A stretch of 64,000 nt of DNA from Sphagnum magellanicum (lineage: Eukaryota; Streptophyta; Sphagnopsida; Sphagnales; Sphagnaceae), in assembly GCA_021904315.1 (NCBI GenBank), contig CM038914.1, positions 9,920,001 through 9,984,000 of the forward strand, in the 5' to 3' direction. The notes beneath the pieces are model-generated. The model did no database searches. It had not been told where the DNA came from and saw only the letters and a list, made by a program, of their open reading frames with translations. Shown one piece after another: positions 1 through 64,000 of this stretch (position 1 is the stretch's first letter; the number at the start of each line of letters is the position of its first letter). A program made the translations under genes and the position numbers.

Positions 1-139
1 ACGTGACATGTAAACACATGGTATAAAGGCTAAACACCCAACCTATATGTTAGGAATGTAGGCCCTAGCCTACCTTGGAATGTAGGTTAACTTAGTTAGC
101 AAGTTAAATTAGTTATGTTAATTCACTAGATTACAAGTG

Positions 140-212
140 TGAGTACTTGAACCCTTCACCTCCACATTGAAAGAAAAAGTCCTTAACCCCCATTTAACCA
201 TTGCACCACATG
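140..212 (-). repeat. SINE-like tRNA-derived head
   Basis: Read on the minus strand, this stretch has an A-box-like segment (GTGGTGCAATGGTTAA, plus positions about 194-209) followed about 50 bases later by a B-box-like segment (GAAGGGTTCAAGTACTC, 141-157). That is the order and spacing of an RNA polymerase III internal promoter in a tRNA-derived SINE. A related head lies at about 36170 on the plus strand, and both sit beside ACCTA/GTAGGT-rich sequence. No cloverleaf can be folded by eye, so it is not called a tRNA gene. Confidence 0.4.
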
Positions 213-289
213 ATTTTTACATGACACAAATTGTCCCCATATTGTTATAAACATTTTTTAAAACCTACTTTTTAAGTTAAGTACTTAAG

Positions 290-790
290 TACTTATTTAA
301 CAACTTAGAACTTACCTAATAACCTAGTAGGTACCTAGCTTGGTAAATAATAGGTAAGTAGTACTTAGAAATAATAATAAGTAGGTAGTAAGTAGGTATG
401 TATATACTACCTACTTAATAGGTAGGTAAGTAGGTAGGTAAGTGCCTAGTAGTATGTACATATACATACTACCTATCTAATAGGTAGGTAGGTAGGTACC
501 TAATAATAAATAGTAGGTAGTTAGGTAGGTAAATAGGTAGGTAAGTGCCTAATAGTTTAGGTAAATATGTTAATATTACCCATTTAGTAGGTACGTACGT
601 ACCTAGTAATAAATACTAGGTAGGTACACACATATATACATATGTACTACCTACTAAATAGGTAGGTAGGTAGGTACCAAGTAGTAAATACGTAATAAGT
701 AATTATGTAGGTATGTACTACCTATATCTAATAGGTAAGTAGGTAGGTATGTATGTACTAGATAGTAGGTAGGTAACACTTAATTAAACT
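290..790. repeat. GTAG/GTAGGTA tetranucleotide-type array
   Basis: About 500 bases are built from degenerate GTAG, GTAGGTA and TACCTA units interspersed with AATA, with several sub-blocks such as ACTACCTA..TAATAGGTAGGTAGG recurring every 90-120 bases. The two strands alternate, so parts can pair with each other. Similar sequence recurs at about 31590-31760, 35780-36100 and 50935-51200. It holds no gene. Confidence 0.8.
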
Positions 791-1454
791 ACTACCATGG
801 GTAGGTTATTAATGTATGTAGGCTAATCATGTAGTCACAAAATAGTTTTAATCTAATCATGTAATCATAATGCAATTGCAATGTAATCACAAATTTGAGT
901 AAAAATATATGACTAAGGACATATGACTACATGATTAGATTAGGACATTAGTCGTAAATGTCCAAATCATGAAAGACACATTTTAGCATTGTGAACATAC
1001 ATAAAATGTAAATAACTATTTCAACTTTTATTTTTTATAAGTTTTATATTAAGTTTTTGAATATTACATTGCAAAGTTGAAATTATTATGTATTTATGTC
1101 CCAATATATACATGTATATATTCAAAAATTATACATATATACCTATGTATAAATATTATATACATACATATATTCATGTGTGTGTGTGCAATACTAGTTA
1201 GGTTCATTAGATAGTGATGTGTTCAACTGTGTAGAGATTAAAATATAGGAATGATGAAATGTAATTTACTATGAATCAATTAATACCATTTTATAGGTGC
1301 CTTAGTGAAATTGTTTAGTAGTGAACTAAACCCATGTTTTGTAGTAGTGTTTCCATCCTTAATTTCAATTAATGAATGAAACCTTGCTTAAATTAATCAA
1401 AAGATAAAAGAAAAAAAATTATAATTACATTTATTTAATCTACTATCATTTACA
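791..1454. other. AT-rich stretch, no gene seen
   Basis: AT-rich sequence with short runs of TATACATA-type repeats around 1090-1190 and a recurring TAATCATGTA block at 820-950. It may be the 5' part of the decayed hAT element that follows, but I could not find a terminal repeat. Confidence 0.4.
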
Positions 1455-2979
1455 TTGTGAATTTTGATTTGTGGATGGCAAATGAAAGTTGACACATTTG
1501 TTTTGATTGTGCATTTCTCAATCATAAGTGGGAACCTTGTCATGTAACTATTGGTTTGTTTGAAATAGTTAATACTTATGGGTTTGCCATGGCTATGCAA
1601 ATGAATGATGTGTTAGTAGAATATGGGTTTAATGCTAAAATTGTGCCCTATGTCAAGGGTGAAGAGAGTAACCTTTCAACCATGATTAATGTATTAACTT
1701 ATGTTGTTTCGTTTGAAATGTTGGGGTTATCAACATTGTTTTTGGGTAGTTGTTGGGGGTAAGCCATGTCTAAATGCTACTAATATGCAACAAATGATGC
1801 AAACATTAGTTATGGGTTAACATCAATTTTAATCAAGGAGGTACAATCTATCTTGTAAAAGACCATAACATGGATGAAAATGTAGGAAGGGACAATAAGA
1901 ATGGCACAAATCTTGCATGGAAACATTTATACTACATCCATGAAAGTTTAAAATTTTAGTTCAAACTTGATTTACATCTAAAATCATTTTGTTTCAAGAA
2001 AGTTTGGAGTTGAAGCATTTGAACCATTATTTGGTGCTATGGACATCAACAATCCTTGGTGCTTCAAGCTTGTGTACCAAGTCCACATGTTTGGGCAATT
2101 GCACAAGTAATTTTTGACACATTAGGCATGTGGTTTGACAATGTGTTCTTAATTAAAATCAAGGTTATTGGCTATTATTTGATGTGTTTTTTGTTGATAT
2201 CTCATTTGTCACTACAATGTGAGTGGATTGCTTATCATTTAATTATAGTGAAAAATAAGATTTTGATGTAGAACTATAGATTTTATGGCAAAACATACCA
2301 AAGTAAGTGATAATAGTCTTAAACCCATTCCTTTTATTTATGGTGTATTTTCAACAATGTAAAATTCACAACATGTTGGCAATGATGTTAGATTCAAAAT
2401 TTAAAAGGTTGGGGTTGTTCATTCAATAGGTTGGGAAGGAAATAACATTACAAATTACAAGTGAGTATGATTGGCATGTGTTGATTCCATTCTTGGTACA
2501 TGTATTCAAATTTATAAACCCAAGTGTTGCAAGTGAAAGAACTTTTAATGCTACATTAGAAAGTATTGAATTGACATTACTATATGATCTCATGGAAGCT
2601 AAAAAAGAGATGGCATGATCAATGGTAAAAAAATAGTTGAATAATTTTGCATGGTACAAAGATCATGCATGAAGTGCAATTTTCTTATGTTGGGTTTGTG
2701 ACAAAACAAATATTGAGGATTGTTGGGTCATAGATTGAGGCAAAAAGTGTTTTTAACATTACATGTATTTGCAAAGACCTTTGATGCTTTTATTTTGGGA
2801 AAGAAAATCTTGATATACATATAAACATCTACAAAAATTGGCTAGAAGATGTTTGAATAGGTAATGCATTGTCCATGGATGAGTTCAGTGATATGGAAAA
2901 AGTTTTAATGGAAGAGAATGAAGATGCCATTGGTAAGCTTGGCCTTCTAGAGTTGAAAGATAACAACATCAAATGTTAG
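1455..2979 (+). pseudogene. hAT-family transposase relic (copy 1)
   Basis: Conceptual translation with frame changes and stops gives successive blocks of a hAT (BED-finger type) transposase. A start near FDLWMAN, then HVTIGLFE at about 1536-1562, then a 68-codon open stretch at 1556-1762 containing AKIVPYVKGEESNLSTM, belong to the RNase H-like catalytic region. Near 2690-2760 an ILRIVGS..IEAKSVFN block matches the C-terminal hAT dimerisation region, and an acidic tail ends at about 2979. The same blocks occur in the same order in the better preserved copy at 33277-35452. The BED zinc finger is not visible here, and the stops make it a pseudogene. Confidence 0.75.
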
Positions 2980-4155
2980 GTATGTTGTTTGATGTCTTGT
3001 TAATTTTTTACAAATTCCACAAGTTTATGTAAACTCAAGTTTTTAAGTTTCACCTTTTCTATTAAGAGGGACATGGCATAGTCGATGTAGTATTTGTTTT
3101 TTTGTAAAATTGTAGAGGTTGATAGTGTTCACAAAGTTGTTTATGCAGGATGGTGATTGGAACTACTATTGGAGTTATTCTTCAACTTGCTACTATTGGA
3201 GTAGAGTTTTGAAGTTGATGTTGTTCAAGTTGCTATTCTTCAAGTTGCTATTATTGGAGTAGAGTTTTAAACTTGATGTTATTGGAGTTGTATTTTTGAA
3301 GTTGTTATTGGTTGAGTTGATTTGATTTTTACTTGAAGATTAGTTTCATTAGATTTACAATTAGATTTCATTTTGACCTAGTTGTCAATGTAAATGAGTC
3401 ATCTGCATTATAATTTTGATTTGCATTTGGAAATTTCATACCCACGAAATGATTGCCCAAGTTCCTTCTTAACATTGCACAATTACTAGAAACTAATAGT
3501 TGGTTTTAAAAAAAAAAAATCCTATCATTCATAATAAAGGTGTTTTAATTATTGGCAATTTGCTGGATTTTTTTTTGCAGAAGTGTGATAATTTGAAAAT
3601 ATTAGGTTTGGAATTATCAATTTCAATATTATTATGCATCCTTTAAAAAAGAAAAAAATCTTAATTGAGGGTTAACTAGAACCTAGTTATACCAAACCAT
3701 TAATCGAGAACCATTCAAATTTGAAAAAAAAAAAAAAAAAAAAACCAGATTTGGAACCACTACAAATTGGTAACCCAGAATGAAACCAAACCCTATTTTG
3801 TCTCTAATAAAAAAAATCCATATGATCAAATTTAATTTCAAACTAAACCCTAAACCCAAAAAGGGCACTGAGAAACAATTGAGTTGGAGACTCAGAACCA
3901 AAGCTAACCTTACCTTCAAAACCCAACAATCGTCCAACACTAGTTCAAACCAAGGGATTTTATTTTTTGAAATCGCCAGATTTAGACTTTAGGTTGTAGT
4001 AGCATGTCGCCAAAATATAGCAAAGTTCTAAAGTTATTCTACTTTCCTATGTGGCCTGTAAACCAAAGTTGGCTAAGTCCCCTTGTCCACCTGCCTCACA
4101 AAATTGGAAAAAAAAAAAAACCCAATAAGAAAGACACGCACATATTTACTCTCCG
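2980..4155. other. Intergenic; short direct repeats, nothing coding
   Basis: From 3160 to 3320 there is a small minisatellite of imperfect units around GTTGCTATTATTGGAGTAGA and TTGAAGTTGATGTT, probably inside the 3' region of the hAT relic. The rest is AT-rich with poly-A and poly-T tracts (3509-3520, 3723-3743) and a CTAAACCCTAAACCC telobox-like motif at about 3843. I see no gene. Confidence 0.5.
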
Positions 4156-4622
4156 CCTTTTTTTTTGGGCTGACTATGTATAGCCAAAAAGCTATAAAAA
4201 TAATTGAAAGTCCTAAAATCAAGTGTTTTTTTAGAACTTTTTTGATAGCCATAATTAGAATTTAAAACAAATAAAAAATCACCAGATTTCTACACATGGT
4301 TCAAGTATGTAAGCCAAAAATACAGAAGGATATTTAAAAAGTGACTGGTGTTTTTTTTTTTGGCAATTTTATGTTATAGCCACAGTGGCAATGATCCAGA
4401 GGAATATTTAGCCAAATTGGCTCCAAGCTGCATATGAAAATTTTTAAAAATCCTATTTATAAAATTTGGCTACCTACTTGAACCAAGTACAAAAATCTGG
4501 CGATTTTTCTTAAATTATTTTCGAATTATGGCTATTTGAAAATCTCAAAAAGCACATGATTTTAGCACTTTTTAAATTTTGAATATAGCCATTTTGGCTA
4601 CATATAGCCAGCCCAAAAAAGG
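4156..4622. mobile_element. Foldback MITE with long inverted arms
   Basis: The left arm starts CCTTTTTTTTTGGGCTGACT and the right end is the near reverse complement (AGCCAGCCCAAAAAAGG). The pairing continues inward for about 180-200 bases per arm with mismatches: GCCAAAAAGCTATA pairs with TATAGCCATTTTGGC, and CACCAGATTTCTACACATGG pairs with the segment around 4470-4510. The whole is about 467 bp with no coding capacity, which is the structure of a foldback MITE. Fragments of related sequence occur near 22860-22960 and 25550-25730. It ends about 115 bases before the Nudix start codon, so it is part of that gene's upstream region. Confidence 0.8.
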
Positions 4623-4625
4623 AGG

Positions 4626-4712
4626 TTGGGAGTTCGAACCGACGATCACTTGCGAGCGAGCAAGGCCACCACCAGGCAGGCTACTGGTACCTAGTTACCA
4701 GCGGCCTGATGC
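4626..4712 (-). repeat. Possible tRNA-like/SINE fragment
   Basis: On the minus strand a TAGCCTGCCTGGTGG segment (A-box-like), a CTTGC/GCAAG hairpin and a GTCGGTTCGAACTCC segment (B-box-like, plus about 4628-4642) occur in tRNA order and spacing, directly abutting the MITE. The stems are incomplete, so this is a tRNA-like relic at best. It lies in the likely 5' leader of the Nudix gene. Confidence 0.25.
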
Positions 4713-4737
4713 TAGGGCCAAGCAAGCACACACAGCG

Positions 4738-7700
4738 ATGGTGGTGAGAGTGAGGGCGATGTTGGTGGCCTTACCATTGCCTTCTTCCCTCCCTGTGCGT
4801 TTGTACTCTACATCTTTTTTCGGACCTCCTTGTTCGGCCATAGCCATAGCTTCTTCTGCTGCGCTCGTACCTGCACTCTTTTGTCCCCGTATGATCAGTC
4901 GCTATTTGTCCTTGGATGATTGTGATGATCATGATGACGATGATCATGCCGTGAGTTCGCGGAAAATCGGTGGTGGAGTTGATGCTGCTGCAGTTTGGCG
5001 TTCCAGCAGGACGAGGAGGAGGAGGAAGAGCCTGTCTATTCCGAGGTCCAGGAGGAATCCGGAGGAGTTTGTCGTTGAATTACGATTCAGGCGTCGCTCA
5101 TTCCACTCGTCGTCGTTATTATCCATGGCTGCAGCTTGCAATTCTCCTCCTGCCGATTATCGTGCGAATGTAGGCGTCTGTCTTGTCAATTCCAAAAATG
5201 AGGTAACTCTTCTCCTGGACCTTGCCGTGTTCAGTGGGGTAAAACAAGAAAAAAGGTCAAGATTTCCACTGCAATTGTGAGCGAATGTTCGGATCGGTCG
5301 CGCCATTTCGACTCTGTGTCTGCATACCAAATTTCGCTCTGGAATATTTGTGTCCTCTTGTTTCAAGGCATTCTTCTCTGACTTCTCATTACAAACCTCT
5401 GACGATGGAGTTGTTTCAAGGCGTTCTTCTCGGTGCCATGGATTGTCCATGTCATTGCAAACGTCTGATGATGAAGTCGTCCCCTGACATAGACTTTACA
5501 GTTCGATCTTTCCTCCACTCGTTGCCAAGGGGCAAGTATGTATAATCCTTTAGAGATAGATATCGAGAAGAACCTCAGGTTAGAGCTTGCTCAAAAAAAA
5601 ATTCCTGGAGCTTTTTCACTGACCAGTGCCATGTTTGCTACTAGTCATGTTTGCTGTTTCAGCCGTGGTTTGTAGTTTGTACCTTGTTCTGCATCAAGTT
5701 GTGACATGCCAAAGTACTTATCCAGCATCGCATCTTCTCCAGCTTGTGGATGCAGAAATCACTCTGGAGTTCAAGCCTAATCCTGGCAGGAAATATTGGG
5801 ACTTTCTTGAGACATTTTGAACCTGCTGCCTTGTTTCCAGGGCTTTTCTGTTTTCATGTTTATTATTGAATGGCTCTGTATCTGAATTAGAACTGAGTTG
5901 ATTGCAGGTGTTTGTGGCCTCACGAGTAGATGTTCCTGGAGCCTGGCAAATGCCGCAGGTATTGTGTTTTGGCTTTTTGTGGTCTGTCTTCGCTCCACTC
6001 AGAAAACGAGGAATTCAGAAAACAAGAAATTTGTTTTTATGAGTTCAGCTGGTGAATATAGCCAAACATACTGTTTTCCAACATGCAATTGAGCAGTGGA
6101 ACTATGGTTGAAGATTGGTGCTCAGAGATTCATAGTTGGGGTGAAGCAGTTTAGCCACTTTTGTAGCCTGTGAAATGTAATAACCATGTCACATGCCCCT
6201 GGGTACAGATGCATGTGTTCTTCATGTGATGAGCTAGATGTGGTAGAAAGAGGACAAAGCATTGTGGTAAATAGGTAGGAGTGGTTGGGAGCTGGGGTAG
6301 TGCAGGGAGGGGTGGATGAAGGAGAAGACCCTCAGGGTGCTGCATTTAGGGAACTGAGGGAGGAGACAGGTGTTGTCTCTGCTGAAGTTCTCGGGGAGGT
6401 ATGGAGTATCTTTATGCTCTCTGCACATCACTTTTGCCTGATTACAATCACTCCACTGAAAGGTCTTTTCTGTAGCTGAGGATTACCTGCATGATACTTA
6501 CTGAGTGAAAGACGAGGAGCTTGAGAGATGTCATGTGAGCAAATGTCTGACATTTCCAAAACTTCTATGGATTTCTGGACAGTTTACAACTGTAATAAGT
6601 TAGTTGGTGACATTTTTGGACTCCCTGTCTTTTTAAGTCCTGACCTTTGGGGTTCAGATCTGTAAAGAAAAAATGAAAGAGGGCACATCAAATGGTTGCC
6701 AATTCTGTTTCTTTTAACATATATATGCAAATGCACCCTCCCAGCTACCAACAATTTCTATCTTGCCAACTCTGACCAAAAATAGGCATAATGCAGTGAA
6801 ACTGTGTTTATGCATTCTGATGTTGCATTCTCTGCAGGTCCCAGACTGGTTAACATATGACTTTCCACCTGATGTGAAGGCAAAGATCACAGCATTGTGG
6901 GGGAGGGAATGGACAGGACAGGCTCAGAAATGGTAATTTGGGGACTATCCATCTCTCACAATGCTTCTTTGGGACATGGATTCTGAAGCAATTTATGGTT
7001 AGAGGTTCTTAACAGCTTAGGAAATTTTTGTTGGATTATGCTCATCCAGTATATGTGTGTGCAACAGGTTTTTGTTCAGGTTTACTGGGGATGAAAGTGA
7101 GATCAACCTGGCCGGTGATGGCTCAGAAGCGGCAGAGTTTTCTGAGTGGAAATGGTTGCCAGTGGAAGAAGTCATTAGTGAAGTATGTGCTTTCTTTGTT
7201 GCCATTGCATGGCTGTTTGCTATGTCTCTGCCTGCAATTCTAAGCTTTCTTTGTCACCACTGCATGACTGTTTGCTATGTTGTGGAGTGCTAGCCAACAT
7301 CATTATCGAGTCTTCCTGTTTCTGAAGATGTTAGGAAAAATTAGTGTGCAGATCTTTTGTTAATTGCTTGCCTGAAATTTGGAGTGGGTTATTATATTCT
7401 TATTTACATCCACTGTCAGGAGTGGATGAAGTCCATTGGGAGTATTGGCAGCTAGTCACTGTCATTCATGATGAAAACTCCTGGTCTGATACATTGTGGG
7501 TGACAAGTTTACGACAACACTCATTCTTGTTATTATGGTTTTAGTTTGCTGGAATGGACACAAAGGTCACCTCTGAACTGTTGTCAGGGAATTTTCTCTG
7601 AGGAGGAAGTGTATAAGTCTCTAAATTGCTCAGTTTGAGATCATCATGCATCATTAGAACACATAAGCTTCGTGATTTGAAATGCAGTAGAAGATCTCTT

Positions 7701-7852
7701 TGTGGTCTGATGTAATGTCCATGATTCTGAAATTTCCTAGTTGTTATGCACCAAGTGTGCTGATCAAACTGTGGCAAATGCAGGCCGTGGACTTCAAGAA
7801 ACCTGTTTATGAGCAAGCCTTCAAGCATCTTGCCCCCCTTCTCAAGTCATAG
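4738..7852 (+). CDS. Nudix hydrolase, NUDT25/26/27-like (dinucleoside polyphosphate hydrolase)
   Basis: Six exons joined by GT-AG introns: 4738-5202, 5908-5958, 6306-6398, 6838-6932, 7068-7182 and 7784-7852 (TAG stop), about 295 residues. The core starts PPADYRANVGVCLVN. Exon 2 gives ASRVDVPGAWQMPQ. Exon 3 carries a perfect Nudix box, Gx5Ex7RELxEExGV (GGVDEGE..REL.EETGV). Exon 5 gives FLFRFTGDESEINLAGDG, and the end is AVDFKKPVYEQ. This matches the plant and bacterial Ap4A pyrophosphohydrolase group, which splits Ap4A into ATP and AMP and, in some members, acts on ppGpp. The 129 residues before the inner Met at 5125 are rich in Ser, Arg and hydrophobic residues, as in a chloroplast or mitochondrial transit peptide, so I prefer 4738. 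The inner start at 5125 would give a cytosolic-type protein of about 166 residues. The same frame is open back to 4579, but that Met lies inside the MITE. Confidence 0.9.
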
Positions 7853-10238
7853 CCATCTTTCTAAAAGATTGTTCAAGCAGGCTCAGTTGGATGCTGATGA
7901 GCATCTCTTATGTGGCTTTTTTCAATTGCCCTTTTGTTGTCAGAAGATTTCACCAGTTATGTGAAAGCAAGGGCACTGGAAAGCATTGGCATTTTAGTTT
8001 GTTTTATTGACTAAATACATGAGACAACCATAACTAGATTTCAACCCCAATTTTGTTTCTGCATTGACAGTTGTTTTGCTGTACTTGAATGCTTTTCACT
8101 GTCTGTAGCACTCTTCATTGGGAGTAGGTTCCATCTTGCACATGCTCACCACAGAATTGTGCAGAGGGCAGCAAGTGTTTTATTTTATAGTGTTTCTAAG
8201 GCTCAAGAATAACTGCTTCTGGTTCCAAATATGTCAAACAATGCATTTGTCAACTGCACACTTATGTCAACCATAAGTCATCCGACGTGTGGAACAATAA
8301 TGGCAGGAGAATCTTGGCAACCAAGCTGTGTCAGCAGAACTTGTGAGGTTATCTATCAAGTTATCCTCCTCTTCAATTCATGGGGGGGAGCGTGATAAGA
8401 TGCTCAAGAGTCAAGACTCAGACCTCTGCAAGGAAGCGCCCTTTCAATTCAGGTGAAAAGGACACATTGTTTCCAGATTCTTGTTGATCTCTTGGTTTGA
8501 TGATAGGTGCTGTCATGTTTTCAACTTAGCATTTTTTTTTCTTTAATACTGCAGTCCATACCAATATAAATTTGATGTAGACCACTATGTATGCGTTTTC
8601 TTTACATTATTGCCAGGTGTTTGAAAATATGCATACTACAATAATAGAATTGAAATGGTTTGGACATTTTCTCTAGAAGACAAAATGAGTTGCTTGATCT
8701 ACATAGGTCAAGATTTCTTATAGCATCTAATATGTCACTTGGAAGTTTGATATGAATCATCCAATGAATGGTAGCTGTTTTGCACCAAGCTTACTGTTAT
8801 TGACTTTCATATATGCTCAAAGGATTTAAACTCATTGGTTTGTTCTTCAGTTTGCAATGAAGAAGAAACTAATGCTTGCCTGGAAAATAATACAGTGGTA
8901 GTAGGTAGGCTGGCATTTTAATAGTGGTACTCATGGACTGCCTAACAATTGAAATCGTCATGTTTTTGCAGAGTGATGAATATGTTAATTGTTCAGCAAA
9001 TACTGTTGTGGTACTTACTACTTACTACATTGTGTATTGTTCAGTTTATCTCTAATTTATGCCTATTTTCAGCATGGTTGGCTGCAGAGGAAGTGGATTT
9101 GTGGAGTGTCCTCAGAAGATCTGTATTTCTAGGCTACTGATTTTCTTTGTGGGAAGTAGGTTTGCGGTTTTGTTTTGTTTCCAATTTTGTGATGTACCAC
9201 ATTCCAAAAGAGGAATTAGCCAAATTTGGCTACAGGTCAGAAAGGAAAGTAGTAATATATTTGTGCCTTGATGGAACCTATTGTCTACTTGAAAGTTTTC
9301 CCTTCGGAAATCTGCTGACTTTGCTACATTCTTTTCACAAGAATTGTTTACATGAGTTGCACTGGATTTGTATCTGTCACCAAGTGCAAAAATTCGCCCA
9401 GGAAAGAAAAGACTCCAGTGGGAAGTGGGGAGAAAGACAAAAAGATAACAGAAAATAAATTGTGTTTAAAATAAATGGTGACACAGTTCTGCTATGATTT
9501 GGGTTTTGTGGTAGTTGCCTTTAGTATTTCACACAAGGTTCCTCATCTGCAAATAAGCTTCTATCTAAAACTAGGATTAACATACAGTAAGTGTGTCAAT
9601 TATATGGCCGTGTTTCTGCATTATATTACAGCGCATAAAATGAAATGAATGTAAGAAGAAACTGTCATGTCCTTGTCCACCACCCACCTGCCTGCCACTT
9701 GCTACACTTACCGTTGTTTGCTGTATGAGGGTGCTGCACCCCATGAACAGCTATCAAGATGACTTTTTAAAACTCTGCTGCTGGCCCATGGAATTTAGTT
9801 TTGTATGCTGAGATTTTCATTACAGTTTTGTCGTGAAAGAGAAGGTGCTCTATCAGTCAGCTGTGAACCCCAAGTCTCCAGGCAAAGAGGCTGTTACAGA
9901 GCAATTATGGTGGGACGGTTGATTGTTTATGCAGGTCTTCCCCCTGGAAAACACACACAAACATTGAAAGGAAACACTTTATCAAATTTTCTGGTCTAGA
10001 TAATCCCAAGCCTACATATGTTCCAGGATTCTTTCAAACAAATCAAAGTATAATCAATGAGCAGATGGATACCACCTATTGTTTGGTGCTACAAGAAATT
10101 TACTCCACTCAAATCATGTTTATGCTTGAAATGAGGCTTGTGTTAGAGTGCCTTGCCACAACAGAGAAACAAAAGCCTGTTGTGACTTAAAACACTCTGT
10201 AAAACTCACTCACACCAAGTAGAAGTTTGAAGTATTTT
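7853..10238. other. Intergenic between convergent genes; one exon-like block
   Basis: About 2.4 kb separates the two stop codons. It looks less repetitive than the rest of the window. At 8307-8452 a block is flanked by TGGCAG and GTGAAAAG splice-like signals and is open for 48 codons (GNQAVSAELVRLSIKL...), with codon use unlike the surrounding AT-rich DNA. It could be a 3'-UTR exon, an alternative last exon of the Nudix gene, or chance. I see no recognisable domain and no other gene. Confidence 0.4.
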
Positions 10239-12698
10239 CTAATAGTATTGAGGAGCTGCAGAACAAGAAATCAAGGAGAAGAAAAGAACAAAGAATGAAA
10301 TCAGAGATGGGTAAAATATATACTTACATGTTCTAGTAATTAAAGTTCGTAGCTTGCCAGTGACTAAGCGGTCAAGGAGCCGCTTGGCTCCTGTGATTTC
10401 CATATCTGCCAGCACCCGCAGATGATAGCATGCACCAGCAGCCATGATTTGCTTTCTACATTTTGCATTGCTTGCAAGTATGTGTAATGCAGCGATTGGA
10501 AATTGCTTTGCAACTCCTGGGAACCGTGTATCTAAAAGCAGAACCAGCCCAGTAACACTCCATTCCTCAGACATGAAGAGCTTCCGATTGTCCTCTACCA
10601 GGAGAAGGCTGGCCAATGCCTGCACACAAATGGCACAAAAAAAATTACTTTCCTGATAAGAAGCAAATTCTGTTCACATGCTCATAGAATTGGAATAGAG
10701 TGATGCTGTGCTAGCCACTTCAACCACATTTCAGATTTGTGGATCTCTGGATTAGCAATCAACCAACACAGTACCTGTGCGGCATACTCTTGGGCAGTAC
10801 AAGTCTTTGCACCCAGGAGCTTCACTAGTGGGGGAATAGCACCGGCTATTCCAAGTAACCTCCTGGTCTCTGATGATGATGCCATGTAACAAACAGAAGC
10901 AGCTGCAATCTGCTGCACTGTGACCACTCCACTTTGGAGAACACCTACAAGACGTGGTAAGAAACCTGCTGAAATGAGAGCTTCTGTATTTGCACTGCAA
11001 GCTGCCAAGTTGCGCAGTGCCCCCATACATACTTCCTGCCGCCGAGGATCAATGGCATTATCCAGAAATCTTAACAATGGTTGGATGCCACCTTCTTTCA
11101 CAATGTACCACCTGACCATGTCATCACTTACTGCCAAATTCTGCAGAGCTGCAGCAGCATTCTCTTGTGCCATGGGTGTGCCTGATGAGACCAAGTTGAT
11201 GATAATAGAAATTGCCCCATCCTCCACTATGATTGTTCTGAGCTCCTGTACTGCTGCAATGTTCCTCAAAGCCCCTGCTGCAGCAGCCTGAGCCCCAGGT
11301 GTACCTAGTTGACAGATCTCTACCAGTGCAGGTATCCCCCCATGTGCAGCTACTGCACAAGCATTCTCAGAATTAGCTGACAATGCCTGCAGGCTAGCAG
11401 CTGCTTTCTCTTGAGCAAAGGAGCTCCCAGACTCAAGAAGACGAACAAGTGGAGCAATGCCTCCTTCAGTCACTACCTGATGCTCACAACTATCATTTGA
11501 GGCCAGCTTACAGATGGCAGCTGCTGCTTTCTCCCGTACTGAAGGCTGACTGGCATCTAACAATTGCACAAGCACTGTGACTGCACCTTGGCCAGCAACC
11601 ATCAAGATGTTCTTGTCATCCTCTGCCATGATCCGAATCATGCTATCTAATGCTCTTTGCTTGCACTCAGTGCCTCCTATCTGAAGATGTGAAAGCAGGT
11701 CCCGGATGGCCCAGCGAATGGCCTCCCGTGTTGATTCAGGGGTCACTCTACAGATTGCCAGAGGATTCTCTCGCATGATTCCACTCTTAACCATCAGCTG
11801 ACAGTCATGAACATGAAAGTCAAGCTTCCCCACTAGTGAGTCCAGATTGCTCTTCATTTGAAGCTTGCCACCATAACTCAACTCTGTGCATTTCTTGGCA
11901 AGCACTTGTGCCTCTTCCAAAGTCATCACAATCCCCTGCACTCACATCAAGTCCGAGACACCCATTTAGGTAGGCATCAGACAGGTATCAGAGGTGCGCC
12001 ATGAAACAATACCTGTCTGAAACAAGTGCAACAACATCTGAATATTGAGGACCTGCAAACCCTGGACACAGACAAGGCTGAAAGGTCTCTAGACAAAATT
12101 ATTGGAAGAATGTGAGAGACTCAATACGTGCAAGGGATGCATGGCTCATGGCACCCATAGGAAAGAACGTGTTTCCAGAAAAGCTAAATATGATTTCTTC
12201 ACATGAGCCTGTATGTACAAATGCTGCAACAATGCAACAAGCCATTCTTCCCTGTAAAATCATCAAGATCTACAATGATCACCATGTATGTAGAAGATCT
12301 CGATGATGATTTACCTGTAGAAGCTCTTTGCATACTGTATTGTCGGACAGGTATCGGAGGCGCGCCATCTCGTTCAAGAGCGCAGGAAGTTTCAAGAGGC
12401 GGGGAGTTATGATCATCCATTTGCCTAAGAATGCCTTCACCAGAGAGGCCTGCGAGGCAACAATGGTGAGAAGATGTTGCGCCTGCCTCAACAATTTCTC
12501 AGCTGTGACTACGTTGTTCTTCATGTCATCATGATATTGCAGACTTCCCTCCTCTTGCAGCTTTGCTACTGCTGCTGCTGCTTCGTGATCCTGCTTCCCG
12601 GCGGCCTCTCCGTCGATGCAGATGACTTCTTCTTCTTCTTCTTCTTCCTCTTCACGAGCTACCATAGTTTGTCCCCTTCCTCCACCTCCAAGCACCAT
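10239..12698 (-). CDS. Armadillo-repeat protein (plant vacuolar-protein-8-like family)
   Basis: Four exons on the minus strand with GT-AG introns: 12698-12315, 11935-10775, 10619-10328 and 10255-10239 (TAG), about 617 residues. Exon 1 starts MVLGGGGRGQTM, has nine consecutive Glu (residues 16-24) and ends in a helical region (KELLQ). Exon 2 begins GIVMTLEEAQVLAKKCTELS and then runs through armadillo repeats at about 42-residue spacing, each with the GGIxPLVxLL / A..AL.NLA signature (GAVTVLVQLL, GGIAPLVRLL, GGIPALVEIC, GAISIIINLV, GGIQPLLRFL, GFLPRLVGVL, GAIPPLVKLL). Exon 3 completes the last repeat. Proteins of this kind are helical scaffolds; the partner cannot be told from sequence. There is no F-box, U-box or kinase domain. 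The 17-base last exon (ending SPQYY) is the least certain part. If intron 2 is retained, translation stops at 10682. Confidence 0.88.
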
Positions 12699-13560
12699 TC
12701 ACATTTTCTGAGAGAAAACAACCTAACTCCAATTTTTTTCCGAAAGTGCTCGACAACAGCTACATTTCCGACTTCTTGGTCACTTCGACACTAGCTAATT
12801 ACCAGCTCCTCACTTTCCCAATACAGGAGAGAGAGAAGAAGAAAAACCAGCAAAAAACTTCTTCTTCTGAGAAAGAGAGAGACTCCACACACAATAGAAT
12901 GCTGCCGGCAGCTTCATGCAGAAGAAAATAAGATCACCACTGTCGTCGTCGATAACAACGGCTCAACAGCTAAAAGACTCTCTGACAACAAACACACACA
13001 CAAAGCAACAGCAGCAACAACAACAAAAAAAAAGGGAGGGGGTGGGGGGGGTGCGCAGCTCAACAGCAAACACTTCACTACTGCGACAACAAACTGCAGC
13101 ACAGCGAGAAACAAAAATGCAAGCTAAAATCACTCAGCTTCAACTGGCCGGCAGCTGCATGAATCTGTTTCTCACTCATCATCACTCACCTTTTCTTGCA
13201 TGCATTGGACATAATTGAAATCATGTGTACACTCTGAGTGTCTACGACCGACCAAGTCTAGCGCAGCTAAAGATCGAGAGGGAGAGAGACAGTAGCAAGC
13301 AGCAGCAACAGCCAAGGGTTGGAGCAGCGGAGCTCATGTGTTTGCGCAGTAGGGATGATGATGAGGAACAATCAAAGCTTGTCCGCCATAGCTCTCTTCC
13401 TCTCCTCTACCGTCAGTCTCTGCTTTCTACGTTTCTGTACTACAGAATAGATTTTCGACCTACAACTAATTTTCGACCCACTGCCCAACTACTCTACTAA
13501 TTTTTGGCACTGCCCCTGAATTCATTAAGGGGGGGGGGGTGGGTGGGGGGTAAAGACTAA
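12699..13560 (-). promoter_or_regulatory. Upstream/5' leader region of the armadillo gene
   Basis: Upstream of the minus-strand ATG lie GA/CT-rich tracts (12827-12848, 13276-13292), CAG/CAA microsatellites (13003-13027, 13299-13312) and a G-rich run at 13530-13552. Such purine/pyrimidine microsatellites are common in plant 5' leaders and core promoters. I could not pick a TATA box or transcription start with confidence. Open frames here are low-complexity and not called. Confidence 0.45.
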
Positions 13561-15599
13561 AGACCAAAAGACTAAAGACTTTAGAGTAGTAGAGACATTT
13601 GTGATGTGCCCTGGAAAATGGGCCAAAGTTTGGTATCCTTACATTCTAGGGTCATGTGAACACTAATTATATTATTTTCAGAAATGAAAATGAAAAATTC
13701 TAATTTTAATTTATTGATGGGTGTTTCAAAAGAACAAAAACTTGTGGAGGGAAATGTTTGATCTTAAAGATTTATTTTTTTTTCAAAATGAAAAATGAAA
13801 AAAAGTTATTCAATAGACACATAATTGAATTTGAAGCTGTGAAGAAGGAGGTGTTCTTGGGTATAGAACCATTTGGGGAGGGAGGGGCGGGAGGCATAAC
13901 TAAAAAGGGTCCACTTGGGCTTCACCATGCTTATCAACCACCATGTGTTGCCAATTTAGTGTGTTGAATTTTTTATTATTATTATTTATTTGGAGTAAAT
14001 AAGGAAAAACTTATTGCAAAAGGAAAGAGTACATAGTCACTCAGTCAAGTATGTTGAATATTTATCATCCTTATGGATGTTGTTTAAATGGAAGAGCCAA
14101 TTATGCAACCAACAACTTATTTCCGAGTAACAGGGCCCACACCACCATTAGTAACTGGTACTATAACCCAGGGTTATTATTTAGAAGGGTTGGATTTTTG
14201 CCTTTTTTTTAAGGGTACAACTGTAACTTGCACTGGAAACCAAGGGTTACATTTTTTATTTATTTTTGAGGCACAAATGAAACTTCCAATATAACAGAAA
14301 CATGTTACAAGTTATTGCCTTACAACCAACACAAATTCTTTCTAAATTATATATATATATATATATTGGCTCCCACAAGTTTGCTACACCCCGAGCAATA
14401 ACAAGGAAGAAAATGTTTATAAATGACATTCATTATTCCCTCAACAACTGCAAACCCCACTATTTACGACAATTGTGCAAGCAACAACCACCATGAAAAC
14501 AAAATTGTGTGTTTGTTTCACTCCTGAGCTGCTGATCTTGCTTGGCAGGGTAAAACACACAAATAGTACAATTGTAGTAAAAATAGTGGGGTCACAATTA
14601 AATGTACTACAACAACAATTATTATTACTATTATTATTATTATTACAAATGTTAGATATGTATTTCCTCAAGGGTCCAACAAAAAAATAAAATAAAATGG
14701 CCATTGTTTTGACATGGGATGTTAATTGGATTCCTTTTGAAGCCGTTAATGACCCTAAGTGCATTGCAATTAAAAACATTCTCATAATAATTTGGAGTGC
14801 ATGTTCCTGAGTATTGGTCCTCAACTAGCCTAATGCAAGCTTGATCGGTTTGTTCAGGCTATTTTCATATGAATAATTTTAGCACTTACTCTCATTGTTT
14901 GGACATTACCCTAGACCAATACCGGGTACCTTATAATGTTACTAGGAATATTTATGTGTAGTTACTCCCTACTATGCTCTCACAATGGTTGAGTTATTTA
15001 CTCAGAACTTTGTACAAAAAGCATATTTTAGGTGACTAGAAATTCACTGGCCCATTCACTGGCCCACTCCAACAAAGGGAAGTAAGTCGTTTAACTGATT
15101 ACTACTTTTCGGAACTTGCCAGTGTTGATGGACATGCCAGTGCTGCTGCTGCAATTTTGTGCGTCACTTTTAGTCTTTGGCCATGTGCTTTGATGATGGT
15201 ACCTACCTTCAAAATATTTTTTTTTAATTTTTCAAAATTTGTAATATATACATATATATGTGTGTGTCTGTGTATAACTTTTAAAATTTTGTATTTAAAA
15301 AAAATAATTCCTCACACATATTAGTGACTAGCTACAGTGCTGGCCTGCTCATTTCTCTCACTCCCCTTGTGTCATATAACTTACACAATTCAATTTTTTT
15401 CAACTTATTAGTCACGAGGATAAATTTGGCAATTATTTTATGCCACTTTTACATCCAGAGTAAAGTAGTATGTCTGGTCAGGTGATGTGAACTTTCTATG
15501 TACCATTTTTGTGTCTGTTAGCCTTCAAACGTTAAATAATTGTTTCAAAACAATAATTGCAAACGAATGGGTCCAGCATGACATTAGTGAATTTGAGAA
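13561..15599. other. Intergenic; microsatellites and dispersed repeat pieces
   Basis: The block at 13619-13670 (GGCCAAAGTTTGGTATCCTT) recurs at about 18341, marking a dispersed repeat. There is a (TA)n run at 14349-14366 and a (TTA)n run at about 14622-14645. I see no gene. Confidence 0.5.
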
Positions 15600-15693
15600 T
15601 TTTTTTTTGACATAGCTAGTTGATGAGAATAATACAATACTTCTTTGCAAAGAAGTATTGTAATATTCTCATCACTTGCTATGTCAAAAAAAT
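15600..15693. repeat. Near-perfect 94-base hairpin
   Basis: Arms of about 46 bases meet at TTCTTTG/CAAAGAA (centre about 15647). TTTTTTTGACATAGC on the left pairs with GCTATGTCAAAAAAA on the right, with only a few mismatches over the arm. The size and lack of coding fit a very short foldback MITE. Confidence 0.75.
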
Positions 15694-15773
15694 TGAGTGA
15701 CTTGTTTCCTTGGGGTTGTGGTGTTGAGTGACTTGTTTCCTTCACCACTCAAGGAAACAAGTCGCTCAACACC
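15691..15773. repeat. Second adjacent hairpin with duplicated arm
   Basis: GGTGTTGAGTGACTTGTTTC (from 15720) pairs with GAAACAAGTCGCTCAACACC (to 15773) around an 8-base loop, a 23-bp stem with one mismatch. A partial third copy of the left arm (GAGTGACTTGTTTCCTTGGGG) lies just before at about 15694-15714. Together with the hairpin immediately upstream this makes a two-hairpin cluster. Confidence 0.7.
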
Positions 15774-16543
15774 CCCATCCCCCCAGCCCTGGGCACCCTC
15801 TGCACTACTAACTCACACCCCTTTTGGGATAATGCCAGGCAGGGCAGCAGCAAAAAACGTGTCTTTCAAAAGACGGAATCTTGTGCCTCAAATTTTTATG
15901 GCAATGCAAAGGGATGGCGATGTAGCATTTGAACCCATCTATGAATCACCTTTCAAACCCCCTATGAATTGCCTTTCAACCCTTTGAACCATCCATGAAC
16001 AAGCATGAATTATTTTTTCTGTTGCCCTGCCCGGAACTATCCCAAAAGGGTTTGGAAGTTAGTGCCAAAGGCCAAGCCCCCCCCCTCCCCAATAGTTGCA
16101 ATACATTGGCTAAATGTATCTCTTTAAGAAAGAGCCAAAAGATTCCACCATTCATTTTCCGCTAGTTGTTTGGCCCCAAGTTACTAATAAATGCTAGAAC
16201 ATTGATGTCAGGGTATTGATAAATGCTGAAACATTGGCTCTAAGAAGCATTGCAAATTGGCTTCCCAAATACGATGGTATCTTTTTTTTCAACCTTGGGT
16301 CGAATACAAGGCCATAAAGTTCAGCATTTATTTAATATCTTGGGGCGGATTGAAATGATTTTTTCTATTTCAGCCTTGACTCCTAGTGTAAAAAAGCCCT
16401 TGGGGGCTCATTTCAACTTTTGCACCAATAGGAAATGCTTGATTTGAGTTGAACATTGGCCTTGACTCCTTGTGTAAAGTGTGCCCTTGTAGGTTTACGC
16501 TCCCCGCCCATACATCCATTTCCACAGCTGTAACTTTACTTTA
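15774..16543. other. Intergenic, no gene seen
   Basis: Contains CCCTTTTGGGATAATGCC at 15820 and its approximate inverse at about 16033, and a C-rich tract at 16075-16090. No coding or RNA feature is supported. Confidence 0.4.
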
Positions 16544-16850
16544 TTGGCCTTGCCTTGGTAGGCAAGGATATTGTGTTTATATTCATCATAGAGAATAGTA
16601 GCTTAAGGGATTTTGGCCCCTAGGTAATAGGTCTATTTTTACAGGAGGATTTTTGAAAGATGATATTTTGGCTTGTGTTGAAACTTGAGATTAGTAATAG
16701 AGTTATAATATCTTGAAGGATTTTAGTTTCTTTTAGAGGATTTTTTGAAGATAATATTTTTGCATGGTAAAATATTTGAGTTTCCGTAAATCTTCTTGTC
16801 CCTTAAGATACTTGTTAATGTAAATGGCAAGGCCACAGTGTGACACACCC
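16544..16850. repeat. Dispersed repeat R2, copy 1
   Basis: Begins TTGGCCTTGCC, continues AAGGATATTGTGTTTA, TTTTGGCCCCTAGGTAATAGG and GATGATATTTTGGCTT, and ends ATGGCAAGGCCACAGTGTGA. A second copy lies at about 45446-45760 plus 46593-46630, and a fragment at about 44430-44500. The ends carry an inverted 10-mer (TGGCCTTGCC), but similarity to the other copy continues past it on the right, so the true boundary is unclear. Confidence 0.75.
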
Positions 16851-18972
16851 CTTGTTCTCCTAATGTGCATTAAGTGCATAAAGACGATACCATGGAACAA
16901 TAACTTGAATGCAGCATCTTATACAGTTAAAAACTGGCAGCCAAAAATATGCCAGGGTAAGAAAAGGTAGGTACATACATGTTTGGATTCTCTTTAGCAA
17001 CATTACAACAATCAAAGTAAAAGTAATTTTTGGATTCATGTTCCAAAACTAATACCTACTCCCTGATAACATTTGGCAACAAACTGTTGATATAATTAAT
17101 TAAATTTTAAATCTCAACTTTCGCACTTGGTTTTTTTGTTCTGAAATTTTCGATGGATAATGTTTATAAAAAATAATAAGCACATAAATTACTTTAAAGT
17201 TTAAACGACAGTTTAGTGTGTCTAGACTGAGTCTTAAGACCAGAAACTTTTTTTTAGGGTTCTCTGGTTCAAACTTGACAGTGGAAATCTTGCAGATTCT
17301 TCATTTTATAAATTTTTTTTGACACAAGTAACAAATATTTTTTTTTTAAATTGACAATTTTATTTTAAAAAATTATGCTGAAATTGTTCAGGTTTTACAG
17401 TAGAAGAGCACCACCCACACTCACTATTTGGGCCTCTACAAATTGTTTATCACATCCAAACATTAAGCACCGGCAGAAGCTTTTGAGTTTATCTGGCATG
17501 TTATCAACCAGAATCTGTTCTCTACACATATTGGGGGGCATTTTGAAAAACAAAATGCTTCAGCACAAGAGAGGGTGAACTTCAGGTTCTATTTCAGAAC
17601 AGCTTTTCTGAATAATTTATACTACATTTTACCCATATCATACTACCTTGTCAGCTTCCACATTAATTTATTATATTATTTGTAAAAATCTTGAAATTTT
17701 CAACTACACATTTTTCTCAAAGAATTTTTTTTGGGTGAAAAATAGAGAATCTTCTGAAATATTCAGGAAATTTCAATTTTCCAACATGGAATTTTCATAA
17801 TTAATTATTGGACAGACATGTGTTGAAGCTGCCCCTGGAATGCCGTATGTGTTCAGGTTCTATTTCAGAAGTACATTTTACTGAAAAATGTAGTAAATTA
17901 TTACATACTATGTTCAGGTTCTCTCTATCAGAACACTTAGGCCACCATTGCTACTGCACAGTGTCCCTCAGGGATGTCAGGAAGGAGTCTGCTGGGTATG
18001 TATTAAGCCAGGCAGGGGTAAAACCCAACCACCCAGCCCAACATGTGCATCATTTGGTGGTCGGGTTCAAGTTTTGTTGATATGTGTAACATGGGACCAA
18101 TCCTCTTATACTCAACCCTGGGTCCACATGTGTGTTCTCAAATATATTTTGTGGGCATGACTCTTCATGTATTTCTAAAGGCACTACTATGATCTCCTCA
18201 TGGACTATTCTTATGTTCCCAAGACATTTGGGATGTTCTAGCTAGATCTTCAAAGTTCTCAAGTCGTTCTAAGCTGTAAACTTACCAAACCTTACTGGCT
18301 GTGCCCTTGGAAGGTGGAGATCTTTGATGCATTCAGAAACAGGCCAAAGTTTGGTATGCTTATCTTCTAAGGCCATGTGGAGTTCAGTACTAAACAAACA
18401 TGTTTTTGTATGTCAAGTGATTTCATTGCATTTTGAGTGAATTCATTTGTACCAAGGAATCAAACTTAGTGGGGATTGAGTGAATTCATTTGTCCCAAGG
18501 AATGGGACCTGGTGGGGATGCAGTGAATTCATTAATTTAATGAACAGGAACTAATGAATCACACTGACATTTTGTAATGAAAAAAAAATGAGCAAAATAT
18601 TTTTAAACTTTTTATCAAACAAATAATATAACCTGGGGTCTCCGAATCTTTTTGTGTGTGCCCTTATCATTCATTCACTTCCTCTGCCCTCATTGGCTGT
18701 CATGGAGATACCAAAATAGACTCAGCATGTCAAAGGGTTGAGACTTTGAGACTCCAGCCAGCCATCGGTCTGTTGGTTGGCATGATGGAAGTGCATTTTA
18801 GTAAAGGTGGAAATTTTCTTCTTTTGTACCCTTTCTATTTGTTTTGGGTACATGGAAGAATACCCTTACCTACTTTTCGGTGGTAGGTAAATAATTTCAT
18901 GGCCCACCAAAGCAGATCCTTGGAATGCAATATGGGGTTCTATGGGGGCCCCGGCTTTTTCTTTCAATTTTA
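16851..18972. other. Intergenic with dispersed repeat fragments
   Basis: GACAGACATGTGTTGAAGCT at about 17811 recurs at about 26042. Repeated GTGAATTCATT-type blocks lie at 18437-18535. I see no gene; the open frames are short and unsupported. Confidence 0.4.
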
Positions 18973-19062
18973 TCAATTTAATTTTCAAGGTAAAAGGAAG
19001 GGGGTGCAAAATCATTGTCAATTTAATTTTCAAGGTAAAAGGAAGGGGGTGCAAAATCATTG
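18973..19062. repeat. 45-bp perfect tandem duplication
   Basis: The unit beginning TCAATTTAATTTTCAAGG at 18973-19017 is repeated without change at 19018-19062, indicating a recent slippage or replication-based duplication. Confidence 0.9.
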
Positions 19063-22000
19063 TCAAGAGGATATAGTAACAAAATCACATTCATAATTCC
19101 TACTCTTCTCTTCTTGTTAGTCTTTCTTTTTATTGGACCATTTTCCCTCATACCCAACTTCAAATGGGGCTGAGAGGTACCTAACACAAGCAACTGAGCT
19201 AACCACCATGGTTAGCTAGGGACCTGAAACACATCGAAAACTGTTTCCTGACCACTTATCATCCATCCTTCATGGTACCCTGGTAGGTGTTGGTTCACTA
19301 TGGCCCTTTGAAGGCGACGGTGGAGGTGGGCCTCACTACTTGATGGGTGCTCAAGAACCTTAAGCTCAATAAATACTTGTTTCTGTACAATGGATTTTCC
19401 TCGTGCCCATTTGAGTGTCTGGAACTTGGAACTACTTGTGCAGAAGGGCTCCAGCATGCTCTAGCAATTCTGACATAGTTCCCCCTATGCTTGGCAAACC
19501 ACTTTAGTTTGAATCTATCATCCCCATATGGAGAGGTTGTTATGCTCTTTATTGTTTTTGTGGAACAAAAAATGGTCAACATGCACAAGTGTTCATTACT
19601 CCACAAGTTCAAAAGGTCTAGAATGAATACTTTACAATGAATGTATAGAATGTGAGTGACTAAGAACCCTTGCTATTAGCAATAAAAATAATAGAGATAT
19701 CCATAAAGTCACCCTCTGTTTCACCCCCTATCTCCTCTTCTTTCACCTCCTATCCCCTCTTTCAGTGGTATCCACAAAGTAAGGAAATTTTATTAAATCT
19801 GGGTATGAAATACTGAAACTCAATATTTTAGTATACTGAAACCTGGGCCAGTTTGACACTAACTGTATCATTTTCGGAAATGTTGAAATTTTTCACCTAA
19901 AAAATTTCAGAAATATTTTTTGTCTGGAGGAAAATAAAGAATCTGATGGAATATTTTGGGAATATATCATTTTAAAAAAATAAAATCCTCAAACTTAATT
20001 AATTAATTAAGTATTAAAAAAACATGTGTCAAAGTGGCCACAAGGGTACTAAAGTACATACACAATTGTGGTTCGGTTTAGAGACTAACATGAAGTGTAC
20101 TGACTTCATGTCAGTCTCCAAACCAGTGTTGGTTGGGGGCCTTGGGCAAACCAGCACTACACAGATACCATGGTTAAAAACCAAAGACGAGTGTTGTACA
20201 GGTATGTCCCTTTTCACATACCAGTCAGGTACTGGTATTGGGTACAAGGCTGATTTTTGCCTGGTATGAGGCGGGTATTATCTCTGGTCCTTACTAGTTG
20301 GGTAGTTGTATAAGCCTGGTATTGCCTCAGGTGATATCAGACTGCTATGTTCTTCCATACCAGTACTATATTCCTAAGTTGCTCCCTCTATACTAGTACA
20401 ACACCGGTAAAAACTAGTGTTGGCTGGTTATTGAGTCTTCACCCGGTTATCAAGTTGATTATTCTTTTTTTATATAACCAGCTAAATTGAGAACTGCCTG
20501 AAATTGAATTTTCAAAATATAATAACCTACCCAAATTATCTGATTATCATCCAAATAGGTTATCAATCTTTAAACATTAATTAAAAACCAAATTTTAAAC
20601 ATAATAATAATTATTATTATTCTTTTAAATCTCTATAACCAAGGGTTCTCAGTCAATTATTTGATAACTTACCCAGCACCCAAAAAATATTGATATTGAT
20701 AATGTGTGTGTGGTCCCCAAAAAATTCAAAAAAAAAAACTACCTAGAAATTTATTTATTTTAAACAATAGTTGGCCGACACTAGTAAAAACTCCAATTTT
20801 TTTATTTTTTAAAAAATATTATACATATCCCATCCCTAGACTAAATTAGGGTCTTTAAGTCCAATTTTAACATTTCCTCCATTAATTATTAACTCCAAGA
20901 TGCCTTACTCAAGAAAGTACTACTGTTGGTGTTGATTCCTCTTGGTCTTGGGGTGAACATATGGATTTCAATATATTAGTAGAGAAATAATGTTGATAAA
21001 TGTATACAAGATCCAATGTTTGTAGAAGGCATTGATTGAATGCCAAAATTATTGTTCTTGACTAATCATGTATAATCAAGTGGTTGCACTCAAACAATCT
21101 CTCACCTTATCCAATCCCATTTTTCATGTTTTGGGTGTGGATTGAGAAATAATTAACACAATATGTTAAATGTTATAATAATAATTAATGCATACGTTTA
21201 ACATATTGTGTTAAGTATTTGGGCATACATTTAATAAATGTCATAAAGGGTATAGGTAAACTTAGAGCACCTCCAACAACAATACCATAAATTGGCAATT
21301 TGAATGTGCATACCTAGATGGTGATCCATGTAGCTTGGTTAGTGTAAGAAGGGTTTTGAACTCCAACAATGAATTGGCATAGCAAATGAGGATCTAATAA
21401 TCCTTGTTGTCTTCATGAAGGCAAGAAAAAATTAAGAACAAGACACATGCACACACAAAGCAAAACGTTTCTACATCATGCTTCATGGTTTTTGTGCATG
21501 CAACATATTTTTCAAATGTTGTTTTTTTTGTCTTGTGATGAAAATAATGCTATGGTCTTCAATTTTGTGAATTTTGATGAAATTGGAGTTCAATTCAAAG
21601 GTAATTTGGAAAGGGATTGTAAATGTGAAATAGGATTTTGGGGGATCGCAATCTTGAACATTTCATGGAAGACACTAAAGTGGTGAGAATTCCCAAACAA
21701 TTTCAAGTGCATTTCAAATATTGCAAAGCTCCATAGTACATTTTTGAGCCATGTAGGTCCTCAGCAAGTTTGATTGAAAACAAGAACCCCACAAATTCTT
21801 CCTTGCTTGAAGCTACTATGTATGGATATGGTATCATCATTCAAAATTGTAACCTTTGTTTAAATCTTGTTTGTGTTGTTTGAAGCATATGTAGGTCAAT
21901 GTGTTGATGCAGGTAGGGGCAACATCATAGGTGTTGGAGAGAGTGTAGGGTTTAAAGATTGTGTAATGTGCTTGGATTTGTAAAGTTCTAGTGTTTTTTG

Positions 22001-23751
22001 CAATGTATCTTCACTAGAAATGTCACTTTTGTTGAAGGCAACCACAACTTGATAATTGTTACAAAATTTTGTGACACTGTGCTTGATGCATTCTCACTTT
22101 GTTTCCAAACTTCAAGTTGGTTGCTCCCCACAATATGCATGTCAATTGTTGTTGTGTGTAGTGTTGTGCTCCCAAAACGCTTTCATTCTTCTATCAATGA
22201 TAAGGTCTTTTGACACATGCAAGACCAATCAATATAATTTGTTTTTCCTCTTCCACCACAAAGTTCTTTCATTTCCTTGATATTGTGACTACAACAAAAC
22301 ATTGGGTTCTAGCATTACCATGGTTGCATGCAACAAAATTCACACATGACAACAAGTTTGTGTGGTTCACTAGTCTACAAGGTCTTCTCCCAATCTTAGT
22401 TTCCTCCACCAAATCACAGAGCTTGATGCGAAATGTCACAATGCTGGTGTTTTATGTGAAGGTGTGGCCAAACCTTAAGGGTTTATGGTGCACTCTATTT
22501 GTCATATGTATGTAGTAGCACTAAATTGCTGATGTAGACTCTTTTTCTTGCCTTTGGTTGGAGATGCACTTAGAGCAACTGCACCCATATTCTCTATTGG
22601 AGTCTATTAAGGTTGTAATAAGGTGTCTTAGTTCTTTGAACAATGGAAGAGGCAAACACTTGAGGCTAGAATGATTTTGGGTTGGAAAAAGTGGTGCACC
22701 CCATGTGGGTAAAAGTGAGCCTTTTTTTATTGGTGAAATTTCGCTAAACAACAAAATTAACAATTCAGAAATGAAGTGATTTACTAGGTTATTAATTGCC
22801 AAAAGTGAAGACCCGGGGGACGGGGCTGGGAATTTTTTTTCCAAAATTCTAATTTTGGTCTAAAGTGAGTAGCCAAAAATATAAAAGGATGATTAAAAAA
22901 AAATTGTGCATCATGTCTAGTTTATAGCCAGAGTTGGCTAAATCTTCCCATGGATGATCACCAATTTTTTCACTTTCTCCTCTCATGGACAAATGGTCAC
23001 ATTTTGGACATTTTCCTTTGGATGGATGCTTGTGACTTTAACATCGAACAAAAATTCCTTCCCGGAAGGTGGGAAAAAAAAAGAGAAAAAAAAACCCAGT
23101 AAAACCTCTCGTGTTCAACTTGATGTACTCAACAATAACAGCTAGTGATATGGCTGCAGGAATTTTCTCTGCATGAATTTTCTCCATCCGAAAAACAACA
23201 GTCAGTGATCACCGTGCACACTTCCCTAAGAAGCCGAAGCAACTGATGTTTTGATTGATTTTTATTTTTTGTTAACGGCAATGTGGATCTTGTCATATCC
23301 GAACGAGGAAGAGCAGAGCAACTGATTTTTCAGATTGATTTTCTTTATTTTTGTTAACGACAATGTGAATCTTGTCATATCCGACTTGTCATATCCAAGA
23401 GCAAAGCATAGCAGAGGGACAGATGGACGGGCAACTGATACTACTGTGCAAGGATCTTTTGTCATTCTCAGAAACCGGCCGGCTGGCCTGAAAACAGAAA
23501 CAATCCGCAATCCCGAAGATATATAGCAGACAAGCAGCAATGAGCATGCAATTCCACAATTAATTATACAAACTTGCAATAGCATGCAGACTTGCTAAAT
23601 GTTAATCGATTGCAGAAGCTCCTGCAAGGCTAGTTATTATGCAAACCATCCGGTTGACCCACCACTCATACCCACATCCAACATCCGTCCAACCTAATAG
23701 TGGCCATAGGTATATGATGAGTAATAATGATCTCAATGTGTGCTCTGGCTT
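19063..23751. other. Intergenic with dispersed repeats, no gene supported
   Basis: The block AAAGTCACCCTCTGTTTCAC at 19707, with its downstream GGTATCCACAAA segment, recurs at about 47660, so it is a dispersed repeat. At about 20080-20125 AGACTAACATGAAGT pairs with ACTTCATGTCAGTCT as a small hairpin. A block near 22860-22960 (TAGCCAAAAATATAAAAGGA, TATAGCCAGAGTTGGCTAAA) resembles pieces of the MITE at 4156-4622. Open frames around 21.4-22.5 kb are not recognised and are probably chance. Confidence 0.45.
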
Positions 23752-24475
23752 GCTAGTATGGTTTGGTTTTGCATTGTTCTTTTTTTAACCTTGGTTAGCT
23801 AGTATGGTTTTACATTATGCTTTTTTAACCTTGGTTAGCTAATATGGTTTACATTGTGCTTTTTTTGTAACCTTCGTTAGCTAGTATGGTTTTACATTAT
23901 GCTTTTTTAACCTTGGTTAGCTAATATGGTTTACATTGTGCTTTTTTTGTAACCTTCGTTAGCTAGTATGGTTTTACATTATGCTTTTTTAACCTTGGTT
24001 AGCTAATATGGTTTACATTGTGCTTTTTTTGTAACCTTCGTTAGCTAGTGTGGTTTTACATTATGCTTTTTTAACCTTGGTTAGCTAATATGGTTTACAT
24101 TGTGCTTTTTTTGTAACCTTCGTTAGCTAGTATGGTTTTACATTATGCTTTTTTAACCTTGGTTAGCTAATATGGTTTACATTGTGCTTTTTTTGTAACC
24201 TTCGTTAGCTAGTATGGTTTTACATTATGCTTTTTTAACCTTGGTTAGCTAATATGGTTTACATTGTGCTTTTTTTGTAACCTTCGTTAGCTAGTATGGT
24301 TTTACATTATGCTTTTTTAACCTTGGTTAGCTAATATGGTTTACATTGTGCTTTTTTTGTAACCTTCGTTAGCTAGTATGGTTTTACATTATGCTTTTTT
24401 AACCTTGGTTAGCTAATATGGTTTACATTGTGCTTTTTTTGTAACCTTCGTTAGCTAGTATGGTTTACATCATGC
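23752..24475. repeat. 82-bp satellite made of two 40/42-bp half units
   Basis: About eight near-identical 82-bp units. Each holds a half unit TTAGCTAGTATGGTTTTACA..AACCTTGG and a half unit TTAGCTAATATGGTTTACAT..GTAACCTTCG. The CCTTCG junctions fall at 23873, 23955, 24037, 24119, 24201, 24283, 24365 and 24447, exactly 82 apart. The first partial unit (23752-23790) is diverged. The internal units are almost identical, so the array expanded recently. It is non-coding. Confidence 0.95.
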
Positions 24476-27400
24476 TTTTTCAGCCTTAGCTCTTGTCTTT
24501 TTCCTTTTGTCCATTCTGTTTATCTTGTCTTGTTGTCTTCTTGGAATAAAGTTGGGTAGGTTTACATTATAAACCTCTTGCCTGAAGTGAGTTGTCTTTG
24601 GGAGTGAGTTCTCATCTCTAGGTAGCCCTTTGGGTGGCTTTGGGTGAACTGGCACCTACTCTGGTACCATGGTTAAACTCTGTTCTTCTTCTTCTTCTTT
24701 TTATGTTTTAAAAACATTTATAGATATCCCATTCCTAGACTAAACCAGGGTTCCTGTGTAGTCCAAATTTAAAATTAGAATTCAAATTAAAATCTATTTA
24801 TTAACTCTAGATTTGTTTGCAATCACCTACTATTTAAGGTGTGTTCACATTTGGTGTTAGGTACTTTAGTGTTGAGTCCCCTAACTAACACCATGCTAAC
24901 TAGTCATTTAGGACTTAAACCTACTTACCATGAAAATTTTATGTTAAGCTAACATTCACTTAACATTAAGTTACTGCCCATTTAACAATGGGTGCCACTT
25001 AGGATGCCACCTAGATTTTCATTTAACACTGACTTAAACGTCAAGTGTGAATGTATCATAATTCTGATACAGAATATTGGGTGAACATAGTAACCCTAAA
25101 CCCGTTTCAGCTTTGCAGGGTTTTAAGAGGAGGTTTAGGGTTTAGGCATACCCAACAGGACATGACAGGGGGATGTGGCCTTCCTTCTGTATGGACTTTT
25201 CCAAATTGATGTATTAGAGAGAGACTGTTTTGGCTGGCTCTTAGAATCTAGCTCAATGTCCGACATTAAAATTCAAGGCAGCAAAACACATCAACACACA
25301 CAGAAGAAGACACTAAATAAATAAATACACCCTCCCCACCCCGCCCCCCCCCCGCCGCCCCCAACCTCCTCCCCTAACAAGCTCTGGTCCGAGTGTCCCA
25401 TAACCACTCACCACCAGGACTAAATAAGAGTCTACACCACTTCTACCAACAATATGTACCTTAAATGAATGGTGACATTGGTGGTAGACATGAATATCCT
25501 CGTCAGTAGGCCGGTTCAGCACCAAGGTGCCTAATAATTATTTTATTTCTTTTTTTTTTGCCAGCTATGTTCAGCCATAATTTTTTTTACAAAATATATC
25601 ATTTGCCATTATACTAAATAATGAAGCTATTGTGCTTTGAGAGATTGTTTTACATTGTAAGGCACATATTTTTTCAGAATTTTTTTGGCAATTTCAGGAT
25701 TAATTAGTGCCTAACCAGCCTAGATACCACGGTGCATAAAACATTACTAACCCACATCTCTCCCCACCGCCCAAAATAAAAGATTTACAGAGAAATTAGC
25801 ACTCTCCATAATGTTTGTATATACCAATAAAAAGAGTCTCAATTGCAAAACAACAACAAAATTGAACTTTGAGATGCACCCACACAAGTAAATTAGTGGA
25901 ACTAATTTTCTAACAACAGGTATGCTGCCCTCATGCAAGCACATTTTGTGAAGGAAAATAAAGAATCTCTTGGAATTTTATTTTTTTATTTTTTTATTTT
26001 TTTTGAAATGGAGTCTTCAGAATTAATTTATTAATTATTCGACAGACATGTGTTGAAGCTGCCCCTGTACTACCACTACTATGGCATTGGATTTTGACCG
26101 TTTGCCAATAAGCCAAGCTTGTTCCGGATGAGATGCAGACTGCAGAAATTGGTCCCTATTATTAATTGAGAAGCCGTGTATTTTTGTCATCATTTTTTCT
26201 CTTCTTGTCTTCAAGCCCCACCTTGTGATTCTTGTTTATTCAGAGGTAAGGGGGGGGGGGGGGGGGGGTGGTAGTGAGGTGGGTCAGTTGGATGGATGGA
26301 TGTTCTGAGAATTCTGCTGATTTTTGCTTGTCCATTTGTGCACGGTCACTGACTGACAAAGTATTTTTTGTCAGGAGTGCAAAGCAAAAGGAAAAATTAA
26401 TAACATTCTTCCCAACCAACACAATTCACCCCCCAGGGCAAAACCCATGAACAATTTTATTTTTTTAAATATTCAAATTTTCCATGAATGAATGAACTAA
26501 TGGAACCATAGGGAGGGATAACTTAACGATTTTCTTCCTCTAAGTATTTAGGGGTTAGGGTTTGGGCTTAAACCCTAAACCCAATCCTCCCATCTCCAAA
26601 CCTGTATCCTTCTATTTCGTGCATGCGGGTTCGGGGAGTAGTTATGTCATTAACAACTGAAAAGGAATGAAATCAATCTGACTTGGGCAGGGATGCAGTT
26701 CAATTGTGCATTTCCGGCCTCGGTGTCTAGGCTGTAAATGCCCTGCTCCCAGGGCTTTGCCCTCCACATTCTACTTCGTCAGAACAGCTCTAGAAGGTCA
26801 TTAAAACATTTTGTAACTTATTATTATTGTACCCAAAACCTAACAATCAACAGTTTCTGTCGAAATAATTAAATTTTTCCACAACTAATCATTTCAACAG
26901 AAACAATTAATTATTCACACAATTATTATTTTTTAATGGTATAACTGAGCTTGGGATGCTTCTAGACTTGAGTACTTTGTGTTTTCCTTACCTTTCGATG
27001 TTTTCTTCTTGTAATAAAGTTTGTCAGGTTCATATATGGTTATCAAAAAGTTATTGGAAAATCACTATGGCTTATAAGGGACTGAATTAAGCAAACCCTT
27101 TTATTATTATTTCATTGGTTGAAGGATGAAAAAGTATAGTGATTTCATACTATTGCAGTCTTTCGCACAGACTTCCTCAATACTTTTTTGCATCCTTGTA
27201 TTTTAAGAATTTTCAACCTTATGGTGAAGGATGAGAGAAGTAGAATGATCCTGTACTATGGCTTGAACTTGCCACCTTGTAATTAGTTGTTGCACATGAT
27301 TCACTCCACTTCACAAACACACAATTCCCTATCTATTGGTAATAAACTAGTGTTCATGGATGTTGGTCTTTAGCTTGTGAACCCCCTAGCCTCGCCCCCT

Positions 27401-28631
27401 CCCTGAACCCATCTTCTCTCATCTTGAACTTTGTTGGCCCTATCTTTCCAACTCACTACCTTGCTCCATCGGTCAAGCAAATATGCTCAATATGCTCCCT
27501 TTAGACCCCTCTATTTGTTTTTCTCATTGTTCTTGTTTCATTTTTGTGTGTTCTTTCTCCCTTCTTTTAATGGTGTACAATTTGGGAGATAGTGCAATAT
27601 ATTTCTCTCTTTCTAGTAGGTACATTTCACATAAAGCCTTTGATTTTATTTTTTTCATATTGTTCTTGATGTTGTGTTGATGTTATGGTATGTTTTGCTT
27701 TCCAAGGAAGTCACAATTGTCATTAACATTGCCTTTCTTTTCCCCCTAATTGTTTACATTCCCCTTCTAAAGAATTCTTATTATTTTGTATTTTTTTTCC
27801 TTCTTTTTTACTTCTACTTTTTCCTATTACATAACAATAGTGTTTTACCTCCATTGAAAGCAATAATAAACTATAGCCAAGCAAGTTAGTTTGATATACA
27901 TGAATATATTTCACTAAGTTGGATAAAAATGAACCATATAAATGGATATAATGAAGTGGAATTTTCTTATTTACATGGATGAATCTTATGTTAACTTGGT
28001 GAATAATTAATCCAAATTGATGAGTTTCAATTGATTAATTTTATTTTTAGTGGATGTAAATTAAATGGATGAATTTTAGCCATATTTATTATAATCGTGA
28101 AAATCAACGTTGGATAAATAATCAATTCAACTGCACCCTAAATGAACCTAATGGGAATGGATAAATTAAACTCATATTAACAACAAATCCTAAGTTGGTT
28201 GATGAATTTCATCAAGCTTAGATGTTATATTATGATTGACAAAAATTGATTAAAAAAATTAATGGACTCAATTCATTTTCATAAAATAATTGAGGGTGTG
28301 GATGAATATTTATTTTATTTTATTTTATTATTTCATTTTATTTTCATTCTATCAACCTGAAAAATATGATTTTGACACATACACAAAAATCTTGTGAAAA
28401 AAATGGTCTTAATTTGCAATATTTCAAAGCTAAAAAACTAAAATCATCTCATTTTTACAACATGTTCCAAGTGGTAGACAAAATGTAAAAGTATAATTTT
28501 TTTTCTATTTTCATATATGGTGCATAGATGAATTTAATTAAATCTTCTTGTGAATGATCACTAGTTCAACTACATCAAAAAAAATTTGAAAATGAAACCA
28601 TGGTGTGGATGGTTTAAAATTTTGATGGATT
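24476..28631. other. Intergenic; telobox-like motifs, poly-G and poly-C tracts
   Basis: AACCCTAAACCC near 25091 with GGTTTAGGGTTTAGG near 25131, and GGTTAGGGTTTGGGC followed by AAACCCTAAACCC near 26552-26580, are inverted telobox-like pairs. A C-rich stretch lies at 25330-25377 and a G run of about 20 at 26249-26268. GACAGACATGTGTTGAAGCT at 26042 matches 17811. I see no gene. The 27.4-27.9 kb open frames are T-rich and unsupported. Confidence 0.45.
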
Positions 28632-28916
28632 TGTTGAGGACCAATAGGAACTTAGCTAATCAAATGAATTTGACATACAACTAATTATGTATGGACCTAC
28701 TATATATTGATCTTGAGGTCTAATGGTCTATTATAAAATAGAAATTAAAAACTTGAAATATTAATATCCATGATAATAATAATAAATAATCTATGATGTG
28801 GTCGTTCAATGGTTACCCATAGTTGCCTCAATACAAGTACATAAATAATATACTCAATAGTTCACAAAAGATTTCTAACAACTAGTGAGTCTTAGTTATT
28901 AATATGAGCATCAACA
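28632..28916 (-). repeat. Copia 3' LTR
   Basis: Has inverted ends TGTTGA/TCAACA. On the minus strand it is immediately preceded by the purine tract at 28917-28927. Shared blocks with the upper LTR include ACTAATTATGTATGGACCTA, TGGTCTATTATAAAA and TTGCCTCAATACAAGTACAT. By eye the two LTRs differ at a large share of positions, so the insertion is old. Confidence 0.8.
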
Positions 28917-29352
28917 TCTCCCCTTGGGTTTTTGAAATGAATATGATAGTTTCACAATTGCAAGCCATGGCTAATGAAGGAGTGGATTGCTTCACCATCT
29001 AAGACACATTACTTTTGGTTTTCTAAACATTTTGTCTTTTGTGTAAGAAGATAAACAAGTGAATTTTTTCATGGATATGTTTTAAACTTGAAACCATGTG
29101 TTAAAATGAAATATTGTTTATTTTGTGCTAAGGCACAAATGGAATACTTTTACATCAACTCTAAAATTAGATTGTTGAGTAAATGTGTTTTTTAAACCCA
29201 AAACAAGATTATGATATTCCAAATGGGTGAAGTTGATTAGTTGTAATTGCTTCCTCTTCCAAATGAGTTGGTTCTACAACATAATTGTCACAACCCTAAC
29301 CTTGGGCTTATAACCAAGGTTGAAATGCTACAAGAAATGGGCCCAATAGCAA

Positions 29353-31080
29353 TGTTAGAACATAAAGTGAGGGTAACATGCCCTCACATGAGGTGGGAGG
29401 CTTATTGGAAACAAAAGGAGGCATGCTTAAAACTTTTTTAATGAATTTCCAATTTGGGAGTTGGGAGCCCAAAAATATTCAAAGGCAATTTGGGGAATCA
29501 AATTGTTTTCAAATTAGGATAAATTTTAGCTCGTTGAAATGATCTTTAAATGAGTTTCAAAATAGTGGGATCACATTATTAAAAAAACCCTATTTTGAAG
29601 GAATAATGATGTTCCAAAGATGCAAAATGTTATGTGTTCCAATTTTGGGAATTCATTTTGGGACTTTTGAAAATTTTAGCCATTTCAATTTTCAATATAA
29701 TTTCCACAAAAAAACCCATAATATACAATAGGAGAAGAAGTGATGCTTATTCCCAAGTGTGGGCCATGTAAATTTACAGTGAATTTGAAGCAAATTCATC
29801 ACCCAATGTTGGCTCAATTTGCACTAACCACTTGCCTTGTTTGGCTTGTGCAAGTGAATTCACCAAAAGGTGCCTATGAATGTCACCTCATCTTAGCTAT
29901 TCCCATCCTAAAACTCTTGCACAACTCTCTTGCCTTGGTGTATGGATTTATTTTTTTTAATTGATTTTTTTTCTTTCTATTGATCTCACCTTGTGAAGTT
30001 AACATGAATTCCTCAAGAAATAACATGATTAATTTCCAATTCTCCTATACTCACAAGTTTTCTTTAATTGAATGGAGTCTAACAATATTGTGTTTGGTGT
30101 GATCATGGAATATATGATTTTTAAAATAAATAAATTATACTTTAGTTCTTTATTGCAACCTAAACATTAGGTTTGTGACTAAATGTGGAGTGCAAGGGCA
30201 CATGAAGCCAAAAAAGTGTGTTCAAAAGTGAAACACATTCTCACAAGCGAGGGAAAATGCAAGAAATTGAACCCAATGACTTTCAAGTGCACTCTCATTT
30301 TGAAAGTTGCATTCATGTGAGAGTCCCAAAAATATTCAAAGCCTTGGTTAAAAAGGTAAACAAATGCAAATTTGGGCCCCAAGATATCGTTAGAATTTTT
30401 TTTAAATGTAGATGCCTAAAGTGCCCTCGCATTGTTCATTTAAATTTGAAATGCATGAGTTATGATCAAAAGAAAGGTCGGGAATCAAATTGGGACTCCC
30501 AACCACAAATCCCTTTAGAATAAGGGTCAAATCATCTCTATTTGGGGTGTGCAATACACCATTGGAAAATATGTCTTTGAAGACTATAAAATATTACCCT
30601 TGCATGCTTAATTTGAAAAAAATACGAGTGTCCACAATTTCAAGACAATAAGAGTACCAATTTTGGGACTCCCATTTAAGAGTTTCGTGAAAAAATGCCA
30701 TTTGGATGTAACCCCTGTAGAAAGTCACAAAATATACTACAGGAAGTGGAGTGGTGCCTCCTCCTAAAGGTTGTGGGTCATGTAAAGCTTATGCTTGAGG
30801 TTGTCCTATTAAATCTACCACATCATTTGCATTCAACTTACATTAACCGCCATCTCTCCTTGGTTGTGCAAGTTGATTTCATCTTGAGCTCTTGCTTGTG
30901 AATTTTCAACAGTCCCATTTTGGAGCTCCAACACGCCCTCCTACCCCAAAAATGTTATGAGTTAGGAGCGTGCCTCGACTTCTTTTTTTTCCACTATTTC
31001 ATTATAGGACCTACATTTGGGTCTCTTAAGGAGTTTAAAGGCACGTCATTCTCGCACCTCAATGTTGTTGGTTATATTTC
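29353..31080 (+). repeat. Dispersed repeat R1, two decayed copies in tandem
   Basis: 29353-29965 and 30176-31080 both align with the better preserved copy at 57633-58450. Shared landmarks are TGTTAGAA..GTGAGGG..CCCTCACA at the start, TGGGACTCCC, GCCATTTGGATGTA, the AAATATACTA/GAGTATACTA block, GTGGGTCATGTAAAG, TGGAGCTCCAACACGCCC and GCGTGCCTCGACT. Where the copies differ, the 57-kb copy often has C or G and these have T or A, as expected from loss of methylated cytosine. There is no coding capacity. It could be an LTR or a fragment of a larger element. Confidence 0.7.
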
Positions 31081-31584
31081 ATCAATTATATATAATTATG
31101 AACAAACTACATCAACCAAACTACTTTTATATTGTCAATCATCACCATGTATTTAACCTCTATTGATGACATAACAATACAAGGTTATTTCATGTTGCCC
31201 CAAGTTAGTCAATTATTAAATTTGAATTAGATATACCATTAAAATCCATGGTTTTAAAAATTGATTGCCTTGTCCACCTTGACTAATGAACATGTTCATT
31301 TTAACTAAAGACACAAGGCCTAAATGACATGTGTATTTTTTTACTATTGAATTTGATTAAAATAACTTATTTAATTATTTATCAAATGAACATCTAGTCA
31401 AGTTGAACAAAAAAATTGACCACCTTGGTTAAAATGGCCAATGCATTTTAATCAAGTGAAACATATAATCAAATTGGACAAAGAAAATGACATTTTTGGT
31501 CAAAATGACCAATGGTCTCTTAATTGAATTGGACACCCTATGTTAATTAATAAGCCAAGTTAGTTGGCTATTACCTAAGTTATG

Positions 31585-31760
31585 TAAGTGCTTAAATTTA
31601 CCTACCTACCTACTTAGGCTTACCTACCTAATTATTTAACTACTACCTAGGTTAGATATGTAGCTTAAATTTACTTATTAACTTATGTACCTAGGCATAC
31701 CTACCTAGCTACCTAACTATTGTCTAAGTTAGGTAGGTAAACATGAACAGATAAGTAACC
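31585..31760. repeat. ACCTACCTA-type array, left flank of hAT copy 2
   Basis: Degenerate TTACCTACCTACC, CTACCTAGCTACC and AGGTAGGTAAAC units of the same kind as at 290-790. They lie just outside the left end of the hAT element at 31789. Confidence 0.75.
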
Positions 31761-31788
31761 AAGGTTGATATAGTTACATAGTTATTAC

Positions 31789-34700
31789 TAATGTTGGGTG
31801 GGTATCAAAAAAATTTGAAAACCAAACAAGGTTTCAAGCCAATTCTTAGTTTGAAACCTTTAAGCTAGGCATCACATTGAATGATGACCTTTATAAAACC
31901 TAATTGTGAGAACCAAGCTTTTGAAACCCTGATCAAATGTATATTTAAATTTTATTGAAATCCTACTGAGATATTAAAAAAAACAAAGTCAAGGTTTCAA
32001 GGTTTAAAAATAATTAAATAGTTAGTAATCAATAGGGTGTAATGTTTTGTTAATAGTTAATAGTTAGTTGAGGTTTTAGTTAGGTTTAAGGTTTAGCAAA
32101 TAAGCGGTGTCACTTGTTGCTTGATCTAAAACAAATGTTTCCAAACATTTTTTTCATTGTGTGTGAGTTTGTTTTGCTCTCTTCTTTGATTATTGTTTAA
32201 ATTAATTCACTTAATTAGTTGGAACTTGCTTAATAGTTGTTTTGCTTTAGTCCTTGCTTGGCATTTCTTGCTTGAACTATTGTTGTTATTCAAGCTCTTA
32301 CTACTCCTTTTGCTTAATGTTGCTACTATTCCTTGCTCGACATTATTAATCCTTTCGTTTGATGTGGTTGTTACTTTTGCTCGACATAACTACTCCTCTT
32401 GTTTGATGTCGTTACTCCTCTTGCTTGACACTGCTATTATTCTTTGTTCAACACCACTACTCCTTTTGCCCAATGTCATTGCTCTTCTTATTCAACACCA
32501 TTGCTCCTCTTCCTCGACATTGTTACTTTTATGTTCATTCATCTTCGATGCGACTTGCTCAAATACTTTTCTGCTACACTCATGATGTTGTTGTTCCTTG
32601 CTCAACATTGCTGCTTTTGTTACTTTTGTTTCAAATTGGTATTCCTCCCCTTTAGTTTTTGTAGGTGTGGGAAAAGCTATCCAAATTCCTCATGCTAGAC
32701 TTGGAAGGTGAATTTTTCCTTTCAATTTTTGTTTGTTGATGAATTTTTTTAAGTATCCATGTTTTTGGGAAATGTTGGTTGATAATGTGTTTGTTTGTTA
32801 TGTGTAGGAATTATTTGGACATTGTACATTTAATTATACACATTGCATTTCACTTTTACATTTCATTTTCATAATTGTATTGTGTAAATTTTCAACACAT
32901 TGCATCTTTTTTTAATTTATTTTTCAGTCACTTGTAAATGTTTAGGTTAATTTTCTAATAGGTGGCAAAATCTTATTTGGCAAAAAAATACTTATTTCTA
33001 ATTTCTCCTTTAGGGAAATTAATATTATAATAGAAAATGGGGGAGTCATGTCAAAGTGAAATTTTAATTTTTGATTGAAGAAAACGAGACCAATGAAAAT
33101 GAAATGAACATTGAAAAACATGTGGAAAGAGTAGAAAGTGAAAATGTGCAAATAAAAATAAATAGAGTTGAAGAAAATGGGGAACAAATAATGAAGAAAA
33201 GTTTGCAAAATTACATATTCAAAGAAAAAATTGGATAGGCCATAACATAGATTCTTTATGTTGGGCATTCTATTATGTGAATGACGGGAAAGAGGTTGAA
33301 ACTAGATCCCATCAAATCATGAAATGTATTATATGTTATGATAATTATGTAAATATTTTTAATCAAATAATTAAAGAAAGAAAAAAATTAATAACCTATT
33401 ATAAAATTTATGGTATAACTGTTCTAAAGAAACATGTAGATGCAAATCATTCTATAATTGCAAATAAATTTGAAGAAGAAATTAACAATGAAATAATAAG
33501 AAGTGTTGAAAAACAACCTACAAATAAAAGGCCAAATGTCCTAGCAAGTGCAATATCTTCTTTTTTTCCATAAAAGAACCTTTCAAAAAGGATGATGTGC
33601 AACAAAAAGACTTTTTACAAGACCTTGGCCTTTTGATTGTGAAAAGAAACTTACCATTGCAATTTGTTGAAAATGTATGGTTTGAGTGTTCAATATTACA
33701 TTTCTCTCCTATAGTTGTGTTCCCTTTTATAAAAAAAAAATCACAACAAATATGACCTAACTTGGAGAAAACGAAACAAATATATGTTTTGCCAAAATTA
33801 ACAAATTGTATTTTTGCCATGGCAAGCTTTAACTTGTGGATGTCAAAGGGTGCGCATGATATATTTGCTTTTGTTATAAATTTTTTAGGATTTGATTGGC
33901 AACCCAAACATGTAACTATTGGTTTGTTTGAGTATAGAAATTACTAGGTAAACATTAACCAACAATTTTACAAAATTACTTGATCAATATGGGTTAAGAA
34001 ACAAAATCATTGTCTATGTTAAGGATGAGGGGTCAAATTTAAATACTATGAAAATTACCGAGAAATTTGTTGTAAAATGTGAAGTTTTTGGTTTAGATGA
34101 AAGTTTTCAAAGTTCTTGTTTTGGCCATGCTTTTTCCAAAGCATGTCAATATGCTACTACTAACAAAAAAGTTTACATGAATTTCAAGTTTGTTTCAATC
34201 AAGTCTCCCCAGTTAAATTTGCAAAAATGCATAATTTGACTTAAATTTTTTGGAAAGAATGGAACAAGGTTTGTTCAAATTCAAAATTGCCTCCAAGAAA
34301 TTAAATGCCCCAGTGAAGACAAGGTGATTATTTAATCTATTGATTTTATTTTTCCATAATTATTGTCTTTTTTATTTCTTATTGATTTGTTCTAATTGAA
34401 TTTTCTAACATTGTATTTTAAAATTTGATTGCAGATTTGCCGACAAAATTGTTATGTTTTAGGAAGCCTTAAAATTCAAAGATGTTATTTTTTTGTTATA
34501 ATAGGTAGAACATTTTATGAATAAGTGGAAGAATGCCTCCTATTCTTACTTGGCACATCTTTAAAATAATTGTGGATGTCTTATCTCATGTTGTGGCTAT
34601 TTATGTTATGAACCAATCTAGTAGCCACTGGTTACTTTCTGACGCATTATACTCTACCATTACTGTGTTTAAAATTTAGGGAAAAAATTACAAACCCATA

Positions 34701-35765
34701 TGCCCCAGCCAGTTTGATTGATGATGATTATAGGATAGCTTTTGAGTTATCTTTGTATGCTTCCAGCATCGAAAGAGAAGTTTGTGGTGTTTTGGATTCT
34801 TTTTTTTCTAAAGAAAATTTGAAAAAAAAAATTCACAACATGTTGTCTTTGATGCTAGACCTTAGATTCAAAAGTATTCGTTTAATATACCTTTTTTTTG
34901 TCTAAGAGGAAGGTGTAAGTATTGTGGATGAATATGATAGGAGAACTTTGTATCCTATGTTTTTGAAGTATTATCATCATTTGCATCCAATGACACAATT
35001 TGTTGGATGTATATATCAAACATGTGATGAAGATTCTAGTATGGATATTTTTCAATAGACTGAATCCACAAGTGAACCATCAAATGAACTTGTCATTAGG
35101 GATTTTCAAATGTTAACAAGTGGATCCCAAAAACATCAAGTGTCCTATTTAATGGTGGGGAAAACATGAAGCCATGTTTTCTACAATTGGTTTTTTGGCC
35201 CGTCAAATCTTTAGGCATTGTAGGGTCACAAATTGAAACAAAAAGAATTTTTTCTTTAGTGGGCATACTTACAAACCTAAAAAGATATTGATTACAATTT
35301 TAAAATCTTAGAACACTTGGCCAAGTGATCCTAGAAATGGATGAAAACCACCTTCCAATTTAATAGATAAAATCCAACTATATTTAGGATTTGAAGAAGA
35401 GTTAGAAGAATTTGAAGCCGCATTTGAACAAAATGAAATAGTGGACATATAAAATGTTGAAAAGAAAATTAAAAATTTTAACTTTTTTTGTGCAATTTTG
35501 TTATTTTAAACATTAAAAAAATTGAGATAAAAAAATTTATAATAACTAGTATGTGAAAATTGGTTTTGAAAATTAACCAATACAAAATGTCTAAGAACAA
35601 ACACTTTGACCGGGTGAAATTATTTTTTGCAAATTTTTGAAACCCTATTTGGGTCTTTAAAAGTTGAAAATGATTTTAAAAAAAAGAATTGGGTCATGTC
35701 GTTCAAAACAATCTAATACATGGACCGGACATTTCTCAAAAAAACTACAAAACCACCCAAGATTG
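31789..35765 (+). mobile_element. hAT DNA transposon with 8-bp target duplication
   Basis: Left end TAATGTTGGGTGG (31789-31801) and right end CCACCCAAGATTG (35753-35765) are inverted repeats matching at 11 of 13 positions. They are flanked by GTTATTAC (31781-31788) and GTTATTTC (35766-35773), an 8-bp target duplication with one mismatch. An 8-bp duplication, short terminal repeats and a length of 3977 bp fit the hAT superfamily, and the transposase relic inside supports it. The element sits within an ACCTA-type array (arrays at 31585-31760 and 35780-36110), itself inside the copia element. Confidence 0.85.
33277..35452 (+). pseudogene. hAT transposase with BED zinc finger (copy 2), broken
   Basis: A 98-codon open stretch at 33277-33573 has a BED-type finger (CIICYDN with HVDANH further on). 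After frame breaks come NVWFECSILHFSPIVVFPF, YVLPKLTNCIFAMASFNLWM and KGAHDIFAFVINFLGFDWQP (to about 33905), HVTIGLFE, IIVYVKDEGSNLNTMK (about 34000-34060), FGLDESFQSSCFGHAFSKAC (34090-34150), a later region around 34700-34905, and a C-terminal block near 35160-35280 (GFLARQIF..) matching the hAT dimerisation region. The acidic end EQNEIVDI stops at 35452. Several frameshifts and stops make it non-functional. Confidence 0.85.
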
Positions 35766-35779
35766 GTTATTTCCTAAGT

Positions 35780-36110
35780 TAAGTAAGTAGCCTAGGTCTA
35801 CCTACCTACCTCCCTACCTACATGTACTTACTTACTTACTTAGTTACTACCTAGGCTAAGTAAACATACCTAAATAAGTGGATAGTTTAGGCTATGTATT
35901 TACCTACATACTTACCTACTTACTATTTAAGTTGAATATATATAATTTAGGTCTACTTACCTACCTAGGTCCACCCACTTTATACATAGGTCTACTTATG
36001 CACCTACTCACCTTTTACCTCCTTTAACCTCCTTCACCTACTTATAATCTTACAACCTACCTACAAACCTACCTTCAACCTACTTATTAATAATCTAATT
36101 TTCTTCCTTT
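35780..36110. repeat. ACCTACC-type array, right flank of hAT copy 2
   Basis: Units such as GTCTACCTACCTACC, TTACTTACTTACTTAG and TTACCTACTTAC run from the right target duplication to about 36110. This is the continuation of the array at 31585-31760 that the hAT insertion split. Confidence 0.75.
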
Positions 36111-36167
36111 CTTACATGAATAATGATGTGAAATAAAAAAAACTTGACAAAATTTGTCACCTTTTGA

Positions 36168-36235
36168 AAGCGTAGCCCATTGGTAAAGACTTGGTTTATC
36201 ATTGTGCAAATGAAGGATTCAATTTTTAATACTTG
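36168..36235 (+). repeat. SINE-like tRNA-derived head (second copy)
   Basis: GCGTAGCCCATTGGTAAAG (A-box-like, about 36170-36188) is followed by GAAGGATTCAATTTTTAA (B-box-like, about 36213) and by ACTTGTAAATTATAGGACTA and TAAGTAGGTTAGGC. The order and the trailing GTAGGT sequence resemble the minus-strand head at 140-212. Confidence 0.4.
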
Positions 36236-36239
36236 TAAA

Positions 36240-37900
36240 TTATAGGACTAAAGTAATTAAGTAGGTTAGGCTATGCTTACCACAATCTCCTTGCATTTTT
36301 ATGACCTACTTAAACCTATTTACTATCTACCTATTTTTAAATATTTAAAATGATAATCCAAAAAATGATTTAAATTTAGGTGAAAATTTGATCACTTAAA
36401 TGGTTCACTATCTACCAATGAAAATGACCAATCAAATAGTCTCTTACTTTGCTAACAAAAAGATCACCCTAGTCACAACAATGGGTTTAAATCAACTTGT
36501 CTAAATTGACACAATGGTTTTTTTGAAACTTGTCATTTTGTATTTTTTTACTATAAAATCTAATAAAAAACCTTTTTCTTTAAAGATGATATCTAATATG
36601 TATTTTTTCTCTCCCTTTGCCAATAACAAATCACAAAATCAATGGACCCTTTGATCTATTGGAACAAATGTTTGATAACATCCAAATGAGGAACTTGAAT
36701 TTTATATGCAAATTGGTTCACCACAAAAGGCAACATTGGGCCTTGTCTAAGTGAAAAAAATCAACTTGCCCATTGTATGTTGGTATAATAGCACCCATAT
36801 TTGATTTAAATTTCAAATCAATCTAAAGAATATGAACAACTATTATATCAAACTCTTAAAGCATTTGAACTACATAGCCCCATTGAGTAACAATATTTCC
36901 ATTAGGACAAAATAAATATTCATGACCCACTAAATGGTTTAATAAACACATTTTTGTCATTTTGAAATGTTTTTGGATTTTGAATTAGTTCAACTCAACT
37001 TCTTAAGAGGCATTTGCATGGTACAATGTAAATAAATGGAATCAAAATTGAAAATATTGAAAGTATCAAAATAATAACATGTAAAATTTCACTCATTTTG
37101 AATTATTCCAAAAATCACATATAATTAATTCTTTCTTTAACAATAATTTTTTAAAACATAAACCATAAATATGAAATTGGTTTATGATTATGCTTTAGTG
37201 TAAATGTACAATAATAATTTTATAAAATAGCTTGTTAAAAACACTATGTTTGACAATAGTGAAAGGGCAATATAGTTTTCTTTTAATTTCAAAAATTTCT
37301 CTTTATTATTGTAGAACAATAAAAAAATAGAATAATAATAATAATAATAAACCTAGCTATATTTTCAGTGGAAGAATATTTCACAACCCAAAAAGTTCAT
37401 AATCATCAACATTGTGATCATAACATAATATAATACCAAATATTTATGTATCATTTAATATAAACTTCATGACATTTTACAAACAGAAAATTTTAATGGA
37501 GAAAATTGTACTTTATGTTTGTATTTTTTCATGTGAAAAAATTCATGGATAAATTCCCATTGAAACTAATATTTCTTGGTCTTTTTATTACATTGTAATG
37601 TTGTGATGAACAAATTGCAATTTTAAAATGTACGAATTGTTCATATGTGCGCCAATTTCATAACATAACGTAAGTTTGGGATGTTATCCACCTTTAATTG
37701 CACATTTCCATCACAAATTCTTCTCCACATATCCAAAAAGCCACATAAAAAATGAGTTGTTGCAAAAATGTTCAAAATATGATTCCTTTGTGCCTAAACA
37801 ATACCATGCAAACACTCCAATGTGATTTCTTGATCTATGTGCAAATTGAATAATGCAACTTTCTTGTGTCTTCTTGTAAATATTATGAATTTTCATATAC
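36240..37900. other. AT-rich interior of the copia element, not assigned
   Basis: The RNase H part of the copia polyprotein would be expected toward this side of the RT remnant, but I could not recognise it. A (AATA)n run lies at about 37335-37355. No gene is seen. Confidence 0.3.
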
Positions 37901-39700
37901 ATATCCATGTTCTAGGCTTGTTTGCTAAAGGTAATTTGTGTAGCAAGCACATGATGATAAGCAAAGCCCATATAAAACCTTAAATTTTTTGTAAACCTTA
38001 GTCTCCTTCCCTTGCATTAAAAATCTTTCTTGCTATTCAACAAAAAACTCTTCAATTAATTCATCATTTAAAAATGAAATATTCACATCAAGGTGTTAGA
38101 TTGAGCATCCATTATGTCTTATTAGAACAACAATGGTACAAAGAGTTTTATATTTCATTATTATATTGAGCATCTCATCCAAATCCACTCTAATTCATTA
38201 CTAAAACCTACAAGCTACAAGACATGTTTTAAACCTTACAATAGATACCATCCACACATATGACTTTGCCTTGTACACCCATTTAATTGGTGGTGACGAA
38301 TTACTTGGTAGGTGGTACACCTACTAGGATCCAAGTTTAATTTTCATGTATGGAGTTATTTTCTTGATCCATTTTTTAACCCAACCATGAATTGTAATAA
38401 CTTCATCATATGAAGTTGGTTCAATGACCACCTCATACAAAGCAACCACAAAATCACTAAACTTACAAGGTGTGTTGACATCCCTTCCAAGTTGAAGTGT
38501 GAATTCCTTGTTAGATAGGTCAACATTTTCAAACCTCTCATGAGAAGTTTGGATTGAATTACTATTGTTCATTGTTTCAATGTCATTAGTCATAAAATGA
38601 CCATTCATGTTTGAATCATGATCTATATTTGTATAGGAATTATGCACATGTGACAGTCAATGAGACTCCAAGTAGAAGATCCATGGGCTAATAGTTCTAA
38701 AAAATATTGTGGTTGATTTATAATGTTCTTTTGAGGCTTGAACATGTGCTAGTATAGGGAAAATAATACATGCTTATGCAAGTGTTGGACCTTTGATGGT
38801 GGCTCTAGAATACCCCATGTGATATCCAAAAATGACATCTTTTGATATCATTATTTGTTTGAAGATTGAGACAATTACAACATTTTGAACTTGAATCATA
38901 AATGCAAAAAAAAACATATTGTTTAAACTTTAGCAACCATTTGGTCTTGTGGGTGTTAATATGCATGAAACAAACACATCTAAACATTTTAAGGTGTTGG
39001 ACATATGTTGATAGGGTGTGAACCCATCATTGGTGTTGGTTAATGACATGTTAATTAAGTAGTTAGTTGTGTTCATGGTTTCAACCCACAATTGTGCTAG
39101 TATGTGAACATTAATGACGAAGCTATGAACCAAACCCTTTTAATCAAGTTCTATTATTTCTTTTTGCTACTCTATTTTGATGGGGAGAATTAAACCATGT
39201 AAATCATGGTTCAATGCCATGTAAATTCAATGAATTCATTAAAGGTATATTCACATGCCCTATCTAATAAAAAAAACCTTAATGGTGTGAAGCCAAATTC
39301 TTGTTATATTTTGGTTCTAAATCACCTAAAATGGGTGAATGTTTCAATTTTTTCTTATGAAAAAAACCCAACTAAACCTATTATGGTTGTTAGTAAGCAT
39401 GCTTACATAAACAACGCTTGACAAGGATGTTGTGGTAAAAGGTCCACACAAATTTGTATGAACCAATTGATCAAATGGTTGCGAACTTTTCCTATGAAGA
39501 TTTTTTTGGGTGCCTTTTCTTGGTTATGTTTCCCAAATGTACATGCATGGCATAATAGTCCATAAGAAAAAAGTTGTGGAATATTTACATGGTCAATTGA
39601 TTTAACATTTGCAAACTTATGAGATTTAGATTTGGGTAAAACCAAGCTAATAGGAGGCAATTTGGCGTAACCAATCCTTGGGTTTGATGTTCATCTTTCA
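37900..39700 (-). pseudogene. Copia pol remnant (GAG-pre-integrase, integrase, reverse transcriptase)
   Basis: On the minus strand, in order: a GAG-pre-integrase segment with LFSYGLLCHACTFGKHNQEK (39660-39480), integrase pieces including the open frame at 39133-38930 (AQLWVETMNTTNYLINMSLT), and then the acidic linker before RT (EPTSYDEVITIHGWVKKW, about 38430-38360). RT follows with VPPTK.FVTTN.MGVQ and, about 38130-37950, HNGCSI.HLDVNISFLNDEL, aligned with the copia TTKWVYK and QLDVKSAFLNG blocks. Stops and frame changes are scattered through it. These signatures place it firmly in Ty1-copia, not Ty3-gypsy. Confidence 0.8.
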
Positions 39701-41271
39701 TAAATTAAATTAATGTTAAAAGTATATGTTGTATTTATGTGAAACCCTTTATAATATATTAATTTAACATCTAATAAATAATACCTTTCAGCACATTTAA
39801 AAACCTATAACCAGTGTTTTTCAACATAGTGAAACAATGTAAAAACATTGTTTAAGCACTAATGTTTAGCACTATATCAAGACTTTTCATCCAATCATGT
39901 GCTACCACATCATCTTTTCAGCACTAGTCAAAGTGACTATAGAGGTTGCCATTGGTTCCTATTTGCCCATTTTTACCCATTTCCCATATGTCAATACCAA
40001 ATTTGTACAAAATTTGAGCTAACTATTGTAAGAATCATTTTTTCATGGTAAGAAAAGTTTGTAGAACCCATTAAACTTATCGATTTACATCCACCCCCTT
40101 AAGACATTAAACCTAACATCCATCATGTAGACATGTTTGTTATCAAACAACACTTTAAAATTGTTGGCAATTTGATTGAGATTTTTACAACACCAAGCAT
40201 GTATTAAAAAATTTCTCTCATCCCATCATCTTAACGAATAATCACAATGTTCCCGTTTTAGCCACTTGATGAAAAAGCCCACCAATAACTGTAACCTTTG
40301 AACCTCCCCCTCATTAGTTGACATCAATTGGACAACAAATAATAACATTGTTATCAATAGACCAATTTAGCATATATGCACACATAGCCAAGTTCATTTC
40401 CAACACATCTCCTACCAATTCATATCATAATGTTGCAATCTTTGAAATTGTCTACTTCTTCATTGTGACCTTTTTCAATAATGTTGATTGAATTCTTAAG
40501 ACATTGATTGTGATTGGTTGCACAAAGTTGAATTTCATTGGCCAACTCAACGCAATTCCACAAATCTAGTGATTAGGGTTCCCATAAAACTTGCAATCCC
40601 CATGCACTTGATAACAAATCCCTTATTGTTCTTGGTTTGTTTGTATGTGATTTTGTCAAGCTTGAATTTGAACAAGGCTTCATTTTTTGTTTTCTTTGAG
40701 TTTTAATCTCTTATTTGAATTCATCATGTAAAAGTTGTGAAAACAATGTTAAGAACAATAAAAAATTTAACTCTATCAAGTTCCATGTATGCATACATGG
40801 AACTTGCTTAATATCCAAGCAACAATAAAACATCAAAAATAGCTCTTTGAAATTGTATTACATAATGAATTTGAACTTCAATCCAAGTACAACATTAAAA
40901 CAAAGTTGTTCCATGATCCCATCATAAGTGATACTTTTTAAAAATTACATTGTATAGTGTTGCTAATTATGTTATGAACAAACTAAATTGGCATATAAAC
41001 AATGTTAATACATGTCAATAGTTTTCAATTGTTATCAAAATGATTGTAATTATAGTCTATTATTCAAAATCAATTTTTGAAATCATTGACGAAGTGAACT
41101 AAAAATATTCAACAAGAATATGGATGTTAGGTTAACAAATGAAAAAAACTCAATGTAATAGACTTAAAACATAAGCCAGAGATTCAAGACTTTCAAAGAG
41201 TGGGTTGAAATTTGATTTTATGATAACCTTTTCATGATGTTCAATATTTGCTAGCTAATTCATGACGTTTT
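39701..41271 (-). other. Copia interior between gag and integrase, degraded
   Basis: This stretch should hold the end of gag, its zinc knuckle and the protease. I could not identify a CCHC motif or an active-site DSGA-type motif. No other gene is seen. Confidence 0.3.
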
Positions 41272-41560
41272 TCAATTGTTTAAGAAACCCAATGACACAA
41301 ATCTACAATCTTCAAGGTGGTTATTGGTAAAGTTGGTCCCCAACAAAATTGACAAGCTTAATTTTTTTGCTTGAAATGATTTTTGTTTGAATTTGGCACA
41401 TAATTGTTGGTTTGGTGAGACCAACAATATGTCACCAGCAATATGTGAGATCATTTCATCTTTAACATAAAGATTGACGATTGCCAACGCCCTCTTCTTG
41501 CAATGTTCCAATTCTACATAAAAATCACCTTCATTTTCCGTGATCATTTTGTTGTTGTCA
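41272..41560 (-). pseudogene. Copia gag fragment
   Basis: A 91-codon open frame on the minus strand contains KKRALAIVNLYVKDEMISHI followed by AKFKQKSFQAKKLSLSILLG. This aligns with the copia gag (UBN2-type) pattern of KALaxInLxVkDexixHI, then a helix and a K-rich segment before the LxxL motif. It lies just inside the upper LTR, where gag belongs. Confidence 0.6.
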
Positions 41561-41786
41561 ACTTCAATTGACTTATGAATATTTCTATAGCAAACTAGAC
41601 ATGAAAAAATTCCAATTAATATAATTGAAAAATCTTAATAGTTTGGAACTTTCATACATGTTTTCTACATGGGCCATGCTTGTTATCTCCTTGCTAATGT
41701 TGCACAAAGTGCTACTAGTGACACTAGCTAGTGTAAGCATTGCGAGCAATACAAACAACAAGTACTCCCACCTCTAAACCCAACCA

Positions 41787-42073
41787 TTTTGAGGATCAAT
41801 ATGAATGTTAATGAAATGAGTTTGACATAAAACTAATTATGCATGGACCTATTATTATATACTAATCTTAAAATCTATTGGTCTATTATAAAACATGAGT
41901 TAAAACCCCGACATAACATTATCCATGATTAGATTCTAACTACTTGTATGATGTTGTGGTGGTTTGTTGGTTAGGTATAATTGCCTCAATATAAGTACAT
42001 AACCAATTTCTTTAATAACTTCCAATGAGTTCTACTAGCTAGTAAGTCTGAGTCACTATTAAGAGCATTAACA
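41787..42073 (-). repeat. Copia 5' LTR
   Basis: Pairs with 28632-28916. It starts TGTTAATGCTC on the minus strand (42073) and ends CCTCAAAA, next to TGGTTGGG, a primer-binding-site-like sequence. The inner terminus has decayed from CAACA. Confidence 0.75.
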
Positions 42074-43452
42074 TGTTCAATATAATTAAATATATTTATT
42101 TATTAATTATCTGAATACCAATTTCATGTGTATTGCAATATTCTCATCAATCACTGGTGACATTGTGAGCTAGGTGAGTCTCTCAGGTAAGTAGTAGATC
42201 AACATGCAAATAGGAATAGGTCAATAGCTTTAAAAGTAGGCTAGAGTGGTGAGTGTATTAGTTGATAGGTAGGTGCAAGGTGGTAAGTGGGTGGGTGTGG
42301 TCAGGTTTGGAAGAAAAAAAAAAGACAAAAAATAAATAAATAAACAAACAAACAAAATCAAATTATGCTAACGTGTGGTTAGCACAATAGGTAATAGAAA
42401 CCAATGAAAAATCAGTGACCATCCAACCACATACATCCCCAACTAGTGGAGTCATGAGGACTGGTTCAGTTGACAACTCTCAGGGTAATGCTATGGTTAT
42501 GCCAGGAGTTCATGACTTGGTCTCCTCTCTCTACTTCAGCAATGAGCATGCAAGTGTAACGACAACCAAACCCCTTATAATGGCCCCTTTTATGTTTGTT
42601 CTGTCTCTTGCTATTGTGGATAACAGTTTTTGTGCTTTTGTTTGGTTGTTGTTGTTGGCATATGTTTCTAAAGTAGGTGGCTTGTCAATTGAGACCAATT
42701 CTATCTACAAATTGACTCTTACAACACCCCATCCCCCCACCCCCCTTCCTCCAAACACCACTTTCCTTGCTTTGGATTAGCCTTTGAGAAGATGGGTCCC
42801 CACATAAATCACACCCAGAAATTTGGTACCGTGTATTGGGAGGGTACCATTATATCCATGAATGTCCCTCTTACAATAAAGGAGGAATCTTACACCTATT
42901 TCCTTGTAGTCCAATACTTGTAGGTGTAAGATCCCTCTCGCTCGTAAAGAGTAGGTGTACTCATTATTAAAGAGTAGGCGTAAGAATACTCCTCCACCGG
43001 CTCATGATCTCCGTATGTTTATGATAGGATTTGTTTCATGCTTTATTACAGGTAAAACTCATGAATGAGGGAGAATATTTTGAATGTAAAAACCTAGGCT
43101 CAACTATATGGGTTATTAATTTACCTCCACAATTAGGACCATGCCTTTCATTTGAAGGACTAGAGTTCTTATGGTTTGTAAAATTCCCCATATATTATTA
43201 TGAGGTGGGTTCAAGAAGTCATACAAGTTTATCTCAACCACCAATTCTACATATTATGTCTTGTTTGATTTTGTCCATTGGCCTCTTTCTTTATGACTTG
43301 GAAGGCCCTTAGATGACAACATTACGAGAATCAGGTCTGCACGAGACAATTCCACACTTGGCTATTGCATCATGCAGGCCCTAATTGTGGAGGTAAATTA
43401 ACCCATGTCATAGAGGCCTTACCCTACACTTTAAGTCATGACTAGTACACAA
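42074..43452. other. Intergenic; one foldback, no gene supported
   Basis: GTAGGTAGGTGC-like sequence at 42180-42300 resembles the arrays elsewhere. At 42880-43003 GGAATCTTACACCTA pairs with TAGGTGTAAGATCCC, and a second ACTCCTCC/GGAGGA pairing closes a larger fold, like a small foldback element. The 121-codon open frame at 42415-42780 has no recognisable features. Confidence 0.4.
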
Positions 43453-43905
43453 GTGAACAAGATCCTAGAATATTATGGGCAAGAAAAATATGATAGGCAC
43501 CTTGTAATAGGGCCCTTCTTTTGTGGTGAACAAGCACCTAGAATATTAATACGGGTAGCAAAAATACGATGGGCACCTTGTAATAGGGCCCTTTTTTCTT
43601 GGTGAACAAGCACCTCGAATATTAATACGGGTAGCAAAAATACGATGGGCACCTTGTAATAGGGCCCTTTTTTCTTGGTGAACAAGCACCTCGAATATTA
43701 ATACGGGTAGCAAAAATACGATGGGCACCTTGTAATAGGGCCCTTTTTTCTTGGTGAACAAGCACCTCGAATATTAATACGGGTAGCAAAAATATGATGG
43801 GCACCTTGTAGTAGAGTCCATTTTTCTTGGTGAACAAGCACCTAGAATATTATGGGCAGCAAAAGCATGACGGGCATCTTGTTAAAGAGCCCCTTTTTCA
43901 CGTAA
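43453..43905. repeat. 76-bp tandem repeat, six units
   Basis: Units start GTGAACAAG at 43453, 43526, 43602, 43678, 43754 and 43830 (spacing 73, then 76 four times). Each contains CCTCGAATATTAATACGGG, AAATACGATGGGCACCTTGT and AATAGGGCCCTTTTTTC. The middle units are nearly identical and the outer ones diverged. Because 76 is not a multiple of three, the repeat reads in shifting frames and gives overlapping minus-strand open frames of about 70 codons. I do not regard these as genes. Confidence 0.92.
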
Positions 43906-45445
43906 TAGGACCCCCCTAATTTTTTGACTTTATGGGTAACTCTAATCAAAAGGATCCCAACATCCCTGTAAATGTTCATACCATGTCCATTCTGTATATG
44001 AATGAAAAATGATGTGCATCCATCTGCTGAATAGGGTTATGGATGTAACTGATGTTGGTTATGTCCAGTCATCTGCTTTATGCGGGCTGTGATTGGAAAT
44101 AGCCTTGGGGCGTGCCAAGGCGTCTTGGGTATTTTCAATAATAATCAGCAGCCTCCTCTCATTGGTGATTGTTGTTCAACAATATGAATCACTCTTCCTC
44201 TGCATCATAACATGTTAGCTCTGTTGTCTCCCCTGCCAATAACCCAACAACAACTACCAGCAACCAGCTTTTATGCTCCTCCAAAACAAAAAAGAAAAAT
44301 AAGAGACTCAAGAGGGCTAGGTGGCAATTTACTGGAAGCTGAGTCATAAGTTACAACTGAAGGCATTCTAAAGGTGGCCAACTGGCAGCAGCTTCCATGC
44401 AAATTTTGCATGTAAAAAAGTCTTCCTATTAAGGAAGGTAGTTTGTTTGTTTGGTTTGCTGGCCTTGCCTACCAAGACAAGGATATTGTGTTTAGATTCG
44501 TTATTACATATAGTAAAGGACGTCGTGAAGCATCATTTCATCCATCTGTCCTGTCATCCATTCTTCCATCTGTCTGGTCATCCATCTGTCTCGTCATGGT
44601 CTGTTTACTCCGACGGGGCGAAGAAAGAGTGGAATACAGACGCGACATGATGGAGAATAATACATATTAGTGTTGTAAATTTTTATTATTATTATTATTT
44701 TTTTGGGGGTTTTTGGACTTAGGTACACTCATCCTGTCTCTTTCTCAACAACTGAAAGAGTTGGGTTGGGCTTTTTTTTTTTGGTTTAGAATACTGGAAA
44801 TTTTCAATGCTTTTTACATTGCCATAATTTTTTATTATAGTTCAATGGATGCCAGAGTGAGCAGCTGTTAAGCACACTTTTATTAGATATTGGCAATTTC
44901 AAGGTTTGCATTTGCCATAATAATAATGACAATGGATGTCAGTTGCCATTTTAGCACACAAACTTAATAGATACATTGGTAATTGCAATGATCAGATTGC
45001 CTAGAAAAACAATTTTGCCAATAATAATAACATGCTGTATGCCAAAGGTATTATTATGATGCATGTGAAAATTGGCTGCACCAGATACCCTAACCATTAT
45101 GAACAGGGAGGGGGTCTGGATACTGGAACTTATCAACAAAAACAAAGAAATAATTTTCAACAGATTGATACCTACTAAATAAGTAACTTACTACTTACTT
45201 ACAAGTTGAACAACGTTGGGGTATATTTGTCGTCTCTAGTCTATTCCCATGGTCAGCTGTATGTTGCTATCTCACGAGTCACAAGCAGTGCAACCATCAA
45301 GATTTTCAGCGGCCAAGGTGCCGATGGATACATGCGAAATGTCGTATATAAAGAGGTTTTGGAAATGTAGTTTGTAATTGTAAATTTTGTAATATGTACC
45401 ATCAAATACACACACACCTGTGCATTAGGCATGAGGTTCAAACTA
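43906..45445. other. Intergenic with an R2 fragment
   Basis: The segment 44430-44500 (GTAGTTTGTTTGTTTGG, GGCCTTGCCTACCAAGACAA) is a fragment of repeat R2. From 44535 to 44600 CATCCATCTGTC units repeat. A (TTA)n run lies at 44683-44700. No gene is seen. Confidence 0.45.
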
Positions 45446-46630
45446 TTAATGAAGGTAGTTTGTTTGTTTGGTTTGTTAGCCTTGCCTACCAAAACAAGGA
45501 TATTGTGTTTAGATTCATTATAGAGTATAATAGCCTAAGGGATTTTGGCCCCTAGGTAATAGGTCTATTTTTATATGGGGATTTTTGAAAGATGATATTT
45601 TGGCTTCTGTTGAAACTTGAGATTAGTTATTATAGAGTTATAATATCATGAAGGAATTTGGTTTGTTTTTAGAGGATTTTTTGAAGATTATATTTTTGCA
45701 TCGTGAAATATTTGAGTTTTCATAATTCTTCTTTTGGGTGAAGATACTTTTTAATGTAAACTAGTGGGTGCTCGTGACCTTCGGCCACTGTGAAGTCCTC
45801 CAATTTTTTTAAACTTGGTTCGCGTTTTAGTTTTTTTTTAAAACTTTTAATTTTTTTAATTTTTTAATTTTTATGTGTTTTCTATTTTTATTATTATTTT
45901 GTGATCATCCAGTCGGAAGAACATTTCATCCATTCCCTTAATCGGGACAGATAGTAGCTAAAAGAAAAAAAGCTTCCCCAAAATTCGTCTCATCATCAAG
46001 TCGGATGGACATTTCATCCATCCCCTTAATTGGGACGGACAGTAGCTAAAAGAAAAAAAAAGGTAGTCTTGGTCAATACAAAAAAAATAAAAAATTGATT
46101 CTGGGCTGTCCAAGGCCTAAATATTTTTTTTCTGGTCTTCCCCTAAATTCGTCCCGTCATCAAGCCGGACGAACATTTCATTCGTCCCCTTAATCGAGAT
46201 GAACAATAGCTAAAAGAAAAAAAAAGGTAGTCTTGGTCAATACAAAAAAAAAAAAAAAAAACAAAAGATTCTAGGCTGTCCAAGGCCTAAATATTTCTTT
46301 TCTGATTTATCAAATCTTTTGCCTCAAAAAATCAGACTGCCCCTGATTTCTTTTATCTCTGGAGTTAGTTACATCTGGAGAAGTTACATTGGGGAAGCTC
46401 CATAGGGAACGGGCAATGATTGGAAGAATCTTCCAAGCACTGCCCACACAGACAGACACCACCACTGTTGCTTTTCCAGGCGTAACTAAAAATGACCTGC
46501 TATGGGCGGGTGTCTGCCTTGGCCGCCCTGCCCTGCCCCTGCCCTGTTTGTCACCACAGACAGATAGACACCATGTTTGCTTTTATATGTAGAATGGCAA
46601 GGCCACGGTGTGACACACCCCTTGTTTTTG
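45446..46630. repeat. Dispersed repeat R2, copy 2, interrupted by an 834-bp insert
   Basis: 45446-45760 aligns with 16544-16824 (TTTTGGCCCCTAGGTAATAGG, GATGATATTTTGGCTT, TTAATGTAAA). The alignment resumes at 46593-46630 (ATGGCAAGGCCACGGTGTGA) exactly where copy 1 continues without a break (TAATGTAAATGGCAAGGCC). About 834 bases starting CTAGTGGGTGCTCG are therefore present only here. ATGTAAA before and ATGTAGAA after the insert could be a decayed target duplication. Confidence 0.7.
45911..46318. repeat. Three diverged tandem units with hairpins, inside the R2 insert
   Basis: Hairpin cores lie at about 45915, 46003 and 46167. The second is GGATGGA-loop-TCCATCC and the third GGACGAA-loop-TTCGTCC, both with the same loop CATTTCA and perfect 7-bp stems that differ by paired changes. 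The downstream parts (TAGCTAAAAGAAAAAAA, GGTAGTCTTGGTCAATAC, GGCTGTCCAAGGCCTAAATA) are shared by units 2 and 3. It is non-coding. Confidence 0.75.
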
Positions 46631-49600
46631 TCATGTTGAGATCTCCCACACCATGCGGTCCCTGGCAGTGATCTTGGTACTATTGGAAAGCCCCCCCATG
46701 AGCCAGGGGTTTTAAGCCATCCACCCTAGCCTATTTTAAGCTATTCTCACTTAACTCATCCTCGATTATTTCAAACTATTGTACCCTTGGTGCATCAAGA
46801 TGATTTTTGCCACGTTTAAACTTGGCAGCTCAATATGCAATATAACTGGGGCACAGATGTCCAATCAGGAAGAGACACATCAGTGAGTTAGTCAGTAAGG
46901 CTTGTTACTATACAAAATATCTCTGCAGTGTATGTTAACTGGTATGAATATTCCCAGGGATATTGAAATCCTTTTTATTAGAGTTACCCATAAAGTCAAT
47001 AAATTAGGGGAGTTCCATTTCCCCCCCCCCAAAAAGTTTTGGCCAAACCATGGACGGGAACCCCCTAATTTGTGTCCAAGTACGGTTTGGACACAAGTTT
47101 CAGATGGAGGTCTTTGAAAGCATGTAAAATTTTGATCTGGGCCTGGAAAGAATCCTGAAAATTGATGTCCTACTTTAGGATAAAACACATGGTGAGATCA
47201 AATAATTGGGATAAGTTAATTGGTTGTCTATAAAAGTTGTGATTAAAACAAAAAAAAGCCTAGATGGCAATCTATCATGATATGCGAGCTATTGTTATGG
47301 CCATTAGGTATTTGGTGCAAAATATTTATTATTATTATTGTCATTTGTTGGTATAACCCAAAACAGAAGTTTAGTTTTGTTGTTTATCCGGAAAGAGTGG
47401 TTTTACAGTTTGATCATTTTCGGTTTGAGATTCCACAGCACACTGAGGAACAAGTAGCTAAAGACATGGTCGGTCGCTCATCATAGTGATTAAGGATCTT
47501 AATGTACCAAACTCCAATAATTTCCCAACTTGATTGTGCAACCAAGCAATCAATTTAATGAGAGAACCATACTTGAATTTTAGATGTATATCCATAAATA
47601 CTCATATTCATTCTCATACAAAGAGATATAATAATATTTACTACAATAGAGGTATCAATAAAGTCACCCTCTCTTTCACCCCCTATCCCCTCTTTGAGTG
47701 GTATCCACAAACTAATGAAATTTGATTACATCTGAGTATAAAATGCTGAAACTCCGCATTTTAATGCACAAGGTTCGAAAAAAATTATAATGTCCGTCCA
47801 GGTAGGAGCAGTGAAAATATATGTAGCAGCAGTGGAGGCGCTCAGGAAAAAAGGAAAGACAGGATGAAACTCAATTTTCCACCAAAATTGGTGGAAAAAC
47901 TAGTTTGGGTCCCAGTTATTTTGTTTTGTAAAATTTTCATTCCCAGTTACGCGTTTGATGCCCTATTATGCCGAAACTGCCCGTTCTCGCCCCTAATCGC
48001 CTGACTTTACGGCTAACTTTAATATAATAAATTATTAAGAAATTATGAAGTAAGTATTTAAATTAATTTATTCCTCATCTTTCCATACAGGCATATTTAA
48101 CTTTTTAGCAAAAAAAATTGAGACAAACAAGTCGCTTTAATTTTGTCTCAGATATCATCTCCATACAACAGTAAAATGCACTCCAAATGATCTCAATGTA
48201 TAATAAGAGTTGGCAACTGACATTATTAGAGACTTTCTCTCTAAGATTTACTCCTACAAATTTGATCTCTTTATTTATTTTGAAGGAGTTTTTAGCAAAT
48301 TATCCTTTGGATTGAAGGATTCATTGTATTATTGCTCTTCAAGTTGGAAGGACCTTGAAATTGTTTTGGTCATCAGATTATACCCGTGTGTACAGCAGAT
48401 ATCACTTTTCTCATCAGACCCCCACTGGATATCTGGGTGGTTCCTTGTTTCTTCCAAGGTATCCATCAAAGGTAACCATGGTAAAGTATCCGCTAGCTGA
48501 ACAAGCAGTTCCTGGAAAGAACAGGTAACCTGGTGTATCCGGGTCCTGCCTGAGAACTCACAGGTCTTTGACCAGGGTTTAGGTTAAGGTTATATTATGC
48601 AACCAATTAATAATTAAATAATTTTAAACGTATATAAATTTCCATTTTCATTTATTTAAAGATGGTAACCATGATCAAAGAACTGGTTCCACATGTCCAA
48701 CTATTGTGATATACAAAGGAACTAGCTAACAAATATTCAATGACCAAGTTTTCTTACAACCTTTTTGGTCAATTTCATTGCATAGTTATTTTGTCAATTT
48801 CCAAAGGATATGGCTAGTCAACATCAAATGTTGTAGTGCGTCCTCCAAGTGGGTGAAAACATAGCTAGCTTTCCATCACAAAATTAGGAAACTTTTGTGT
48901 GGCATTCTTTGTTCCATATCTTGCAAAACTAAGAACGAGGAAAACTTGTAATATTTTGGTATTAAAGTGTTTAGGTATTGTTGAATCCAATAGGGTAATG
49001 ATTGTGACAACCAGGCCTATAGCAAAGTTAGAGTTTGGCCTTGGCATAATGCCCTAATAAATAACTCCTTGGAAAGTTTTATATATTTTTTCTTTTGTTA
49101 CATTTAATATTGTGTGATTGATTTTGTAGGTTTAAAATTGCTTAATGGTAGGCAATCTTTAGAAAGTGGGGCCCATGTTCATAATAGACCTCCTACCTCA
49201 TGGGCACCAAATGTCCCATGTCCCCCCAACTTATCATGTTTCATCGAACCTCATAGTTCCCATCGCCTATTTGCCTTATCATGTGCCACTACATATCTAT
49301 TTTACACCTCATCCCCCACACAAACCACAAACCACCCACTAGTTACCCCTCCCATTTTAACAAATCACACATCACCTACTAGTTCTCCCTACTAACCCCC
49401 AACCTTTCATGTGAATGTGAGGTCCCAATTTTACATTTTCCCAAATTCGATCATGCACACATTTTCCCTCTCCCACTTTATTAGTCCTTACAGTTGGCCA
49501 TCATTGTACCCCACCAACCTACCCCCATTTGTTCAACACACTTTCAACCTCCACTTAAAATCTTGTGCCCCACCTATGGGCGCCAATTTATTAGTCGAAG

Positions 49601-50934
49601 GTTAACTTGTCATTAGTGTTCATGTTAAACATCCAATTCATCCAATCCAAACCCTTGTGATCATCCCAGTTCAATACCTTCCATTATTCCTACCCTGCTT
49701 ACATTAACTTAGACATGGGTTTCATCATTAGATGTCCTTGGGTCCTTTCATTTAGGCTTTTGTCGTGCTCAATTATACAATCACACCCCCACCACTTTAC
49801 AACATGATGTACAAATGGCATTTCCTTTTCCATTGGATAAGTTAATGCAAAACTTATTCCTCTTACTACCCCAATGGTGTTTCACTTTGCCCCTTCATGG
49901 TAGGGCGACATGTATAGGGAAACATATATTTGACTCAAATGTTTTTTAGTAAGTAATTGGGAAAACTTGCATGAAAAGTTTATTTTACAGGCCCAAGCTT
50001 TGGTGGCCAACTCAAATTCAATCCCTTTTCCCCAACATGATCTTCTAATTCACAAACATTTATTCCATAATTTAATTAGTGGGCATGTAAGGGAATACTC
50101 TTGGGCAATTCACAGTTTGGCATTATTTTTTCCTACGCCCATGTCCTCCGACACCACCTCAACTTTCACTGCAATACACCTTAAATCGAATGGTTACTTC
50201 CTACTTTTCCTTAAAACACAACGACACATCTTGGGTTTTACAATTGGTTAATAAAATGATTTTTTTTTCTATAATTATAATTACAAGTTCATGTTAATGA
50301 ATGTGTAGTTGTAAAAGACATGGTGCCACATGGCATTATCACTTTACAATTATAGTTGATATCACAACTTAATGGTTTTTACACAAATATCAAATTTTCA
50401 AAATTTTATTCTTAATGTATTTTTAATTATCCAAAATTAGGTAATAACAAAATTCCATTCATTCTTGCAACTTTTGGTGAATAATAACAACTTATGGTCG
50501 TATGATGTTGACGTTGCATGCCACATGCCAACGAAGTTAACTAATAATTGTAACACTTCATGATTTGTGACATTAACTTGACATCATGATTCATATCATT
50601 GATTTGATGAATTAATCTCATTTATTAGGTAGTTGAAAATATTGTTGTCCTTTGTGATTAATAACAACTATGTCTTCCACGTGATGATGACATGGCATGC
50701 CATTTGGCAATAAATTGTCACAAATTTTCATGGTAATCCATGATTTTTTGTGTGTCTTGAATTTATGGCACCAATATTTGTCATGGCATACCATTGTTTT
50801 TGTGTGCCATGAGGTTTTGAAGTCATGAATTCACATGCATGTGTATGTGTATTAAACAATCTATTGTTAATTGTAATTATGACTACAATATTAATAATCA
50901 TTTTGAAAAAAGTGACACATAACTCCTTGACTTT
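46631..50934. other. Intergenic, dispersed repeats, no gene supported
   Basis: The block at 47655-47765 (AAAGTCACCCTCTCTTTCAC..GGTATCCACAAA) repeats one at 19707. 49110-50250 holds C-rich, unrecognised sequence. Open frames of 60-96 codons (for example 48210-48500 and 49114-49395) show no domain and are not called. Confidence 0.45.
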
Positions 50935-51200
50935 TAACTATTTAACACATTAGTTTAGGTTAACATACTTATTAAGTTAACCTATGTATGTAGGCTACTT
51001 AATAAAAACCTACTTCGTAATATAAGTTACCTTGTAAGTTACTTAACTAAATATAATAAATTTACTACATCTAATATGTTTAAATATACCTAAAATAGGT
51101 TACCCTATTAATAAGTTAACCTAGGTAGGCTTGCCTAAATTCCTAGCTTTAGGGTTTTTGCCAAGTCAACCTAGGTAGGTAGGCTTGCCTAGGTTCTTAG
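50935..51200. repeat. GTTAACCTA/GTAGGC-type degenerate array
   Basis: AGTTAACCTATGTATGTAGG, AGTTAACCTAGGTAGGC and CAACCTAGGTAGGTAGGC recur with TTAAGT spacers. The type resembles the arrays at 290-790 and beside hAT copy 2, but no hAT fragment is visible here. Confidence 0.6.
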
Positions 51201-52550
51201 CTTTAAGTTCAAGGGTGTTATTTCGTGAACATGTGAACGTGAATGGTGAACACGTGCACATGCACAAGTGAACCCAAGGGATTTTTTTCAATAATATCTT
51301 GTTGACGTCAATGGAATATTATTTGACACATAAGATAAAATATTTGGTGATGTGGAAGAATATTTTGCCACATGTTGTCGATGAATGATTTTCTTGGATG
51401 TAAAAAAAATGATTTAAAAAAAATGGAAGAACTTTCAAATGAACATTGGCAACAAATCAAATTGCATTTTCCCCCTTCTACTACTAATTTTCTCAATCTA
51501 TATTTGAAATTGCATTTACTCCACCTTTACTACTTAGTTGAATTTTTTCTACCTCTACCATGTTTTTGCATTTATTCCATTCTTATTGCCTTATATGCCA
51601 TTGATTCACATGGACATTTGACAATATTGCTTTTGTTCAATTCAACATAAGTATATAAATCTACCAAGGTTGGTGCACCATGTGTTGAAGCAAAAAAAAG
51701 GTTTTTGGCACCTTTATTAAAAATCCTACCCCTTGGTTTCAGACATGTATTATGTGGCAAAATATTATCTATAAAAAAAAACATATTTTGCACTGCCATG
51801 TCATTTGTGGTTATTGTCATCCTAGCTGTTGTAATGGGAGATAAGTTAAACATAGATGTAACATGAACTTATCAACAAAACATAGGTGGTCAGATATAAT
51901 AATTATCTATATAATACAAAAAAACTTATAACAAAAGACATTTTAACCGTTCTAACAATATTATTGTGAAGTAGTTATTTTAAAAACATACTGAAAAATT
52001 GATGCATAGTTTGTAGATGTATACTACAAAAGGTTAAGTAATTAAGGGCATCACTATAAAAATGTAAAAAGCAAATGTGAGAAATTGACAAGTACACTAT
52101 TATGAATATTTATTTGCAACCTAGCAATGCCACTTTCCATAAAAAAATTAATTGTCATTGTCATTAAATGTAACAAGACTATGGCCATTGTTACACATGT
52201 TAAGATATTATGATAATGCAATGCAAACCACATTTTAATTATTAGAAAGGTGGGTATTTAATCTGCAAATTTTTTTGCATACATTATTAGTTGTTGTTTT
52301 ACGATGCCATGAGTTTTTGACACAATTTTTATGCTTTCAATTATTTTGCTCCATTTTGAAAGAAAAACAAACATGGCTTGTTGAACTCTTCAAGATTTAG
52401 ACTTGTACCCTATTATTGGGAAGAAATAAATGAAGTCCATTGATGTAAAATACCAAGTACAAGTTAGATATTGGGTAACAAGGAACCATTTATAGGACTA
52501 CAAAATTTATGCGACGATGATTTGTATGTTTGATGAAGACTTTCTGAACA
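51201..52550. other. AT-rich intergenic, weak coding-like patch
   Basis: Around 51372-51870 the plus strand is open for long stretches, including a hydrophobic segment (FCTAMSFVVIVILAVVMGDK) before a stop. There is no homology I recognise and no clear gene model. Confidence 0.25.
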
Positions 52551-52557
52551 ATTTATT

Positions 52558-53110
52558 ATGGCCTCCAAGAGACAATCCATGGCCAACACACTTAACAAAT
52601 TGGAATTACAGAATTTGACTCTTGAGGCAATCCGATTATCTATTGGGATTTGTGTTTCCAAATAAGTATTCTCGAAATCACCATCAATAAAAAGTGGCAA
52701 GATAACCAAAATGACACGAAGGAAAACGAGTATGAATCACCAACATTTGTTTATTGTAAGGAAATAGATGTAATGGTGCCACTGGTCAAAACAAGCCTTC
52801 AAACTCCACTAAGAATGCAAGGATCTTGGAATGACAACAACGCCAAAATGCTAGAAGCTATGGTAGAATCATCCAGGGGAATGGATGGAAAACCAAGTCC
52901 AAGCATTAAAGGTTCTCCACAATATTACCACAGATGAGGCCATTGACGTCAATGGCATCTTAGAACCATGAGAAAATATTAGAGAATTATAGGAATGTCA
53001 TTTGTAGGACCTTGAAATGAACCAACATTGTTGAAATGAAAGAGACGAACTGGTGCGAGATGTGTATTTATCTATGTGTGTTTAGTTTTTTTATCATGGA
53101 TGCTTGATGA
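52558..53110 (+). pseudogene. Unrecognised coding-like relic with stops
   Basis: A plus-strand reading beginning ATGGCCTCCAAGAGACAATC gives a helical segment (MASKRQSMANTLNKLELQNL and on to SIGICVSK). With frame changes it later gives VQALKVLHNITTDEAIDVNG and ENIREL.ECHL.DLEMNQHC. It looks like a decayed coiled-coil-type protein exon. I do not recognise the family. Confidence 0.3.
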
Positions 53111-54823
53111 GTAATGCATTTTAAGTTTTCTTTCAGGAGTTGACAAATGAAAATTATGTTTGCTTGAATAACTGCAACCAAAAGAGAACCATAGGAAAAT
53201 AATTTGTAAGAAAATCAAACAAACTAACAAATCCAATTAGAAATTGAATTTTTTTTTTCCCACTACAATCTTGGAAATTTGTATTTGGATTGAGCTAGAT
53301 GGAAATTATATTCATTGTATGAAACATACTTTAGATAAAACAGTTGACACCAAATTCCACATAGATATGTTGAACACCAACGCAAGTAAGATATAAAAGG
53401 AGAAATGGAATATGTATGGCCATTTAGAAATAAGACAATTGGGAAATGTCTTCAAATATAATGAAAATTACATTCATAAATGGAGAACACACTCCACACA
53501 AGATTGATTTAAACTACAAAAAATATATAAAATAAAATTCCATCTCCTAATGTGGTTATTCACTATTTAAATTTGAAATTCATTATCAAGTAGCCATAAA
53601 CTTTATTGGAGATTGTTACGTATTGTTATATATATTTTAGGTATTGTTTAGGTATTGTTAGGTATAATTCCCCATTGTAGGCCACAAAAATTGTTAGAAA
53701 TATTGACAATATGAATAATTATATACATTTGTGTGTTAGGTTGCTAAACTGATAAAATTGAAAGGATTGATTAGATCCCAACAAAACCATTTTGATATAA
53801 ACGACATTGGCATAATTTATTTATGAAATTCTCCAATTCTATAATTTGAAATATGTTTCCAAAAACATGTATATTGGAATTATGGATAGAGATATTCTCA
53901 AACATAAATGCAACATTGGAAAAAGGAAGAAAACATGTAATCTCTATTTGGTATTCATATAATGTGTACAAGCCAATATGGAATTTTAATTGTAAAGAAC
54001 CCAATTCTCTTACAAAATTTCACAAATGAAAATGATGGCTTGATTGAGCATTCCCAAGAATCATATAAGTTTGAAATTGTTTTCTATGGGGACAATTTAT
54101 GAAACTTTGGATTTTCCTTGATGTGTGTTTCAATCATTACAAGGGAGAGGTCATTTTTACAACCAAGATTATTTAATGTGGAAACCTATGCAAAAACAAA
54201 GAACACTTAGAGAACATGGAATTGCATGGGTAGAATATATAACTAATCCTAGAAGTAGGATTCAAGTTGGAAAGGGCATTCCAACAAATAGCATTATACT
54301 ATCAATCTTGTTTGACAAAGCTTTTTCCAACATTGTGGTATGTGCAAGCTTTGACACAAACAACTACAAGTGTTCTAGGAAGGTGACTTAAAATGAGCTT
54401 TGAATGAAAACATACATAAAAGGAAAATCCAAGGCAAAACATAATAACATCATTAGAGCTTTCCACCCAACCTCAGGATCACCTAACAGGTTCAAAAAAC
54501 CTAATGATCCACCCCCAAACTCAAAAAAAAAATTTAAACATCTTTTAATGCTTCATCATCAATGAAAGTTTTAACTCTTGAATGGTAACCTTGGGAAATA
54601 ATCCGTGAAGGAGGTGAAGCCAAAGACTCCAGAGCTAGGGCTTGAACCTCAGCATATGATAGTAATAGAAAATAAATGGTAGGATCCTAGAATATCTCAT
54701 CCTCCCTGAATGAAAAAAAACTCTTTGGTGGAGACCGCACTTTGCAAATAAAGAGAGAGGAAAATGTGAAGCGTATAACAAAAAGAATTGAAGGAATGCA
54801 TAATATTGATGCAAGTTGGCAAC
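53111..54823. other. Intergenic, no gene supported
   Basis: AT-rich sequence. The 88-codon plus frame at 54125-54391 has no recognisable motif. No tandem or inverted structure is evident. Confidence 0.35.
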
Positions 54824-57632
54824 TCACTCATAGTTAAGCAACCTCTTGGAATGTTTCTTGACAAGAGAATTAATATCGAAGTTATGAACATGCTTAGCGT
54901 TAAGCTTAGGCATGGCCACTTCAACGAGAAGTTCCAGCACCTGCATAAAAACCTCCATATCCAACTCCAAAGCAAGGATGTGGCACCCAAGGCTTTGGCA
55001 AGCCTTGACTATGTTGCCTACAAGGTGAAAGATGGTTAGACAAATTATTTGATGCAAAGATTGTGAATGAATTTTTTGAAAAGGAACACATACATGTGGA
55101 TGTAAATAAATCCACAACAAAAGATCCTATCTTGGAATAGACATCAATCAAGGCTTGAAGAGTAGAAGGATACATTTCCTTTACAGCCCTTAAGGGTTTG
55201 CCAGCCTTGGATATAGACATAGACGCCCCATCTGTCCAATTATACAACACATCCTCATTTCAAACATTAGTAAAATTGTTCAAAAATTCATCGAACGGTG
55301 AAGAAAAAAAATAATTTCCCAATGCCCAAGGAGCTTGCATAGGGGACCCTAGCAAGAAGAGTTGCACAATTGAGGAAAGTTTGCAATGTTAAAGAAATTT
55401 TTAAACTAAAGTTGAAAAGAAGAAAAATACAAATAAAGCTTAATGGATCAAAATGGAACCTTGAGAGATGGGTCCTTGATGCTCGTTAGTGGCAATGAAT
55501 TCACCATAGCCCATTTCATTTGTATCTAGAAGCCATATCTCTTTAGATAAGATTTGACCTCTTTCAAAACTTTGAGGTCATTCGGGTGAAATAACAAGAC
55601 AACCCCATTAAAGGCCAAGAAAATATGGGAAAAATCAAAGACACCAACAATGTACTCATCAACCTTTTTATTCCACGTAAAAACATCTACGTTCCTAGAC
55701 AAAAGAGGAACAAGGAGGTTTCTTGGAATGTTTGCAAAAACAAGTTGAACCTTGCCACTAGGATTCATCTACATAAAAAGAAGAAAAAAATTAGTGCATA
55801 TAGGAAAATTTATTATAACTATGTTGTATAGGGAAAGAGAATGTAATGTAAGCATACCTTGTGAATGGACTTAGAGATTGTTTCATACTACGGGGGCCAC
55901 GTCCGGGATGAGATCTTGGTTGCCACAATGGAATGCCAAGATAATCAGGGGACCATGTGGTGGAAACCAGGAGCCTTGTTGGAGGTAACAATAATCGGAC
56001 TTGGGTGGGATAAAGAAAACTAAAATGATTCCTTTCTAGTGTTCTGGACTTCACCAAGAGGAAGGGCCAGAAGAACATGTGGGGTAGTAGCTTTTTTTTT
56101 CCTCCTCACATCGTCGATTATCTACAAAGTTTGGCTCAAAGGAACCTCCATAAAGGTGTCAAAAGAGGGAGGTTTGATCACTTTCTCCTTTGACTTTCCC
56201 TTTCTTTTGGAGGCCATTTTCCACCTCCCACCCTCAACCTATGTTTCTACAAAACTTGTAAGAGTTTCCATGAAAGCGAGTTCAATATTCTCCCTCAAGG
56301 GAATCTCCAAGGTGGGGGTGTTGTCTTTCGGACAATCGAGGTACTAGCCACATTAGAGAAGATGGGGAGCAGGGCAATCCTTGAATAGGTCCTTCTAGAA
56401 CATAATGCAATCAACCTTAGGGTCACATTAAATGTCCAAGAGATTGGGGAGCTGATCAATGGCACCATGGAATAACAAGACATGATAGAAATACCTACAA
56501 CATAATAAACATCACCTTCATAAAGAAATCTAACAATGGCTACTAATTTTCCTACTCTTAATGTCGAGACAAGGGGAAGTTATGTGGTGATGCAAATGCA
56601 AATATGCCTCCAATAAACATTTAGAAATCAATTTGAAACAACTTGAGAATGGAATAAAGTTGTATAATTGGAATACATGTACAAAACCCATTTGACAATC
56701 TCCTTGCTTCGAGTTGTTGCTCCTAAGATTTCCTTCTCCAAATGCCATCCTTAGGCTTGAATTCCCAAAAAAAGAAAGTCTCCCATATCACCAACATTCA
56801 CTATTATATATATGAGGAAAAAAATATCATATTCAGTACCTTTCACAACCAAGGAAAAATCGGATATTGTTGCATTGAAAAACTTTATCGCTTCAATCTC
56901 AAGCTGCAACAACAAGAATGAAATAAGAAGGATCATCCTTGAGAAAAAATGGAAAAAAAAAAAAAAACATCCATAAATAGAATACCTAATGCCAAAAGGT
57001 TGCCTTATGTAACCATTTATTGAATTGGGAATTAGAAAACCCGAGCATGGGAATTTTTTTGGCCTCCTGTAAAATAACATATTCATTCCATATTTTGAGC
57101 CAAGATAACTTTGTTTGACCAAGACATAGGAGTATGCGAACATCTAGAGCTTTTGTGTTAACATCTCTAGCTCCAAGTTCATATCATAATGAACTTGTAT
57201 CTCCCTAAAGAAATTGCACCCAAAGAAGGATCACATACTGACAAGTGCTTACAAAAGGTCAAGTATTGATCCTTCCTCACCTACTCCATAGCTCTCTCCA
57301 TCTACTCCTAGAGCTTCAATGGTGAGTAGTCCTTAGCATTGGGGAATTTTTCATAATACAATTTGATTGCAATGTCCCCAATTGTAAAAATCTTTTGCTG
57401 TAAAAATTAAAAAAAACAAGGATGAACAAGTGGAAAACAGAGGAAAAGAAAAGGATTGAAGGGAGTTTGATATGTGTCATACTTTATACATATATTAAAA
57501 AAAAGCTTTTGAGGTCCAAGAGGAAGGAAGCCCGGGAGTCAAGGCAAAGGCATTGTAAGGTTGCGGGCAAAGAGGATGCCCGGGAATTAAGCCAAGAAGA
57601 AGCCCGAGAGTCACATCACATATTCCCGGGAA

Positions 57633-58450
57633 TGTTAGAAAGTGTGAGGGAGTGAACCCTCACACTCCTAAGGCAACTCCCACTTGGGGAGATGGAGTAC
57701 CGGTGGACTCCCGAAACTTCAGAGAACGATTGCAGGGGTCAAAACTCAATGGCTCATGGCGTTCTTTATATCATTAGAAAGCTCTTGGAGCGTAGATGTC
57801 TAAAATGGTCTCGCATGGCTCATTTGAACATCTGAAACACAAGTTATGGCGAAAAGAAGGGGCCGGGAGTCTGCCAGTTTGACTCCCGACCACTAAAAGT
57901 CGGGAATCGACCCGATTTACTTAGCTGCAAGGGGTGTGCCACACATCGAGAGCTACAACTTTGGTTTAGACCGCATTGCGATCCGAGGTCTGCTCGCAAA
58001 GTTATGGGGCTCCAAAGTCGCAGGAGTCCCAACTGGCGCGATTTCGGGACTCCCACTCGGGAGTCCCGGGAAAAATAGCCATTTGGATGTAGCCTCCGTG
58101 GAGAGCTACAGAGTATACTATAAGGGGGAAGGTGGTGGCTTCCCCCAAGTCCGGGCCGTGGTGAGTCTTGTGTGTTCGTGTTGCCCGTGGCTTGTCCTAG
58201 CACCAAGGGTGCTCCAACTTTTCACTAACCACTTTGTGTGGGTTGTGTGCAGGCTCGTGTGAGTGAGTGAAGCTTGTCAACTCTTCCTAGTCCCATCCTG
58301 GAGCTCCAACACGCCCCTCTACCCCTCAAAGTGTTGTGAGCTAGGGAGCATGCTCCGACTCCTCCCTCTTTCGCTGCTTTTTACTTGGGCTCACATTTGA
58401 GCCCTTTGAGGAGTTGGGAGTGCGTCATTTCTTGTAAACCTCCGCCAACA
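57633..58450 (+). repeat. Dispersed repeat R1, GC-rich well preserved copy
   Basis: It starts TGTTAGAAAGTGTGAGGG and ends CTCCGCCAACA, LTR-like TG..CA ends of about 818 bp, but the flanks do not show a clear target duplication. It is clearly richer in GC than its surroundings and keeps many CG and CCGGG sites (GGGAGTCCCGGG, GACTCCCGACC). The two other copies at 29353-31080 are AT-decayed. It lies in an intron of the methyltransferase-like relic, in the opposite orientation. A solo LTR is the leading alternative. Confidence 0.7.
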
Positions 58451-59454
58451 ACACCTCCTTGAACTACTCCAAGGGGATTTTGCCAATTGATTAAATTATG
58501 AATAATTCATGAACAAGGTTGAATTTTACATAGTCTAGCTCCACCAACCTGCAAAGATATACAGAGTAATGAGAACATAATCATTTAAATTTAACTAATG
58601 TAGGAAAAAAAAAAGGTTCAATAACATATTTGTTGAGCTTTATCATGGGAATGAAGAGCTCAATAAGCCCATGAGAGATGTCAAGGATAATGGAATCAAC
58701 AAAAAATGTGCCAGGAGGGTTCATCATCATGCAAACGATTAATGTAAAGCAACCAAGCTTACAACCTATGATTCTCATCCCACACAAAAAAATGCACCTA
58801 AAAAGGGAATTGAAGTTAGGATCAACAAGCAAGAAAGACTCAAATCTCTCATTCTTAGACATCTGATGCATACTCCAAGAAGACATGTGTTGTTCTTGGA
58901 ATTCTTCCTACCCCTTCCAATTGAGAGGTGAAACATAAAATTTTGTCCCCCTCTTAATAGCCAATCTGGAACACCTATTCCATCTTGAAGATATTGATTT
59001 TGAGTGCACGATGAACAACTGGCACAAATATCATTCGGCACAAAGGAATAACCATTTGGGCTTTGTTCCTCGACACCATCTTGTCTTGTTAAGGACTTCA
59101 AAGCTGTTGAACTTGGTTTGGCTCTAAACGACTTGAATAGTCCTATTGAAGGACAAGGAGTATGCATATGGCACCACTTGGGAAGTTTGTAAAAAAATTT
59201 GGAATGTTACAAATGCACAACAAAAAATATGAAAACAATCTAGAATTTTCTAAACAAAAGGCTACCCAATGCATCAAATACTTAAAGTGTTTCCATAATC
59301 GTTCTGATGGAGATATTTTTACAAGACATGTCTTGCAAAAGTAGACACAAGAAAGTTCAACATTATTTCTTTAAAAAAAAACTAAGCTTAAAAGGTCAAG
59401 TTGACAAAAACAAAAGGAGCTAAACATCCAAGGTCCTTTCTAGGCTTGTTGAGC

Positions 59455-60280
59455 TCCTTCCAAGCTTCTCTTGGTGCCAAAAAAAGCTCTACAAGAGTAA
59501 CAAAAAAAAAGCCAAGCTCTAGCTCCCCTCCGATTTCAGAGCCAAATTAGAGCTCAACTTTTTTTTGTGCTCCATCCAAGTTTTTTTCGGCACCAAGAAA
59601 AGCTCGAATGAAGAATAAATAACATCACAATTAGGCCCAATTCCAAATTTGTAGTTGGGCCCAAGTTTGGCATATTATGTTTGTTCCATTGAAGCTTCTC
59701 TTGGCACCGAGAGAAGCACAAGTGGAGAAAAAAGAAAAAAACCGAGCTTTAGTTCAACTTTGAAATGGGAGCCAAGCTAGAACATGACTTTCTTTTGTTC
59801 CATCCAAGCTTCTTTTAATGTCAATAAAAGATTGAATGGCAAAAACAAAAAAGGTCGAGCTTGGGCTTGACTCCCAATTTGGAGTCGGGCTCAAGCTCAA
59901 CACCTTTTTTTGCCCCATTTGAGCTTCTCTTGGCATTCGGAGGGGGCAAAACAAATGCCAAGCTTGAACTTGGCTTCGAATTGGGAATCGGGCCCAAGCT
60001 TAGCCTTTTTTCTTCCTCAATCCGAATTTCTTTTAGTGTCGAAAGAAACTTGAATTGAACAAAAAATTTGAGTCGACCTTTAATTCGGTTTTTTTTTTTT
60101 GTTACATCCGAGTTTCTCTTAGTGCCAAAAGAAACTCAATATTAACAAAACAATAAGGAGCTTGGCTCTTTTTTGCTACAATCAAACATCCTTCGGCACT
60201 GAAGGATTTTGTGCCTTTTTTTGCTACTACCAAGCTTCCTTTGGAACTAAGGGAAGTTCGATAATACCAATAAGAAAAAA
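59455..60280. repeat. About nine tandem units, most with a short hairpin
   Basis: Units of about 90-120 bases share CATCCAAGCTTCTCTTGGCA, GAGCTTGGGCTTGACTCC and GAATTTGGAGTCGGGC-type segments. Hairpins lie at 59463-59488, 59579-59603, 59694-59717, 59806-59833, 60027-60048, 60110-60137, 60188-60207 and 60235-60256; a degenerate one is at 59921. Arms include GCTTCTC/GAGAAGC, TTTCTTT/AAAGAAA, GAGTTTC/GAAACTC and ATCCTTC/GAAGGAT. The array falls between the duplicated exon and the 59.1-kb coding patch of the methyltransferase-like relic, so it is probably intronic. Confidence 0.8.
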
Positions 60281-60333
60281 CTTGGCTTGGGTTTTTTTCT
60301 TTTGAAAATGGAGTCGATTTTGGGCTGAGCTTC

Positions 60334-61305
60334 ATCTTTGGAGCTAGGCCAAAGCTCAGCTCTTACTTTTTCTTTTTTGTGGCCGATTTGCCATGACCCT
60401 AGAATCTAAGCTTGAGCTTCGATTTAAGCTCAAGTTTTCTTGGGCTCAAATCCAAGATTGAACTTGGATTTTTCTAAAGATAAAAACTTGAAAATAAAGA
60501 AAAGGGTTGAATTCCAAGTTTTTACCTTGAACTTGTTATTCTCTTCTTGAGATGTGTTGATATCTCCTATAGTCTCTGGGCCTTCTCCTTCTTCCTACAC
60601 AAAGAAATCCACAAGAATGACTTTAAAAGAATGAACATTTATATACATGTGCGAACTTAAGCCCTAATTTTCTACTTGGTGAAACCTTAAAAAAGCCACA
60701 TTATTTGTTTTTTGAAAGTTATATTTTACTAAACTCAAGAAATATGAACTAAAGTGGGGTTTCCAAACATTCATCTGACAATTTTTATCAAAGCAAGAGT
60801 TATTATACATTTAATGTTTTGACTATCTTTGGAGCCGGGCCCAAGCTTGGCTATTTTTTCTTTTTTGTGGACAATTTGCCATCGCCCTAGAATTTAAGCT
60901 CAAGTTTTGATTCAAGCTCAAGTTTTCTTGGGCTCAAATCCAAGATTGAACTCATATTTTTCTAAAGATAAAAACTTGAAAATAAAGAAAGGGTGGAATT
61001 CCAAGTTCTTACTTTGAACTTATTGTTCTCCTCTTGAGGTGTGTTGAGATCTCCTATGGTCTTTGTGCCCTCTCCTTCTTCCTACAGAAAGAAATCCACA
61101 AGAATGACTAAATGAGCACTCATATACATGTGTGGATTTAAGCCCTAATTCTCTACTTGGTGAAACCCTAAAAAAGGCACATTATTTGTTTTTAAAAAGT
61201 TATATTTTACTGAACTCGATAAATAAGAAATAAAGTGGGGTTTCCAAACATTCATTTGATGATTTTTATCAAAGCAAGAGTTTTTATACGTTTGATGTTT
61301 TGACT
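60334..61305 (-). repeat. 491-bp direct tandem duplication containing an exon
   Basis: 60334-60824 and 60825-61305 align throughout (ATCTTTGGAGC, CTCAAGTTTTCTTGGGCTCA, TCTAAAGATAAAAACTTGAA, GTGGGGTTTCCAAACATTCA). Each copy holds a 69-base exon on the minus strand (60594-60526 and 61081-61013) that encodes EEGEG..TIGD.NT.QEENNKFK in an open frame and keeps both an AG acceptor and a GT donor. Differences between the copies are modest, so the duplication is younger than the array next to it may be. Confidence 0.85.
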
Positions 61306-61832
61306 GATTATTTAAATAAAAATGAACTATGTAGGAAACTAAAGAACTAATTGAGACCTTGCCTGAAAAATTGAAAAAAAAATTTCAATTGCACTTTGAA
61401 TTCATCTAGTTGAATTGTACAAATACTTAATTGCTTGGAATTATCCAACCTTCACAAATGCAATCATAAATTGATGTATAAACATTTTTAGACTAATCTA
61501 TGAATAAACCTTAAACCCTAAATTGTGAACATAATTTATGCTAAGGAGAAGTTCTTTTTTTAAAACCTAACTATGCTAACACTTACCAAAGGATGAGGAC
61601 TTCTGTTTTATGTGCTGCTCCCATCATCCCCTAAGTCTTCGTCGTAGCCCGCTTCTACCTCCTTCTTTGATGACAATAATAGAACTTGTGAAATCTTTTC
61701 AATTAATGTACTTTCATTCACACTCCAATGCATTTGAGCCTATAAAACAATTTTTTTTACTTCTAATGATTCCTCCCTCCCTTGAGAGAAATCAAGTTCC
61801 TTTCCTCTTCTAGATACTTCTATCTTTTTCAT

Positions 61833-64000
61833 AGTTGCATAAAAAATGTATTAAAAAATATGAAAGTTGCTAAAATACAACACATCACATCTCCCTTCCA
61901 CTCTAAGAAAAAATACACTCTTGTCTAGGAATTCATAAGGTGTGTCAACTTCCTATTTTCTTCAACACCATTGTTAACTTTTGATGTCTTGTTTTGATAT
62001 GAGTCCACTTGTTACCGCACCTTCTTCTACTCCTATGTTGGGCTATGGTCGAAAGCTTGCTAGCCCTTTGTAATTGAAAAATGTTTTATTTACATCCAGT
62101 CTATGTTTTTTATACTTTCTTTTTTAAAGGATGTTGTCATTTCCCGATTTTTCTTACATCCATGTTGTACCCATGACCATTCAACTAATGTGTACTTAAC
62201 GATTATTAATTCAAATTGGTTTTCTATGTGTTAGGACAACTCATTATTCGATGTGTTTGTTGGGTCTAATGCCAATCATTAAATGGATTATGTAATAATT
62301 ATTGACAATTTGCTACCATCCTTATTTATAACAATTTTTGTCCCCTGCTATAATTTTGACAATTCAGTATTATTTTGCCACCATTTAGTTACAATACAGA
62401 TGTTTGGTAATGGATGCTTTGGACAATAGAGAAGAAATTCCAAGAATTAATCAACTACACTTCCATCTAACTCATCAAGATAACATTTGTGAAGAATTAC
62501 TACTTGTCAAATTACACTTTTAAGATGATCAAGTGTTTTTAACTACTAATAGAAGAAATGTTTTTCTAAAAATGTTAAATGAATTTCTATACATACCTTC
62601 ATTTTATTTGTTTCATGTTAATAGTAACCCCCATAAATTTACAAACATACTCTTAAGTATTTACAAAGTCCTGATTGGTCATAATCAATCGTTCTTGTTT
62701 TTTTCTTGTATTTATCATTGTAATAAATGTCTCTAGCAACATCTTTTATCCATATGCTATTATTTCATTTTTCTCTTGCTATAAATATCAGTGCAACTCA
62801 CCCATCTACCAAAAAATATTTTGTTTCCTTCTTAAATCAAAGGTAATATTTAATAATTTCCTTTTTATATAACCATGGATTTGAAAATTGGAATGCAATT
62901 GTACGATGGATACATATTGCAAAATATTGATATTTTCACATTTAACATAAATTGAATCCTTCATGGGCTTACCCTTCTTTCTTGGCCAAATCATTCTACA
63001 TCATGCCAAGGTTTGTTGTTTTTATCTCTTCACATTAAGAGAAAAAACCATTTTCTAACCAACTAGTTTTCAACTGCATGTCAAGCTCAACTTGCCTTTG
63101 ACTACATAATTATATTTATTTCAACAAATTCCATGTGGCCCACTTTACACCTCAATTTAATTGACTTTTCGACTAAGTTGGTAAGTGTATGACGTTGACC
63201 ATTATTGCCAATTGGCCATTGATTTTTACTTTTAATTAATAAATTCACAATTAAGCTATCGTGGAAAGATCTACTTTCAAAATTTGTCGAGCTCTATCAT
63301 GTCAATTGCTTCACTGTCTTGGTTAACCTTGTTTATGGATGGATGAATGTTGGAAAATTTGATGGATAAAATAATGTCTATTTTTTCCACTATAATTCAA
63401 CTTTGATTTGATTTTAGGTTCAACTTAATTGTGGCTTTTTTACAAGTTTGTTGTGACTAATTTCCAACTTTGGTGATTTCAAGACCCTTTAATCTTGAAA
63501 TTAATACCTTTCATTACACTACACCTTGCCACTAAAAACCTTAAGTTTGTTGGAAAATTTTATGTTTCATGGTGTCCAAATGTGATAAAACATCAAATGT
63601 GGGAGAACAAAACATTTTTGTCTAAAGTCATTGGGCATGGTATTGAAGTGATTAAAAAATGTGGAACATTGAGTTGACATGTCCTTGCTTATTGAAACAA
63701 ACGTCTATGTCCTAGAATTTCTTCTTTGGGATTGTTTTTCAAGGTTAAATTGCCTTGTTTCATTGAGTAATAATGACTCCTCCCTAAAAAGGAATATTGC
63801 ACCAACGTTACTAGGGGTGGTTGGTGCATTTGGCATTGCCCTTCATCCATCCAACACACTTCCATACTCATTTGTGCTAGTGTACTCCCCATAGGTATTT
63901 AGGAATGGGCACTTGCTCCATGGCTCCTTATGCAATATAACCTTCCACCATGGGTTGGAAAAATCATCAAAATAGAAAACTTGTTGGACTTGTGATGGGA
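61833..64000. other. Intergenic to window end, no gene supported
   Basis: AT-rich sequence upstream of the methyltransferase-like relic, where its promoter would lie. Open frames of 60-71 codons here show no domain. No repeat with a second copy in the window was found. Confidence 0.35.

Follow-up and report, generated by a model that had tools for sequence, protein, structure and literature searches.

The sequence examined here raises a simple question: why does the genome of the peat moss Sphagnum magellanicum carry a broken, intron-split gene that reads like a bacterial DNA amino-methyltransferase, and what could such a gene have served? The window, as we call the whole stretch of 64,000 nucleotides under analysis, lies on contig 8 of an assembly of 438,994,042 bases in 31 contigs, all of which was searched. 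An earlier note, made from the letters alone, had recognised in it the relic of a permuted N4/N6 amino-methyltransferase with plant-type introns, too decayed to be functional and possibly spread as a multicopy family.

The remains of a spliced gene

The region singled out by the earlier note holds the 3' half of a spliced plant gene, in a copy that is dead. It encodes an amino-methyltransferase-like domain that is circularly permuted (IV ... I) and decayed. Its coding parts, all on the minus strand, are as follows:

56980..57448, minus strand: further upstream coding exons, borders approximate, with amino acid similarity to the distant copies L014, L025, L026 and L027 (L numbers denote stretches fetched from the genome)
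56254..56494, minus strand: upstream coding exon starting after an AG acceptor at 56495, with amino acid similarity to L010, L012, L014, L017, L023, L024 and L025
55460..55768, minus strand: exon A, with a motif IV-like ANIPRN, a GVVLLFH strand, a helix and a KWAMVNSLPLT strand; it reads ...KVQLVFANIPRNLLVP...GVVLLFHPNDLKVLKEVKSYLKRYGF, then an in-frame TAG, then IQMKWAMVNSLPLT...
55094..55348, minus strand: exon B, with an HPTQKP-like helix (GKPLRAVKEMYPSTLQALIDVYSK), the start of motif I (VVDLFTST) and one TGA; it reads ...GKPLRAVKEMYPSTLQALIDVYSKIGSFVVDLFTST and is shifted in phase by one base relative to the preceding exon A
54828..55017, minus strand: exon C, with the remainder of motif I and the acidic strand LALELD (NIVKACQSLGCHILALELDMEVF); it reads CNIVKACQSLGCHILALELDMEVF...
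54534..54705, minus strand: exon D, read from the sequence, a C-terminal tail ending ...SRVKTFIDDEALKDV with one in-frame TAG

Exons A, B and C have plant-type GT/AG borders, and these three 3' exons stand with the order and the strand that the earlier note had given them. The end that it had set for the gene, 54824, has to be revised: this is a TGA reached only if the splice donor GA/GTGAGT at the end of exon C is ignored. If that donor is used, exon D comes next, the tail of which is resembled by the database protein P0077 and by the distant copies L014 and L027. The upstream edge, placed at 56494, was well chosen, since it directly follows the AG acceptor in a stretch that is conserved between subfamilies. 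The long upstream coding exons are also borne out, both by their similarity to distant copies and by the alignment and profile described below for the upstream domain. This copy is dead, with in-frame stops in exons A, B and D and the one-base phase shift.

Relationship to bacterial and phage amino-methyltransferases

The ancestry first read is well supported by sequence comparison: the gene descends from a beta-type amino-methyltransferase of bacteria or phages. PHROG 6952 (DNA methyltransferase) matched the window copy at E 4e-6, in an alignment that extends across the exon B/C junction, and matched five of ten copies; PHROG 3008 matched the window copy at E 0.001, and two of the ten. We then relied on a family profile of 120 rows, many of them fragments (all 28 rows from the genome, plus 92 stretches matched in 84 database proteins), of which hhalign retained 102. 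Against eight phage N6/N4 methylases this profile scored 65.5 (probability 95.8%) over 194 collinear columns, so that motif IV precedes motif I in a circularly permuted order maintained across the domain. Against an enlarged set of 13 phage methylases the score was 46.4 (probability 83.5), to be compared with at most 15.2 for 60 column-shuffled versions of the profile and 11.8 for its reversal. A profile restricted to the distant subfamilies (45 of the 120 rows, the window subfamily being excluded) scored 48.3 (probability 88.5) against the eight methylases and 35.0 (probability 35.1) against the 13, where 30 shuffles each gave at most 13.5 and 14.4, respectively.

Could the resemblance be due to chance, the gene having another fold altogether? 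The Pfam comparison would leave room for this: the N6_N4_Mtase profile (PF01555) aligned in the correct register and yet reached only 12.3 bits (E 0.16), under its cut-off of 26.7, and found one of ten copies. DUF7411 did slightly better on the window copy (E 0.018, also under cut-off, two of ten copies) and PRK14561 matched two of the ten (best E 0.002); all matches to Pfam and NCBIfam for the window copy and nine others were sub-threshold. PDB sequence searches gave no relevant match, and neither Foldseek nor VIA-align found a meaningful match for the structures that AlphaFold predicted for the upstream domain and for exon A, models that are too poor to serve as evidence (mean pLDDT 59 and 55, from alignments of 45 rows, or 45 of 59 proteins, and 50 rows, or 50 of 84, respectively). 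However, the PHROG 6952 match and a collinear profile match that far exceeds its shuffles already disfavour a chance resemblance, which we consider very improbable.

Probable loss of the catalytic motif

The moss family shares with the phage and bacterial beta-type enzymes (PF01555; PHROG 6952 and 3008) the order of motif IV before motif I, the GG-strand, the helix before motif I, a D-x-F strand and an acidic E-x-D strand. It differs from them in falling below the Pfam cut-off, in being split by introns, in being joined to an upstream domain and in its catalytic motif: motif IV could be read in 71 family members, and DPP[YFW] is present in none of them. At position 1 of this motif we counted N in 28, D in 21 and E in 12 members. 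Position 2 is V in 44 members and I in 18, and never P; at position 3, P (34) and L (26) predominate. Since the change from P to V takes two base changes, copies decaying at random and separately are unlikely to have produced this pattern. The family ancestor was probably already devoid of DPPY, and the catalytic motif was probably lost family-wide.

Motif I also departs from the known enzymes in the window copy, where it reads DLFTSTCN and does not match FxGxG, the first glycine being replaced; family counts around motif I are blurred by several database rows that read through the intron. The acidic strand LALELD is better preserved, with its E kept in 29 of 34 and its D in 26 of 33 members. 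A motif IV with no P at position 2, combined with a conserved acidic strand, suggests that the fold was kept while amino-methyl transfer to N4-cytosine or N6-adenine was probably lost. We thus favour, with reasonable confidence, a pseudo-methyltransferase that would have retained the fold, and perhaps the binding of S-adenosylmethionine or DNA, without transferring an amino-directed methyl group.

The suggestion that intact, active relatives may exist elsewhere in the genome found no backing among these 71 members. A whole-genome six-frame search with PF01555 likewise returned nothing over its cut-off, which is weak evidence given that it proceeds exon by exon and missed the methylase-like family itself. 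As almost every copy that was read is dead, a rare functional master gene with full motifs is possible. The sole weak PF01555 match in the genome (E 0.46; L055, contig 12, 5684355-5684477) has DPPYG and YDPFVGTGS. By our reading this gene looks like the host tRNA methyltransferase Trm11, and L055 was rejected as a relative of the family.

A large dispersed unit

The expectation that the gene had spread in many copies was confirmed. Exon A gave 150 scored matches genome-wide, out of 233 candidates; for the upstream domain there were 150 out of 420. Both sets are scattered over many contigs; these are lower bounds, and they count matches and not copies, as some pairs of rows are pieces of a single copy. 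Nine of the 150 listed upstream-domain rows are stop-free. The stops in decayed copies across the genome are often TAG or TGA, which CAG, CGA or TGG would yield by C-to-T change where DNA is methylated.

What the near copies have in common is far larger than the gene. Aligned to the window by blastn, they show about 69-82% identity across exons, introns and flanks, over the whole or part of the following feature:

51301..63035, no strand assigned: dispersed repeat unit (minimum length), delimited by blastn against fetched copies, introns and flanks included

At least about 11.7 kb are therefore common to near copies, some on other chromosomes, and the shared introns and flanks indicate that the gene was carried along when a large dispersed unit spread. 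A copy on contig 9 (L044, L038 and L046) spans 51301-63035 in pieces. The upstream edge near 63035 is common to the window and L044, and downstream the homology with L046 and L047 reaches at least 51301; a cut-off of the window copy at 51598 was considered and rejected, as both of these extend beyond it. Downstream, three copies stop together at ...CAATCCCC(C)A. A longer end, distinct from this one and possibly related to it, is found in the window, L038/L046 and L039/L047. Neither terminal inverted repeats, nor long terminal repeats, nor a firm target-site duplication could be established for the unit. The only candidate pair of flanks, GCATT/GCATG, matches at four of five bases, and the downstream end sequence has no second occurrence in the window or in 26 loci. 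A six-frame Pfam search of the decayed window unit gave no hit of any kind at E 0.1, be it to a transposase, reverse transcriptase, RNase H or integrase, and Rfam no match at gathering scores in 50000-64000.

Two companions of the methylase-like domain

Two further coding regions belong to the unit:

58428..59168, minus strand: decayed exon(s) of a conserved upstream domain, from tblastn with 58 relatives and a 17-row alignment that includes the window
52221..52943, plus strand: second gene, ORF2, decayed and convergent with the methylase-like gene, from tblastn with 120 relatives

Neither the upstream domain nor ORF2 matches a known family. The upstream domain has the family consensus ...FYVSPLNWKGEEEF...VWDGNHRLQAWLPYI...VDSIVLDTSHGLVELLIAMTDLN, and its profile picked up 59 proteins of the database with an E value of 1 or better, stop-free exon reads among them. 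One scan of viral contigs revealed no relative. Its motif DGNHRLQA recalls ParB-like domains (ParB/Srx), and in several of the phage proteins fetched here ParB-like domains accompany methylases. This assignment, suggested by eye, is not significant: the domain aligns with ParB at DGxHR, and its scores (15.9 and 16.4) fall within those of shuffles (top 16.0 and 16.7). Pfam and PHROGs gave no ParB match for it.

For ORF2, 233 proteins of the database reach an E value of 1 or better, and the 120 matches listed include none with a precomputed Pfam domain. Among 27 loci, 12 have ORF2 downstream of the methylase-like gene and on the opposite strand (counting L021, whose ORF2 falls in the adjoining stretch L023), L017 being one more, weak case; it was not seen in the other 14, some of which are represented by stretches that are too short. 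The same arrangement is retained in the distant subfamilies L009, L010, L015, L019 and L024.

Selected sources and dead copies

Differences between copies were counted by codon position (given as position 1/2/3), within the near subfamily (nine copies) and between subfamilies (4, 4 and 1 copies). Within the near subfamily they amount to 0.191/0.130/0.251 for exon A, 0.209/0.179/0.218 for exon B and 0.175/0.156/0.219 for exon C, and identity is about 77-86% in exons, 72-93% in introns and 84-89% in the 3' flank. The three codon positions thus differ to a nearly equal degree in exons B and C, and the exons do not exceed the introns or the 3' flank in similarity. Decay in this subfamily is close to neutral, exon A retaining a mild third-position excess, so that it is not strictly neutral throughout. 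Between subfamilies the values are 0.345/0.195/0.526 for exon A, 0.244/0.218/0.519 for exon B and 0.295/0.182/0.581 for exon C. Third positions thus change most, which indicates that the source genes were once under selection at the protein level.

In ORF2, too, third positions differ in excess when subfamilies are compared, in most cases. The window differs from L019 by 0.23/0.17/0.40, versus 0.18/0.13/0.17 from the near copy L028. The excess is missing between L019 and L009 (0.18/0.21/0.21) and between L019 and L024 (0.27/0.28/0.28), which counts against recent selection there. Selected sources with dead copies are a typical picture for mobile elements, and fit a gene family rich in pseudogenes as well.

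Origin of the unit

We consider it probable that the window holds a dead spliced gene, derived from an amino-methyltransferase, within a mobile unit of about 12 kb that was dispersed through the moss genome. That its product was a pseudo-enzyme is a less secure step, and the part that it played for the element less secure again. The closest contender is that a normal family of host genes grew by ectopic or segmental duplication and left many pseudogenes, the shared 12 kb being a duplicated block. A spliced gene whose sources were once under selection is what such a family would provide, and neither a transposase nor clear terminal repeats betray an element in the window unit; moreover, ORF2 was not seen in 14 of the 27 loci. 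However, duplication of host blocks sits poorly with 150 scored matches for each of two exons over many contigs, with similar edges in several unlinked copies and with an ORF2 that keeps its arrangement in distant subfamilies. We therefore regard this explanation as rather unlikely.

Less likely still is a giant retrotransposon of the LTR or DIRS type into which a methyltransferase had been captured, its reverse transcriptase part having decayed or lying outside the shared unit. The common end of three copies in ...CAATCCCC(C)A and an upstream edge that may start with TG are like retrotransposon termini, and retrotransposons of charophyte algae and dinoflagellates are known to have captured methyltransferases (PMC5890265). 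Yet neither the rest of the window nor the 26 loci repeat the downstream end, the six frames of the decayed unit hold no reverse transcriptase, RNase H or integrase at E 0.1, and the introns were kept, although retrotransposition through the gene's own mRNA would remove them (genes on the opposite strand could escape this). As to a large DNA virus that became endogenous and left its methyltransferase behind, the many decayed copies would suit it, and large viruses of algae do encode DNA methyltransferases. Against this, the genes are spliced, the upstream domain has no relative in the viral contigs of our one scan, and no viral Pfam domain appears in the window unit at E 0.1; we hold a viral relic to be extremely unlikely.

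Returning to the mobile unit that we favour, we suggest that it is a mobile element, or a former one, and that it would have been moved by an unrecognised gene or by another element. The role of the protein most likely lay in serving this spreading unit. How it did so is more speculative: our leading guess, a tentative one, is interference with silencing by a pseudo-methylase that binds DNA or S-adenosylmethionine, against which a host role and a part in transposition have to be set. On this guess, and it would be a bold one, the protein would have bound DNA and shielded the element from host silencing, or steered that silencing. A more inclusive proposal, somewhat less doubtful and still short of an even chance, would be a novel plant mobile element of about 12 kb, devoid of a known transposase or reverse transcriptase, in which a possibly ParB-like domain fused to a catalytically silent, bacterial-type amino-methyltransferase, together with the convergent protein, moves the element or shields it from host DNA methylation.

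Comparison with known systems

In the Dam type of adenine methyltransferase, motif I comes before motif IV. Enzymes of this type have been captured by DIRS retrotransposons, as PMC5890265 mentions, and provide another example of a bacterial-type amino-methyltransferase on a eukaryotic repeat; theirs adjoin a reverse transcriptase and a tyrosine recombinase, neither of which was seen in the moss unit. The same paper reports the capture of C5 methyltransferases by dinoflagellate and charophyte retrotransposons (SymbioLINE-Dnmt, SymbioDIRS-Dnmt3 and KnitGypsy-Dnmt3), with purifying selection on KnitGypsy-Dnmt3 (PMC5890265). These resemble the moss unit in that a repeat has amplified a DNA methyltransferase gene into many copies, whereas they are C5 enzymes accompanied by a reverse transcriptase and the moss unit has the amino-group type, with no reverse transcriptase seen.

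The bdelloid N4CMT and the Marchantia 4mC methyltransferase are low-copy genes. Both are bacterial-type N4 enzymes recruited by a eukaryote, as described in PMC8885841. Compared by description only, they are active, in contrast with the moss family with its very many copies, missing catalytic motif and extra domains. A looser parallel may be drawn with VANDAL transposons, which carry the VANC anti-silencing proteins; VANC is not known to be methyltransferase-like, and the likeness would be one of concept, that of an element-borne DNA-binding protein countering silencing.

No published report of this family was found in our searches of the open part of PubMed Central, including a search for N6_N4_Mtase with Sphagnum. 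If the present reading holds, a relative of permuted N4/N6-type methylases, amplified in a moss and deprived of its catalytic motif family-wide, would add an enzyme class beyond C5 and Dam and point to a role as a pseudo-enzyme. It would follow that N4/N6 methylase matches in peat moss or in peat metagenomes may be dead repeats and not evidence of 4mC or 6mA writing. The upstream-domain protein and ORF2 may, in turn, hold an unrecognised mobility gene.

Other repeats in the window

The unit has itself been invaded by a smaller repeat:

57522..58425, no strand assigned: nested GC-rich repeat of about 0.9 kb, inserted in the unit and absent there in L021, L037 and L040 (blastn breakpoints)

A related copy of this repeat lies at 30150-31050 in the window, and ten further fetched loci contain related sequence. 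A tandem duplication of about 488 bases is present in the unit's upstream part, at 60364-61305, and self-similar repeats are found around 59400-60300. Elsewhere in the window, an array of 82-base tandem repeats occupies 23693-24566, its central copies being 94-98% alike, and an array of 76-base repeats, several copies of which end in runs of T, occupies 43453-43898. The latter adjoins one arm (43904-43983) of an 80-base inverted-repeat pair, the other arm of which lies at 46940-47019.
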